Source: Agarophyton chilense
Lineage: Eukaryota > Rhodophyta > Florideophyceae > Gracilariales > Gracilariaceae
NCBI GenBank assembly: GCA_030374765.1
Contig: JARGXX010000025.1
Coordinates: forward strand, 1,260,863 to 1,324,862
Length of the DNA: 64,000 nt
Reading direction: 5' to 3'
The translations under genes were made by a program, and so were the position numbers. Every line of letters starts with the position of its first letter. The stretch's first letter is position 1. The notes under the pieces were generated by a model that saw only the letters and a program-made list of their open reading frames with translations, did no database searches and was not told where the DNA came from. Of this stretch, positions 1 to 64,000 are shown piece by piece.

Positions 1-742
1 TCCCTTCATCCTGCCCGTGGAGGGCGTCAATCCTCCCGTCGAGTCCAATCTTGTGTTGACGACCGTTTCCCCTCCTCCAGCTCCTTCGGGCGCTGCTCCT
101 CAGGGTGAACTCTCCTATGAGCTGCCCGTCGCCCAAGTGGACATCCTTCTTGGAGAGGTTACTGTCGAAGCCGCTAGTCCTGTAGGTGATTCGATGGCTC
201 TGAAATCCATTGTGAACGTCGACATTGCTCCGTCCTCTCCTTCGCCGCATTTTCTCGCTTCGCTCAAGGCTGCCGCCGCCGATCTCCCTCATGTCTGCCG
301 TACAGTTGGTATTACTGCATCGATGGACATCGCGACCGTGCTGAGGGAAGCTTGCTCTTGAGCACGTCTATCGGCGCGCTACGCCACGATTGTCCAGCAG
401 GTTCAAGATCTGGGGACGGCTATGGTCAATCTGCTGAAGCAGAATACACAAATGAGGCCCCAGAGGGTTACTGCCGACTTGGATGCCAGGTATGGTCTAA
501 ATTTGAGCGACCGGGAGGCTTTCGATGGTGACAATAGCCTCTCAGGTGAATCTTCGCCGAAGAACGGTGCTTTGCTCGATGGTGCCGGTCCTATTGGTAC
601 AGTAGGCTCCTTGGCTGATCCTAGTTCCGATTTCGCTCCCAGTGCCTCCCCAGTGAGTCCTTTTGGCGTTCGGAGCGCTTTCGCGAATCTTGAGGTCATG
701 ACGAGGGATCTTAGGCTTCTGCTAGTTAGTCAAATAAAATAA
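1..742 (+). pseudogene. Antisense ORF (aORF) of gypsy family 1 copy A, C-terminal part
   Basis: Reading frame open at the window edge, so the N-terminus lies outside. It runs in one frame to the TAA at 740-742, interrupted by one TGA at 359-361; the second copy (47,351-47,989) has TGG (Trp) there, so the stop is a point mutation. The protein has a Pro/Ala-rich segment (SPPPAPSGAAP) followed by a helical, Gln-rich region (RLSARYATIVQQVQDL) and an acidic Ser-rich tail. It is convergent with, and opposite to, the minus-strand gypsy pol that ends at 722-724. No database family is recognised. The matching copy at 46.8-48.0 kb keeps the same position relative to pol, so it is read as a component of the element and not a host gene. 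Compared with that copy it has lost some sequence near its end, which replaces the natural terminus. Confidence 0.6.
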
Positions 743-2600
743 TGCTTGTACTTTCCCAAAGTCGCTCGTGTATGCCTCCAACGTGCGTGACCCCTGACGG
801 CGTCCGAACCTTGAAAGCATCCTGAGGTCTTCCTCAGGTGTCGCCTGAGAACTGACGTTGTTCCCTGATGCGGGCGCTACGGCGGACCGTCGTGTCCGGA
901 AGTGTATTGAAAGACGTTTTGGGAGGCTGTTTGTGTTATTCGGGCCAACGGTTGCCCCCTCCTGAAGGCTGCGCTCCGCGCTGCCGATTTTTCGCCAGTA
1001 GCGGGCGATAAAATTAGCCGGAATGGTTTTGAGGATTTTGAAAAGTGTCTTCCTTTGGAGTATAGCCAAACCAACGGATGCGATAGCGCATTATCGCATC
1101 TTCTCCCCGACTGGCGGAGATGATTCGTTAAATAACGTCTTCCTGTTGGTATTCCTCCTCCGGAAGGAGAGTGTGGTCCAGAGAGGCGAATCCACGGGAG
1201 TCGGTTCAGAGAGATTGGTCATCGTCATTGGCATTGACTAGTCGGTCCGTGGGGACAGTCGTGTCCGCGGATATTGCCTTAGGAGCTGTGGGGACTTGAG
1301 CCTCGGTCTGAGGTCGGGGTGATTCTGTTGGGCCAGGGGACTGGTTCTTTGGTGTATCGGGGGAGCTGGGAGCTTGTGTCACCCGATCAATCGATACGGT
1401 GTCCTGTAGGCCGTCGATTAGTAACGTAATGGTATGTTGATTGGCTTTAAGAACTTTGTATTGTCCCAGAGATCGGTAGAAGAGCTTCTCCGTAGTGTCC
1501 TCGAAGTCCTTACTATCCCTCGGTGGCCGGTACAGTTAAACCATTTCTCCTTTCCCAAAGGTCGGTGTGTTCCGACCGGCCTTGTCGCAACTGACCTTTT
1601 AACGCCGTTGGGCTTTGGTGAGTATAGTTCTAGTCGATTGGATAATGCTGTCGATGTGTCGGCGCAAGTAGTGTTTCGCCTTAGTATGAGTCATTCCTTC
1701 GGTTATGTCCAGGAGTATAATTGACTTTTGAAGGTAAACAGCTATCGGCGGTGGCGATCTCGTGAGCGTTAAATCAAAAGGTGTTGTCCCCGTGGAAGCG
1801 TGTACTTGAGTGTTGTAGGCATAAAACGGTGTCTCAACGTAGTAGTCCCAGTCCAACTGGTGCTACGATACGTATTGTGCCAATCGGTTCAGAAGGGTAC
1901 GGTTGAAGCGATCGGCTTGGCCATTGCTTTGCGGGTGTTATGCCGTTATGGTTACATGTTTGGTACATAAGGAAGCACAAACGTGCGAAAAGAATTTGGA
2001 TACAAACTAGCTGCCATTATCCGAAAGGAGGTAGACTGGTATTTCATAGGGATATGCCCAGTGGGACAAGAATGCCGTGGCGACATCTGTGGCTGTTGTC
2101 TTTTCTAGAGGTAGGGCTCAGGTAAGTTCGGTAAACCTTTCGGTTATTACCAAGGCAAACCCTTTCCGATGGAACGACGTGGGCAAAGGTCCAATTATAT
2201 CCATCGCGACGAGTTCCATCGGCCCTGCAGCGAAGAAAAGTTTCAATTTGGTTTGATGGTTGGCGCAATATTCTCGGATTTGACCCCATGAAGTGCAGTT
2301 CCGTGCGGTTTGCCATAGGTCCTGCGCCATTAGTGGCCAGTAGAAGAACTTCCTTAGGGTCTGGTACATTCGCCCGCCTCCAGGGTGACCAGCCAAGCGA
2401 GGAAAATGGGCGAGGTATAGGAATCGCATCCTCAGTGATCCTGGTATTACCCGTTGGAGTGCGCCATCCAGTGGTTCGCGGCGGCACAGTAGTCCTAATC
2501 GGTCGTAGTCGAATAGGAATGCAGGGTTTTCTACTAATTGGGCCTTTTCCTTGCATTAATCGTCTTCGACCTGCGCCTTTAAGAGCTCCTCAATAGGTAT
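722..2600 (-). pseudogene. Integrase of gypsy family 1 copy A
   Basis: Broken over several frames. From the N-terminus (high coordinates): an H2C2 zinc-binding segment (GHPGGGRMYQ, FFYWPLMAQD) whose last Cys is Trp (NCTSW). Then the catalytic core with the first Asp in ELVAMDIIGPLP, the second in LLSDNGS, and NGQADRFNRTLL. At that last site family members have Glu; here the codon at 1911-1913 encodes Asp, so the DDE triad is altered. Further on comes the conserved AYNTQVHASTGTTPF region (1,599-1,856). A chromodomain-like end follows (YWRKIGSAERSL region, 722-1,069), which matches the better preserved copy at 48,205-48,507. Integrases of chromoviral gypsy elements insert the cDNA, and the chromodomain is thought to guide target choice. 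Frameshifts, stops and the E-to-D change argue against function. Confidence 0.75.
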
Positions 2601-2671
2601 AGGGAGGAGTTCTTTTCCTCTTGGGTTTTTACATTAACCTGAGGTGGTGTCGAATTGGGTGGTACTGTCTC

Positions 2672-4070
2672 TCAGTCCAATAAGTAGACTTCATTCTCCC
2701 TTACCGCAGGATCATCCATTTTGACCGTACCCATAAGGTAATCCGTTTCCGTATTATCCTGAGGTCCATCATCGGTGAAGGGAGTAGAAATGAGTTCGTC
2801 CAATAGCGTGTCATCAGTTCCGTCTGTAATGATTCGCGAGAAGGCATCTGCGGCCTGGTTCTTGATGCCTGGCCTATAGTTTATATCATAGTAATACTCT
2901 GACAGCCTAAGGCGCAAACGAGCAAGGCGACTTGATGCGTCGGTCAAATTGAGTAACCAGCGAAGTGAATCGTGGTCTGTTCTAAGGTTGAACCTAGTTT
3001 CCTCAAGGTATGGTGGTCTTCTTAATACAGACCATACTATCGCGAGACATTCCTTTTCGGTAGTACTGTAGTTTCGCTCCGCGCTGGTGAGCGTTCTGCT
3101 CCAGTATCCATTAGGTCGATGATCCTTTGGTGAATCTTGTTCCAGTAGCAATCCACATCTTACTTGGGCATCAAAAGCGTCTGTGTCCAAGACAAAGGGC
3201 CTATTGGGTTTTGGTAAAGCCAGTATGGGTGGGTTCAGCTATTTGTCTTTTAGAGTCTGAAATGTCTGATATTGGTCCTCGGTAAGGCATTCATACTCCG
3301 AAGGTGTTTCCTTCTTCAATACTGCGTTGATAGGGGCTGGATTTTTAGCAAATCCTTGGACGAAACGTCGGTAAACATTGCACCAGCCCAAAAAGGATCC
3401 TAGTTCCGTGTAGGTTTTGAAAGTTTTAGCCTGGCTGATCGCATCCGTGGTCCGTTTGGCTACCTTTAACTTTCCTGGAAGGACGACGTGACCGATGTAG
3501 TTCACTAAGGCCTGATAGAAGGCACATTTGCAGAGTTTCAGTGTTTCTCCGGCATCCTGTAGAATTGTTAGCACTGTCCTAACGTGGAAAATGTGTTCCT
3601 TCAGGGTTCGTGAGAAGATTATTACGCAATTTCAATAGACGAAGGCGAATTTCCATTTAGTTTTGGACTGTATGATGTCCATTACCCGTTGGAAGGTCGC
3701 TGGCGCATTTTTGAAATCAAAGGAAATACGAGTAAATCTGAACAGACCTTCAATGGTGGTGAAAGTTTTCAGCCCTCTCGCATTCTCAGCCATAGAGATT
3801 TTCTAATATCCGGAATTAGCGTCCAGTATGGTGAATACGGCTGCTTCACCTAAAGAATCTACAGAGTCATCCATACGGGGTATCGGGTATTAGTCCCTCT
3901 TGGTTACTGCGTTCAGCTTTCTATAATCAACACAGAACCTGACGGAGCCGTCCTTCTTCGCCGCGAAGACAAGGGAACTTGTCCATTAGGATTGGTTAGG
4001 AGGCCCCGGCTCTGTGACGTGAGCTTTGCGCATTTTGCCCATCTGGTCGGCGACAATTTCCATAGCCTTC
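2672..4070 (-). pseudogene. Reverse transcriptase - RNase H of gypsy family 1 copy A
   Basis: RNase H occupies 2,672-3,236: it starts with the catalytic motif DTDAFDAQ, then AERNYSTTEKECLAIVW and RTDHDSLRWLLN, ending with the tether-like ADAFSRI. The RT thumb/connection lies at 3,239-3,574 (SFLGWCNVYRRFVQGFAK). Upstream on minus (3,580-4,000) the RT palm is readable with stops: FTILDANSGY carries the first Asp, and NAPATFQRVMDII follows. The YIDD catalytic box, expected near 3,618-3,634, is destroyed: the copy reads Tyr, a stop, Asn, Cys before VIIFS. Together these would make cDNA from the element transcript and degrade the RNA template, but the loss of YIDD rules that out for this copy. Confidence 0.8.
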
Positions 4071-4162
4071 AGACCTGTACGGTATGGGTGCTGGAACTGT
4101 GGTCTAGCATCATCCCGAAGGTCAGAGTCTGTTTGGGTGCATGTCCATTACTCCATTGGCCA

Positions 4163-4705
4163 TCAAGGTGAGGTGCTTAGAACCGTTTTCGGGTGGTTCT
4201 GTATCGCCACGAGACCTGAGGACTGGGAATGGATCGATACGGTGATTTGGGTCATCGGGGGTATCGTTATGGCTTTCGATAAGCGAACCTTATTGGACTT
4301 AGTATCTTCGGAGATAACTGCTCGTTTGAGATTAGCTTCTGGCCCTGGGGCGGAACCAACTATGGAGATGGAAGGCGCGCGGTAGAATGCAATTTTTCTA
4401 AGGCCTATATGAATAGCCTTAATGTATCGATCGATGAAGGAGGTCCGTAGGATTGCGTCAGCACCCATGTTAGGTCAAACAAGGAACCACGAGCGGACTC
4501 TGAATCGTCCTCAATGTATGTAAAGTGGTACTATCCCTTTAATGTCCATTGGTCTACGTGATGCATCGGTAATCCTGGGGGAATTATTTCCCTGAAAGAA
4601 TTCTTGCCAACCCAGTGGGAGTAGCTTAGGATGGACCAAGTTGGGAACAGCGCCTGTGTATAATACGGCTGTGGTCACTCGAGAGTAGTTGGAACGGAGT
4701 CCCAC
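4163..4705 (-). pseudogene. Retroviral-type aspartic protease of gypsy family 1 copy A
   Basis: The N-terminal half (4,511-4,705) aligns with 51,677-51,871 on the plus strand (VTTAVLxTGAxPNLVHPKLL). The catalytic Asp-Thr-Gly of that copy (LDTGAGPN) reads LYTGAVPN here: the active-site Asp is Tyr. The C-terminal half (4,163-4,468) contains ILRTSFIDRYIKAI, corresponding to the flap/hydrophobic Ile-Leu-Gly region of such proteases. A stop and frame change separate the halves. The protease normally cleaves the Gag-Pol polyprotein; this one is inactive by inspection. Confidence 0.7.
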
Positions 4706-4879
4706 GGTTACTCGAGCTTTTCAGTTCTCTTTCCTGAGGATACAGACAGGGTCGTTACTGTGTTCAAATTGTGGTTCAACCTGAGTTCTCTATGCTGGGT
4801 GGTTGGTATTGGGGGGTTAAGAGCTCTTTGGCTCATGACTGTCCAATTGGTTGAGGCAGGGGCTGAAAAAGGGAGGATT

Positions 4880-6955
4880 TGCCTCGCGTCGACCCTCTAA
4901 GGGTTTTCCGGTGGGGTTTCCGTTTCTTCCTGAGGATAAAATTACTTTTCGAGGTCGTCCGTAGGATCTATAATGGCGTGGACCTGTGGGGCTTTGATCG
5001 GAGTGTCCGGAAGCGTGGCATAGTGGGAGCTTCCAGGTGTTCCTGTGGCTCGTTGATGTGCCCTGTTGAATATTCCCTCGGATCTTTTCACCTTGTAATT
5101 CTCTTCCCTTAGGACTAGAAGATGTTTGCGAGCATCCTCAGGCAGACCCCTCGTGCATTCACAGAGTTGGCCCATGGAAAGGCAGCGGAAACAAGCCCTT
5201 GGTCAGCGACCAAAAACCTCATTGTGGAGTAGAAGGGGGGTTTACTTGGGTGTGGGTGGTCCAATGGTTGCTGTAATTCCCTGGGAAGTATATGATGGGG
5301 GGCCAGACGGAGGGGCACTGAAATGAACCGCGCGGATATCTTCCTAGTCGGCATAATGGAGTGATGAATCCATGTCCGATTCCGTGGAGCTAGCCAAATG
5401 GGCTGGGTTTGGTTTACGCAATGGAGTCGCGTGTCCTCTGGATATATCAGCATTGCGCGTGGAAGTCCTGTATGGTTTTCCGTAACCTTCGGCGTAGGTG
5501 ACGAGTCGTTGGAAGGAGTAATGTGGGTTTTCCGTGTGGTAATTACGGAAATGTGTCCTAACAGCAGGTAGTAATCCCATGATGAAAATACGTTTGAGCC
5601 TTTTTTCGGAGAATACGTTTCCACATCGGTAAGCTTTCTTCCATAGGTGGTTTGCGAAAGCCGATTCGGTCATGTTGGAGCTCTGCCTAAAAGATATTAA
5701 TTCCTGGTAGGCATCCATTATAACGTCATCTGTGGCATAGGTTCCCAAGAGGTAATGAACAACCTGAGGGTATGACCTGAGGAGCTCACGGTCTCGAGCA
5801 TCCAAGAGGTCAGATGTACCAGATATCTTCGAAACCACTCCGTCATGCGCCTGTCCCTGTGGAGAAAAATTGGAAAAGGTACAGAGCGGCGCCCTCGTGG
5901 ACACCGTGCTGATCACAGGCGGTACGGAAAAAACTAAGAAACCTAAGGACAGCAATGGGATCGGAACCCGAGAACTTGTCCGTAATGGTTAGTTGCATCC
6001 GTTTGGCCCATTTGGCGACTCTTCGAGCCACAAAAACAGAATTTTTTGCAGGCCGGTCGGCCAATCGGGAATTCAGGTAGTCTAGAACGATAAGAAAAAG
6101 TTCGTTGGATGTTGTTAGGGGTTGAAGGCCTCGAACGGCAGCCTCATCCTCTTCCGAGTCGATCGTTTCGATTGAGTCCCAAGCGAAATCACTGGTGCCC
6201 GAATGGTCTCTTTTTTTACTCTTTCTGTTCTATTTTCTCCTGCGGTTACTTCGTTCCTTTCCAGCAGAATGGGGACCAAAAGGATCGATCTCTATATCAG
6301 ATCTAATGGAGCCCTGAGGTCGCTGTCTCTCATATTGTCCTTTGAGTCGATCAATCTGAATCTCTTCTAGACGCGGAGCTTCTCTTCTGCTCCTAGATTG
6401 TCTTTCCATTGGATATTATTTATGGTGTTCCCGGCGAGGGGCGGGTAATACCGCCACTCCTGGGGGTTCGGTAGAGGATTACCATATGGAAACCGGATGC
6501 TTGACTTTTGGAGTGGTCCTCGGGAACGCATTGCCTGGCTGGCTAGTGACTGCTCCTTGAACGGCCTGTAGGAAGGAGTCTATGAATAATTCAGACTCCG
6601 TTACCTTAGGGATTATTCGCGTAATGAGGTAATCCGTATGGTCAGCGATCGCCGTAGCGGGTCGCATGTGCACAATGGAATCCACATGGTCTGAGCAGAG
6701 CTCACGGAGACGGGTACAGAGAAGGTCGGAAAGCCCTGCGGGCATGTTCTGTCTAATTCCTTCGGTCTGCTGGGGTTCTCCTTAGGGTGTCCCTGGCCTA
6801 GAGGTGGCCCTGGTGAGGCTTTCTCGTAAACGCCCTGCCACCGTGGGTTCCCGGCGAATCCTTTCAGGGTTAGCCATGGGGGTCAGTGCTTCTTGCGGGT
6901 GGCTTCTCGTGCTCCTGCGGTCGCTCACGGCATCAACCTGAGGGCCGGGCGACAT
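4880..6955 (-). pseudogene. Gag of gypsy family 1 copy A
   Basis: Homologous to the plus-strand gag at 49,379-51,518. Start chosen at the ATG at 6,953-6,955, equivalent to the ATG at 49,379 (both followed by SPGPQVDAV-type sequence). Recognisable blocks: MPAGLSDLLCTRLREL with the DYLITRIIPKVTESELF helix (6,479-6,745); a capsid-like core in broken frames at 5,344-6,064 (KRMQLTITDKFSGSDPIAVL, then SAFANHLWKKAYRCGNVF and FIMGLLPAVRTHFRNY); and a cysteine cluster (MGQLCECTRGLPEDARKHLL, 4,942-5,175) in the position of a zinc knuckle. Gag forms the virus-like particle. Frameshifts near 5,340, 5,840-5,960 and 6,060-6,480 disrupt the frame. Assignment rests on the position before PR and the LRFL-capsid-like pattern. 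Confidence 0.65.
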
Positions 6956-7158
6956 CGTCAGCGTTGCAGTCGCAACCTGTTCTGCGGTAGGAGTCCTATG
7001 GTCTGTTCAGTTGGGTGTGTTTCCTGCATCCATGATGGCGGTTGCTTCTGTACTTGTGGTCCGTTGGGGAATTAAACCGAAGTCTAGAATCCGTATAATT
7101 CTTCTTTCCAGTGGTCAGCTCAAGTATACCTAAGTTATTCTAAGTCGGGAGACCAAAA
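6956..7158 (-). other. Family 1 leader between putative LTR edge and gag
   Basis: Untranslated leader on minus. It matches 49,200-49,378 on plus (GCTGACCACTGGAAAGAAG and the following Cys-poor region). The stretch next to 7158, TGGTCTCCCGACT on minus, could be a primer binding site, but it is not preserved in the other copy, so this is unproven. Confidence 0.4.
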
Positions 7159-7960
7159 TGTAACGCAATGACTGGTGTGTCAGCGTACTGGTCTTAACCT
7201 GAGGTAGCGTGGTAGAGCGGGTCCTAAGGTCCGTATCCTTGACGGTGGCACTCCCCGAGTACTTGGTGCAATGGGCTGGCGTTTACTGCGTAGTCCTACA
7301 GGTCGGATCTACGGAAACGATGGCTTGAAGACCATTTGATGGAACAATTGTACCAAAGAGTGTAATTTAGTATCCTGACGGTGCCTACCTGATTTTAAGG
7401 GAGTAGTGCCCCTCGAGCCAAGTAAAAATCAATTGCAATGCGCTGGGATCTCCCTTGCCCTGTAAAGCTATTTTACCACACTGAATAAAATAAAATAATT
7501 ATCTAAATTTGTCCAGCTGATGTCGACCAGTCCACGTGGCATCTGTAAGATACCTCAGGCCCTGGCGGCTTACTAGACACCATCTCAATCGTTGTACCTT
7601 CACAAAAATCTCTCGGTAAGTTCACAACTGACGGATCAGTTGAGGCGAGGACAAATCCAGATATCTCTTTAATACCTAGAGATCGAAGACACTTGGAATA
7701 TTCAAAAAATGTGGCGGTTACTTCCAAGATAAATACTTAGAGCCATTCACGAACAAACTAACGGTGTTGTTTACATATATATTAACATAGATCCCAGTTG
7801 ATGGGGGAATTCTTTCGCATCGTTGCGGACCCAAGACGATACCTCTTCAAACAAATCAGATACAAGGAAGCTTCCAATTCTATAAATCGTGCCTTTGTGT
7901 GATTCAAGAAAGAATCTCCTTCTCCTATATTCCAATACAAAAGTAGACGTTTAAATTAAA
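7159..7960. repeat. Putative LTR / element terminus, copy A
   Basis: Begins TGTAACGCAATGACTGG and matches 27,574-28,340 at high identity; to the left of the two starts the sequences are unrelated. TG at the outer edge and the possible primer binding site immediately left of it fit an LTR read on the minus strand (family 1). The same sequence also forms the left edge of family 2 copy B, so it may instead be family 2's own LTR. The right edge is not defined. ORFs inside (for example minus 7,503-7,727) are conserved in both copies but look like chance frames. Confidence 0.45.
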
Positions 7961-9946
7961 TGGTGCATAACGGGTTGAGAGGCACGCATGCGATGCAGGT
8001 CGCTTCTTAGTTGCCGCTATCGTGTAATTCGTATTTGCATGTGGCCCATCACTCCCTAAAAACAACGAATATGGCCCAAATATGGCCGAGAGGTGGACGA
8101 AATATGGGCGTTCACGGCGATAATCTGTGAGAAAACATGACTATCGATGATGGGCGTGTCTTGTTGAGCTAGACGGCCGTATTTCGGCCCTGTTTCGGCC
8201 CTGTTTCGGACTGTTTCTGAACAAGAAGATTTTCACAACTTTATAAGTTTTACGTTGCCACAGGTCTTGGACCTAAACGCTCTTATTTTGTCTCCGTCTC
8301 GGCCAAATGTTGACCATATTCTGTGTTCGGAGGGCCATCCAGAGATCTCCGAAGAACTCATTTACGCGTACCCAAGCTATTCATTGAAAATTTTAAAAAA
8401 ATGAATATAAAACCATCTAAACATATTGCAGCTCGTCGTGCATATGTCACGAACCTGGAACGTGTACTTGTCTGTGCTTGGTTTGGCAGAAGGAAGCAGT
8501 ACCGGCTCCGTTGCTTGTTCTGAGCTAATATGTAGCTTTTACTTCATACGAAAGCTGGATGCTGCTAGATTTTACACGCCAGTCCCCCCATTTGATCCAT
8601 TACTGGTAAAAAGATGTAAAAAGCAAAGATCGAGGGGATAGGTAGCTTTAAGTACGATACCGATGTCAGAAAACATAATCATTTTAATCGCCTTTTCGGC
8701 AAATAGTGAAGTGTGCGTTTGCAAATAAGGAGTAGGTTTTCAGCAAGCCTAAGTAGAAGGACGTCTTGAAAAAAACGGTAAAATCGAGTTGCTCTTCGAT
8801 ATGTATTGAAGATCCAATCCTGACTTCTATTCAATGGATGATGTCTGTTATGTGCGAAACATGTGCGAAGTTACTAATACGGGTCTATACCAATGGAAGT
8901 CGAATGATTGTAAATGTTCTGGTTTATAGCGAAACAGACGTCTATGTTATCCTAAACATATGTACAGAACAAGAAGTTAAGAATAATTTGAAATGATACG
9001 ATAACAACTATTCTTCCAACCAAGTACATCGTCTCCTAGAATCTATGAGTTTTGTTGCAGTGGACCAATTCAGCGAACTTCTGAAGGAATTGAAAAGAAG
9101 AATCAGTAAACAAATAATCCTGAAAAAGGACGTGCTTGGATCATGAACAAAAGAAAGTGATAATGCACAAAACGGAAAAGGAAAATTCCACACTACGCTT
9201 ACTCTGCTGCCTCCGAATCCTTTCAGACTAAAGATAAATAAACTAAGAAGAACATTCATCGAACAATTAAATTCTAAGTAGAGCAGAATAAGCAACAAGG
9301 AAAAACAACGCATGAACATAGACGCCAATGGAGATGACCAAAGTCCATCACAGGGTTCGGTCAATGATTCTGAATCACTACTAACTGAAAAGGTTATCAC
9401 AGCAGCTCAGAATATTGCATTTGATATGATATACAACGTTGATAGTCGGTGAGTCGTGACCATGGTTCTCATTTACATGGTTCTCAGTAGTAAGAAAAAA
9501 GTAGTAAATGATGAAACCCCCTTGGTCTTGTTTCAGTGTTTCCAAATGAGTTACTACTTGGTTTAAGCTTACAGTCTTTCGTGGGAAGGGTTTTCAATGG
9601 CGAGGAGAATTGCAGACGTTATAGAACATTAAGGAATGGGGGACAACTGTTGGGATGAACCAAGCTATGAAAAACATCCGAACAATTATGGAAAGAGTCC
9701 AATTACACCCATCCCTATCACCAAGAATGCTAGTTATAAGCTTTAAATACGTAAGGCGGTTGAAGATGTTGATAAAAATTAGCTTCTTGAAAAAAAGACG
9801 AAGATATCGAGCACCATGAAAGCCACAAGTATGGCATAAGAAAGAGCTGCACCCGCCTTAATTTCTTCTGTGGAAGCACTATCATATGCTTCCTCAAACA
9901 TAGTAACTATAAGTTAAACATCACTCTTGGGTTTACTACTAGGCAT
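7961..9946 (+). other. 5' internal region of gypsy family 2 copy A, gag-like and degenerate
   Basis: No clean ORF. The region lies where gag is expected (before the protease at 9,947) and is about 95 percent identical by eye to 28,330-30,356. A fairly open plus-strand stretch at 9,049-9,450 contains SELLKELKRRISKQIILKKD and ENVITAAQNIAFDM-like sequence, and the stretch after 9,537 contains NELLLGLSLQSFVGRVF and MNQAMKNIRTIMERVQ. No zinc knuckle or capsid motif is identified, so gag is only an inference from position. A GGCC-rich inverted repeat cluster lies at 8,070-8,215. Confidence 0.4.
9449..9536 (+). other. Candidate spliceosomal intron in family 2 copy A
   Basis: An 88-nt interval starting with GTGAGTCG after GATAGTCG (near-consensus donor) and ending in a pyrimidine-rich CTTGGTCTTGTTTCAG (strong acceptor). 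Both sites and the length are kept in copy B (29,859-29,946). A simple join of the flanking frames does not give one long ORF because of decay on both sides. Confidence 0.45.
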
Positions 9947-10557
9947 TTGGTTCTATTTGTTACCGTGCTGGATACCGGAGCGGGACCCAATCTGGTGAAT
10001 GCGAGACCATTACCACCAAGGTTGTTGGACAGTATAAAGCCCTGCACATTGCAGAGCCCACTCTTGGATGCTGACAATAGACCTCTTTCACTCAGTGGTT
10101 ATATTACCCTTATGGTCATAGTAAAAAACGGAAGGTAGGAGTCCGCTTTATTGTGATCAACCAACTGGAAACAGCTTGTATCCTGGGGGCACTGTTTATC
10201 GACCGCCATTTCCGGGGTATTTTTTCCGGATCCCATACGTTACTTTTCAACAATGGACCACGCATATCCATTATTGGTAAGCGCAGAGAACCTCAGAAAC
10301 AGAACACCAGGCGGGAGGGTGCAAACCAACCAGCGGGTACAATATCTTATAAGGTCCGGTTAGCCCGTAAGGTATGCATTCCACCTTCCCACCAAATTGT
10401 CGTACAACTCACATCCTTGCGACCAGGTATGGTATCAATTCAGAACCATGCCAAGTTCGTGGATAACACAAGACCTTATTGGCAAATTGAATTTTCGAGA
10501 ACATACCGAACAAACAGTTCAAGGTATACCCAAGTAAGTTCAGCAACCACATTGTAA
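9947..10557 (+). pseudogene. Aspartic protease of gypsy family 2 copy A
   Basis: The active-site motif is intact: VLDTGAGPNLVNARPLPP at the N-terminus. A frame change near 10,138 leads into INQLETACILGALFIDRHF, the conserved hydrophobic Ile-Leu-Gly segment of pepsin-like retroviral proteases, then LRPGMVSIQNHAK. The related copy B (30,357-30,850) shows the same frame break, so it predates the duplication or marks a programmed shift. The protease lies upstream of RT as in Ty3/gypsy. Confidence 0.7.
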
Positions 10558-10785
10558 AACCCCCCAAAAATACCGATATCGGCTTAGCGCTCCAGCGGCG
10601 AGGTCACATCTTCACAATGAAACCGGTATGATCTCACGTAGACGAAAATGATGAGGAGGAGGAGGCGAGGGAGAATAAAAACCAGAAGGTAAAGAAAAAG
10701 GCCGAAAACAAAGTGAAGACCGACACCGACATGGAATTGGATGAAATGAAGGACTGGAGAGAGGAAGTAAACGTAGGCCTTAAAT

Positions 10786-11733
10786 TTGAAAGAAACCGAA
10801 AAGATTACTCTCTCCAATAGAATTGTTCGAAACCATGTGATCGGGACGGCTGGGTATCATAGAAGCAACGCAGCGCCGCATAGACTTGGTGCCAGGCGCC
10901 AAGCCTACTCAAAAACAACCGTACCGGGCCGGTCGAAAAGTCTGTTAGGTAGAAGTAAAGGACGTGCATAGAATGCATTGAGAAGGTGTGACTGAACCCC
11001 AAAATGAGGAATGGCCAAGTCCCGTGGTGCTTGTGCGAAATCGAGTAGAATCCCAAATGCGGTTCTGTATCAACTATCGGAAGTTGAATGCCGCTACGGT
11101 AAGAGAATCGTATCCGATACCACGAATGGATGAATGCATCGATTCTTTACGGGATGCAAATATATTCACCATACTTGATGCCAACTGCGGTTATTGGCAA
11201 ATAGAAATACCCGAGGAAGACAGAGATAAGACCGCGTTCACCTTTCACGCTGGTCTCTACCGATTCCAACGAATGTATTTTGTTTTACGCGATGCGCAGG
11301 CAACCTTCCAACAGGCTCTTGGCATTATACTGTCGAATTTAAGGTGGAAAACCACGAGCACGTTCGTACCGTACTGGATCTCCTCAGAGAGACTGGAGTA
11401 ACTCTGAAGTTGAGCAAGTGCATCTTCTTCTTTGACCAGAAGGTAGAGTATCACAGGCACACAATAAGCCCAGGAAAACTCCAGGTAGCCAAATGAAACC
11501 TAAGAGCAGTACAAGAAGCGAAAACCGCTTCAAGCCAAATGGACATACTCTCCTTCATAGGTTTCTGCAACGTCTACCGCAGGTTCATCAAGGGCTTTGC
11601 AAAGATTGCAGCCCCTCTGAACTGTCGTCTCCAAAAAGATGAACCAGAAAGGTTCGTATATCTAGTATACGACGAGCTGGACTCCTTCTGTGTCTTGAAA
11701 GCGGCGCTGCTTTCACCTCATATATTGGCATAA
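10786..11733 (+). pseudogene. Reverse transcriptase of gypsy family 2 copy A
   Basis: 10,988-11,401 encodes the palm: EEWPSPVVLVRNR, FCINYRKLNAATVRESYPIP, FTILDANCGYWQIEI (first catalytic Asp), FHAGLYRFQRM. Compared with copy B about 55 nt are missing near 11,350, removing the YIDD catalytic box and the following VIYSKP; the breakpoint shows ACC microhomology. The thumb lies downstream (LSFIGFCNVYRRFIKGFAK, 11,539-11,733). With its active site deleted this RT cannot work. Confidence 0.8.
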
Positions 11734-11737
11734 CCGA

Positions 11738-12220
11738 AGGCGGGAAAGCCCTACAAATTGGATACTGATGCCTCGGACACCCAGATTGGTTGCTGTCCAA
11801 TGCAGGAGCAGGACGATCAGTAAAGGGCAAAAATTGGTTATTGGATCCGAGAGCTCACCGCGACGGAACAAAACTACTCCATCAGGGAAAAAGAATGCCT
11901 CGCTTTGTTATGGAGCATGTTTATGCTGCGACCCTACCTATATGGTGCCCGTTCTACTGTACGAACGGATCACGAAGCCTTACGGTGGATAGTAGGTTCA
12001 GCAGACGCTTCCAGACGGATAGCTCGATAGAGACTTCGACTATCAAAGTTGGACTATGAAGTCCAATACCGTCATGGTATAAAAAATAACACCGCTCAAG
12101 CGATTTCCAGTTTAAATACGGATGGACTGCGCACCGAACTGGTAGAAGATGATATACCATGCTTCACGATTCAGCTGGCACAACCATATGATAAGGACTA
12201 GGCAAATGTACTGTGGGATG
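11738..12220 (+). pseudogene. RNase H of gypsy family 2 copy A
   Basis: Read in broken frames: DTDASDTQIGCC (catalytic Asp region), then a WIRELT-like and SIREKECLALLW-like segment near 11,850-11,930, then the RTDHEALRWIV equivalent near 11,960, and LDYEVQYRHGIKNN near 12,045. Each element is better preserved in copy B (32,230-32,580). The following linker to integrase is acidic (DDEEGWREE). Confidence 0.7.
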
Positions 12221-12403
12221 ATGAAGAAGGATGGAGGGAGGAATCACCTGAAATGGTAGGAGCCACCGAAGAAGGGGAGGACACTCCCATAAACCCGATT
12301 GGAACTATTGCGAGCGCAAACAACGGACACCTACTGCAGAACATTGAACAACCAAATTGGTATCAAAGGATCGCACTTAGACAAAGACCATGAAGGTTAC
12401 CTA

Positions 12404-13586
12404 TTACGTCGTTCGTTTTGAATGGAGCATTAGAGAAGGTGATAACAGAGTCTCTACGCCTGAAGGTATTGTATTTAGGGCATTACCCAAGATTGGCACG
12501 TTATTAAGGAGCCACGTGGTTATATTATAATTTGAAGAAACACATCTACTGGCCCCACATGGCCCACGATATATACATCTATGTGGCTGGCTGCGCTTTT
12601 TGTGTAGAGATCGGAGGTGATTTACGAAAGCGCAGGAAGTACGTGAAGCTTTTCCCCGCGGCTGAGGTTTTGGAATTTGTAGCTGTCGACATCCTGGGCC
12701 CACTACCGAAAACCTCAGAGACTTGCTGATTCGTGGTGATCATCACCGATCGGTTTTCCAAACTCACAAGGCCCAAACCCCTGAAGGGCACAACCTCGAC
12801 GGTCCTGGCAAGAGCTTTACTGGATAACTGAGTAAACCCGCGCGGTGCCCCAATGTACCTACTAACCGACAATGTTTCGAACTTAGCATCTACGTTCTCT
12901 GAAGCAGTATGTACCATGCTTGGGTTGAAGCATTACTTCACTACGGCGTACCATCCGCAGACGAACGCCCAAGTAGAAGGCTTCAACAAAACCCTCGTGG
13001 CCAGACTACGACACTATGTAGAAGAACATCAAACTGGACGGGCCGATTATTTGCAGCCCCTATTCCTATGCGGACAACCTTCAGGTACACCGATCTACGC
13101 AGACTACTCCCTACAATTTGGTTCTCTCACGTACACCTCATAGTATGGTCCTTCAACCAAGACTTGAGAACTACCAAGCAGCTGGTACAACTACCTCCGC
13201 TCAGGTAAAAAAAAATATACTCAACAAGCTCAGAACAACCTTGAAGGAAGCCAGTTCCAAGTTGATTGTAGCCCAAAAGCGGTATAAAGCTTACAACGAC
13301 CAAGGAGTGAAGAGGATTACCAAGGTGGAAACTGGTGACTATTCCTTCATTGATATACCTTCCTGTGGGTCGCGACCGACACCATCCGAGGAAAAAGACG
13401 ATATTCGTATTTGATGCTGACATCAAATCGAAGCCATTCCCCAAGTCTACAGGACCATATGAGGCAATCAAAGCGAATGAACACACCGTTACGGTTCGAA
13501 TGGATGGACTCCAAAACATCATATTGGTAGACCGGGTCTCAATAGAAGAGCCAGGTACGGGCATCGGCACGTCACCCAAAGGCTAA
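12404..13586 (+). pseudogene. Integrase of gypsy family 2 copy A
   Basis: Zinc-binding N-terminus with the Cys pair preserved (AGCAFCVEIGGD) after KKHIYWPHMAHD; the upstream His pair is damaged by a stop. The catalytic triad is visible: Asp in FVAVDILGPLPKT, Asp in LLTDNVSNLAST, Glu in HPQTNAQVEGFNKTL. The C-terminal GPY/F module is present (STGPYEAIKANEHTVTV, 13,335-13,586). Stop codons after SETC (12,727-12,729) and in the ARALLDN region, plus frameshifts, break it. No chromodomain follows. The stop TAA at 13,584-13,586 overlaps the stop of the opposite aORF. Confidence 0.8.
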
Positions 13587-15623
13587 TTGCTGGCAGAAGC
13601 CAATAAAGGACCAAGAGTGGTGCCGATGAGGGGATCGCTCGAAGTGTCCGCTTGCTCAACAATGGTGCTGAGCTGCGCGACGTGATGCGTGACCGCCTGG
13701 TACATGCCGGCCTGAAACGGAATACTGAAGGCAACTGCCTGATTGATAGCGTCAATATAGCTCGCGGGAAGAGGAAAGCGCTGCTCCAGGAGCGCGGGAG
13801 CATCCTGCAGGGAGCGCGGACCGGGATGGTTGGGGCGAGAGACACACACGCTCTGGATCCTCATAAGCACACCACTAATGGCAGGAGCCGTAACAGGCTC
13901 ACTACCGCTAGCTGTGGTAGGATTCACCATGAGGGATTGAGCATGCCCAGAAGAAGGAGCAGGAACCGAGCAGGGAACGCGGGTAGAAGAAAGACCAGCG
14001 AAACAAGCAGGTTCAGGTGTCGTAGGGACGGGGGGGTAATACCTTCCGGTGTCTCCATCTCATGGTTAAAAGCTGAGGGGATCCTATATACGGTTTCTGG
14101 CCTGGTAATACCCGATTCGCTTCACTGGGGATGGCTAGCTTCTCGAAGTCCCAAACGTCCCAACACTAGTCATCCTTCCACGGATGCGACAGCGACACCT
14201 CCCGGTAAGTCTCAAGCTGGGCAATGGTGTATTCCGTACCAAAGAGATTCTCATCCACACCAATGTGGCGGATAAGATCCACTGTAGAGCGAGGAAGCTG
14301 GACGATACGACCAACAGGTGAGAAACTATACTTGGTAAACCCAGGGTCGGGGCAACAGCTGTCCCAGGTGATACCGTCGCTGGAAGTTTTAAAAGCAAGA
14401 ACGGCAACAGGAGCTATCCACTCCGCGAGAGCCACAGACCAAATGGTATGATTGTACCCCTCGTGTCGGTCGCAATGGCTGCCAAAGCACGCCGGCACTG
14501 TAGGAGTTGGAACGCACAACCATTGATGTACCTCGTAGCCCGCTCACCATTGGGGACGCGTAACATATTATTTTCGGCGATTCTCTGTCGTATGAGAGAA
14601 GAACTCAGTGCAATGGAAACAATGCATGGTACGAGCGAAACTATTCTGACAGCGGATCCAGGCCTCAGTGGCAGCGTCCTCGCCCCAACGGTCACGATCC
14701 AACCAGTGAATAGTGTTGAAGGGTGTGGTGCACATTACCATTTCCAGGTTAGGCTTCAGCCACTTTGTCGATGAACCGATAGGGTGCAACAATCCCACAA
14801 GGTCGCAGAAGTAGAAGAACTCGTCGTTACACGGCAGATATGGTTGGTCGCTCAAAATGGTGTTAGGAATGAAAAACCGAAACGGCAAGTGCTGCTGACA
14901 CTTCTGAGAGCAAGCCTGTCTTCCGGGACGGGAACGATTCTCCCTTGACCGCATCGGTGGAGTTAATGGGACGGCACCAAGACGGTGGCTTTCCCAACGA
15001 TTCCATGAGGCATGACCAAAAAGGGTGGGATTCTTAAACTGCGAACCCAACCTAGCGGTGTTAATCGGGACAGGCCCAGAGGTGGCCTCCCCGTGCAGCG
15101 CCTTGACCTCCTTCGGGAGAAGACCATAAGGGTTGAGGGTTTCCGGCGGTGCTCTGAACAAGAACGGATTGTAATGCCCGGACCCAGGAGGGAACCAAAA
15201 CGCCCCATCGGTAACGGATTGGACACGAGCATGAACCCGAAAGCGGTAGCGGGTCAGAGACTTCGAGGTATTACGGCTGCGGGTCGACCCTCGAATAACC
15301 TTACCAGACATGGTGGTCAACAGTTATGAAGAGGCAGACCAACGCAGTAATGCCTCGGAGCCAAGGTCTTTGTACCCATCGACCGTAGGCTCTCCCGTCC
15401 GATGCAAACCATGACGGTCGTGCAATGTGTCTTCGGAGGTGCTCGAATTCTTCGCTGATTGAGCGAGAAAGAACCGAAGGGGCCCCATTGACACAGAAAC
15501 CACACCGGTAATCGGGTTCGACCCATGGCGAGATCCATCACCGTGCTCGGTTGAAGGAGAAGCGGAGAAGACACCAACGAGGTATGAAGTACGCCTGGCA
15601 TTGAACGCACCCGAAACCCGCAA
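13583..15623 (-). pseudogene. Antisense ORF (aORF) of gypsy family 2 copy A
   Basis: Long minus-strand coding region starting downstream of pol and running toward it. From high to low coordinates: 15,623-15,324, 15,320-14,568 and 14,519-14,166 share one frame with single stops between; a frame change leads to 13,930-13,583. It contains a Cys/His-bearing part (ACSQKCQQHLPFRFF, LPCNDEFFYFC, MHCFHCTEFF). Next is a block GRIVQLPRSTVDLI...GTEYTIAQLETY (14,312-14,205) shared with the family 1 aORF. A Pro/Ala-rich linker and a helical end (LLEQRFPLPASY, VAQLSTIVEQ) follow. The TAG stop (13,583-13,585) overlaps the integrase TAA. Function unknown. It is conserved in copy B (33,691-35,241), and no cellular homologue is recognised. 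Confidence 0.6.
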
Positions 15624-15885
15624 CAGCGAACGTGAAAAACAGATTGGTACACGAAAACCAGACCAATATTGGCAACCCTCAGGGAAAGCTTAATTGCCAA
15701 GCCGTTACGAATGACCACGGGGGATGAACCTCAAGCGCCACGGCGATGGTTGAAACCGTTCGGTTTACCACGCGGCAATACCAAACGGTATAGTTCATCC
15801 CGCATTGGCGACTGCTGCACTGTGGTACACCGCACTCGCGAAAGCTGAACCACGGTACAGGCAAGGGGCGTGGCTTTCGCTAGGA

Positions 15886-15905
15886 GGGAGATCTATAATA
15901 TAGTG
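15886..15905 (-). promoter_or_regulatory. Candidate TATA-like element upstream of family 2 aORF
   Basis: On minus the sequence CACTATATTATAGATCT lies upstream of the 15.6-15.86 kb part of the aORF region. It would fit an independent antisense promoter. This is only a sequence match; copy B is truncated before this point and gives no comparison. Confidence 0.25.
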
Positions 15906-16611
15906 AGCTGCAATGATAAGGTAATTTTGCCAGGTGGTGGACCTGGGTGATTGCCTGCATGCGCCATGTACTACAGTAGTTTATTTAGGAATTAGCTTAG
16001 CTTTTCGATAATTTAGTATTATATAGATAAGAGTATGTAGATAGGGGCGCACCTCAGAGGTGCCTCCTCGTAGCAACGTGGTGAGGAGCGCCATCGTGGG
16101 TTGGGTGGCCGGTGAGATATTTCTTCACCAAGCATGGCCACTCCCTGTCACTATTGTATTAAAAAGCACCTACTAGACTTCTTTTACCCCTCTTGGTTTC
16201 TACAGTCTACCACAAAGGTATTCCTAATGTCCTTACGGTTTTCGGGACCCACGTGCGCAGTGCATCACTGTCTGCCAACTTGGTCTCAGTAGAATTGCCG
16301 TTCCTGCTGCACCTGTCAGTGGCTGGTGCTGCCATACTTTAAACGTATCCTCAATGTCCTCCTCCTTGGTCGAGCTCTTCGCGTGCTCCCTAGAACCTTC
16401 AGATCCTGCACCTCTCGCTACCAGTTTGGTTTATACCGCAGGAATGATCCTTGAAGTGCATGCATGTCCCATTTTGAGGCTTGTGTCGCCGAGGTGGTCT
16501 GTCGAGCCTTAAAGACTGTCGAGCCTTAACGACTGTCGTGTACGAGTTAATGAGAGAACCATCTTGGAACGAATTTAGTAGAAAGAGATATGTGGTTCGA
16601 CAGAACGCTGA
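15906..16611. other. Spacer without supported gene
   Basis: No coding signal is seen. It contains an AT-rich part (15,970-16,050) and a stretch with TATTAAAAAG followed by pyrimidine-rich DNA (16,155-16,200) that resembles an LTR promoter region in style. No second copy is in the window, so LTR identity cannot be shown. Confidence 0.3.
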
Positions 16612-17135
16612 CTAGAGAAAAGAGGTTCCTCCCGGGCGGGTGAAAGTTTTGTCAAACTTTTTATTATTACATCCCCATTCCGAAATGATGTAATCTTGCA
16701 CTGTGCCTGGAGCATTGATTGCACCAGCAATTATGACAGCACTGGAGACGATATCGAAAACCTTCCTAACATAGTGGTCATGCGTCCAGCCATTATAAAA
16801 CATTTTTGGAATGACATGACCGCCTGAATGTTGTAACAATAGCTTAAAACGGCCTGTTACTGCATATAAATCGGATACCAGAGAGTACTTAGCTTCAAAA
16901 AAACTTTAAACATAGAACATTTCCCATCTGTAGGCATCCGTATAGGAGCGTTCGGCTTTTTGCAGAAACCCTTTTGTTGAATCCGTCTCCCAAAGCGTAG
17001 AAAAAAACTAGTCACAGAAGCAAAGGTCCTAAAAATCATGCATAACTCCATCTTCGATCCTCTCATACGATACAACGAAACAGTCAGAGTCGAAAACTGC
17101 AGACCTATCATTGATAGGGTCCTTCTTAGCCTCAC
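16612..17135 (-). pseudogene. Possible hAT-like transposase scrap
   Basis: Minus-strand segment with MFYNGWTHDHYVRKVFDI, which resembles the 'DGWT...hyv.vfa' catalytic-Asp region of hAT-type transposases, with the Asp replaced by Asn. It is followed by SAVIIAGAINAPGTVQDYI. A second frame covers 16,857-17,135 without recognisable motifs. Very short and degenerate; chance similarity is possible. Confidence 0.25.
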
Positions 17136-18142
17136 AGCACGAAGAAAAAGCTTTTCAACTCTTTCGTTTGCACTGTAGGGCGCGTAGAAAAAAAAAACTT
17201 ATTCTTACGAAAACAAGAAGATCTAAAAACCTCTGTAACACAGCGCAGTAAGCTTGAGAAGGACCTGATCCCGCCCAGATCCAAAGAAGACCACTTGCAA
17301 TTATAGAGACGGAGTTTAGAGAGCGATTTATGTGAAGCGCTGTTCGCCGTAGTGGCGGGCTGTATCAGAGATACTATTTCGAAAAAGAAGTCTCGGCGGG
17401 GTGACTCTTCGGCGATGTTGGAGAGTAATGATAAATTGATGCTAATAGAGGCCATGTTTGTAGCGGTCAATTGAGAGTTGTTCCGCGTAGAACTTGTTTA
17501 AAAATTGAAAAGTGTTTGAAACGTCCAATCGTAGAAAACTACACATCCCATCCGTGGTCTATTGTCGTACGAAAGTAAAATGTGCGTATTACTTCGCGTG
17601 GACAAAGTTTTGTTTTCAGGAATTTCTATTAAAGGCTCTTGCATTATTTTCATGTTTCTGGTTTTTTTAAATATATTTACAAAGCTCTCAACAGGTTTCT
17701 GGAATAGTTTAGTCTCACACTATGTCGTTTTGAGATAAATTGTTCATCCAAAGCATGACTGTTTTATTAATGATAAAAAACAAAGGCGCATCACCATAAA
17801 AGTTTTAATGAAAAATAGAAGCAAGTAAATAGCTGTAGACTTCTACGTTATTGTCTATGAAGACTTCAAGAGCTCTGATAAGACTGAAGAACAGAAACAA
17901 TTAAAAAAGGTAGAGAAAGCCATAAAAAGAATTTTAACAAAGCGGAGCAAATCTTTTGTCCGATTCAGAATGGAAAATTGCTTGTTGAGAATTCTTCAGA
18001 GCTCATCTTTTAATCGCAGACTCTAATATGTACCATCAAACCACATAACTTTTGTAGTTTGAAAAACTAAAAGAAAACTGAACTGTTAAGCTGAGAGAAT
18101 AACGACGAAAACGCGAGGTGCTAGTCTTACAACTGCTTCAGA

Positions 18143-18445
18143 ATGTTTTTTGTGTTTTTTTGCACGCTTTTGAACGCGTTTGAAGTGGCCTGCATGTGTT
18201 CAGTTGGGCTACAAGCGATCTACAGTATGTGGCTGCGTCTTGGGCAACATATAGAATGCGATTTCGAATATAACAAAGAGATTGGTGCGAATATCGAAGG
18301 TACAACAGCGCATGTGCGCTTGAGCCCCGGTATTTTTATTGGCTACTATTTGTACGTCGATTACGCCATGAACTTGCATCCCTGGTGTCTTTCTTGCCTA
18401 CCCGTTAGTGTAGAGACCATCTTAACACTCTCTTTCCCTTCATAG
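18143..18445 (+). CDS. Small ORF, 100 codons, unknown
   Basis: ATG-started ORF with a hydrophobic start (FFVFFCTLLNAFEVACMCSV) that could be a signal or membrane segment, then AIYSMWLRLGQHIECDFEY and a second hydrophobic stretch. Copy B (from 40,965) keeps the frame almost unchanged, but an 11-nt insertion puts its ATG out of frame. Nothing is recognised. Conservation mostly reflects the recent duplication, so coding status is uncertain. Confidence 0.25.
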   Translation: MFFVFFCTLLNAFEVACMCSVGLQAIYSMWLRLGQHIECDFEYNKEIGANIEGTTAHVRLSPGIFIGYYLYVDYAMNLHPWCLSCLPVSVETILTLSFPS

Positions 18446-19587
18446 TTCTCTCTCGGCTCTGTCGTCAATGCTCTTTCCAGTTTCGTGCCTCTAGAATTTC
18501 CGTACCGCTGCAAGCGTCGACGCATCCCTCAACGGTTGGCTCATGGAGATGCCGGCCAGAGGTGAATCGCACGGCCAGCAGGTGGTCTTCCTCAGATAAT
18601 CTCAGATGAAATGAGTGGAAAAGAACGTGTCAATGAATAATCTTCCTGCAGTAATACCCTGTAATGATCTTGTAGAATGCAAACTTGGCAATAAGGAGAT
18701 AAATTTGGCCTACTGCCGCTCAGACTCACTGCTTTGCGCGCGTACAGGTCTACGGGTAACTTCCGAGAACTCTGCTTACTGAAAGCTTACCACCTTTATG
18801 CTAGGAAGATTTTGCATTTGCGTGGATGTCAAGCTTGTGCTTACTATCTCATCCTTTACTTGAATCCTCTTACCCAGGGCTCATCTTCTGAACATTAGTG
18901 ATGCATTCCATGATAAAATAGCCCATGTATCTATTTGGAGAAACATCAATTCATTGTGATTCAGATCTGGGAGGATCGGCCATCCGCAACTAAACCTTGG
19001 TTCTTGTCACGATGGTTGGCTTGTGCTCCACTACACTTCTCTTCAACTTCGTCCACATGTATGTCCGGGAAAGTGTTTTCCTACCCAGTGGAATGAAGGA
19101 AGCTGGTACAGGTCGGCTTCGCACAATCTCGGCCATCTGATCCGAGAGCCACAGGATGCGTCAAATTTCAGCCTCGGTTTCTACAATAAGACCCATACAA
19201 TTCAGTACTTTGTGTTGCTGCTTGAAACAGAAAACCAGAATTCAAAGCAGCCCTAATGGTTGACCTGACTTTCCGTACTCATTTGATCAAGCTTCCGTCA
19301 AAATGCTTCAGCTTGTTCGCGTTTGCGCCGATGAGAATACCTGTTAATGAATTGTCAAGGTATTGGGGGAAATCAATCACTGGCGTATTTCGTGGAGGCT
19401 CATGGTAACCATTTTGTTGCCTTTCGAAATGCGCCGCACCCTTTTTGCCTCTCCAACTACAGCTTGTGAATGCCATGTTTTGCTGATAGTCACGCTCACC
19501 TTTTGCTGATGTTGACTCACTTTCATACTTCCTCCGCTCGCGTTCTGCCAAGCAGGAATGTCGCGGTTCTTTGTGTACGTGGTACCA

Positions 19588-19618
19588 TTTATGGAAACTT
19601 CATCTTCTGTACAAAAGG
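19588..19618 (+). promoter_or_regulatory. Core promoter candidate of zinc-finger gene A
   Basis: TTTATGGAAAC (19,588-19,598) followed by GTACAAAAGGCAGG, about 170 nt before the ATG. Copy B has GTATAAAAGGCAGG, a proper TATA box, at the same place; the third paralogue has TTTATGGAAAC then TACATAAGAGG. The T-to-C change in A weakens the TATA match and could lower expression. Confidence 0.5.
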
Positions 19619-19780
19619 CAGGTTCTTACTTTGCTCCTCCCATCGACAGGTGCAAGGTTGCCCTTCGCACGCTAACGTTTCACTACTACTACTCGCTGAG
19701 AACATCTGAATCACTCTTCGGCGCCAGTTACGTTTCTGTTGATTAGGACGATTTGTTTCACATATTCTCTTTAAACAATA

Positions 19781-21058
19781 ATGAGCTCTCTACCGAAGCT
19801 AAACATTGACAATCTTCTAAAGGTTGAAAATGGAGAGAGTCTGACTTCCCCAGTAACGCCGGCCACAGAGGGGAAGAAAACAGAACCAGCCAAAACGGAA
19901 CCGGCCAAATCGGAACCGGCAAAAACGGAACTGGTCGAAGGCGAGCCGGAGAAGAAACGCCGACGGGTGGGGGGTCTCCCGGTGAGCGCTCTCGTCAATG
20001 AGAAGAACGAAGAGACCCCCATCTCGTGTTCCTACCCGGTTGCCTACTTGCCCCCCATTCAAGTCGATCCGGTCACTCCAGGACGGCCAAGGTTCCCGTC
20101 TATTCTCTATCAAATGTCAGAGTTTGTGACGCAGCTTGAGGAGAGGTCCGTAAATGGCACTCTACCGTCAATAACGTCGCTTGGATTGCCTTCCTTTGAA
20201 GAACTGGCGGCTGGTATTGTTGCAACAAAGTCGCTTGGTGTTTCTTCGACAAAATCAGCTGATGGCAATCCCTCTCGAGAGCAAACGTCTATGCTAGAGC
20301 CCGACAGGAATCATGGAGATGTCGGAGACGAGAACATAGTGCCTTCGGAGAATGGAAACAATCTGTCCGACAACGAACCTCCCAGAGAGCCAAAAACGCT
20401 GCGCCGAAAGCGTTCTCGGGGTGAACGTGACAGACCTGTAACCACGCAACCGGAGATTGAAAGTCTCATTAGGACGTTGCGTGAACGGGAGAGAAGCCGA
20501 AAACAGGAAGAGAATAGGGATGGAGCCTCCAATTCGTCCCAGGCAGAGGAAGAGGGAGAGGACAGGGCTCCAAACAGGACTCGAACTCCTACAACAGCAG
20601 ATGGAAAGAGCCTGAGCCCCACCGTTTCGAGAAGTCGCGGAGTGACCAAGCAGGGAACGCACAGAAGAGGTCGTCCTAATGGGGACAATAGGCCTAGACC
20701 CTTTTCTTGTCCGTCTTGTCAAAGACGATTTCACCAACAGAGCGGGGTAGTTAGCCACTATCGCGTAGTGCACCTGAGAGAGAAGCGTTTCGAATGTCCT
20801 CACAAATGTGGGCTACGCTTCGGTGCGCGTGGGGATGTCACAAGACACGTCGATGCAGTGCACAACAAGATTCGCAACTTCGAATGCCAGGTTTGCGGAG
20901 ATGCGTTTGCTCGAAAGAGCATTCTCACAAGGCATTGCAAAAACATGCACAACGATATATTCGGGGCGGACGAAGCCCATGACTGTGTGCATGGATGTGT
21001 GTTCAGGCCAAGGAATAGGGAGGACAAAGAAGAGGAGGTAGAAGAAGAGCCGAAGTAG
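19781..21058 (+). CDS. C2H2 zinc-finger protein A, 425 aa
   Basis: Uninterrupted, intron-free ORF from ATG to TAG. N-terminal block MSSLPKLNIDNLL and SPVTPAT; a short Lys-Thr-Glu-Pro-Ala repeat (about residues 30-48); a basic nuclear-localisation-like KKRRRV near residue 58. A conserved central motif follows (FPSILYQMSEFV, GTLPSITSLGLPSF). A charged Arg/Glu-rich linker precedes three consecutive C2H2 fingers at about residues 308-391: C-X2-C-X12-H-X4-H, C-X3-C-X12-H-X4-H, C-X2-C-X12-H-X4-H. The tail is acidic (EDKEEEVEEEPK). Probably a DNA-binding nuclear factor; the target is unknown. The 435-aa copy B and a broken third copy show a small family spreading locally, possibly as cargo of a repeat. 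Start supported by the shared N-terminus of all three copies. Confidence 0.9.
   Translation: MSSLPKLNIDNLLKVENGESLTSPVTPATEGKKTEPAKTEPAKSEPAKTELVEGEPEKKRRRVGGLPVSALVNEKNEETPISCSYPVAYLPPIQVDPVTPGRPRFPSILYQMSEFVTQLEERSVNGTLPSITSLGLPSFEELAAGIVATKSLGVSSTKSADGNPSREQTSMLEPDRNHGDVGDENIVPSENGNNLSDNEPPREPKTLRRKRSRGERDRPVTTQPEIESLIRTLRERERSRKQEENRDGASNSSQAEEEGEDRAPNRTRTPTTADGKSLSPTVSRSRGVTKQGTHRRGRPNGDNRPRPFSCPSCQRRFHQQSGVVSHYRVVHLREKRFECPHKCGLRFGARGDVTRHVDAVHNKIRNFECQVCGDAFARKSILTRHCKNMHNDIFGADEAHDCVHGCVFRPRNREDKEEEVEEEPK
19876..19935 (+). repeat. In-frame 15-nt tandem repeat (TEPAK) in zinc-finger gene A
   Basis: Repeats of roughly AAAACGGAACCGGCC encode Lys-Thr/Ser-Glu-Pro-Ala. Copy A has two fewer units than copy B, which exactly accounts for the 425 versus 435 residue lengths. 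Confidence 0.85.
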
Positions 21059-22216
21059 AGTGCGATTATCTTCTTGATGTAACCTTATGCGTGATATATC
21101 AGTAGCTGTAGAGTTAGAATATTAGATAGATCCCGCCATAAATTGTAAAAAACGTTGTAGGACTTGTGTCATGTTGATGAGACTGGGACCCGTGGTGGAA
21201 GTGCATCCATACGGGTTTGACGACAGCCACCGCGCCATTCTCAAGAAAAGCGAGAGGCGAGTCGGAAAGGATAGCAAACTTCCACTGGACATTCGGGCCG
21301 GTGACTCGGAAGGGCGGCATGACCGATGCGATGAAAGATCAAAAAGCGAACTTGTGGAGGTGTAGTTGTCCGCGTTATGCCACACCACCGTTCGCATCAG
21401 ATGGCATAAGACCATCGGGTGCAATCTGCGGGTTGCCTTCCCTTCAACAGTTTGGAGTGACATGTTGCGCATCAAGCAATATGAGCCAAGGCGATTGCGA
21501 TTCGCAGGAAGCAAATCACATCTTCCACTTTTCCCTCCAAGACAAAAAGTGATGCAGTGATGCGAATAACCGTACGTCAACTCCTCTAGTTTCGAGGCTG
21601 GTGAAATCCGGCCTGTTCCTGTCGGTCATGAAAAAGAATGCGAGTACTGCTTTGCCAATAACGCTTTCGGCATTTGTCAAACACGTACGTTTCTCATTTG
21701 CAAGAGCCTCTTGTCTTCGATCATACGCACAATGTGTCGGAACACACAACGAAAAAGATCACTCTTGCGTCAAAAGGCAGTCGGTGTGATTGCCGTGATG
21801 CAGTACTTTTCTCAACTTCAACTCCTTTTTCTGGCAATGGTGCATCCGCTCACCCCATTAGTGCATCGTACACATCTTTGCAAGGGTCAACCAATGGTAA
21901 AACTTCATAGGGCGACACGGATGTTGAAGATGCACATGCGCAAATGTCAAAGACGGCTTGAGAAGGCTGACCGGAGAGCGACCTTGTTTTCGACCAACCG
22001 GTTGTGTTATTCTTTTCTGCTCCCTACAAGAACTGCCGCTGTCTTTCATGGCGGAGCACTTCGAATGACTTGTCATCTGAATGGCAATGTGGTTGGTGTG
22101 GTTTTCCAGAATTGTCCCAATCAAGAACTCTTTTGTTGGAAAACATGCAGCTCTCGATGATCGACCTGTCTGGAGATCGTGTTATTCTGCCTGCGAGCAC
22201 GGGTCTTCGTAGTTAG
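21059..22216 (+). pseudogene. Degraded coding remnants downstream of zinc-finger gene A
   Basis: Several partly open frames, none intact. One plus frame (21,217-21,552) has NLWRCSC and GVTCCASSN, faintly like a BED-type finger. Another (about 21,630-21,910) has CEYCF, then FDHTHNV in a neighbouring frame and KGSRCDCRDAVLF, faintly like a UBR-box zinc domain (Cys pairs, His-X-X-His, G-x-CDCxD). Copy B lacks 178 nt covering most of that second piece. The final frame (22,004-22,216) ends ILPASTGLRS in both copies. Identity is weakly supported. Confidence 0.3.
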
Positions 22217-22484
22217 ATAGGATTAATGCCTTCGGTAGCAATAAACGTGTCTAAGCGGATGCATATGAGAGATGACCAACTCATGTTTTGCCTCTGGGTG
22301 CGAATCTTGCGGTTTGATCAGCAGGGACCAGTGGTGTTTGAATAATTGAAAACATTTCGCGATATGTGACCAAGTAGCCAAAAGAGGGCAAATGCCCAAT
22401 TGACACGACGTCGCCGGCGTTGCAGATGTGACCAACTGGAGGCCTAGGCTTAGGCATTGGTACCCACTACCATTGCACCTCCTA

Positions 22485-25400
22485 AGCCGATTCCCTCTGT
22501 GCCAATGGCTGTATATTATTCGGGCTTTCGATCAATGAAAACATTCGGCGTAGACCTCGTGGCACCTCTGCCCAATGGTCCCTGTCCAAGTCATCACCGC
22601 CTTCAGAGCGCGGCCATCTTCATTGTGTAAGCCTCCAAAGCGGGACCATTGTTGTAGTCGGTCGCAATAATAATCTCTGTAGATCTTTTTTGTGCAATTA
22701 TGTATGGCAGATCATCTTCTTGGGAGTGAAATTGGCAACTGATACAGCTTTTGCACTCGTTCTCGCTCCTCGATTATTTTCTCTCTGAAAACCAATTTAT
22801 ACACTAACCTGTAAAACGTTTTTCCATAATACGCAAGTGATGACCGAACAAATTCCATCTTTCAACTAACACTGAGTACCTCATACTCTCTGTCCGTCAA
22901 ATATAAACCAAACCCCTTATCGTTTTGATGAGCTATTGCAAATCGATCCCAATGGACACATCTCCAATATTTTTAGAAACTTCCGAAGAAGCACAGAAAA
23001 GGTTTAGAAAATTGAATCCGTAGCACATGGAACAGTTGCGTTTTTAATGTACCACCATATTCAAAATATTTTACGAGCTGTAGAGAGCGTTTAGTAATTC
23101 TAATGTAGGTTTTTAATAACTCTGTATCCGGAATTATTTACATTTCGGTTTGAAAACTGTGGTTGTAAAGAGAACGAAATTCAAACTGCTTTATGATACT
23201 TTTTTGGTACAAGATTGAATTTTCTGTCTTATGCTACTCGTTTGTTTTTTCCAATTTTTAGAAATAGGTTTCTACTTTAAATCTAAACCATGAAGTAACG
23301 GTTGTTTAAATAAATGATGCGCAAGAAAAATCACAAATGTTTTCCCCATTTCATTACTTGGATTTGGTGTGCGTTTAATTTTCAGAAAACAATTTATTGG
23401 ATCGTAGTAAGCCACAGAAAATAAATATACCGTTTATTATGGAGATAAATGGAGATAAAAGTGTTTCAATCCATTACTGTTTTTGATCAAAGATAACCTT
23501 GAGTATATTATACTTTATACAAAGGTTAAGTCTAAAATGTTGAGAAAACCCTTTGTGCTACCTGTTTTAAAGTACTAAGAGCAAATAAGTATAATTTTGG
23601 TTGCTTTTGGCAATGCAGTGGCTCTAAACTGGAATGTCAATACCGGGTTTGCATCTATACAATGGAATGGTTTAGCGTAAATGCCAAGATCCTGTATTCA
23701 TTTTGATAAAGAGCAATATGAAACCGAATCCCTCACAAAAATATGATTTTACAGTTTTCGAAGGTAAAAATGACACCAAAAAATAGTTTATCGAAATATC
23801 GGCACAAGTACAGTAAGAAATATTTTCAGCATAATTCCAACGCGAAACGTCGCCAAATACGATGCATCTACTTCTACAAAGACTTGACTTCATTTTTTAA
23901 AACCGCAGACCACTTCTTATCCGCTTAGAGAAACCCAGGAGAACTAATATTTCTACAACCAAACGTAAGTTACGTAATTCTATTCCTAACTCTATGAACA
24001 ATTGTGTTGTTGTGCAACTACAAATGATAACGGTTCCTAAAGACGTAGAAAGTGTTGGAATACTTCAAAAGGGTATTTGTTTCGAAGTAATATCCAAATA
24101 TTAAATATCTAGTTTTTCTGATATCTCGTTTGGTGATGAAGAACTTGATACGCCCGATACCGGTTCACTTGGGACAAAAAAGGCGGTACTTCGTGAAACC
24201 GTTTTGTGCATCTCAAGTTCATGAGAAAAGGTATATCATCTAATTGTTAATATGCCAAAATGACCGAACCGTGTATCGGTATGAAAGATTAGATTCCTTG
24301 ATAGTCCCTTCCGTTGCTACATTTATTGCTGATGAACTCGTTGAAACTGCTGTTATGAATCATGGGTTCAGGGCTGCAAAACGAGTCTAAAGTGAAGAAA
24401 AAAGACTGGTCCTAAATACTTCAACAGTTTTTCTGAAATATGTTTTCAGCTAAGATGGAAAGTGTCCATATGGAGAGGTTTCCAATGTCCTGGTCTTTAT
24501 AAATTATATTTTACGATCCGATGGATTCTTGTATACAATTTGTAGGCTCCATCTCTGTTTGTGAAGCTGTGGGCTAGACTTAACAGTAACCTTCGGCGAA
24601 AATAAGCCCTTTCCTTTACTGAATGGCCCAGATAGATAGATGAGATATAAGTATTCCTATATCAACTTTTTCTTCTTGATCTTCTTAAACCAACATAACC
24701 CAATACTCATGTCAATAGTCACTAGGGTTCAGACACTTTGGCTTCCGGTCACGCAATCCGGGTGGGTAACGATTTCTTCGGCCTTTCCACTTCCGCGGTA
24801 ACCAAAAACAGGCGTGTAACATCCTTACAAAGCTCCCCGAGGAGAGTTAATAACAAAAAGAGATGCTTACACTCTATATCCGAAGCTGGCTTTTTGCAGG
24901 AAAGGTTACGAAGCACCAATTACGGCAGGGTCTCTTTGAGTTCTTAATCCCAGATCGCCACCAATTTTTTATGACCGTCACAGGCTTTGCTTTTCAATCC
25001 AAAAAGCAATGAAAATATATAACAACTAGATTTTTTCCCTATTGTGCCATCATGGCTTTCGACGCCAGCGATGAAATAGGAAGCGCAGATCATGCTGTCA
25101 CCCCATCCAAGTGTGTTAAATCAACTCTGGAACACTGCACGCATTCCATTATCCACAGGATGCATGCATATCGATATAGATAAAGAATAATGCTAGAAAG
25201 GAAATTTCAGGTGGAAATTTTTGTTCTGTATTTCTTGCGTATGCATAGTTTATTTTGGAATCACGAACAGACAGTAAGTAAGACGATGTAGAGAAAAGGA
25301 CGTCCGAATCGACGAACATCTTGCTGGATACTCTTCGAAAACAAAGACGGACGTCCAAAGCGTCCAAACGATATGGCTGTTCACGCTTTAACGCGACGCA

Positions 25401-26146
25401 GATGTGATAATAGTAATTTCTATATAGTTACATCAATCAAAAATATGAATCTCTATAAAAGCAAGCGCCGAGGCAGCAGAAGTTAGTAACTAAAAAGATA
25501 TTCTTGACGCTCAGCCACTGCCTACAAGTTTTTCGAAAACTAACTACTTTCGATGCGTGCAATTCTCTAAGAAAGGCCCGCTTCGTCATGCCAGTTCCCA
25601 ATTCCTGTGTTTGTGATACACAAAGTAAGAAAACTCTTGCCCTTTGAACTTAATGATCTATTTAAACGATATCAGCTAAAACTAGATGGTGGCGCAAAAA
25701 TGAACTCATTCTCGTGAAAGCGTCCGTTTTACTTAATAAGATCTGAAAAATCGTTGTAAATATTTGAAAGTTTCCGTTCAGAAAAGATTTCTACAATCAA
25801 AGAAAAAAGCTTGCGAGAAGACGGAGAATTTTGGTTTTTTCTGTAAAAGAAATTCTTTTTTGTGAAAAGTTGCTTCAATGATAGAATAGAGTCAAGATGT
25901 ATACCTTTTGCATCAAAATGGCGCTTTGTTACCAAAACTGTCCTTGCCAGGCGTTCTGGCGAATGTTCCTTTCCTCCTTTCCACTAACACTAGTTTTTAT
26001 TGTCTTCCAGGAGATGTAATAGTATCTATGATTTCATTTGAAGCACTAATTGAAACTACAATTCCCGTAGCTCAAGTTTCATGTGGCTCAACCATCTGAA
26101 AACTAACAATTTTTCGTACAAATACGAAGATTAATAGTTCAGGTCC
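22485..26146. other. AT-rich gene-poor stretch
   Basis: About 3.7 kb of unique, AT-rich sequence between the end of block A and the ORF at 26,181. Only short chance-like ORFs (60-73 codons) occur on both strands and none shows a recognisable motif. No RNA gene or element end was seen. Confidence 0.5.
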
Positions 26147-26175
26147 TGCGTCACAGAGTGACGTCGGTGACGTCA
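26147..26175 (+). promoter_or_regulatory. Clustered CRE/ATF-type (bZIP) sites
   Basis: TGACGTC at 26,159-26,165 and the perfect palindrome TGACGTCA at 26,168-26,175, with a half site TGCGTCA at 26,147-26,153, all within 35 nt before the ATG at 26,181. Matches the consensus bound by bZIP factors; function is inferred only. Confidence 0.4.
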
Positions 26176-26180
26176 GAATT

Positions 26181-26567
26181 ATGGTAGAGAAAGACTTCGC
26201 CGACGTTCCAACCACTTCAGCATCTGGCTTGTTATTAAGGAGATCATCTGTCAGTAAAAAACAACCTACGACGGATAAAGCTTCAAATCACGATTTGAAG
26301 TTCAACCATTTGGAAATTCAAACTGTTACTTGTGCTCTGCCAAATAATATGAGCGATTTCAAGTGCAATGAAAGTTCTTACCATGAAACAGGTGCTGATC
26401 TGATAGAAAAATTCTTTTTCCTTGACGACGATGAAGAACTGACAGTTGAACTTATCCAAACACCGACAAATACAGGGAATAGAGAAGCTACTCCCAAAGA
26501 TATCGAGAAATCAAGAAAAAAACTGATAACCTTGTGCATGGAGAACAAAGCGTTGATGGAGATATAA
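26181..26567 (+). CDS. Hypothetical ORF, 128 codons
   Basis: ATG to TAA, uninterrupted. Polar N-terminus with many Ser/Thr/Lys, then an acidic patch (FFFLDDDEELTVEL) and a basic-acidic helix (KDIEKSRKKLITLCMENKAL). No family recognised. The CRE-like cluster directly upstream makes expression plausible. It could also be the N-terminal remnant of a transposon protein, since the surrounding DNA is transposon-rich. Stops in all frames follow soon after. Confidence 0.35.
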   Translation: MVEKDFADVPTTSASGLLLRRSSVSKKQPTTDKASNHDLKFNHLEIQTVTCALPNNMSDFKCNESSYHETGADLIEKFFFLDDDEELTVELIQTPTNTGNREATPKDIEKSRKKLITLCMENKALMEI

Positions 26568-27079
26568 TATCAGACGAGTTTGAAATTGATGTTTTTTAAA
26601 GCCATCTTGATTTCATACTTTATAAGCTTACTGCTTGATGATACTGCCAAAGGCGTGATAACGGAAGTCAGGTTTATTGCGGAGACGATTAGATACGGTC
26701 TAGAGTGTAGGATATTTATATTTCTCGGACATAAAAAAGTATGAGGAAGCACTGAGATGGCCGAATAATAAACGGGTTTTCAAAAAGATATTCAAGTGTA
26801 AAATGGAAGACAAAAGAGAGGCGTGTAAATTCTATTTAACAATTAAAACATAAAATCCTCGGAATGTTGACGAGAGAAAATCATACGTGGGAGACGTCTA
26901 GAACGCGAGACACAACCACCCATCTTCGACCATGAAGGCCAGTATTCGTTACTGGCCTCTAATGAGTCGAAAAAAGCCTTTTTTAGTAAAACAGTCTTCA
27001 TGCTTCTCTCTCACATACTGTAAGGTATCCGTAGGATCTGTAAAGAATCGTTTTCAACCCAAGAGCTGTCCGAAAGATG

Positions 27080-27541
27080 GTTGGCTATGGACGCGGAATA
27101 AAGAACCCTGACAACCTTGAATGACTAAAGCTCTTCAAAAAGCTGGTCTTATTACATGATGAAAACCTCAAAAACCGATACTACATCATTCATGAAGGTG
27201 ATGAAAGAAAAGAATCAGCATGGTGGGCTTTAGCTGGCTGGGTTGAAGATTATGAATCGTTGGGAGTGTTCACTGTTATTTCTGTTGATCGAAAGAAAGT
27301 CACAAATCACTACGGTCCTTCGACAATAACAATGAGTGGAATGTCAATCGAAGATTCTGTACTTACTTTCCACATATGGTTTATCAGTGGTGAGGCGGAA
27401 CCTGACTTCGTAGACGTTTTATCTCAGTTGAAGTCCATAATTCCGATTTCGCCAGCCATTATTACAATACACCAAAATGTAGCTTGCATAGCAGCAACAT
27501 ATAAAGTATTCAAGATGCATTTGATTTTTACCGACGCCTAA
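27080..27541 (+). pseudogene. Unrecognised coding remnant
   Basis: A frame readable from about 27,080 with one early stop, open from 27,260 to 27,541. It contains HEGDERKESAWWALAGWV upstream and FTVISVDRKKVTNHYGPSTI and VDVLSQLKSIIPISP. Protein-like composition, no known motif. It ends 32 nt before the element terminus at 27,574, so it may have been truncated by that insertion. Confidence 0.3.
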
Positions 27542-27573
27542 CATGTGAATCATAACCAAATCAAGAATGAAAC

Positions 27574-28340
27574 TGTAACGCAATGACTGGTGGGTCAGGG
27601 CACTGGTCTCAACTTGAGGTAGCATGGTAGAGCGGGTCCAAAGGTCCGTATCCTTGACGGCGGCACTCCCACAGTACTTGGTGCAATGGGAGGGCGTTTA
27701 CTGCGTAGTCCTACAGGTCGGAGCTACGGAAACGATAGATTGAAGACCAATTGGTGGAACTAATGTACCAAAGGGGGTAATTTAGTATCCTAACGGGGCC
27801 TACCCGATTCTAAGGGAGAAGCGTCACTCGAGCCAAGTAAATATCAATGGCGAGGCGCTGGGATCTCCCTTGCACTGTAAAGCTATTCTACCACACTAAA
27901 TAAAATAGAATAATTATCTGAATATGGCCAGATGAGGTCGGCCAGTCCACGTGGCGTCTGTCAGATACCTCAGGCAGTGGCGGCTTACAAGACGCCACCG
28001 CAATCGTTGCTCCTTCACAAAAACCTCTCAGTAAGTTCACACCTGACAGAGCAGTTGGTGCGAGGACAAATCTAGATACCTCTGTACTACCTAGAGATCG
28101 AAGACACTGGGAATATTCAAAAAATGTGGCGATTACTTCCAAGATAAATACTTAAAGCCGTTCACGAACAAACTAACTGTGTTGTTTACATATATATTAA
28201 CATAGAATCCAGTTGATGGGGCAATTATTTCACATCGTTGCGGACCCAAGACGATATCTCTTCAAAGAAATCAGATATAAGGAAGCTTCCAATTCTATAA
28301 ATCGTGCCTTTGTGTAATTCAAGAAAGAATCTCCTATATT
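27574..28340. repeat. Putative LTR / element terminus, copy B
   Basis: Starts TGTAACGCAATGACTGG, identical in its first bases to 7,159, with unrelated DNA to the left. This sharp edge marks an insertion or duplication boundary. The right boundary is unclear because homology to copy A continues into the internal region of family 2. Confidence 0.5.
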
Positions 28341-30356
28341 CCAAGACGAGAGTAGACGTTGTCTCTAAAACGTGCCGAACGGGTTGAGAGAAACGCATGC
28401 GATGTAGGTCGCTTCTCAGTTGCCGCTATCGTGTAACTCGTATTTGCATGTGGCCTATCCCTACCTAAAAACAACGAATACGACCCAAATACGGCCGAAA
28501 TGTGGCCGAAATGTGGACGTTCAGGGCGATAGTCTGTGAGAAAACATAAATATCGATGATGAGCGTGTCTTGTTGAGCTGGACGGCCGTATTTCGGCCCT
28601 GTTTCTGAAAAAGAAAGATTTCCCAACTTTATTAGTTTTACGTTTTCAGAGGTTTTAGACCTAAACGCTCTTATTTTTTTTACGTTTCGGCCATATTTGG
28701 ACCATATTCTGTGTGCTTAGGGCCATCCAGAGATCTCCGATAGACTCATTTACGAGTACCCAAGCTATTCATCGGAAAAAGGTATAGAATGAGCATAAAA
28801 CCATCTAGAAATATGCAGCTCGTCGTGCATATATCACGAACCTGTAATGTGCACTTGTCTGCGCTTGGTTAGGCAGAAGGAAGCAGTACCGGCACCGTTG
28901 CTTGTTCTAAGATAATCTGTGGCTTTTATTTCATACGAAAGCTGGATGGTGCTAGCTTTTACAAGTCAGTCACACCATTTGATTCATTATGGGTAAAAAG
29001 ATGTGAAAAGCAAAGATCGAAGGGGTAGGTAGCCTTTATTTACGATACCGATGTCAAAACAAAGAATCATTGGAATTGCCCTTTCGGCAAATAGTGAAGT
29101 GTGCGTTTGCATATAATGAATAGGTTGTCAGCAAACCTAAGTAGAAAGAAGTCTTGAAAAAAACGGTAAAATCGAATTGTTCTTCGACATGTATTGAAGA
29201 TCCAATCGTGACTTCTATTCAATGGATGATGTCTGTTATGTTCGAAACATGTGCGAAACATGTGCGAAACATGTGCGAAGTTACTAATATGGGTCTATAC
29301 CAATGGAAGTCGAATGATTGTAAATGTTCTGGTTTGTAGCGGAACAGACGTCTTTGTTATCCTAAACATATGTACAGAACAAGAAGTTAAGAATAATTTG
29401 AAAGGATACGATAACAACTATTCTTCCAATCAAGTGCATCGTCCCCTAGAATCTATGAGCTTTGTTGCAGTGGACCAATTTAGCGAACTTCTGACGGAAT
29501 TGAAAAGAAGAATCAGTAAACAAATAATCCTGAAAAAGGACGTGCTTGGATCATGAACAAAAGAAAGTGATAATGCACAAAACGGAAAAGGAAAATTCCG
29601 CACCACGCTTACTCTGCTGCCTCCGAATCCATTCAGGCTAAAGATAAATAAACTAAGAAGAACATTCATCGAACAATTAAATTCTAAGTAGAGCAGAATA
29701 AGCAACAAGGAAATACAACGCAAGAACATAGACGCCAATGGAGATGACCAAAGTCCATCACAGGGTTCGGTCAATGATTCTGAATCACTACTAACTGAAA
29801 AGGTTATCACAGCAGCTCAGAATATTGCATTTGATATGATATACAACGTTGATAGTCGGTGAGTCGTGACCATGGATCTCATTTGCATGGTTCTCAGTAG
29901 TAAGAAAAAAGTAGTAAATGATGAAACCCCTTTGGTCTTGTTTCAGTGTTTCCAAATGAGTTACTACTTGGTTTAAGCTTACAGTCTTTCGTGGGAAGGT
30001 TTTTCAATGGCGAGGAGAATTGCAGACGTTATAGAACATTAAGAAATGGGGGACAACTGTTGGGATGAACCAAGCTATGAAAAACATCCGAACAATTATG
30101 GAAAGAGTCCAATTACACCCATCCCTATCACCAAGAATGCTATTGATAAGCTTTCAATACCTAAGGCGGTTGAAGATGTTGATAAAAATTAGCTTCTGGA
30201 AAAAAAGACGAAGATATCGAGCACCATGAAAGCCACAAGTACGGCATAAGAAAGAGCTGCACCCGCCTTAATTTCTTCTGTGGAAGCACTATCATATGCT
30301 CCCTCAAACATAGTAACTATAAGGTAAACATCACCCTTGGCTTTACTACTAGGCAT
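28341..30356 (+). other. 5' internal region of family 2 copy B, gag-like and degenerate
   Basis: Same content as 7,961-9,946, including the candidate intron 29,859-29,946 and the GGCC-rich inverted cluster (28,475-28,620). A 12-nt tandem unit (GTGCGAAACAT plus one base) is expanded to three copies at 29,246-29,280 compared with copy A. A perfect CCATATTTGG (a CArG-like sequence) lies at about 28,690. Confidence 0.4.
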
Positions 30357-30850
30357 TTGGTTCTATTTGTAACCGTGCTGGATACAGGAGCGGGACCCTA
30401 TCTGGTGAATGCGAGACCATTACCACCAAGGTTGTTGGACAGTATAAAGCCCTGCACATTGCAGAGCCCACTCTTGGATGCTGACAATAGACCTCTTTCA
30501 CTCAGTGGTTATCTTACCCTTATGGTCATAGTAAAAAACGGAAGGTAAGAGTCCGCTTTATTGTGATCAACCAACTGGAAACAGACTGTATCCTGGGGGC
30601 AACGTTTATCGACCGCCATTTCCGGGGTATTTTTTCCGGATCCCATACGGTACTTTTCAACAATGGACCACGCATTGCCATTATTGCTAAGCGCAGAGAA
30701 CCCCAGAAACAGAACACCAGGCGCGAGGGTGCAAACCAACCAGCGGGTACAATATCTAATAAGGTCCGGTTAGCCCGTAAGGTATGCATTCAACCTTCCC
30801 ACCAAATTGTCGTACAAGTCACATCCTTGCGACCAGGTATGATATGAATT
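30357..30850 (+). pseudogene. Aspartic protease of family 2 copy B
   Basis: VLDTGAGPYLVNARPLPP holds the intact Asp-Thr-Gly, then after the same frame break as in copy A comes DCILGATFIDRHFRGIF. A stop at 30,845-30,847 ends the second part. Located just before RT. Confidence 0.7.
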
Positions 30851-31234
30851 CAGAACCATGCCAAGTTGGTGGATAATCACAAGACCTTAATGGCAAATAG
30901 AATTGTCGAGAACATACCGAACAAACAGTTCAAGGTATACCCAAGTAAGTTCAGCAACCACATGGTAAAGCCGACCAGAAATACCGATATCGGCTTAGCG
31001 CTCCCGGGGCTAGGTCACATCTTCACAATGTAACTAACAGAATCTCACGTAGACGTAAACGATAAGGAGGAGGAGGCCAGGGAGAATGAAAACCAGAAGG
31101 TAAAGGAAAACGCCGAAAACAGAGAGAAGACCGAAACCGACATGGAATTGGATTAAATGAAGAACTGGAGAGAGGAAGTAACCATAGGCCTTAGGTTTGA
31201 AAGAAACTGAAAAAGGATACTATCTCCAATAGAC

Positions 31235-32150
31235 TTGTTCGAAACCATGTGGTCCAAACGGCTGGGTATGAGAGAAGCAACCCAGCGCCGCCCAGACTTG
31301 GCGCCAGGCGCCAAGTCTATTCATCAACAACCATACCAGGCTGGTCGAAACGTCAGTGAGGTAAAAGTACAGGAGGTGCAGAGAATGATCCTTGTAGGTG
31401 TGATTGAACCCTCCAAATGCAGAATGGGCAAGTCCCATGGTGCTTGTGCAAAATCGAGGAGAAATCCAAATGCGGTTCTGTATCGACTATCAAAAGTTGA
31501 ATTCCGTTACGGTAAGAGACTCTTACGCGATAACAGGATTGGATGAATGCCTTGGTTCCCTAGGAGATGCAAATAAATTCACAACACTGGATGCCAACTG
31601 TGGTTATTGGCAAATAGAAATACCTGAGAAAGAAAGAGGTAAGACCGCGTTCACCTGTCACGCTGGTCTCTACCGATTCCGGGGAATGAATTTTGGCCTA
31701 TGCAATGCGCCAGCAACCTTCCAATGGGCTCTTGACATTATACTGTCGAATTTAATGTGGAAAACCGCATTGGCGTATATAGACGACGTGGTGATCTACT
31801 CTAAACCATGAAAGAGCACCACGAGAACGTTCGTACAGTACTGGATCTCATGAGAAGAGCTAGAGTAACTCTGAATTTAAGGAAGTGCATGTTCTTTGAT
31901 CAGAAGGTGGAGTATCTCAAGTACACAATCAACCCAAAAAAACTCCAAGTAGCCAAACGAAATCTCCGAGTAGTACAAGAAGCGAATATCCCTTCAAACC
32001 ATACGGAAATACGCTCCTTCACAGGTTTCTGCAACGTCTCGCGCAGTTTGTCAAAGGCTTTGCAAAGATAGTAGCCCCTCTGAACTGACGACTCCAAAAA
32101 GAACAACCAAAAAGGTTCGTTTATCTAGAATACGACGAGCTGGACGCCTT
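31235..32150 (+). pseudogene. Reverse transcriptase of family 2 copy B
   Basis: 31,404-31,811 carries the palm: FCIDYQKLNSVTVRDSY, FTTLDANCGYWQIEI (first Asp) and ALAYIDDVVIYSK, so the YIDD catalytic box is intact, unlike in copy A. A stop follows at 31,809-31,811; the thumb continues from 31,808 in another frame (FTGFCNVSRSLSKALQ). Because YIDD is flanked by normal sequence here, copy A must have lost it by deletion. Confidence 0.8.
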
Positions 32151-32199
32151 CCATCTCTTGAAAGCGGCGCTGGTTTCACCTCCTATATTGGCATTTCCG

Positions 32200-32855
32200 A
32201 AGCGGGAAAGCCCTACATATTGGATACTGATGCCTCGGACGCCCAGATTGGTTGCTGTCTAATGCAGGAGCAGGACGATCAATAAAGAGCACCAATTGGT
32301 TTTTGGATCCGAGAGCTCACAGCGACGGAACAAAACTACTCCATCAGGGAAAAGGAATGCCTCGATTTGTTATGGAGCATTTTTATGCTGCAACCCTACC
32401 GATATGGTGCCCGTTCTACTGTACGAACTGATCACGAAGCCTTACGGTGGATAGTTGGTTCAACGGGAGCTTCCAGACGGTTAGCTCGATGGAGACTCCG
32501 ACTCTCAAATTTGGACTATGAAGTCCAATACCGTTTTGGTATAAAAAATAACATCGCTGAAGCGATTTCCAGATTAAATACGGATGGACTGCGCACCGAA
32601 TTGGTAGAAGATGATATACCATGCTTCACGATTCAGCTGGCACAACCATATGATAAGGACGAAGCAAATGGACTATGGGATGATGAAGAAGGATGGAGGG
32701 AGGAATCCCCTGAAATGGTAGGAGCCACCGAAGAAGCGGAGGACACTCCCATAACCCCGATTGGAACTATTGCGAGCGCAAACTACGGACACCTACTACA
32801 AAACATTGAACAACCAAATTGGTATCAAAGGATCTCAGTTAGACATAGACCATGA
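32200..32855 (+). pseudogene. RNase H and linker of family 2 copy B
   Basis: DTDASDAQIGCC (about 32,225), then WIRELTATEQNYS- and REKECLDLLW-type sequence, STVRTDHEALRWIVG and LDYEVQYRFGIKNNIAEAI (32,367-32,600). The acidic linker (DEEGWREESPEMVG) follows. The main open part is 32,367-32,855; the upstream portion has a stop after EQDDQ. Confidence 0.7.
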
Positions 32856-34036
32856 AGGTTACCTATTACGTCGTTGTTTTTGAATGGAGCATTACAGAAG
32901 TTGATACCAGAGTCTCTACGCCTGAAGGTATTGTATTTAGGGCATTACCCAAGATTGGCACGTTATTAAGGAGCAACATGGTTATATTATACTTTGAAGA
33001 AACACATCTACTGGCCCCACATGGCCCACGATATTTACATCTATGTGGCTGGCTGCGCTTTTTGTGTAGAGATCGGAGGTGATTTACGAAGGCGCAGGAA
33101 GTACCTGAAGCTTTTCCCCGCGGCTGAGATTTTGGAATTTGTAGCTGTCGACATCCTGGGCCCACTACCGAAAACCTCAGAGACTTGCTGATTCGTGGTG
33201 ATCACCACCGATTGGTTTTCCAAACTCACAAGGCCCAAACCCCTGAAGGGCACACCCTCGACGGTCTTGGCAAGAGCTTTACTGGATAACTGAGTAAACC
33301 CGCGCGGTGCCCCAATGTACCTACTAACCGACAATGTTTCGAACTTAGCATCTACGTTCTCTGAAGCAGTATGTACCATGCTTGGGTTGAATCATTACTT
33401 CACTACGGCGTACCATCAGCAGACGAACGCCCAAGTAGAACGCTTCAACAAAACCCTCGTGGCCAGACTACGACACTATGTAGAAGAACACCAAACTGGA
33501 CGGGCTGATTATTTGCAGCCCCTATTCCTATGCGGACAACCTTCAGGTACATCGATCTACCTACAATTTGGTTCTCTCACGTTCACCTCATAGTATTGTC
33601 CTTCAACCAAGACCTGAGAACTACCAAGCAGCTGGTACAATTATCTCCGCTCAGGTCAAAAAAGTTATACTCAACAAGCTCAGAACAACGTTAAAGGAAG
33701 CCAGTTCCAAGTTGAAAGTAGCCCAAAAACGGTATAAAGCTTACTACGACCAAGGAGTGAAGAAGATTACCAAGGTGGGAACTGGTGACTATGCCTTCAT
33801 TGATATACCTTCCTGTGGGTCGCGATCGACACCACCCGAAGAAAAAGACGATATTCGTATTTGATGCTGACATCAAGTCGAAGCCATTCCCCAAGTCTAC
33901 AGGACCATATTGGGCAATCAGAGCGATTGAAAAAACCGTTACGGTTCGAATGGATGGACTCGAAAACATCGTATTGGTAGACCGGGTCTCACTAGAAGAG
34001 CCAGGTACCGGCATCAGCACGTTACCCGCAGGGTAG
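32852..34036 (+). pseudogene. Integrase of family 2 copy B
   Basis: Zinc part AGCAFCVEIGGD after KKHIYWPHMAHD. Core residues: FVAVDILGPLPKT (Asp), LLTDNVSNLAST (Asp), HQQTNAQVERFNKTL (Glu). GPY/F-like end STGPYWAIRAIEKTVTV. The same stops as copy A after SETC and in ARALLDN show the two copies descend from an already broken element. A 12-nt deletion near 33,560 separates them. Confidence 0.8.
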
Positions 34037-35241
34037 TTGCTGGCAGAAGCCCATAAAGGACCAAGATTGGTTCCGATGAGGGGATCGCTCGAATTGTCTG
34101 CTTGCTCCACAATGGTGCTGAGCTCCGAGACGTCATGCGTGACCGCCTGGTATATCTCGGCCTGAAAGCGATTACGGAAGGCAACCGCCTTGTTCATAGC
34201 GGCAATATAGCTCGCGGGAAGAGGAAAGCGCTGCTCCAGGAGCGTGAGAGCATCCTGCAGGGAGCGCAGACCGGGATGGTTGAGGCGAGGAGCACACAAG
34301 CTCTGAATCCTGATAAGCACACCACTTATGGCAGGAGCCGTAACAGGCTCACCATCGCTAGCTGTGGTAGTATCCACCATGAATGATTGCGCAGGCCCAG
34401 CAGAAGGAGCAGGAACCGAACGGGGAACGCGAGTAGAAGAAAGACCAGCGAAACAAGCAGGTGCAGGTGTCGTAGGGACGTGGGTAATACCTTCCGGAGT
34501 CTCCATCTCATGGTTAAAGGGCTGAGGGGATCCTCCAGTCGGTTTCTCGCCTGGTAATACCCGATTCGCTTCACTGGTATGGCTAGCTTCTCGAAGTCCC
34601 AAACCTCCCAGCATTGGTCATCCTTCTACGAATGCGACAGCGACATCTCCAGGTAGGTCTCCAGCTGGGCAACGGTGTATTCCGTACCAAACATAATCTC
34701 ATCCACACCAATCTGTCTGATAAGATCCACTGTAGAGCGAGGAAGCTGGAAGATACGACCAACAGGTGGGAAACCACACTTGTTAACCGCAAGGTCGGGG
34801 CAACAGCTGTCCCAGGTGATACCGTCTCGAACAGCTTCAACAGCTAAAAAGGCAACAGGAACGGCCCACTCCGCGAGAGACAAGGACCAAATGGTATGAT
34901 TTCACCCCTCGTGTCGGTTGCAATGGCTGCCGAAGTATGCCAGCCAGCACTGGAGGAGTTGAAACGCACAACCATTGAAGTACCTCGTAGCCCGCTCACC
35001 ATTCGGGACGGACAACATACCATTTGCAGCGATTCTCCGTTGTCTGAGAGAAGGCTTCAGTGAAATGGAAACCATGCATGGTACGGACGAGACTATTCCG
35101 ACAGCGGATCAGGGCCTCGGTGGCAGTGTCCCCGCCACAAAGGTCACGATCCAACCAGTGAATAGTGTTGAAGGATGTGTTGATCATTACCATTTCCGGG
35201 TTAGGCTTCAGCCACTTTGTCGATGAACCGACACGATACAA
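33691..35241 (-). pseudogene. Antisense ORF (aORF) of gypsy family 2 copy B, N-terminally truncated
   Basis: 34,614-33,691 is a continuous 307-codon frame. It includes the Pro/Ala-rich part (VPAPSAGPAQSF) and the helical end (LLEQRFPLPASYIAAMNKA, VSELSTIVEQADNSSDP). The native stop seen in copy A (TAG at 13,583) reads TAC here, so the frame runs about 110 codons on into sequence antisense to integrase. Upstream on minus, 34,883-34,626 holds GRIFQLPRSTVDLI and GTEYTVAQLETY; 35,241-34,996 matches the PSFNTIHWLDRD-type region of copy A. The N-terminal half is missing because the copia-like element adjoins. Confidence 0.6.
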
Positions 35242-36455
35242 TAATGCCTATTTGCAATAGGCCAGTTATAATTCCCAGTTATCCAACATCATCGATACGA
35301 AATGCATCAGAGAATATGACAATACTGAGCTCGTAGTCAGCTTCGTCAGTTGGCCTTGGAAAAGCGATAACGATGTTTAGCTTCTTAAGCTTTCTGACCG
35401 TGTTGATTTGTTCATTCAAGTGCCTCACGCAGATGTCAGTTGCTTTCTGTTAAAGATAGCTGCTATAGAATGAGCACAGCGATGGACCGGCAGTCCCTAT
35501 CCAGATCAATGAGCTGCTGATTGATGCAAATGCGGACTTCTAAAACTTGTTGAGACTTTCTGCAGACTCTTTTCGTCGCGCGCGAGATGGGATATTTCAT
35601 GACACCTTCCAGCTTGTCTTCGGCGTTTGTCTCGATTGTGAAATCACATTTTTGGATGGTGTTAATTCCAAAGAACAGTAGTTCTCCTGGGCCATTGTTG
35701 ATGAAGCCAAACTTAAACTTATCATTGAAGGCTTCTAGAAACATTTTTGCACGGTCTCCTTCGCCAGCCACTTTGAGATCATCTATGATTTTGGCTACTA
35801 TCAGAACCGTTCTTTCATTCTCTTTCTGGTAGAAGAGCTGCGGTATATTTGCAGACTGTGAGAGGCAAATTTGTCGCATCATGGTGTCAAACGCATTCTG
35901 CCACTTCACGTTGGCTTTCACCAATCCATAGGCAGCAGCCAAATCTAGCCAAACATGAGTAGACTTTATTCTACCTTCTTTGGATGGCCTTACGTATACA
36001 TCCCTCTGCGCCTCTCCCGTTTGTAGAAAAGAAGCTGTTACATCGCCCTCGTGTAGCGTCAAGCCACGAAGTGACGCTATTGATTCCAGGATGCGAAGAC
36101 CGGTAGGAAGGCAAGTTGCACAGTCTTAGCAATTCCCATGTTTCATGTCATCCTCATTGCCATGCAGTGCGATACGGGCTTTACGGGCTTTAAGTTTCAG
36201 GGAACCGTCATCATTATGTTTGGTCTTATATAGGGTATGACTACTTATGACGTTGGAGCCGGGCGGAACGAGCCGGCAAAACACTGGCTCAAAAGTTTTG
36301 AGGAAGCTGTCTTCTTCTTTGGTGTACGAAGTGTACATTGGATACTGATCAAACACTTGTGCCAGATGTTGAAGGAAAGGCTTCTTTACGAAGTGATCAA
36401 GCATTGATTTGAAAACTTTTTCTTCTTTGATTACCACTTTCAGTGGCACAGCCAC
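35242..36455 (-). pseudogene. Copia-like reverse transcriptase - RNase H
   Basis: 36,126-36,455 holds the RT start (SSHTLYKTKHNDDGSLK, then KARKARIALHGNED). 36,062-35,463 holds LHEGDVTASFLQTGEAQRDV, LFYQKENERTVLIVAKIIDD (the YVDD-equivalent region) and LLFFGINTIQK. 35,460-35,260 has a decayed RNase H start (FSDAF). This is the copia order with integrase upstream of RT. The gene ends at the junction with gypsy family 2 near 35,240, so the C-terminus and 3' LTR are missing. In-frame stops and frameshifts are present. Confidence 0.75.
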
Positions 36456-37867
36456 TTAGCTTGAGCTGTCAGGCAAGCTATCAGTGTGGTTCCAAACTTC
36501 CTTCGTCATATGCAACACTTCAGTTTCACCATCAGCGTAGTGTAAATTGACATGCCCTTCCGTAGCTTCAGAGTGTACAGTCCTCAGATAATAGGTGTCG
36601 TCAAGAGGCCAGAAGACCTCTACCCTATCTCCAACGTTGGCATTGTTCCCATAGTCATCACCATCAAAGTTGGCATCCAAGCCATGAGAGTCATCATCAT
36701 CTCGGCTATGCTCGGTCTCATTGATGATTGGTAGTACTGGCTCAATGTCATTAGCCTTTCTGATGGGATCCAGGCCATCTTGTACGAGCTTTGAGAAGCT
36801 AGTATCTGGAAGTGACAACCGAGTGTCTTCAAAGGCAGCTGATATCTCTCTGCAATTTTTACCTGGCACCGTGATGGAGCGTTCCAGTGTCTCGACATAT
36901 GCCACTGTCTTCCGGGTGGACCATTACCCCGTTTATATTTGTCCTTCTTGATGAAGACCTTTACAGTGTCTCCGGTCGATATGGGTACTTCGGTGATTGA
37001 CTTAGAACTGAGAATCCGTTCTAACTTTCTTCGAGCAATTAACTGGTCTCTTGCAGGAATTGAGGTATCATTTGGCTTATTTCCCACAGGCTTCGTGAAC
37101 CCTTTTACCAATGCGAATGCCGAGTGTTGGTCGTTACCGTAGAGATCGTTTCAGATGGTCAGAGATTTGTAGGCCGATAGGATATGATCAAAACTGTCGC
37201 CAGCCTCTGCCTTGAGGCAGAGAAACATGCTCCTTATGATCATATGTTTCGATTCTATTGCGTTTTTAGCATGGCGGCGTGGTGCAACCGGGTGCGGGGG
37301 TATTGCGAGCGAGTTACAATAATTTCGGAATGCGCCTACCATGAGGTCTTTGTCGCCACGTATAGCATCGCGGTACCAGAAAACCGACACCCAAAGTTCT
37401 TCAAATGCTATGAACACTTGTTAAAGAGCAGTTGTTGACACAAAGTGGGCTGCGGAGATTATCGACACCAGGTCCATAATGTTCAAAAGAAACAGTTGAT
37501 CTAGGAACAAGTGATGGACGCACACTACGTTATTGAATGACTCAGAGAGAGTGCTTATCGATACTTTCCGAGTTGGTGGAGGAACTGAAGTTGATGGACA
37601 GGCTGTGCAGCTAGCCACGATGTCAGAAACTTACCTTGCAATCGTATGGTTCCATAGATCATTGCGTTGCAACAGCAGCTATAAGTCACTGAAACATGCA
37701 TGTCCCCAGACATGTTTGTGGACTTTACCCATAATGGCCTTGACATCAGACCAAGGTGACTTCTCAAGGGTGACAGCCGATAGAAAGTACAAAGTACAAT
37801 TAAGGTACTTTGTCGAAGAGGTGAACTTCTCAACCGGAATGTAGCTGAGGAACCCTACGTTGATCAT
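36456..37867 (-). pseudogene. Copia-like integrase with Tudor-like C-terminal domain
   Basis: 37,421-37,867 is a degraded N-terminal and core start (VCVHHLFLD, where a core Asp is expected before HLFLD). 37,151-37,417 contains PRRHAKNAIESKH with the core Glu. 36,620-37,111 has ARRKLERILSSKS and GDTVKVFIKKDKYKRG. 36,456-36,905 carries VGDRVEVFWPLDDTYYLRTV and LHYADGETEVLHM, the pattern of a Tudor/Agenet-like barrel (vGdrVevywp...Y..G.V..., v.Y.DGe.E.l). Such a domain behind a copia integrase could bind chromatin for target choice, like chromodomains in gypsy elements; that role is inferred. Confidence 0.65.
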
Positions 37868-39053
37868 TCATATCGAATCAGGCTCTCCAGCAATGTTGAA
37901 ACACAGTGCATTACGTCCAAGATGCACGATGTCGGCCTTACGGGTGACATTTCTACCGATCACCCATTGAGAGGATCCTCCCAAAACTACGTAGATGATT
38001 CCGATGACGGCCCCGTTTTCTGATGTGGCCATAAGGATTATTGAGCCAAGGATTCTTCGTTGAGGGCTTGCATGTTGACCAGTGCCATACTGCCATCTGG
38101 TATGTGCTTCTAAGGAGTCAGGAATCCGGTCCAGAGTTCCATCAGCAGGAACGCTGAGTTCTTGCGACAGTAGTCGTAATTCCGCTTGGCCGATTGCCCA
38201 GTATTGTGCGCCATCGTCTACAAGAGGACCAAGCCTTTCGGGTACAGAACCAACATTAATAGTGGGTGTATAGCAGACGAGGGAGGCTAATTTAAATGAC
38301 AACGTTTTGTTGCCATATCTTATGGCCTTGGTGTCACCGTCAGCGCCATGACGTCATTGTGTCGATGATACAGGAGCATCGAAACTTCTTTCATGGGGTG
38401 GTAAGGACCCGTTGGGGTTATGGTTTCTCTTCCAGTGAACCTACTTGCCGCAAGTGTCGCAGGGATACTTCATAGTAGGTGACAGTCCCTTGGAGCGATT
38501 AAGGTCATTGCTTCTATAGTAGCGAGGCAGAATCCGAGCAGCACTCGCAGACAGAGGTTGAAAATTGGACGAAGTAGTCGTTACAGGATTATGAACATCA
38601 TCACACTGGCGCAACACCGACGCTATCTTTTCGTACTTAACGGTATTCAAGAAGTCCGCTGTGGTGGCCTCCAGTGTCAACGTTGTGTCTGTTGATGCAG
38701 CCGCCAATATGGAAACAAGTTGTACGTTCTCAACCGCCGAGTTTGCCAGGAGCATGAACGCGGTGAGGGCTTCGCGTAGTTGGACCGTTCCTGATTGGGG
38801 CATTGAAGTTGGATGCCTGGGCGTCGAATCTGAGTTCAAAATTTCTGAAGGATTCATTTGTGGCACGCTTAACTTGATGCAGACTAATAAAGTTAGCGTA
38901 GACTTCACTGACAACAGAGAGAGAAACTCGTTTGTATATAGCCTTACCTATCGATTCTGCACCAGTATCCGAGGAAATGTCGGTGTCAGGAATTGCGGAG
39001 CAGAAGTCTCTCGTTCTTCCATACAGTTGACACTTCAACATAATCACTGGCAA
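37868..39053 (-). pseudogene. Copia-like Gag and aspartic protease
   Basis: Gag part: 39,053-38,730 (KAIYKRVSLSVVSEVYANFI, SFRNFELRFDAQ), shifting frame into 38,914-38,441 (LREALTAFMLLANSAVENV). A Cys/His knuckle remnant spans the stop: KYPCDTCGK, stop, VHWKRNH. The protease (38,302-37,868) is in the same frame: VDDGAQYWAIGQAEL (Asp-Asp-Gly site), WQYGTGQHAS, RRILGSIIL, GSSQWVIGRNVT. It lies between Gag and integrase as in copia. Two in-frame stops separate Gag and protease. Confidence 0.7.
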
Positions 39054-40080
39054 GGCTACAGGGATCTTAATTGAGTTGTAGTCGGGCTGCCTGTCTTGGA
39101 ATGGAGTCTAGTGCGAGGCAGGTTTGGCATAATCTTCCTGGTTTCCTTCTACATCATTCCAGAGAACGTTCTTAAGGTGTCAGGAGAATCTTGGACGGCT
39201 AGAGGTAATTGAAGAACCTGGTGATGGGCACATAACTATGTATTGATCAGTAATAGGGTACTGTGACAGTCATCAGTCAAGCTAATTCTCGTATAGTGGC
39301 GGAAGGGCTGACCTTTTAGGTTTTCAATATACTACACTGACCTTGTAGGTGATGGATGCGAGAGATCATCGGCCATGCAGCTCCGGGCGAGCTACCATCT
39401 AGGTGTTGTCAGCCACGTGTAGTGTTGACCTGTACCTTCTGGTTGAGTAATTGTTAGTACTTGTAATTGTAATTATATTTATTTTAGGACAGTAGTGGCG
39501 TGGCCACCTGTCACTGTAGCCAGTGCTGGCCAGGTCTTTGACACTAGGTCAGAGACCGTGCCTTGCTGGCACCTCCCAGGTGATCTGGAGAGTGCAGTCA
39601 ACTGCATATAGGGAGCTGCACCTCCCCCATCCAAATATAGTAAAAAAGGCACCACTTGGCTCACGACTATACCTTTTGGTTCATCATTTCTCAACTACCA
39701 CACAGGCTTTCCCGCGCGTCGACGCCTACCATCGTTCACCTACACGGTATAGGCTAATTGCCCCGCCGGTTGCCCCTGCCGTTTTTCAAGGTGCCCTGTT
39801 ACCATCGAGGTTTATTACGTCTACCTTCTAAGGTTGAGCGTCACCACGCTCCCGAGACAAGACAGTAGCATATCCCAGAGGCGATTGTACGACACTAATC
39901 GAACTGTTTCCGTGTGTCGCGGTATTAAGATGACTTTGGGCGACAGAGGCTGTGTTTATATATAGTTCAGTGTTCAATCTACTGAGAAGTGCTTTATGAT
40001 ACATCTCAATTGGAATAGGCTGTTTCAATGTAATATCTATTCTCTCGTGCAAAGTACTTTTAGTCCATGAAATTCATAGC
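39054..40080 (-). other. Copia-like 5' flank / possible LTR
   Basis: No coding signal. It includes an AT-rich core (39,440-39,490), direct-repeat-like CACCTCCC/CACCTGTC words and AATATAGTAAAAAAGGCACC near 39,635. By position it should hold the 5' LTR and leader of the minus-strand copia element, but with only one copy in the window the LTR edges cannot be set. Confidence 0.35.
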
Positions 40081-40643
40081 TTGATCTTGCCCAGATCCAA
40101 ATAAGGTCTCAAAAAAAATTGCGACGGAGCTTGGAGAGCGACCTGTGTGATGCATCGGTAGCCGTCGCGGCGGGCTGTATCTATTATTCTATTCCAAAAA
40201 AGAAGTCTTGCTAGGGTGTCTCTTCGATGATGTTGGAGAGTGATGAGAAGTTGGTAATAAATAAAGGCCATGTTTGTAGCGGTCAGTGGAGAGTTGTTCC
40301 GGGTAGAACTTGTTTAAAATTTGAAAAGTGTTTGAAACGTCTAATCGTAGAAAAATACACATCCCTTCCGTGGTCTTTTATTTTCCGAAAGTAAAATGTG
40401 CGTATTACTTCGCGTGGACAAATTTTTGTTTTCAGGAATTTCTATTAAAGGCTCTTGCATTATTTTCATGTTTCTGATTTTTTAATTAAATTTTCAACGC
40501 TTAAAACAGGTTTCTGAAATTCTTTAGTCTCATACGATGTCGTTTTGAGATAAATTGTTCATCTAAAGCATGGCTGTTTTATAAATGATAAAAGAAAAAA
40601 GCACATCACCATAAACGTTTTGATGAAAAGTAGAACCAAGTAA

Positions 40644-40841
40644 ATGGCTTTAGACTTTTACGTTATTGTCTATGAAGACTTCAAGAGCTCTGATAAGACT
40701 GAAGAACAGAAACAATTAAAAAAGGTAGAGAAAGCCATAAAAAGAATTTTAACAAAGCGGAGCAAATCTTTTGTCCGATTCAGAATGGAAAATTGCTTGT
40801 TGAGAATTCTTCAGAGCTCATCTTTTAATCGCAGACTCTAA
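40644..40841 (+). CDS. Small basic ORF, 65 codons, unknown
   Basis: ATG-started, Lys/Arg-rich with an amphipathic helix (QLKKVEKAIKRILTKRSKSF). From codon 5 on the peptide is unchanged in block A, where the ATG is ATA and the frame has no start. No family recognised; coding status uncertain. Confidence 0.25.
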   Translation: MALDFYVIVYEDFKSSDKTEEQKQLKKVEKAIKRILTKRSKSFVRFRMENCLLRILQSSSFNRRL

Positions 40842-42420
40842 TATGTACCATCAAACCACATAACTTTTGTCGTTTCAAAAACTAAAAGAAAACCGAACTG
40901 TTAAGCTGAGAGAATAACGACGAAAACGCGAGGTGCTAGTCTTACAACTGCTTCAGAATGTTTTTTGTGTTTTTTTGCACGCCCTTTTTGCACGCTTTTG
41001 AACGCGTTTGAAGTGGCCTGCATGTGTTCAGTTGGGCTACAAGCGATCTACAGTATGTGGCTGCGTCTTGGGCAACATATAGAATGCGATTTCGAATATA
41101 ACAAAGAGATTGGTGCGAATATCGAAGGTACAACAGCGCATGTGCGCTTGAGCCCCGGTATTTTTATTGGCTACTATTTGTACGTCGATTACGCCATGAA
41201 CTTGCATCCCTGGTGTCGGTTTTGCCTACCCGTTAGTGTAGAGACCATCTTAACACTCTCTTTCCCTTCATAGTTCTCTCTTGGCTCTGTCGTCAATGCT
41301 CTTTCCAGTTTCGTGCCTCTAGAATTTCCGTACCGCTGCAAGCGTCGACGCATCCCTCAACGGTTGGCTCATGGAGATGCCGGCCAGAGGTGAATCGCAC
41401 GGCCAGCAGGTGGTCTTCCTCAGATAATCTCAGATGAAATGAGTGGAAAAGAACGTGTCAATGAATAATCTTCCTGCAGTAATACCCTGTAATGATCTTG
41501 TAGAATGCAAACTTGGCAATAAGGAGATAAATTTGGCCTACTGCCGCTCAGACTCACTGCTTTGCGCGCGTACAGGTCTACGGGCAACTTCCGAGAACTC
41601 TGCTTACTGAAAGCTTACAATCTTTATGATAGGAAGATTTTGCATTTGCGTGGATGTCAAGCTTGTGCTTATTATCTCATCCCTTACTTGAATCTTCTTA
41701 CCCAGGGCTCATCTTCTGAACATTAGTGATGCATTCCATGATAAAATAGCCCATGTATCATCTATTTGGAGAAACATCAATTCATTGTGATTCAGATCTG
41801 GGAGGATCGGCCATCCGCAACTAAACCTTGGTTCCTGTCACGATGGTTGGCTTGTGCTCCACTACACTTCTCTTCAACTTCGTTCACATGTATGTCCGGG
41901 AAAGTGTTTTCCTACCCAGTGAAATGAAGGAAGCTGGTACAGGTCGGCTTCGCACAATCTCGGCCATCTGATCCGAGAGCCACTGGATGCGTCAAATCTC
42001 AGCCTCGGTTTCTACAATAAGACCCATACAATTCAGTACTTTGTGTTGCTGCTTGAAACAGAAAACCAGAATTCAAAGCAGCCCTAATGGTTGATCTGAC
42101 TTTCCGTACTCATTTGATCAAGCTTCCGTCAAAATGCTTCAGCTTGTTCGCGTTTGCGCCGATGAGAATACCTGTTAATGAATTGTCAAGGTATTGGGGG
42201 AAATCAATCACTGGCGTATTTCGTGGAGGCTCATGGTAACCATTTTGTTGCCTTTCGAAATGCGCCGCACCCTTTTTGCCTCTCCAACTACAGCTTGTGA
42301 ATGCCATGTTTTGCTGATAGTCACGCTCACCTTTTGCTGATGTTGACTCACTTTCATACTTCCTCCGCTCGCGTTCTGCCAAGCAGGAATGTCGCGGTTC
42401 TTTGTGTACGTGGTACCATT

Positions 42421-42450
42421 TATGGAAACTTCATCTTCCGTATAAAAGGC
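42421..42450 (+). promoter_or_regulatory. Core promoter candidate of zinc-finger gene B (TATA box)
   Basis: TATGGAAACTTCATCTTCCG followed directly by TATAAAAGGC (42,441-42,450), about 170 nt before the ATG at 42,613. The upstream word and the TATA position are shared by all three paralogues, though only this copy has a canonical TATAAAA. Confidence 0.55.
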
Positions 42451-42612
42451 AGGTTCTTACTTTGCTCCTCCCATCGACAGGTGCCAGGTTGCCCTTCGCC
42501 ACGCTAAAGTTTCACTACTACTACTCGCTGAGAACATCTGAATCACTCTTCGGCACCAGTTACGTTTCTGTTGATTAGGACGATTTGTTTCACATTTTCT
42601 CTTTAAACAATA

Positions 42613-43920
42613 ATGAGCTCTCTACCGAAGCTAAACATTGACAATCTTCTAAAGGTTGAAAATGGAGAGAGTCTGACTTCCCCAGTAACGCCGGCCACTG
42701 AGGGGAAGAAAACGGAACCTGCCAAAACGGAACCTGCCAAAACGGAACCGGCAAAAACGGAACCGGCAAAAACGGAACATGCGAAAACGGAACTGGTCGA
42801 AGGCGAACCGGAGAAGAAACGCCGACGGGTGGGGGGCCTCCCGGTGAGTGCTCTCGTCAATGAGAAGAACGAAGAGACCCCCATCTCGTGTTCCTACCCA
42901 GTTGCCTACTTGCCCCCCATTCAAGTCGATCCGGTCACTCCAGGACGGCCAAGGTTCCCGTCTATTCTCTATCAAATGTCAGAGTTTGTGACGCAGCTTG
43001 AGGAGAGGTCCGTGAATGGCACTCTACCGTCAATAACGTCGCTTGGATTGCTTTCCTTTGAAGAACTGGCGGCTGGTATTGTTGCAACAAAGTCGCTTGG
43101 TGTTTCTTCGACAAAATCAGCTGATGGCAATCCCTCTCGAGAGCAAACGTCTATGCTAGAGCCCGACAGGAATCATGGAGATGTCGGAGACGAGAATATA
43201 GTGCCTTCGGAGAATGGAAACAATCTGTCCGACAACGAACCTCCCAGAGAGCCAAAAACGCTGCGCCTAAAGCGTTCTCGGGGTGAACGTGACAGACCTG
43301 TAACCACGCAACCGGAGATTGAAAGTCTCATTAGGACGTTACGTGAACAGGAGAAAAGTCGAAGAGAGGAAGGGAATAGGGATGGAGCCTCCAATTCGTC
43401 CCAGGCAGAGGAAGAGGGAGAGGACAGGGCTCCGAACAGGACTCGAACTCCTACAACAGCAGATGGAAAGAGCCTGAGCCCCACCGTTTCGAGAAGTCGC
43501 GGAGTGACCAAGCAGGGAACGCACAGAAGAGGTCGTCCTAATGGGGACAATAGGCCTAGACCCTTTTCTTGTCCGTCTTGTCAAAGACGATTTCACCAAC
43601 AGAGCGGGGTAGTTAGCCACTATCGCGTAGTGCACCTGAGAGAGAAGCGTTTCGAATGTCCTCACAAATGTGGGCTACGCTTCGGTGCGCGTGGGGATGT
43701 CACAAGACACGTCGATGCAGTGCACAACAAGATTCGCAACTTCGAATGCCAGGTTTGCGGAGATGCGTTTGCTCGAAAGAGCATTCTCACAAGGCATTGC
43801 AAAAACATGCACAACGATACATTCGGGGCGGACGAAGCCCATGACTGTGTGCATGGATGTGTGTTCAGGCCAAGGAACAGGGCGGACAAAGAAGAGGAGG
43901 TAGAAGAAGAGCAGAAGTAG
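42613..43920 (+). CDS. C2H2 zinc-finger protein B, 435 aa
   Basis: Intact single-exon ORF nearly identical to protein A. Same N-terminal block, a longer Lys-Thr-Glu-Pro-Ala repeat, KKRRRV nuclear signal, LYQMSEFV motif, charged linker, three C2H2 fingers with all Cys and His present, and an acidic tail (RADKEEEVEEEQK). Amino-acid differences cluster in the repeat and in the charged linker (REQEKSRREEGN versus RERERSRKQEEN), while the fingers are unchanged. This suggests constraint on DNA binding or simply recent duplication. Canonical TATA box upstream. Probable nuclear regulator; targets unknown. Confidence 0.9.
   Translation: MSSLPKLNIDNLLKVENGESLTSPVTPATEGKKTEPAKTEPAKTEPAKTEPAKTEHAKTELVEGEPEKKRRRVGGLPVSALVNEKNEETPISCSYPVAYLPPIQVDPVTPGRPRFPSILYQMSEFVTQLEERSVNGTLPSITSLGLLSFEELAAGIVATKSLGVSSTKSADGNPSREQTSMLEPDRNHGDVGDENIVPSENGNNLSDNEPPREPKTLRLKRSRGERDRPVTTQPEIESLIRTLREQEKSRREEGNRDGASNSSQAEEEGEDRAPNRTRTPTTADGKSLSPTVSRSRGVTKQGTHRRGRPNGDNRPRPFSCPSCQRRFHQQSGVVSHYRVVHLREKRFECPHKCGLRFGARGDVTRHVDAVHNKIRNFECQVCGDAFARKSILTRHCKNMHNDTFGADEAHDCVHGCVFRPRNRADKEEEVEEEQK
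42708..42796 (+). repeat. In-frame 15-nt tandem repeat (TEPAK) in zinc-finger gene B
   Basis: Six units of about AAAACGGAACCGGCC, including one His variant (EHA) and the terminal ELV unit; two more than in copy A. Confidence 0.85.
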
Positions 43921-44903
43921 AGTGCGATTATCTTCTTGATGTAACCTTATGCGTGATATATCAGTAGCTGTAGAGTTAGAATATTAGATAGATCCCGCCA
44001 TAAATTGTAATAAACGTTGTAGGACTTGTGTCATGTTGATGAGACTGGGACCCGTGGTGGAAGTGCATCCGTACGGGTTTGACGACAGCCACCGCACCAT
44101 TCTCAAGAAAAGCGAGAGGCGAGTCGGAAATGATAGCAAACTTCCACTGGACAGTTGGGCCGGTGACTCGGAAGGGCGGCATGACCGATGCGATGAAAGA
44201 TCAAAAAGCGGACTTGTGGAGGTGTAGTTGTCCGCGTTATGCCACACCACCGTTCGCATCAGATGGCATAAGACTATCGGGTGCAATCTGCGGGTTGCCT
44301 TCCCTTCAACAGTTTGGAGTGACATGTTGCGCATCAAGCAATATGAGCCAAGGCGATTGCGATTCGCAGGAAGCAAATCACATCTTCCACTTTCCCCTCC
44401 AAGACAAAAAGTGATGCAGAGATGCGAATAACCGTGCATCAACTCCTCTAGTTTCGAAAGGCAGTCGGTGTGATTGTCGTGATGCGGTACTTTTCTCAAC
44501 TTCAACTCCTTCTCTTTCTGGCAATGGTGCATCCGCTCACCCCATTAGTGCATCGTACACATCTTTGCAAGGGTCAACCAATGGTAAAACTTCATAGGGC
44601 GACACGGATGTTGAAGATGCACATGCGCAAATGTCAAAGACGGTTTGAGAAGGCTAACTGGAGAGCGACCTTGTTTTCGGCCAACCGGTTGTGTTATTCT
44701 TTTCTGCTCCCTACAAGAACTGCCGCTGTCTTTCATGGCGGAGCACTTCGAATGACTTGTCATCTGAATGGCAATGTGGTTGGTGTGGTTTTCCAGAATT
44801 ATCCCAATCAAGAACTCTTTTGTTGGAAAACATGCAGCTCTCGATGATCGACCTGTCTGGAGAACGTGTTATTCTGCCTGCGAGCACGGGTCTTCGTAGT
44901 TAG
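43921..44903 (+). pseudogene. Degraded coding remnants downstream of zinc-finger gene B
   Basis: Counterpart of 21,059-22,216. The BED-like frame (44,079-44,414) and the terminal frame (44,691-44,903) are kept. The UBR-box-like part is reduced to KGSRCDCRDAVLF-type remains because of the 178-nt difference. No intact gene. Confidence 0.3.
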
Positions 44904-45190
44904 ATAGGATTAATGCCTTCGGTAGCAATAAACGTGTCCAAGCGGATGCATATGAGGGATGACCAATTCATGTTTTGCTTCTGGGTACGAATCTTGCGGT
45001 TTGATCAGCAGGGACCAGTGGTGTTTGAATAATTGAAAACATTTCGTGATATGTGACCAAGTAGCCAAAAGAGGGCAAATGCCCAATTGACACGACGTCG
45101 CCGGCGTCGCAGATGTGACCAACCAGAGGCCTAGGCTCAGACATTGGTACCCACTACCATTGCACCTCCTAGTGTCTATAGTTGTAATTC

Positions 45191-45208
45191 TGGCCTCATA
45201 TGAGGCCA
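45191..45208. promoter_or_regulatory. 18-bp perfect palindrome
   Basis: TGGCCTCATATGAGGCCA is perfectly self-complementary and lies 20 nt beyond the right edge of block B. It could be a dimeric protein site or a breakpoint-prone hairpin; no function is shown. Confidence 0.35.
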
Positions 45209-45765
45209 AAATTCCAACATCGATAATTTTTGTGAACTTTGTCAATTTCCTTAAATTTGTGTGCCTGGACGTTGTCAACATTCTCTTCTTCTCTGGCGTC
45301 CACCCCAAAGATCACGAACGATCGTCCACAACCTGTAAATAACATAATCTTTACTCCATTTTCTCATACTTCATCAAATATGTCATCGTCTATAGATTTT
45401 CAACGTGTAGTGGAAAACAGAGCAAACATCCGTGCGTGTCTCATCACATCAGGGAGAGACTGTAAAATCTTCTTTGGCACGCCATAGAAGACGAAACAGG
45501 TCAGCAAAACTGTTATAAAAGTGGGCGTTGTTGTCAAAAATAATCGGAGACACGCGCTTTTCACCATATAATTCGAGCTACTAGTTGCTATAAATTGCGC
45601 ACTTTCAACATTTGCAATGTGATAGCCGGGGATCTTGTCACGGTTCAAAAACGTGGTCAAGAAGCCATCAATTCGAACGTGGAGATAAATGTTGCTGCTA
45701 TTACTAACGACGTTTCTAACAATGAATAGTAGTCTACTTTAACGGATGTCACTAAAAGTCACACA

Positions 45766-46650
45766 GTGAATTCATTAAGCCCTTCAACTGTGATAAAAAG
45801 TTACATTCAAGGAAGCTATATGGAAGTTCATTCGACAAAATGGAAAATGAAAAATGTGCCTTTGACTTTGAATAGTCCAATGCAAACTCACCAACGGAAA
45901 GTAACGGGAACTGTTGGAGATTTAATTTATGCCATTCATGCACCCTCGAAACTCTCTCTATACGATTTATTCACGCGGATGTTTCCTGTAGATCATTGGA
46001 AAAACATAGTTCGATCTACTAACTCTCGGCTGGAAGGAAACAGCTCAATGAAGACTACAGGAGGTGAAAGGTTGACGTTTCTCGGCTTGGCGGTGTTAAT
46101 GACACCCTTTGATTTTTCAAATGGAAGATCACTTTGGTGTTAAGGCAAGTTCTTTTAATATATTGAATCTCCAAAGCTCGAAAAGATCATGTTACGCAAT
46201 CGCTTTGAACACATACGGCAATTTATCGTGTTCTGTGGCGCTGAAAACGATCAAAAATCAGAATAATTCAGATAATCATGCGTTTCTGAGTTTGTGAAAG
46301 CTATAAATGACCATCGGAAATCATTTCTAACTCCGTCACACACTTTGTTCGTGGACGAAAGTATGTCACGAAGGTCTGGAATCGGCGAAAACTGGATTGA
46401 GATTGGACTTCCACACTTCACTGCTCTTGATAGGAAACCTGAAAATGGTCGTGAATTTAAGACAGTGTGTTGTAAAAGCAGTGGAATTATTATCAAAATA
46501 GAAACCTTGATGGGAGCTACGCAACCAGATGTATGGTCTTTTGAATCGAAACATGCGCATGGAACAGCTGTTTTGACGAGACTTGTTGAAAATTGGTTCG
46601 CAACTGATCGAATAGTTTATGCCGATTCATTTTTTGCATCTGTGTGGATG
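45766..46650 (+). pseudogene. piggyBac-type transposase fragment
   Basis: First frame 45,766-46,143: LYDLFTRMFPVDHWKNIV, then TGGERLTFLGLAVLMT and GRSLW. After a frame break, MLRNRFEHIRQFIVFCG (about 46,190-46,240). The next open frame is 46,294-46,650: LFVDESMSRRSGIGENWI (first catalytic Asp), ALDRKPENGREFKTVC and RIVYADSFFASV (second catalytic Asp). These are the hallmarks of the DDE_Tnp_1_7 (PGBD/piggyBac) family. The frame then runs into unrelated family 1 sequence near 46,650, so the C-terminus is lost. Confidence 0.65.
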
Positions 46651-46689
46651 AGAACCAATGGGCTCTCTACTGGCGTATCTAGCTGCCCC

Positions 46690-47989
46690 TGTTGGTTCCC
46701 ACGCCGTCCGTAGTGGCGTATCATTCGTCCCAACTCATGGGCAATGACAATGACCGAAGGTCTTGTGTGTCCGGGCAGGTACTCTTCGTTCAGTTCGGCG
46801 TGATTTCCCTTATGGCCTTCCTGATATCGCAAAATAAGGCGTTCGTGGTAATGTCCGTTCGAAGGACTGGAGGATATGGTACAATGAGAACATACCCGGT
46901 CCTCAAGGTCGCCTAATCCCGCTCCCGGACATCTTGATCCGCTTTTCAAGGAACCTGTGCATCCCGAATATCGTCCGTGGGACCCAGTTCGACGTCGGGC
47001 AGACCGAGGCTTTTTTGAACCATGTCCTACAGGTGTAGTGGGGCAAGAATTCCGGGTTCCTTTGGTATGGCCACGATACCGACTCATTCACACCGATTCC
47101 GCTACATCCGCAGGGTCGCCACCACGCTCGTGCTTATCCCACCAAGCCTTTGAGAAATCAATCATCGGACATCCCCAGGCGTCATGTGCCCGACTATTAT
47201 CCGAAGGCCATTGGCTTCGATCCCCTGTGCTTCGAGACTCATGTGGAAGCCACGCCGTGGGTTCATGCTGGTATGTCCGATGGATAATCCTTCGGTGAAG
47301 ATCCCTTCGTACTACCCGTAGAGGGCGTTAATCCTCCGGTCGATTTCGCTGTGGTGTTGCCGACCGCTTCCCCTCCTCCAGCTCCTCCGGGCGCTGGTCC
47401 TCAGGATGACCTTTCTTATGAGCCGCCCGTCGCCCAGGTGGATATCCCTCCCGGCGGGGTCACTGTCCAGACCGGAAGTCTTGTAGGTGATTCACTGGCT
47501 CAAACGTTCATTGGGGGCGTCGACATCGCTCCGTCCTCTCCGTTACCACACTTTCCCGCTTCGGTCACGGTTGCGGCTTCGGATCTCCGTCATGTCTGCC
47601 GTTCCGTTGGTATTAATGCCTCGATGGACATTGAGACAGTCCTGAGGGAAGCTTGCTCCTGGGCGCGTCTCTCGGCGCGCTACGCCGCGGTTGTCCAACA
47701 GGGTCAGGACCTGAAGACCGCCATGGTCAATATCCAGCAGCAGAATGCCCAATTGATGTCCCAGAGGGTTACTGCCGACTTGGATGCCCAGTATGGTCTA
47801 AATTTGAGTGACCGAAAGGCTTTTGTTGGTGACAATACTTCCTCAGGCGAATCTCCGCCGAAGAAGCGTGCTCGGCTCGCTTGGGCCGGTCCTAGTGGTC
47901 CAAATGGCTCCTCGGGTGACCTTAGTTCAGATTTGGCTCCTGGAGGTTCCAATGAGGACGACGGAGTTACTCCTGTGCCGCCTCAGTGA
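46690..47989 (+). pseudogene. Antisense ORF (aORF) of gypsy family 1 copy B
   Basis: One plus-strand frame is readable from about 46,790 to the TGA at 47,987-47,989, with stops after DIAK, LQV and MSDG. The N-terminal part includes SKDWRIWYNENIPGP, GRLIPLPDILIRF (46,907) and GTQFDVGQTEAF (46,979-47,014), which aligns with the family 2 aORF. Then comes HVPDYYPKAIGFDPLCFETH, a Pro-rich linker (ASPPPAPPGAGP), a helical Gln-rich region (RYAAVVQQGQDLKTAM) and a basic PPKKRARLAW patch like a nuclear signal. Pol of the same element is on minus just downstream (48,205-48,507), so the genes converge. Function unknown. Confidence 0.6.
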
Positions 47990-48204
47990 GTTCTTTTGGT
48001 GTTCCGAGCGCTTCCGCGAACCTTGAGGTCATGGTTAGGTCTGTTATATCTCTGGTGGTTAGTCAAATAATTAATGCTTGTGCTTTCCCAAGGTCGTTCT
48101 TGTATCTCAAACGTGCATGCCCCGGGACGTCGTCCAACCTTGACAGCGTCTCAGGTTTTCCTCAGGTGTCGCCGAAGGACTGACCTTGTTCCCTGATGTG
48201 AGAG

Positions 48205-48530
48205 CTACGACGAACCGTCGTGCGTGCTACGGTGAATCGTCGTGTCAGAAGGCGGTTTGGGATTCTTTGGACCAACAGTTGCGCCCTCCTGAAGGCTGCG
48301 CCCCGTGCTGCAGATTTTGTGCCAATAGCGGGCGGTGAAAGTAGCCGGAATGGTTTGAGGCTCTCGCCAAGTGTCTTCCTCAGGTGTGTAGCCGAACCAA
48401 CAGACGCGGCACCGTATATTTCTATCTTCTCCCCGACCGGCGGAGATGATGCGCTCAGTCACATATTCCAGTTGGCAATCATTCTCCCGCAAGAGAGTGT
48501 GGTCCACAGGGGCGAATCCATCGGAGTCGT
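48205..48530 (-). pseudogene. Integrase C-terminal chromodomain-like segment, family 1 copy B
   Basis: CRVCWFGYTPEEDTWREPQ matches the chromodomain core (Tyr/Trp-Lys-Gly-Tyr...EEDTWEP). It is followed by FTARYWHKICSTGRSLQEGA, which aligns with the copy A end at 722-1,069. Only this last part of pol remains; homology stops near 48,530. This identifies family 1 as a chromovirus-like gypsy element. Confidence 0.65.
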
Positions 48531-49378
48531 GTAGTATCCGCTCTAACGGAGAGAGCAGACACCTGCGACGGCGTTCAGACTGCCGATGGGTCGCTTGCGG
48601 CGAAGGAAAAGGGGTGGTAGAGCTACACCACCAGCGAGCTGGAAGTGGGGTGTAAGGCCACTACTCGCCAGCGAGGGTGAACAGTGCAACTGTAAAACGT
48701 TGATGGGACGTAGGTACGAGACGGCTCGTGAAGTGGTTGGGGGCTGACTATCTATTATAGCTGGTCCGGATCTCCGGTTAAGGAATCCGAAGCGAGGAAC
48801 AGAATAGTCATGATGCCCATGTTGTCTCATTTACTTGGAGTCGGCGCTCACCTCTGGTACACTATATACTGTGTGCCAGGGTGAGTGCCCAAATAATACG
48901 TAAATAATACCCAGTGCTTAGCCATTTAGCCAAACCATTGTATGGGTACGGTCCCTAGTGGACTTAAATCTACAAAGGGTAGTAAAACCAGCCACGTGGA
49001 TCGCCACTACATGCGCCGTTGCAAGCCACTCCACTCGTCATGCCACGTGTTCCAACAATGTACCCTGCCTTCTGGCATCCTACGCGGTGTGTCGCTTCTT
49101 ATCCTAGCACTGACCAGGCCACTCAGTAATGAGTTCCAAACGCAACTTTGCGACAAAGAAACCATCGGAACGCCGAAGTAGTAGAATACTACAGAATCCC
49201 TTAGAAATAATTGAGCTGACCACTGGAAAGAAGAATTATACAGATTCTAGACTTTGGTTTAATTTCCCAACGGACCAGAAGTACAGAAGCAACCGCCATC
49301 ATGGATGCAAGAAACACACCCAACTGACCAGACCATAGGACTCCTACCGCAGAACAGGTTGCGACTACAACGCCGAAG
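48531..49378. other. Noncoding junction / possible LTR and leader of family 1 plus-strand piece
   Basis: No coding signal. The right part (from about 49,200, GCTGACCACTGGAAAGAAG) matches the family 1 leader upstream of gag in copy A. The part before it does not match 7,159-7,960, so either the LTR is a different variant or it has been replaced. Confidence 0.35.
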
Positions 49379-51518
49379 ATGTCGCCCGGCCCTCAGGTTG
49401 ATGCCGTGAGCGACCGCAGAAGCACGAGAAGCCAACCGCAAGAAGTACTGACCCCCATGGCTAACCCTGAAAGGATTCGCGGAGAACCCACGGTGGCAGG
49501 GCGTTTACGGGAACGCCTCACCCGGTCCACCTCTAGACCAGGGACCCCTCAAGGAGAAACCCACCAGATCGAAGGTATTAGAGAAAACATGCCCGCAGGC
49601 CTTTCCGACCTTCTCTGGCCCCGTCTCCGTGAGCTCTGCTGAAACCATGTGGATTCCATTGTAGAAATGCGACCCGCTACGGCGATCGCTGACCATACGG
49701 ATTACCTCATTACGCGAATAATCCCTAAGGTAACGGAGTCTGGATTATTCATAGACTCCTTCCTACAGGCCGTTCAAAGAGCAGTCACCCGCCAGGCAGG
49801 CAATTTGGACCCTAAGACCACTCCACCACAAATTAACAAACCGGTCTCCATATGGAAACCCCCTACCGAACCCCCAGGAGTGGCGGTATTATCCGCCCCT
49901 CGCCGGGAATACCATCAGGAAACCCCAATGGTGGGACAATATAGGAGCGGAACAGAAGCTTCGCGTCTAAATGAATGACAGATTCCCATCAGGAAAAGCC
50001 AAGCGAGGAGAAAGAGAGGAGCGAAAGGGAAGCTCCGCGTCTAGAAGAGAGACCGCTTGCCCCACCCGACGGATTATATGAGTTACAGCGACCTCAGGGC
50101 TGCATCGGATCTGATAGAGAGATCGATCCTTTAGGGCCCTATTCCGCTGTAATGAAAAGAAGCAACCGCAGGAGAAAGAAAAACAGAAGAAGTAAAATAA
50201 GAGACCATTCGGATACGAGTGATTCCAAATCGGCCTCGACCGAAACGACCGTTGCGGAAGTGGATGAGGCTGCCACTCGAGGCCTCAGCCCCCTGAAAAC
50301 AACTAACGAACTTTTCCTTAAGGTTCTAGACTACCGGAATTATCGGCTGGCCGACAGGTCCCCGAAATATTCTGGTTCGTTGGCTGGCAGATTCGCCAAA
50401 TGGACCAAACAGATGCAACTAACCATTACGGACAAGTTCTCGGGTTCCGATCCCATTGCTGTCCTTAGGTTTCTCATTTTTTCCCGTACGACCTGCGATC
50501 AGAACGGTGTTCACGAGTGCGGCGCTCTGTACCTTTTCCAATTCTTCCTCACAGGACAGGCGCGTGACCGAGTGGTTTCGAAGATATCTGGCACAACTGA
50601 CCTCGTGGATGCTCAAGACCGTGAACTCCTCAGGTCATACCCTCAGGTTGTTCATTAACTCTTGGAAACCTACGCCACGGATGACGTCATTATGGACGCC
50701 CACCAAGAAGTAATCTCCTTTAGGCAGAGCTCCAAAATGACAGATTCGGCTTTCGCAGACGACCTATGGAAAAAGGCTTACCGATGTGGAAATGTATTCT
50801 CCGAAGGATGGCTCAAACGTCATTTCATCACGGGATTACTCCCTGCCATTCGGACACATGTCCGCAATTATCTCACAGAAAACCCACAATACTCCTTCCG
50901 AAGGCTCGTTACCTATGCCGAGGATTATGGCAAAACTTACAGGACTTCCAGGCGGAATGCTGATAAATCCAGGGGACACGCAACTCCATTGCGTACACCA
51001 AACCAAGCCCATTTGGTTAGCTCCATTATGCCGATTCGGGAGATGTACTCGAGGTCGATTTCAGTGCTCCTCCGTCTGGGCCCCCATCATATACCTCCCA
51101 GAGAACTACAGCGACCACTGGACCACCCTATCCCAAGTATTCTCCCTTTCCGCCCTGCGAGGGCGTTTTTGTTCGCCCCCTAAGGGCTTGCTTCCTCTGC
51201 CTTTCCATAGCCCTACCTTGTGACTGCACGAGTCATCTACCTGGGGACGCACGAAAAAACCTCCTAGCCCTCAGGGAACAGAATTACCGGGTGCGGAGAT
51301 CCGAAGGAATGTTTAACAGGGCACAGCAACGAACCACAGGGACCCCTGGAAGCTCACGTTCTGCCACACTTCCGGACACTCCAATCAAAGCCCGACAGGT
51401 CCACGCCATTATATATCCTACGGACGACCTCGAAAAGAAATTTTATCCTCAGGAAGAAACGGAAACACCACCGAAAAACCCTTGGAGGGTCGACGCGAGG
51501 CAAATCTTCCCTTTTTAA
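49379..51518 (+). pseudogene. Gag of gypsy family 1 copy B
   Basis: Start at the ATG 49,379. 49,379-49,978 (one internal TGA at 49,640-49,642, where copy A has a Ser codon) includes MPAGLSDLLWPRLREL and DYLITRIIPKVTESGLF. After a frame change, 49,975-51,183 (one TAA at 50,656-50,658, where copy A has Tyr) contains KQMQLTITDKFSGSDPIAVL, GALYLFQFFLTGQARDRV, SAFADDLWKKAYRCGNVF and FITGLLPAIRTHVRNYL, a retrotransposon capsid-like helical core. A basic stretch (RSNRRRKKNRRSK) precedes the core. 51,291-51,518 encodes the C-terminal tail. Confidence 0.7.
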
Positions 51519-51676
51519 GCCCCTGCCTCAACCAATTCGACATTCATGTACCAAAGAGCTCTTAACCCCCCAATACCAACCACCCAGCATGGAGAACTCA
51601 GGTTGAACCACAATTTGAACACAGTAACGACCCTGTCTGTATCCTCGGGAAAGAGAACTAAAAAGCTCTAGTAACC

Positions 51677-51871
51677 GTGGGACTTCATTCCAATCTCTCT
51701 CGAGTGACCACAGCCGTATTAGACACAGGCGCTGGTCCCAACTTGGTCCATCCTAAGCTACTCCCACTGGGTTGGCAAGATTTCGTTCAGGGAAATAATT
51801 CCCCCAGGATTACCGATGCATCACGTAGACCAATAAACATTAAAGGGATAGTACCACTTTACATACACTGA
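51677..51871 (+). pseudogene. Aspartic protease N-terminal part, family 1 copy B
   Basis: VTTAVLDTGAGPNLVHPKLL has the intact Asp-Thr-Gly site. The frame ends at a TGA (51,869-51,871) and no RT follows, so the element is truncated shortly after the protease start. Confidence 0.7.
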
Positions 51872-52709
51872 GGACGATTCATAGTCTGCTCCCCAGTGCG
51901 CAGCATGTGTCCATTCTCAGTTCCGATCTGGTTCGAAATAAGAACCCTTCTCCACAATCAAGACAGATGATTGTTGGATATGGACGCTTGTTTCTTTCAG
52001 TTTCGGACAGATAGAACACCGAATTGTGACCTTATCAGGTCCATTAACTCTCCAATACAACACATATTTCACACCATTTAGGTTCTAGTTCTGGACATAG
52101 TTTACTCGTAAAATCCACCGAAAGGGGCCTTCTCCAGTCCCACTTCTTATGAAGATGATAGTCTCCAAGCTCTCCCATACAAAGATGGAATTTCCCTCAC
52201 TTAGACTTACTTAGACGAAAAAACTACTTTGTATGATCAAAACTGTATCGCATCTAGAACTCACACTTGATGCAAGTCAAGCAATGAACAACTACAACCA
52301 TTTCGTACACCAAGAACCGCCTCATCCAGATTTCAAATCGTACCGTTCGCCCAATCTATGGTGATACATACGAACTTCATGGTAACACAAAGTTAATCGG
52401 GTGTCCTGACACATTGAAATCAAAAGAACGATAGTTGGTTAGTCTGGTGAGGCGTATGAGGTTCTAATCATGGTTGCAAACGGGAGGAACTCACTGTACG
52501 TACTCCGTGGTTGGCGATAGCACCATAAACGCTATGTTGAATATGCTTCGCAATAGAGTAATTTTGAACATGATATCGTTTGCGAAAGGTTAGGGACCTG
52601 GAGCAGTTCGAGGTGTTAGCCAGCAGAGCCCGCATAAATCAATGAAGGCGAATGTACTTACAATAGGAAACATGTCATTAGCAACACGACAGGACTATCA
52701 CAAAGTCTC
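51872..52709. other. Noncoding junction region
   Basis: No ORF or motif supported. It must contain the boundary between the truncated family 1 element and the CACTA-type unit, but no CACTA terminal inverted repeat was identified by eye. Confidence 0.35.
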
Positions 52710-54089
52710 TCACGGCTTCATGGAGCGAGGGGCGCGGAATCGAGAAACAGCTGCCTTCGAATTCCTAATACGAGAGCTCTGACGTGCTTCTTTGTGGCGT
52801 GCAACCCAAGTTTCCTCTGCCCCGTGAAGCACAGTTGAGTCAGACTCATCTTCAGATGTTTCGCTTTCATGTAGCCTCTGCATGGTCCTGGAGTTGGAGA
52901 TGCCTTTTCTGCATGTCCTTCCCTTCACTCCTTTCCGTGTTGTCTTACGCTGCCGCTGCTGTTTTTGTGGCGCTTGAGAGCGATACTCATCATGTTTGTC
53001 TTTGTTCTCATCATCGAATTCACCCGAATTGTTGGACAATGTGAAAATTTGGTTGAATGGGCGCTTGTTCGAGGCCCTCTCGGTCACAGCAGCCTGCAAC
53101 TGGTTACTGTTCTGCTCGTTGCGATAGGGCTCACCGCTCTGATTGTGAATACTATGTTGATGGGGTTGCGGAGGATGGCCACTAATGTCTCTTGAAAAGC
53201 ACCTAGCAGACGAACCGGCGTTACTAATTGAATGCAGTGCGGAGTGGCCGTGGCGTTGAAGTACTTGATCGTCATCTGGAAGAGGTCCAACTTGTGCAGA
53301 CCTGTCATTGCCCCTTGCAGTGCGCTTACGCGAACGTTGATTCTGGTTTCGTCGTTGAGTTTGGCTAGGGCGGCATCTCCCACCGTCAGACCTGTCGTTC
53401 ATTCACATCGCACCACCTTGCACATGCTCCCCTGACCGGACATGCATAGAGAGAACGGGAGACACAACGGGAGACACAACGGGATTGGGGCCGTTCTGCT
53501 CAGGTGCATATGCACTCAAGTCGTTCTGGATTCCGCCAAGATCAGTGGACAATAAACGTCTCCTGTCTGCCTTTTTCGAAGCTTCGATCAAAGCCTTCTT
53601 ATCGCGTTGCGTGGATTCCTTGATAAACTCCATCGCCAGTCAGAAGTTCTGAGCCGCTCCGAGAACTTGAAATGCATCCACAATCTTCCGCTTGAGATGC
53701 GTCAGTTGAGTGGCATACTCGATTTTCACAGAAGTGAATGTCCTTTCTCCGCGCCCTAATGACATCCTCTGATACGGAAACTGCCTGATGAGGTCCTTGA
53801 CTGCGTTTGCCATCTCTGCCTACACAGGATAGTTTTCATTCGATGGAGCCGAAGTTCCCATCTGCTCCAGGTACAGACGGTTAAAAACTAAGCGCGCTGA
53901 CAGAACGGTGCCGGTGGGAACGCCAGGCCTATCTGATTCCTTCATTCTCCGTTTATAGGCCGCTGTTGGAATGCCGATAGTGTTCGGGAGAACTATATGA
54001 CCCCCCGACCGGCTGTCGATGATGCTTTCCTGCTGCATCGACGACTGATTGCAATCTGCAGTGACTGGGTTAAGAACTCGAGACCCCAT
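52710..54089 (-). pseudogene. Divergent accessory ORF of the CACTA/TNP2 unit
   Basis: One minus-strand frame of 460 codons with three stops (TAG at 53,820-53,822, TGA at 53,640-53,642, TGA at 53,403-53,405). N-terminus MGSRVLNPVTADCNQSSMQQ, middle MANAVKDLIRQFPYQRMSL, then an alpha-helical segment (KKALIEASKKADRRRLL). The tail is long, Gln/Arg/Ser-rich and of low complexity, with an acidic patch (SETSEDESDS). It faces away from TNP2 across about 640 nt. CACTA elements often encode a second DNA-binding protein (TnpA-type), but no homology is seen here; the link is positional. Confidence 0.45.
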
Positions 54090-54727
54090 GATGCATGAAC
54101 AACCCTAAGTCTTTGAAAACGCAGAGCAAACAAAATATATGCATGAAAGTTAGCAGAAGATGAAGCACTCTCATCAGTGTAAACGTGAACTAGGCAGTAC
54201 TTACAATGCGTTAACCGTACGTTGGTACGCTGCCGTCGCTTTCGTTCGAAGAAGTCGAAAGAACGAATACGGTACGCGGTGCACGGGAACGAAAATGAAC
54301 GAGATGGGGACTTGGATGTGGACCGGAGCGACGGGAAAGAGACAGAAGGGATGAAATGGAGCCTGGAAGGGGAAGACACTGGAGGTGAAGCTCGAAGAAA
54401 TGTTTGAGGGGGAACTTATATGGAAGTCGCATCGAAAGAAAACAAGCGGATTTCAAACGAAAGCGCCAGCAAGCTTTCGGTTGAACATTCTCCATTTGAC
54501 AAAAAGTTGGTCACAAAATGCCCTTTCTACATTTGGCCACAAATTTGATAAACTTTGACCCTTGAACCTGCCCGGAGAGGTAGAGGGAGCTAGGAATATA
54601 TGCTGGATCTGCGTTAGCCATCAATATTCAAATTCTGAACTCCATGATAACGCGGCTACCTCGTTTTAGCATCATCGTTCAATACTGAGTTCCTCCTTCT
54701 CACAATATCCTTCTCTGCAGCTCCAGA
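54090..54727. promoter_or_regulatory. Divergent intergenic region, possible bidirectional promoter
   Basis: Lies between two outward-facing ORFs. Short AT-rich words (AACTTATATGG near 54,413; GGAATATATGC near 54,593) could serve as TATA elements for the plus-strand transposase. No coding signal of its own. Confidence 0.35.
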
Positions 54728-57700
54728 ATGGACATGTCCACGTCCTTCTTTCAATCTAGAAAGCGTAAGGGGAGATGGCAAATGCGTGGCAAACGATGGG
54801 AACCCCCAGCACCCGTCTCTCAAGAAAGCTCCGAACAATATACGAGGCTTCCCGAGCAAGCCCCTTACAGAAAAAGAAGGTGCAGATGGGAGCTCGAGCC
54901 CGAGCAGAAATTGCTGAATGATGAGCAATCTATTTCTCCACTTCAAACGCAGAAAGATTTGAGCGAAATGGAGGAGAGCTCCGATGTGAGGGGATTTGAT
55001 CTTGGTAGAGAGGAAGATTCACCCCTTCATGTGCCCATCGTGAATCCTCAAAACAGTTTCCATAATTTTCCCGTGGATGCGGAAAATGAGGATGCGCAAC
55101 TTTCGTTGTTGCAACCTGGCGCTATCAGTCCTTTGGATGCGTATTCTTTCGATATAGACAGACAGAGCTCTGGCTTCTATGAATCCGATGATGGCCAAAT
55201 GTCCAGAAGTGCCGAAGATTCTGACCCTCATCAGGCTTCCCAACTTTCCCTTTCCTCAGATGCCATTGTTGGTTTTGAAACGAGGAATACCGGTGTACAA
55301 AGCGCTGATGAGTTCAGAAGGCTTGGAGCCTTTCTCTATACTGCTGAACTGTCAGGTATATCTCAGAGAACATTAGAAAAGCTTCTCACTGTTGCCCCAA
55401 TCAACGCCATGGTTTCATACAGTATAATGCTTTCGTTCGCTGTTCGCAATTCCCTCGCCACGGAATCATATGTGCAGATGTGCAGGGAGGGTCATACTGC
55501 TTCCGCCGGCAGGCTGAGAAACACAGTTAAATGTCCTGCCTGTGGTAATACTATCAAAGGAAGTGGAAGTGCAAAGTTCTGGTACATGAGACCGACCGTT
55601 TCAATCAAGGCACTATGCCGAGTTCGTGACTCGTTCCAAGAACTTGTTGGAGGATGCAAGCGAGCCAAAGATGCTTGCATGGAATCAATAAATGTTGCCG
55701 AGGACCAAGATTTCCATCATGGTAATATGTTTCAAAGAAAATTCTCCAGTTGCATGCAGCAGTGGGATGAAGAATCAGATGTGCTGCATGTGTTTCTCAC
55801 ATTCTCCACAGATGGTTTTGAGTGCGCAAAGAACAGAAAGGGGCAACCAATATCTTCTTGGCCCCTCTTTTGCACAGTATTGAACTTCAGCATAGAGGAA
55901 CGATCGAGAGCAAATAACACCCTCATCCTCGCCGTTGTACCTGGCTCTCATGTATCCTAGTACTTTGACACATTCATGTCTGAAATTGTGAAAGACTTTC
56001 GCCTGCTACAGAAAGGGGTCCAGGTTGTCTGCCATGATAGGCGTATCCGACTTGTCCGAGCACACGTACTTTTCTTCACGGCTGACTGGCCTGCAGCTTC
56101 AAAACTGCTGGGGTACGTTGGACACACCGGTACAGTGTTTTGTAGATTCTGCCTCAAGCAAAAGACGTACATACCCGAGTGTAACAGCTCTTACGTTGTT
56201 CCTCGTATTTCATCTGGCCTTGTGAAAGCTGTGTTGGAAAAGAGGAAAGGGCGTAACATTTTCTACAAAGTTGGGGACATTATCAACATCGAATGTGGCT
56301 CGGCTCGCAACGAACGCGATATCATTTCCACGTGGGGCAAGCTCAAACGACTCGGCGATGATGCTGCTGCTGAAATGAAGTAAATTGCACGAAAAACCGG
56401 CTTCAAACGCGATTCTTGTTTTCGAAAGCTTTCGATGGACTTCAAGTACTCTTTTCTATACGACGTGATGCATCTGGTACTCTTGGGCTGGAGTAAACAT
56501 TTGCTGAAGCTTCTCTGCGGATTTCACGCTCGCCATGAGAAGATGGAAACGACTCCAAGCTACTGTATACCAAGGAACACACTCCACAAGATAGATAGTA
56601 ACATGGATCGATGTTCAGGAGGAATTCCTGTTTCATGGGGGAGGCCACCGTTGGCTCTCCGTGACATAGAAAGATATAAGGCCGAGGACTTCAAACGTCA
56701 GTTAGAAATGTACCTCGTTCCATTTCTGCATCGTGAAGGAGTTGAGGGGAAAAGATTAACTATATGTAGGCTGACGTAGAGGCTGATATCAATATGCTTC
56801 CAATATCAGTGAGTGGATGGTGAAGTTGAAGAGTTAAAGCATGTTGTGGAGGAGCTGTACGCAAGGTTCGTCGATTTGTTCTACAGAAAATCTTTAGATG
56901 CGAACTGCTTCACACCTACAACTCATGCAGTATTGCACCTTCCAGACCATTTGAAACAGTGTGGTCCTCTTCCAACGACATCTCGGTTTCTTATCGAGCG
57001 ACTTCTTGGGGTCATGGGAAGGCCAATGACCTCCAAGAGAAATGTATACTCTCACTTGCTCCATAAGAACCATAGACTATTCGCCCTTCAGATTATGAAC
57101 AATGGACTTGCTCCGCGAGTCGTCGAAGAGAAAACTCTGAGGCTCACGAGCGATACAAGTGATCAGGACTCTGAATCATCAGGCGAAGGGAAAAGTACAC
57201 GTTATACCAGTAAAGGGGTCGAGTGTTATGGAACTGGAATCGAGAGCGAGGTATGCGGAGAAAAAAGAAGTTCTGTATCAAGGTTCATGAGGCAGAACGT
57301 CTCCAATGGCGTCCAAAGCTATAGAATCACTTCTCTCAAACAGTACCAGTGGGCCACAATCTTCAAGAGTAATCAACAATTTTCCATTGAAACCAAGGGG
57401 TGGTACACGAAACGATGCAAGTCCACACGTGGAGTGCGTAAAAAGCATTGCATCGCGGGAGAGTTTTTGAGGGTTGACGAAGCACAGATCGATGCTGATT
57501 CTCATTCTGGAGTATCCCATACGACATCACTTCGAAAGACGAGAGATCTGTACTATGGTGAGGTACAACGGATATTCGAGGCCTGCATCGAAATTAATAG
57601 ACAAGATGCGAAGCGAGTGCTCATGTTAGCTCTTTTTCAGATCAAGTGGCAGTATGGGTGTGTGCATGAGGAACAACTACATCTTGTGTACAAGAGGGAT

Positions 57701-57862
57701 AGAAGGCGTTCAGAGGTTTCCATTGCGACAAGTGAATGTATTCAGCGCCTTGTCGGAGTACTTGACATATCCGGAAGGCGATATTTTGTTGACAAGGTTA
57801 GAAACGAGAGAATAAGCCGCGGTGACCTCCAAATTCCGGGCGCCCTTGCCGTGCGGGTATAG
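54728..57862 (+). pseudogene. TNP2-like transposase of a CACTA (EnSpm) transposon
   Basis: A single frame of 1,045 codons from the ATG at 54,728 to the TAG at 57,860, broken by TAG 55,958, TAA 56,381, and TAG 56,777 plus TGA 56,810 close together. The last two could lie in a 44-nt intron-like GT...AG stretch. Family features: Cys pairs (CPACGNTIKG and FCRFCLKQ), LTFSTDGFECAK with an Asp at residue 362, FTADWPAASKLLG with an Asp at 453, FLYDVMHLVLLG at 579, and HAVLHLPDHLKQCGPLP then FLIERLLG with a Glu at 757. These match the DDE transposase_21/TNP2 core and the adjoining DUF4218-like region. N- and C-terminal extensions are charged and unrecognised. It would cut and paste a CACTA element; the stops suggest a recent death. 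Confidence 0.75.
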
Positions 57863-58679
57863 TGGACGACTTTCTTTCGTTCTCACTGCTCAATCCTCTT
57901 CTTTGTTTTCGGCTGCCAGCACATCAGATTCACTATTTCGTGTTTGTCATTATAACATGATAAGAAACACTGAACGATCGTACCAGACAGATGAAAACGA
58001 AAGAATTACGACAGTGAACCAGAAGGCACCGAAATCCGATTCTAGAACTATAGCTTTCGAATCAATTCCCAGCACATGTTAAGAAACGAGTGGCCTTTTG
58101 GTTGAGGTATTTCATTGCTGGCGTCTGAATAAACCAATTTGAATGAAGAAAATCTAACTGCCTCCCAACTGCCTTCAGCAATTTGAAACAAAGGTGATGA
58201 AGGTGAGAGAGACGCAAGGGTAGTGAAGAAAAAGATAGCGAAAGAAAGAAACTTTGATGTTCTTCAGTTGAAACCCAACAGGAATGTAGCAAACAGTCAA
58301 TGCAAAACGATGACCCAGGAGTGAACAAGATCTAGTAACGGCAGCAGCAGCGGTAGCGATGCATGTTTCTTTCGTGGGTTCCGAACATGGGAAAGACTTT
58401 TCCACTTAGTGTCACTGAACTCAGAAATGCGGGCTCAGGACCCTGATAATCTTGAGTTGCAACACGTGAAACCACGAGTCAATGTACTGTTGTACACGTG
58501 TACTCTTGTTTCAACCCGATCTGTGGACCAGCATTCGATTTGAATTTGTGCATCTCGTGACAAGCCATGGATGGTGTCCCATATTAATTGCGGCACGAAC
58601 CAAGGACCTATTCATCTTCAACTTGTTCCTCTAACTTCTTGTTTTACACTTCTGTCAAAACCATGTCCGATTCCTTTAG
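57863..58679. other. Intergenic, no supported gene
   Basis: Short overlapping ORFs only, none with motifs. Lies between TNP2 and the next plus-strand frame. Confidence 0.4.
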
Positions 58680-59516
58680 GGAAATATCAATGCCCGTAAA
58701 TACAGCGTTTCCCCTGAAAAAGATACTGGTGCCAAAAAAATACTCGAAAACTTGTCATCCGTCAGTCATCGTCCAGTGGAAATCCTGCAAGAGATGAAAT
58801 CGTCCATCTCCTATCGGAAGACAAACCAAACGTAGCACGTCTACCAAAACCACATTGCAGAGGAGCACTACGGAAAAAAATTGTGGAGACAACGCGGGAA
58901 CAACAGAATGTTAGAAAACAGCCGCAGGCGAAAAAGATACCAAAATAGAGGCACTTTGGAGTCGGCTGGAGTTCGAGAGAAGCGGTTGGCGAAGCGACGT
59001 GAGCGCTACACAAGACGTAAGACACAGCAAAACAAGCGGGCGCAACAGGTACAGGAGGAAGACAACGAGAGCAGTGGTTCTTCCGAAGACCAAAACGTAA
59101 AGGATACTCTCTCAGCCGAAGAAGGATATTATATGTACGAAGTTCACATGCATAAACAAGCCTTTGTTACATACAATCATCTACTCATGCCAATTACCAA
59201 TGAGCCCAACGGAGCTACTGTGCTACTCATCGAAGAAGGAAATGATATAGCAAAACTTGGTTTTCATCCTAAGTCCATTGCTGTTGCGGAGAAGTTGACG
59301 TCACGGGTGGTATCGACGGTTGAAAATCGTTGCGGAATAGACACGGCCAAACAGCTCGCCAGCAACAGGCTTTTGCAAGTACTTGATGAGGGTTCGAAAC
59401 ACCAGCGGCACAGCCACGTTACACCGCTCGGACGAAAAGCTTGTCGAAGACGGCACCGACAACAACTGAGATCCAAACACGTCATCCAGCGCGAAAGGCG
59501 AAGCTTGCTGCTATGA
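58680..59516 (+). pseudogene. Basic coiled-coil ORF, possibly third gene of the CACTA unit
   Basis: One frame from about 58,680 to the TGA at 59,514, with a TAG at 58,833-58,835. The upstream end follows CCTTTAG, acceptor-like, so an upstream exon is possible. The protein has a very basic helix (SRRRKRYQN, RLAKRRERYTRRKTQQNKRA), an acidic hinge and a globular part (YMYEVHMHKQAFVTYNHLL, LGFHPKSIAVAEKLTS), then a basic tail. No family recognised. Position and orientation after TNP2 suggest an element gene, but a host gene is equally possible. Confidence 0.35.
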
Positions 59517-60189
59517 TTGTGTTTCGAAGGGGCTGTGATAACGATGAACTGATGACAGATGGTGTAGATGAGGATGAAATGGTAGAATGGTGCGGCTGGA
59601 GAGAAACCGTGAGTAGGCGGCGGAAATGAGTGGCGTTTTCCAATAAAACAAAACAGCAAACATGCAGATGTGGGGCAAATGGCTGAAGGAACATGGTTTA
59701 CGTGTGGCAATGACGGCGTGCGCTTGCGTAGCACCCGCAACGGTGCAGACGGCGAGCGGGCGACAGAGCGTGGGATTTCGAAGATGTACGATTACAAAGT
59801 ACGCCACGACTGAGGCAAGAGCCCGAACGGGCAACCGCCACAACGCACAGAGTCACGACGATCGCGAGCACAAAAGCAACGCGCTCGGCGAGGCGTTGAT
59901 CACTGAACAGCGCGTACGACGGCGGCTCCACGCCCCCGAAAAAGCAAAGAGGTAGAGGCGCGCCATAAATGGACTCGGAATGCGCGCCAAGCGCGCACAC
60001 AGCAACGCTATTGAGGCGTAGGAAGTTCCTACTAGGAACAGGCGCCTGCATGAATTAAATTCTACAATACTCTGTTCTGTATCTCAATACAGTAACGAGA
60101 TCTAGTTCCGATCCTTCTCTTCTTTGTCTCCCTCATCCCGCTTATTATTGAAATTATGTACACAAGAGTGGAGGTAATCATCGGCCTCG
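59517..60189. other. Intergenic, GC-richer, no supported gene
   Basis: Overlapping ORFs on both strands (59,662-59,955; minus 59,698-60,051) with Ala/Arg-rich composition typical of GC-rich chance frames. No motif found. It may hold the right end of the CACTA unit. Confidence 0.35.
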
Positions 60190-61312
60190 TTCACGCCAAA
60201 AGACGTCGTTGTGCATCTTCTTACAATGGCTCGTTACGATGTTCTTTCTATAAAAGGCGTAGCAAAGGCGTCCCCACACACTTGGCACTCGAAATTACGG
60301 AGTTTATTGTGGACTGCATTAACATGTCTGGTGACGTCCCCTCAAGCCCCGAACCGCGGCCCACATTTGTGAGTACATTCGAATTGCTTTTCCTTCAAAT
60401 GCACAACGCGATAGTGGCTCACAATTCCGCTTTGCTGCAGAAATCGCCTTTGGCAGGTTGGACAAACATATGGCCTACGCTTTCCATCGCCGTTGGGAAG
60501 ACCTCATCTGTGTTTCCCGGGGTTAGACACTTTGGAACCATTAGGGATTCCAGGGCCCGAATTCCTTGTGGTTGATCTTGTCGAAGAAGCCTGACTCCGT
60601 TTCTTGACATCTTCTTGTGCTTGCATATCAGAAGAGTCGGATGCTACATTCTTAGTGGTTTCCCCGTCTCGACGCTGTTCCCTGTCTCCGAGCGTTTCAC
60701 CAAGGCTTTCTACATCCAGTTGTGTCGTAATGAGCACATCAAGTTCCGCTCTTCTGCGTTTGCGAGGTAGAGGATCCGATCCCTTCAGGGATTATTCTCT
60801 GACCCTGTTCTTTCCGTCCTTCAAAGCAATAGTCCCATCGTTTTCGTTTGCCTCAATCTCATTTTCCTTTAGAGCTGGCGTTAGTGACTGGCTGCAGGTG
60901 TTTTCTGACAACATTTTGAAACCTCATCGAGATCTGCTAGATGCATATAATTCGGCAACCCGAGCTACTTAAGTGAATGCAGGGTGCCTGTCATTGATCG
61001 GTCCCCAAATGCCATCACAAAATCCGACATTTGGTAGAGTATTAACGGAAACATGGGCTTACCTGGAGTCAATGGCTCTGTTCCGACGAAAGGTTGGTAC
61101 TCCACGCAGTAAGGTGCCAGAGTTTCGTCGTCCTTTTCGTTCATGAGGGCACTAACTTGCAGATCTCCAATGCCTCGGCGCTTGTTCCCGAACTCGTTTC
61201 CCCTAGCACCAGATTCATTGTCCACGGTAGCAGGTGTAACCGGAGAAACAAGACTGTCGTCCTCAACCGGGTTTAAAAGACATTTTATGTTCAGCTTCGG
61301 TTGAGAGCTCAT
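60190..61312 (-). pseudogene. Third C2H2 zinc-finger paralogue (broken)
   Basis: Begins MSSQPKLNIKCLLNPVED at 61,312 and keeps SPVTPAT, VSALMNEKDDET and FPLILYQMSDFV of the A and B proteins, then a TAG at 60,965 directly before LGLPNY (SLGLPSF in A). The linker is frameshifted (60,737-60,504). Fingers 1 and 2 are readable at about 60,480-60,330 (YVCPTCQRRFLQQSGIVSHY; FECTHKCGPRFG) with all Cys/His, but a TGA replaces an Arg codon (CGA) in finger 2. Finger 3 is cut by a deletion. Only distantly related to A/B, so it represents an older copy. The finger domain is better kept than the linker. Confidence 0.75.
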
Positions 61313-61473
61313 TACGCCTGGGTATTGTGTGGGATAGTGTGACGTAAGTGGGAGAAAATAACAAAGAGTTCTTCCGAAGTTGCTTCCAAGATAACGGGCT
61401 TAGCGCGCAGCCGAAACAAAGAGAGTTTAGGAAGACAGACCGTTCTCTTCCGGTGTGAAGATCGAAGAAGCCG

Positions 61474-61504
61474 CCTCTTATGTAGAGAACATCGTTTCCA
61501 TAAA
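61474..61504 (-). promoter_or_regulatory. Promoter remnant of third zinc-finger paralogue
   Basis: On minus, GTTTATGGAAACG (61,494-61,505 region) then TACATAAGAGGCGGCTTC (about 61,468-61,485), about 165 nt upstream of the ATG. This corresponds in order and spacing to the elements of copies A and B. Confidence 0.45.
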
Positions 61505-61505
61505 C

Positions 61506-62790
61506 AGTGCCAAAGAAAACACCACAATGCCAGCTTCCTCATTGGAGCAGCGCAATCCGAATATGTAAAAGAGTGTGTGCCTTCGAAGAGCAAAACGGGG
61601 AGGACGGGCGACGCACAGGGTTGATGACAATCACATGCTGCTGTCATAGAAAAAAAGGGACCTTCCTACTCTGAAAAGCAGCTGAGGCTCAACCAAATGC
61701 ATCCACGAAGTATGTTTGTGATCGTTCCGTGGTCCAGTATTCTCACTTGTACGCTTACTATGTCCTTAAAGGGGTTGGTATCCCCTCAGACACAAGCTAG
61801 GCTGGGATATAATTTAAGTTCCATCAAATAATGATGGAAACCCACGCTAAGAACCTTGCTGGGACTGTCTGAATTCTGGTCATGATGTGATGCAAACAGA
61901 CAGCTTGATGAATTCTATGGCTCTATCAGCAGAGATATGGCTGACCTGAACTCCTCTAGACTCTTTGGAGCCAAACGGCCGCCATGACGCGGCACCTCTT
62001 AGTTTGACACTAAGGCTTATACTCTTTTCTTCGCCGGCAAAAAGGGCCTTCCGTACTTGCAATAGAAAGTATAAGTCGGCAACCCATAACACAATGACAT
62101 GAGGCAGTTGTTACGTTGCCGGTCTCCAGAGCGTTGAATCTTCAAGAATTGTCTTCCCCAAATGAAGTCAGGGCCAGATGACATGAAATGCTCAAGTCCA
62201 GAAAGGTTTGAACAAAGGGACTGAACCCTGCAAAACTTCTTGAGCAAAGCAGCGTACAGGCAAGTGATAGAGCTTTTGTTGATCCAAGAGTTTAAAAGGA
62301 AACGCTCGTTGATTGATACTAGTTTCAGATGAACATGGACTTTAAAGTTGGGAGTCGATCGACCTGCAGTGCAGAGCCACAAAACTTTTTGCAGATTCAC
62401 ATGCTTCATCTTACCTGTCTCTCTTCTCTCTTCACAGCGCCTGTTTCGTACGATGACTTGCACAGAAGCTTACCAAGAGATGCGCCTGAGTCTGTCGACC
62501 GTTTCGAAACGACAGAACCTACTGAAAAAAGGGTGGAATAAATCCAATCTAGAAGATGAAGTAGAATCCGCTGCGAGATCGTCTGAAGCCAACAGCAAGA
62601 CATTTTCTCTCTCTTAAAAACCGATATCAAGGTTTTAGACTGAAGATTTCTGTTTTCATGGCTTACGTCTGAGGATTACACGGCCTACTAATTTCTAGCA
62701 GTGAGAGTGGACGTCTGAAGTTTGTCCTTCCCCTCTGTAACTATAGAGAGTACACTCATAGGATTTGAGAACCTAAGAACTCTAGATGAT
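61506..62790. other. Mostly noncoding; one minus-strand ORF of unknown status
   Basis: The longest frame is minus 62,463-62,017 (148 codons: FKVHVHLKLVSINERFLLNS, HFMSSGPDFIWGRQFLKI), followed in another frame by minus 62,092-61,880. No domain recognised and no start support. Plus-strand ORFs at 62,329-62,617 overlap it. A degraded gene is possible. Confidence 0.3.
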
Positions 62791-63669
62791 TCACTTCTGT
62801 GACTGCTTCTTTTCCTCAGATGCAGACTTTAGAATCTTGACAGTTTCGTCCTGCTTGGATTCGTGGGAATAAGCTCCCTGGTGCTTCTGTACTTGTTGCA
62901 GCTCCATTTCGAACTGGCTTTTTGTTCCATCCACAAGAGATCCCAAGGTGTGCATTTCTGCAGACGCAAGAGCCATACGGTCTCGTAGCCTCTCTTTCGC
63001 TGCCAGAAATTGAGCAAGTTGTCTGGAGTTCTGGTCGAATAAGAAACCTACTTGCTCGTCTTTATTCAGGTTCGGGGCACTTGAACATGACTAGACGTAT
63101 CGACTGCGGTCTGCATAGATCTTACTGCCGTTTTGCACCTTTCTTTTGCTCGAGAACTGGCTCATCTGTTCATCAGAACCAAATGAAGCCGAACGTGAAG
63201 ACGACTTGTGACTGGGATTCCTCGATCAGCTTACCTTCTGCGACCGTTGTAATTCTCCCAGTAGAGTTGGAGGAAAACGAGAGCATTCAACATTCCTACC
63301 GGTAGCTGAGGCTGCAATTGCGATTAAAGTCCTTCTTGATGCGCTCGAAAACTTCGAAAGTTGCTGCAGACCGTGGGGGGCTCCAAGATATGGTCGGGAG
63401 TCCGCAAACAAACCAAGAATTGTCTTGTCAAGAAGAACTCCTATTTGACAAAGTGGGAGAAATCCTTCTTTGTTTGTCAAGCATTTCTCAATTAGCGAAG
63501 TTGCAAGGCTTGTGGTACGGAAGGAGTCTGATGGCGATCCCAAGGAGTCAAACGAATGAGTAGAATTGGTGTGAACAAAGAAACGTAAAGGGTTAATGGT
63601 ATGGCAGCGAAGGGAGTCAGATATTATCAATGCCTGAGGAGTGTGTGGAGTAAAGATGCTCTTGTGCAT
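62791..63669 (-). CDS. Candidate two-exon gene of unknown function
   Basis: Exon 1 from the ATG at 63,669 to 63,235 ends PTLLGELQRSQK. A donor AAG|GTAAGC follows at 63,234. An acceptor CTAG ends at 63,091. Exon 2 (63,090-62,791) continues in phase 0: SCSSAPNLNKDEQVGFLF, RQLAQFLAAKERLRDRMALA, EMHTLGSLVDGTKSQFEMEL and a Lys/Glu-rich end (SASEEKKQSQK). The 144-nt intron would otherwise introduce a TGA and a TAG. Exon 2 is predicted helical, probably coiled coil. No family recognised. The intron and exon 1 frame are inferred from splice consensus only. Confidence 0.4.
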
Positions 63670-64000
63670 ATATCTGATAAGGACTGAAGCACAGACGATG
63701 AGTGGAGGTGGTTAGGTTGCATCACGCGACAAGCGCGGTTTTTTCTCTATTGTTGTGGACATGTCAGTAATTGCGGACTGAACGGCATCCTCTTCGTTCC
63801 AAACGGTAGCCCTCTTATCCATGGATGATAACTTGAGTCACACTCGCTGTGTGAAGAATCACTAGGAGGACATCACGTTATCTTACGCAGGTACAAATTG
63901 TACATATTGCGATTGACCTCCTCGTGTTGTAGGAGATGACAGAATAGCCCCAGTTTCTTTGAGCGCTTGATATACGGAAACAATCATCAGCGAGAACAAG
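63670..64000. other. No feature seen
   Basis: No ORF, motif or repeat supported in the last 330 nt. Confidence 0.5.

Follow-up and report, generated by a model that had tools for sequence, protein, structure and literature searches.

Ty3/gypsy families of the red alga Agarophyton chilense carry a common antisense accessory gene behind the integrase, a finding that we consider confirmed by the analyses presented here. The protein family encoded by this gene (aORF) is found with intact frames in three diverged element families and with remnants in two more, far from the flowering plants, which marks such antisense genes as a recurrent solution rather than an oddity. The conserved core of the protein and a lineage of the same genome in which no aORF was found (one copy examined) provide concrete targets for further work, and an aORF profile helps to annotate loci that are at present called 'unnamed protein product' (11 such proteins). 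The window, i.e. the whole stretch of DNA that was analysed, comprises 64,000 nucleotides (C25:1260863-1324862); the genome searched comprises 79.8 Mb in 135 contigs.

Antisense frames in the window

The original prediction had assigned long antisense ORFs with a shared block to two gypsy families. Both of them, here termed F1 and F2 (with subfamily F2a in the window), do carry an aORF; the number of families, however, was set too low, as at least five pol families carry the gene, two of them (F4 and F5) in the form of remnants. The window contains the following features.

2..739, plus strand: C-terminal part of a second F1 aORF copy, cut by the start of the window, 66-71% identical to intact F1 copies
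1266..2612, minus strand: integrase region of the pol of this second F1 copy (tblastn), grouping with the F1 integrases
12466..13544, plus strand: integrase of F2a copy A with its GPY/F end; no match to the longer F2 tail
13586..15323, minus strand: copy A of the F2a aORF, split into three frame pieces (14,571-15,323; 14,169-14,543; 13,586-14,059)
32928..33994, plus strand: integrase of F2a copy B with its GPY/F end; no match to the longer F2 tail
33694..35247, minus strand: copy B of the F2a aORF, split into three frame pieces (34,999-35,247; 34,629-34,901; 33,694-34,617)
46294..46650, plus strand: piggyBac-type transposase fragment (Pfam DDE_Tnp_1_7, PF13843, E=4.8e-9)
46647..46823, plus strand: upstream-frame fragment of the F1 aORF, residues 303-361 of the L028 frame (tblastn, 73% identity), with a stop at 46,680
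46823..47986, plus strand: remainder of the F1 aORF, interrupted by stops at 46,835, 47,036 and 47,285 and 75% identical to L028 (tblastn, E=9e-175); it contains the shared block (46,907-47,014) and a SPPKKRARL-type basic motif
48205..48507, minus strand: chromodomain-like terminus of the F1 pol frame, facing the aORF tail to tail and by eye the same as L015:125-742

The shared block itself had been located correctly, with GRLIPLPD at 46,907 (plus strand) in F1 and GRIVQLPRS at 14,312 (minus strand) in F2a copy A. For copy B the position (34,760, minus strand) holds, while the letters read GRIFQLPRS instead of the expected GRIVQLPRS. The second motif is found as GTQFDVGQTEAF at 46,979 (plus strand) in F1, as GTEYTIAQLETY at 14,240 (minus strand) in F2a copy A and as GTEYTVAQLETY at 34,688 (minus strand) in F2a copy B, and its spacing from the Gly of GR amounts to the predicted 72 bases (24 codons) in all three copies. 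The stretch 46,690-47,989 does not form a single ORF: the F1 copy shifts frame once (near 46,823) and is interrupted by four in-frame stops (46,680; 46,835; 47,036; 47,285). This copy (46,647-47,986) is without its N-terminal half, with similarity to the full protein setting in at 46,647. Its N-terminal border coincides with the end of a piggyBac-type transposase fragment, which replaces the missing half; the DDE_Tnp_1_7 match was taken on window positions 46294-46710 (residues 2-117) and the border at 46650 from the aORF similarity. Piggybac-type fragments (PF13843) that directly adjoin the truncated F1 aORF extend over 45,766-46,710. The pol of this copy is represented by its chromodomain-like end alone; no integrase core was found for it within the window, and the piece at 48,205-48,507 (minus strand) obtains no Chromo score in Pfam.

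Between the F1 copy and F2a copy A of the window, the best match falls in the aORF frames; with E=0.003 over 47 columns, it is not significant given that 36 frame pairs were tried. The window copies are decayed, and the motif match between them is correct but thin.

Several repeats were observed in and around these elements. The F1 block (46,838-47,035) recurs with 100% protein identity at C25:1238727, C58:10287 and C113:1042090, and the F2a block (34,629-34,901) with 100% at C58:22420 and C113:998307 and with 97% at C25:1226280; the F1 blocks on C25 are spaced by about 69 kb. This recurrence looks like recent large duplications of the region or an assembly duplication. C2H2 zinc-finger matches were obtained for two ORFs of 425 and 435 aa (19,781-21,058 and 42,613-43,920), both of which reside within a 95-96% identical repeat (17,266-22,484 versus 40,082-45,171), and the stretches 49,193-51,891 and 4,491-7,141 constitute an inverted pair (80-92%). 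By eye, the copy at 49-52 kb is gag- and protease-like, lies on the plus strand and belongs to a gypsy element other than the adjoining F1 remnant; a 227-aa frame at 49,975 has no match in Pfam.

A coding frame shared by F1 and F2

A genome search with the 66-aa F1 block returned copies of 65-100% identity (best 150 of 384 first-look candidates) with open frames of up to 748 codons. The search with the 91-aa F2a block (best 150 of 316 first-look candidates, 41-100% identity) exposed a subfamily, F2b, with frames of up to 861 codons, and a further query, blended from several F2b copies, found matches of 83-97% identity (best 150 of 1562 first-look candidates). Intact aORF frames comprise 682 codons in F1 (L028, counted from the proposed Met), 666 codons in F2b (L071) and 536 codons in a third family, F3 (L083). 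All three are devoid of stops in the aORF frame, compared to 7-32 stops in each other frame (12-32 in the case of L028 and L071).

The intact F1 and F2b frames L028 and L071 match each other with E=7e-19 (24% over 418 columns) in the frame pair f0/f0, with the next best of the 36 pairs at 0.004, and a second intact pair, L014 (F1) and L076 (F2b), behaves alike (E=4e-17; next best frame pair 0.002). On the DNA level, the best BLASTN match between L028 and L071 has an E-value of 0.14. The decayed F2a copy A of the window is recognized by intact F1 frames as well (L014, E=2.4e-7; L028, E=1e-11) and is 37% identical to F2b L071 (E=2e-60). In a profile-profile comparison (hhalign), which had been set beforehand as one of two refutation tests, F1 and F2 align with E=3.3e-17 and a probability of 98.9%. 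Both this value and the match between the intact F1 and F2b frames corroborate the proposed homology of the two proteins. Since the protein has been kept while DNA similarity has been lost, the aORF has to be regarded as a real and old gene. We are almost certain that it codes for protein, and common descent of the F1 and F2 aORFs is practically beyond doubt.

Selection on the antisense frame

To quantify selection, the second of these refutation tests, pairwise dN/dS values (NG86) were determined for 26 F1 loci (325 pairs), leaving out L009-L012, which are identical in the 66-aa block and include the window copy. In line with the expected purifying selection on the antisense frame, the median dN/dS of the F1 aORF frame, biased downwards by the choice of copies by protein similarity, is 0.43 (0.428), the lowest of the six frames in 305 of 325 pairs. 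The mirror antisense frame r2 shows a median of 0.526, with the aORF frame below it in 307 pairs, and the other four frames range from 0.95 to 1.2. For F2b and F2a we obtained medians of 0.584 (7 loci, 21 pairs) and 0.567 (27 loci, 345 pairs), respectively, in both of which neutral decay after insertion is included. The single F3 DNA pair (dN/dS 0.89 at dS 0.05, not the lowest frame) consists of copies that have diverged too little for selection to be visible.

Along the protein, the lowest pN/pS of any segment (0.32) falls into the conserved core in both F1 and F2b. In F1, this segment contains the shared GR block; in F2b it is located just before the block, whose own segment reaches 0.45, and the F2b linker shows a value of 1.01. 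Segments situated entirely or largely ahead of the proposed start positions yield 0.72-0.93, which supports starts at MPKSP (F1) and MSGSG (F2b).

Position relative to pol

The aORF had been described as lying antisense and immediately downstream of the integrase. This arrangement recurs in the genome: among the pairs listed within 8 kb, 43 of 50 have the aORF on the opposite strand, 2.1-3.4 kb past the integrase core, the distance being measured between the lowest coordinates of both matches. Five of the nine listed F1 pairs and 11 of the 12 listed F2b pairs are opposite-strand at 2.1-2.55 kb downstream; the five exceptions among these 21 comprise three same-strand F1 pairs, one upstream F1 pair and one upstream F2b pair. 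For F3, 27 of 29 listed pairs are opposite-strand at 2.4-3.4 kb, and the remaining two are cross-pairs of two neighbouring elements. At least 43 of 150 scored integrase cores have an aORF partner, the other 107 being without one among the matches listed.

An F2b element on C3 is bounded by two LTRs of 638 bp (1290098-1290735 and 1300683-1301320; 91.85% identity). Between them are located pol, in which Pfam recognizes RNase H and integrase, long upstream frames and, beside the 3' LTR, the aORF. Here, pol ends before the aORF begins. The aORF is oriented tail to tail with pol and, in this one F2b element, situated between pol and the 3' LTR. An LTR pair was also sought for the F1 copy L014, and none was found. 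The aORF of L014 contains, at about codon 70, a dispersed repeat of ~445 bp (L014:130-577; also L078:2250-2691 and L079:5150-5491).

Further families and a lineage in which the gene was not found

The F3 aORF was found downstream of other gypsy pols; the L083 copy and its relative in L082 are antisense and located past the end of pol.

L083:367-1974, minus strand: F3 aORF, 536 aa

In the genome, F3 matches show 86-100% identity (best 112 of 1714 first-look candidates), and its database relatives include P0014 (52%) and P0015 (37%). A joint F1 and F2 profile aligns with F3 at E=1.9e-6 (probability 89.5%, hhalign); F2 alone reaches E=1.1e-4 (57%) and F1 alone E=0.0018 (15%), while single-family comparisons with only three F3 sequences gave E=0.0021 and 0.59. 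Common descent of the F3 aORF with those of F1 and F2 is very probable.

F4 (L084) is decayed, with similarity to F3 (E=1.6e-22) and to F2 (P0005, E=5.8e-4). The F5 remnants (L085 and L086) correspond to an F1-like C-terminal half (E=3e-18 and 1e-16) and adjoin pols whose frames span 1421 and 1307 codons; the conserved aORF core was not found in the stretch examined. These F5 loci, beside C4:337440 and C95:773371, combine such pol frames with the C-terminal half of the aORF alone, and F5 could provide examples of families that are losing the aORF core. A distant gypsy lineage, F6 (L006/L087, one copy), shows no aORF relative at E<=1 within ~4.5 kb downstream of its integrase core, where an unrelated antisense frame of 181 codons is present.

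Pol relationships and origin of the gene

For the carriers F1-F5 and for F6, 165 integrase residues were aligned and a maximum-likelihood (ML) tree was computed. Between families, the integrases of the carriers show 38-71% identity (42-71% if the window copies are left out), compared to 17-24% between F6 and all carriers. Among F1, F2b and F3, identity amounts to about 42-53% in the integrase core and to about a quarter in the aORF. As far as such identities can tell, the integrase similarity would fit vertical descent with one gain before the families split. The tree places the long F6 branch beside F2 (support 0.76); because F6 is the single non-carrier tip, all carriers necessarily share one side of the tree, which therefore provides no test of a single gain. 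The F4 integrase resembles that of F1/F5 (60-70% identity, versus 50-52% to F3) while its aORF is F3-like, which makes module exchange possible. The aORF had been suggested to be an old or transferred module: it is old; vertical descent would suit the integrase identities, and the F4 mix leaves room for transfer.

The two families had also been distinguished by the end of their integrase, chromodomain-like in family 1 and GPY/F only in family 2. In F1, the pol tail (L015:125-742) matches Pfam Chromo (PF00385) above cut-off (E=5.2e-6). For family 2, the description applies to the window copies but not to the family, in which 19 of 31 F2-type loci (the window's own L039 and L044 included) match the longer F2b tail at E<=0.01, a few of them weakly. 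This tail is chromodomain-like by eye and is not called as Chromo by Pfam.

It is conceivable, at slightly less than even likelihood, that the group represents ambisense three-gene chromodomain gypsy elements, in which one ancestral gain of the backward gene, kept under selection while the families diverged, provided a defining nuclear gene independent of the plant Retand type and encoding a protein superfamily not described before. Our confidence in this reading was lowered because one non-carrier tip cannot test a single gain.

The aORF protein

The protein consists of ~550-680 aa, in which a conserved core of ~200-260 aa follows a variable N-terminus and leads into a Pro/Ala-rich linker and a helix-rich C-terminal part; linker and helical end, both noted in the original prediction, are visible by eye in the alignment. 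Inspection by eye further reveals a basic, NLS-like PPKKRARL-type motif at the end of the F1 protein and an RGRGRGG-rich stretch at the start of the F2b protein. The aORF proteins scanned show no Pfam family at trusted level, no NCBIfam or PHROGs match and no convincing PDB relative. The C-terminal helix pair of F3 is weakly Ish1-like, with values below cut-off on an isolated 45-aa piece of P0014 (E=0.0028) and on a piece of P0007 (E=0.054), and no such pair was detected in P0015 or P0013. A structure model of P0014, fairly confident over about residues 270-430 and 502-541 only, gave no fold match.

Database searches, each of which scored about 8000 candidates, provided 14 relatives, and the 11 that are named are without exception called 'unnamed protein product [Agarophyton chilense]'; plant proteins were not among the matches. 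P0005, a 263-aa ORF from a TRINITY transcriptome assembly, is 62% identical to the F2b core, which shows that an aORF relative is present in the assembled RNA of some species, on one strand or the other. As far as these searches reach, the aORF protein family appears to be new.

Possible function and alternative explanations

Our preferred interpretation, which we put forward tentatively, is an antisense accessory gene encoding a nuclear regulator. The aORF would have a promoter of its own beside the 3' LTR, and its protein might enter the nucleus, as the basic PPKKRARL motif of F1 and the weakly Ish1-like helix pair of F3 suggest. There, it could act in trans on the chromatin, the mRNA or the integration complex of its own element, the most likely effect being that silencing is countered or expression tuned, with HBZ and the proposals made for Grande and Retand serving as models. 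The basis of this nuclear mechanism is analogy, one basic motif (F1 only) and one sub-threshold domain match.

Alternatively, the aORF might encode a structural or particle-associated protein (a second gag-like, a nucleocapsid-chaperone or an env-like protein), which would be translated from antisense mRNA and become part of the particle in the cytoplasm. The length of the protein and its low-complexity linker are compatible with such a role, the RGRGRGG-rich start of F2b could bind RNA, and retroviral env likewise lies between pol and the 3' LTR (PMC7264820). Still, we consider a structural role unlikely, as no Pfam capsid, zinc-knuckle or env-like match occurs in the proteins scanned, the antisense orientation would bar expression from genomic RNA, and F1 possesses an NLS-like motif.

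That the aORF originated as a host gene taken up by the elements, or as a foreign element nested in them, and was gained independently by the families or exchanged between them seems improbable to us. Gene capture is known for LTR elements (PMC7264820), and the combination of an F1/F5-like integrase with an F3-like aORF in F4 could mean module exchange; yet the database and domain searches with the aORF proteins returned no host-gene relative or domain, and place and orientation are the same in all five carrying families examined.

Even less credit can be given to the view, already disfavoured, that the antisense transcript matters, through double-stranded RNA or blocked pol read-through, with the protein as a mere passenger. 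While roles of antisense RNA have been considered for elements of plants and insects (PMC7264820) and tail-to-tail genes could yield overlapping 3' ends, the similarity of F1 and F2b is clear only in the f0/f0 frame pair, with DNA similarity gone, and dN/dS is lowest in the aORF frame.

Finally, a chance or shadow ORF opposite constrained sense sequence is refuted by frame-pair comparison, stops and six-frame dN/dS: a reduced value like that of the mirror frame r2 (0.526) would accompany any coding frame as its shadow, whichever strand it is on, and the aORF frame falls below it in 307 of 325 pairs, r2 contains 14-25 stops in the three intact copies and reaches only E=0.004-0.015 between F1 and F2b, and the pol of the F2b element does not extend to the aORF.

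Comparison with known systems

The antisense accessory gene family is of a known kind in its architecture. Antisense ORFs of plant Ty3/gypsy elements (aORF-3R) include gene23 of Grande, those of RIRE2, ORF4 of Retand and ORF2 of PvRetro13 (PMC7264820). Their role in Grande, RIRE2 and Retand is presented as still open, with a regulatory role proposed by others for Grande and Retand (PMC7264820, PMC11963269). Like these ORFs, the red-algal aORF runs antisense to gag-pol, occurs in many copies with a conserved protein and, in the F2b element whose LTRs were found, occupies the stretch between pol and the 3' LTR. For the Grande antisense protein a nuclear location has been reported (PMC7264820), which the red-algal protein may share.

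Unlike the plant aORF-3R elements, the elements described here reside in a red-algal host. No red-algal counterpart was met in the literature among the titles and abstract openings listed, a scope that leaves most subscription papers outside and is not proof of absence. In contrast to Retand, a non-chromovirus, F1 is a chromodomain gypsy element, with Chromo (PF00385) above cut-off in the L015 tail. Moreover, the TRP28 domain (PF04195) of the Retand antisense ORF is undetected in the red-algal aORF proteins: PF04195 had no match in those scanned, and a six-frame search of the genome gave one match below cut-off (E=0.05), in a 99-aa frame at a locus without F1/F2b aORF similarity.

Outside plants, Boty of the fungus Botrytis cinerea likewise has an antisense ORF between pol and the 3' LTR (cited in PMC7264820), a likeness in position and orientation. 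As a model of mechanism, HBZ of HTLV-1 is an antisense retroviral gene that encodes a nuclear protein (cited in PMC11963269).
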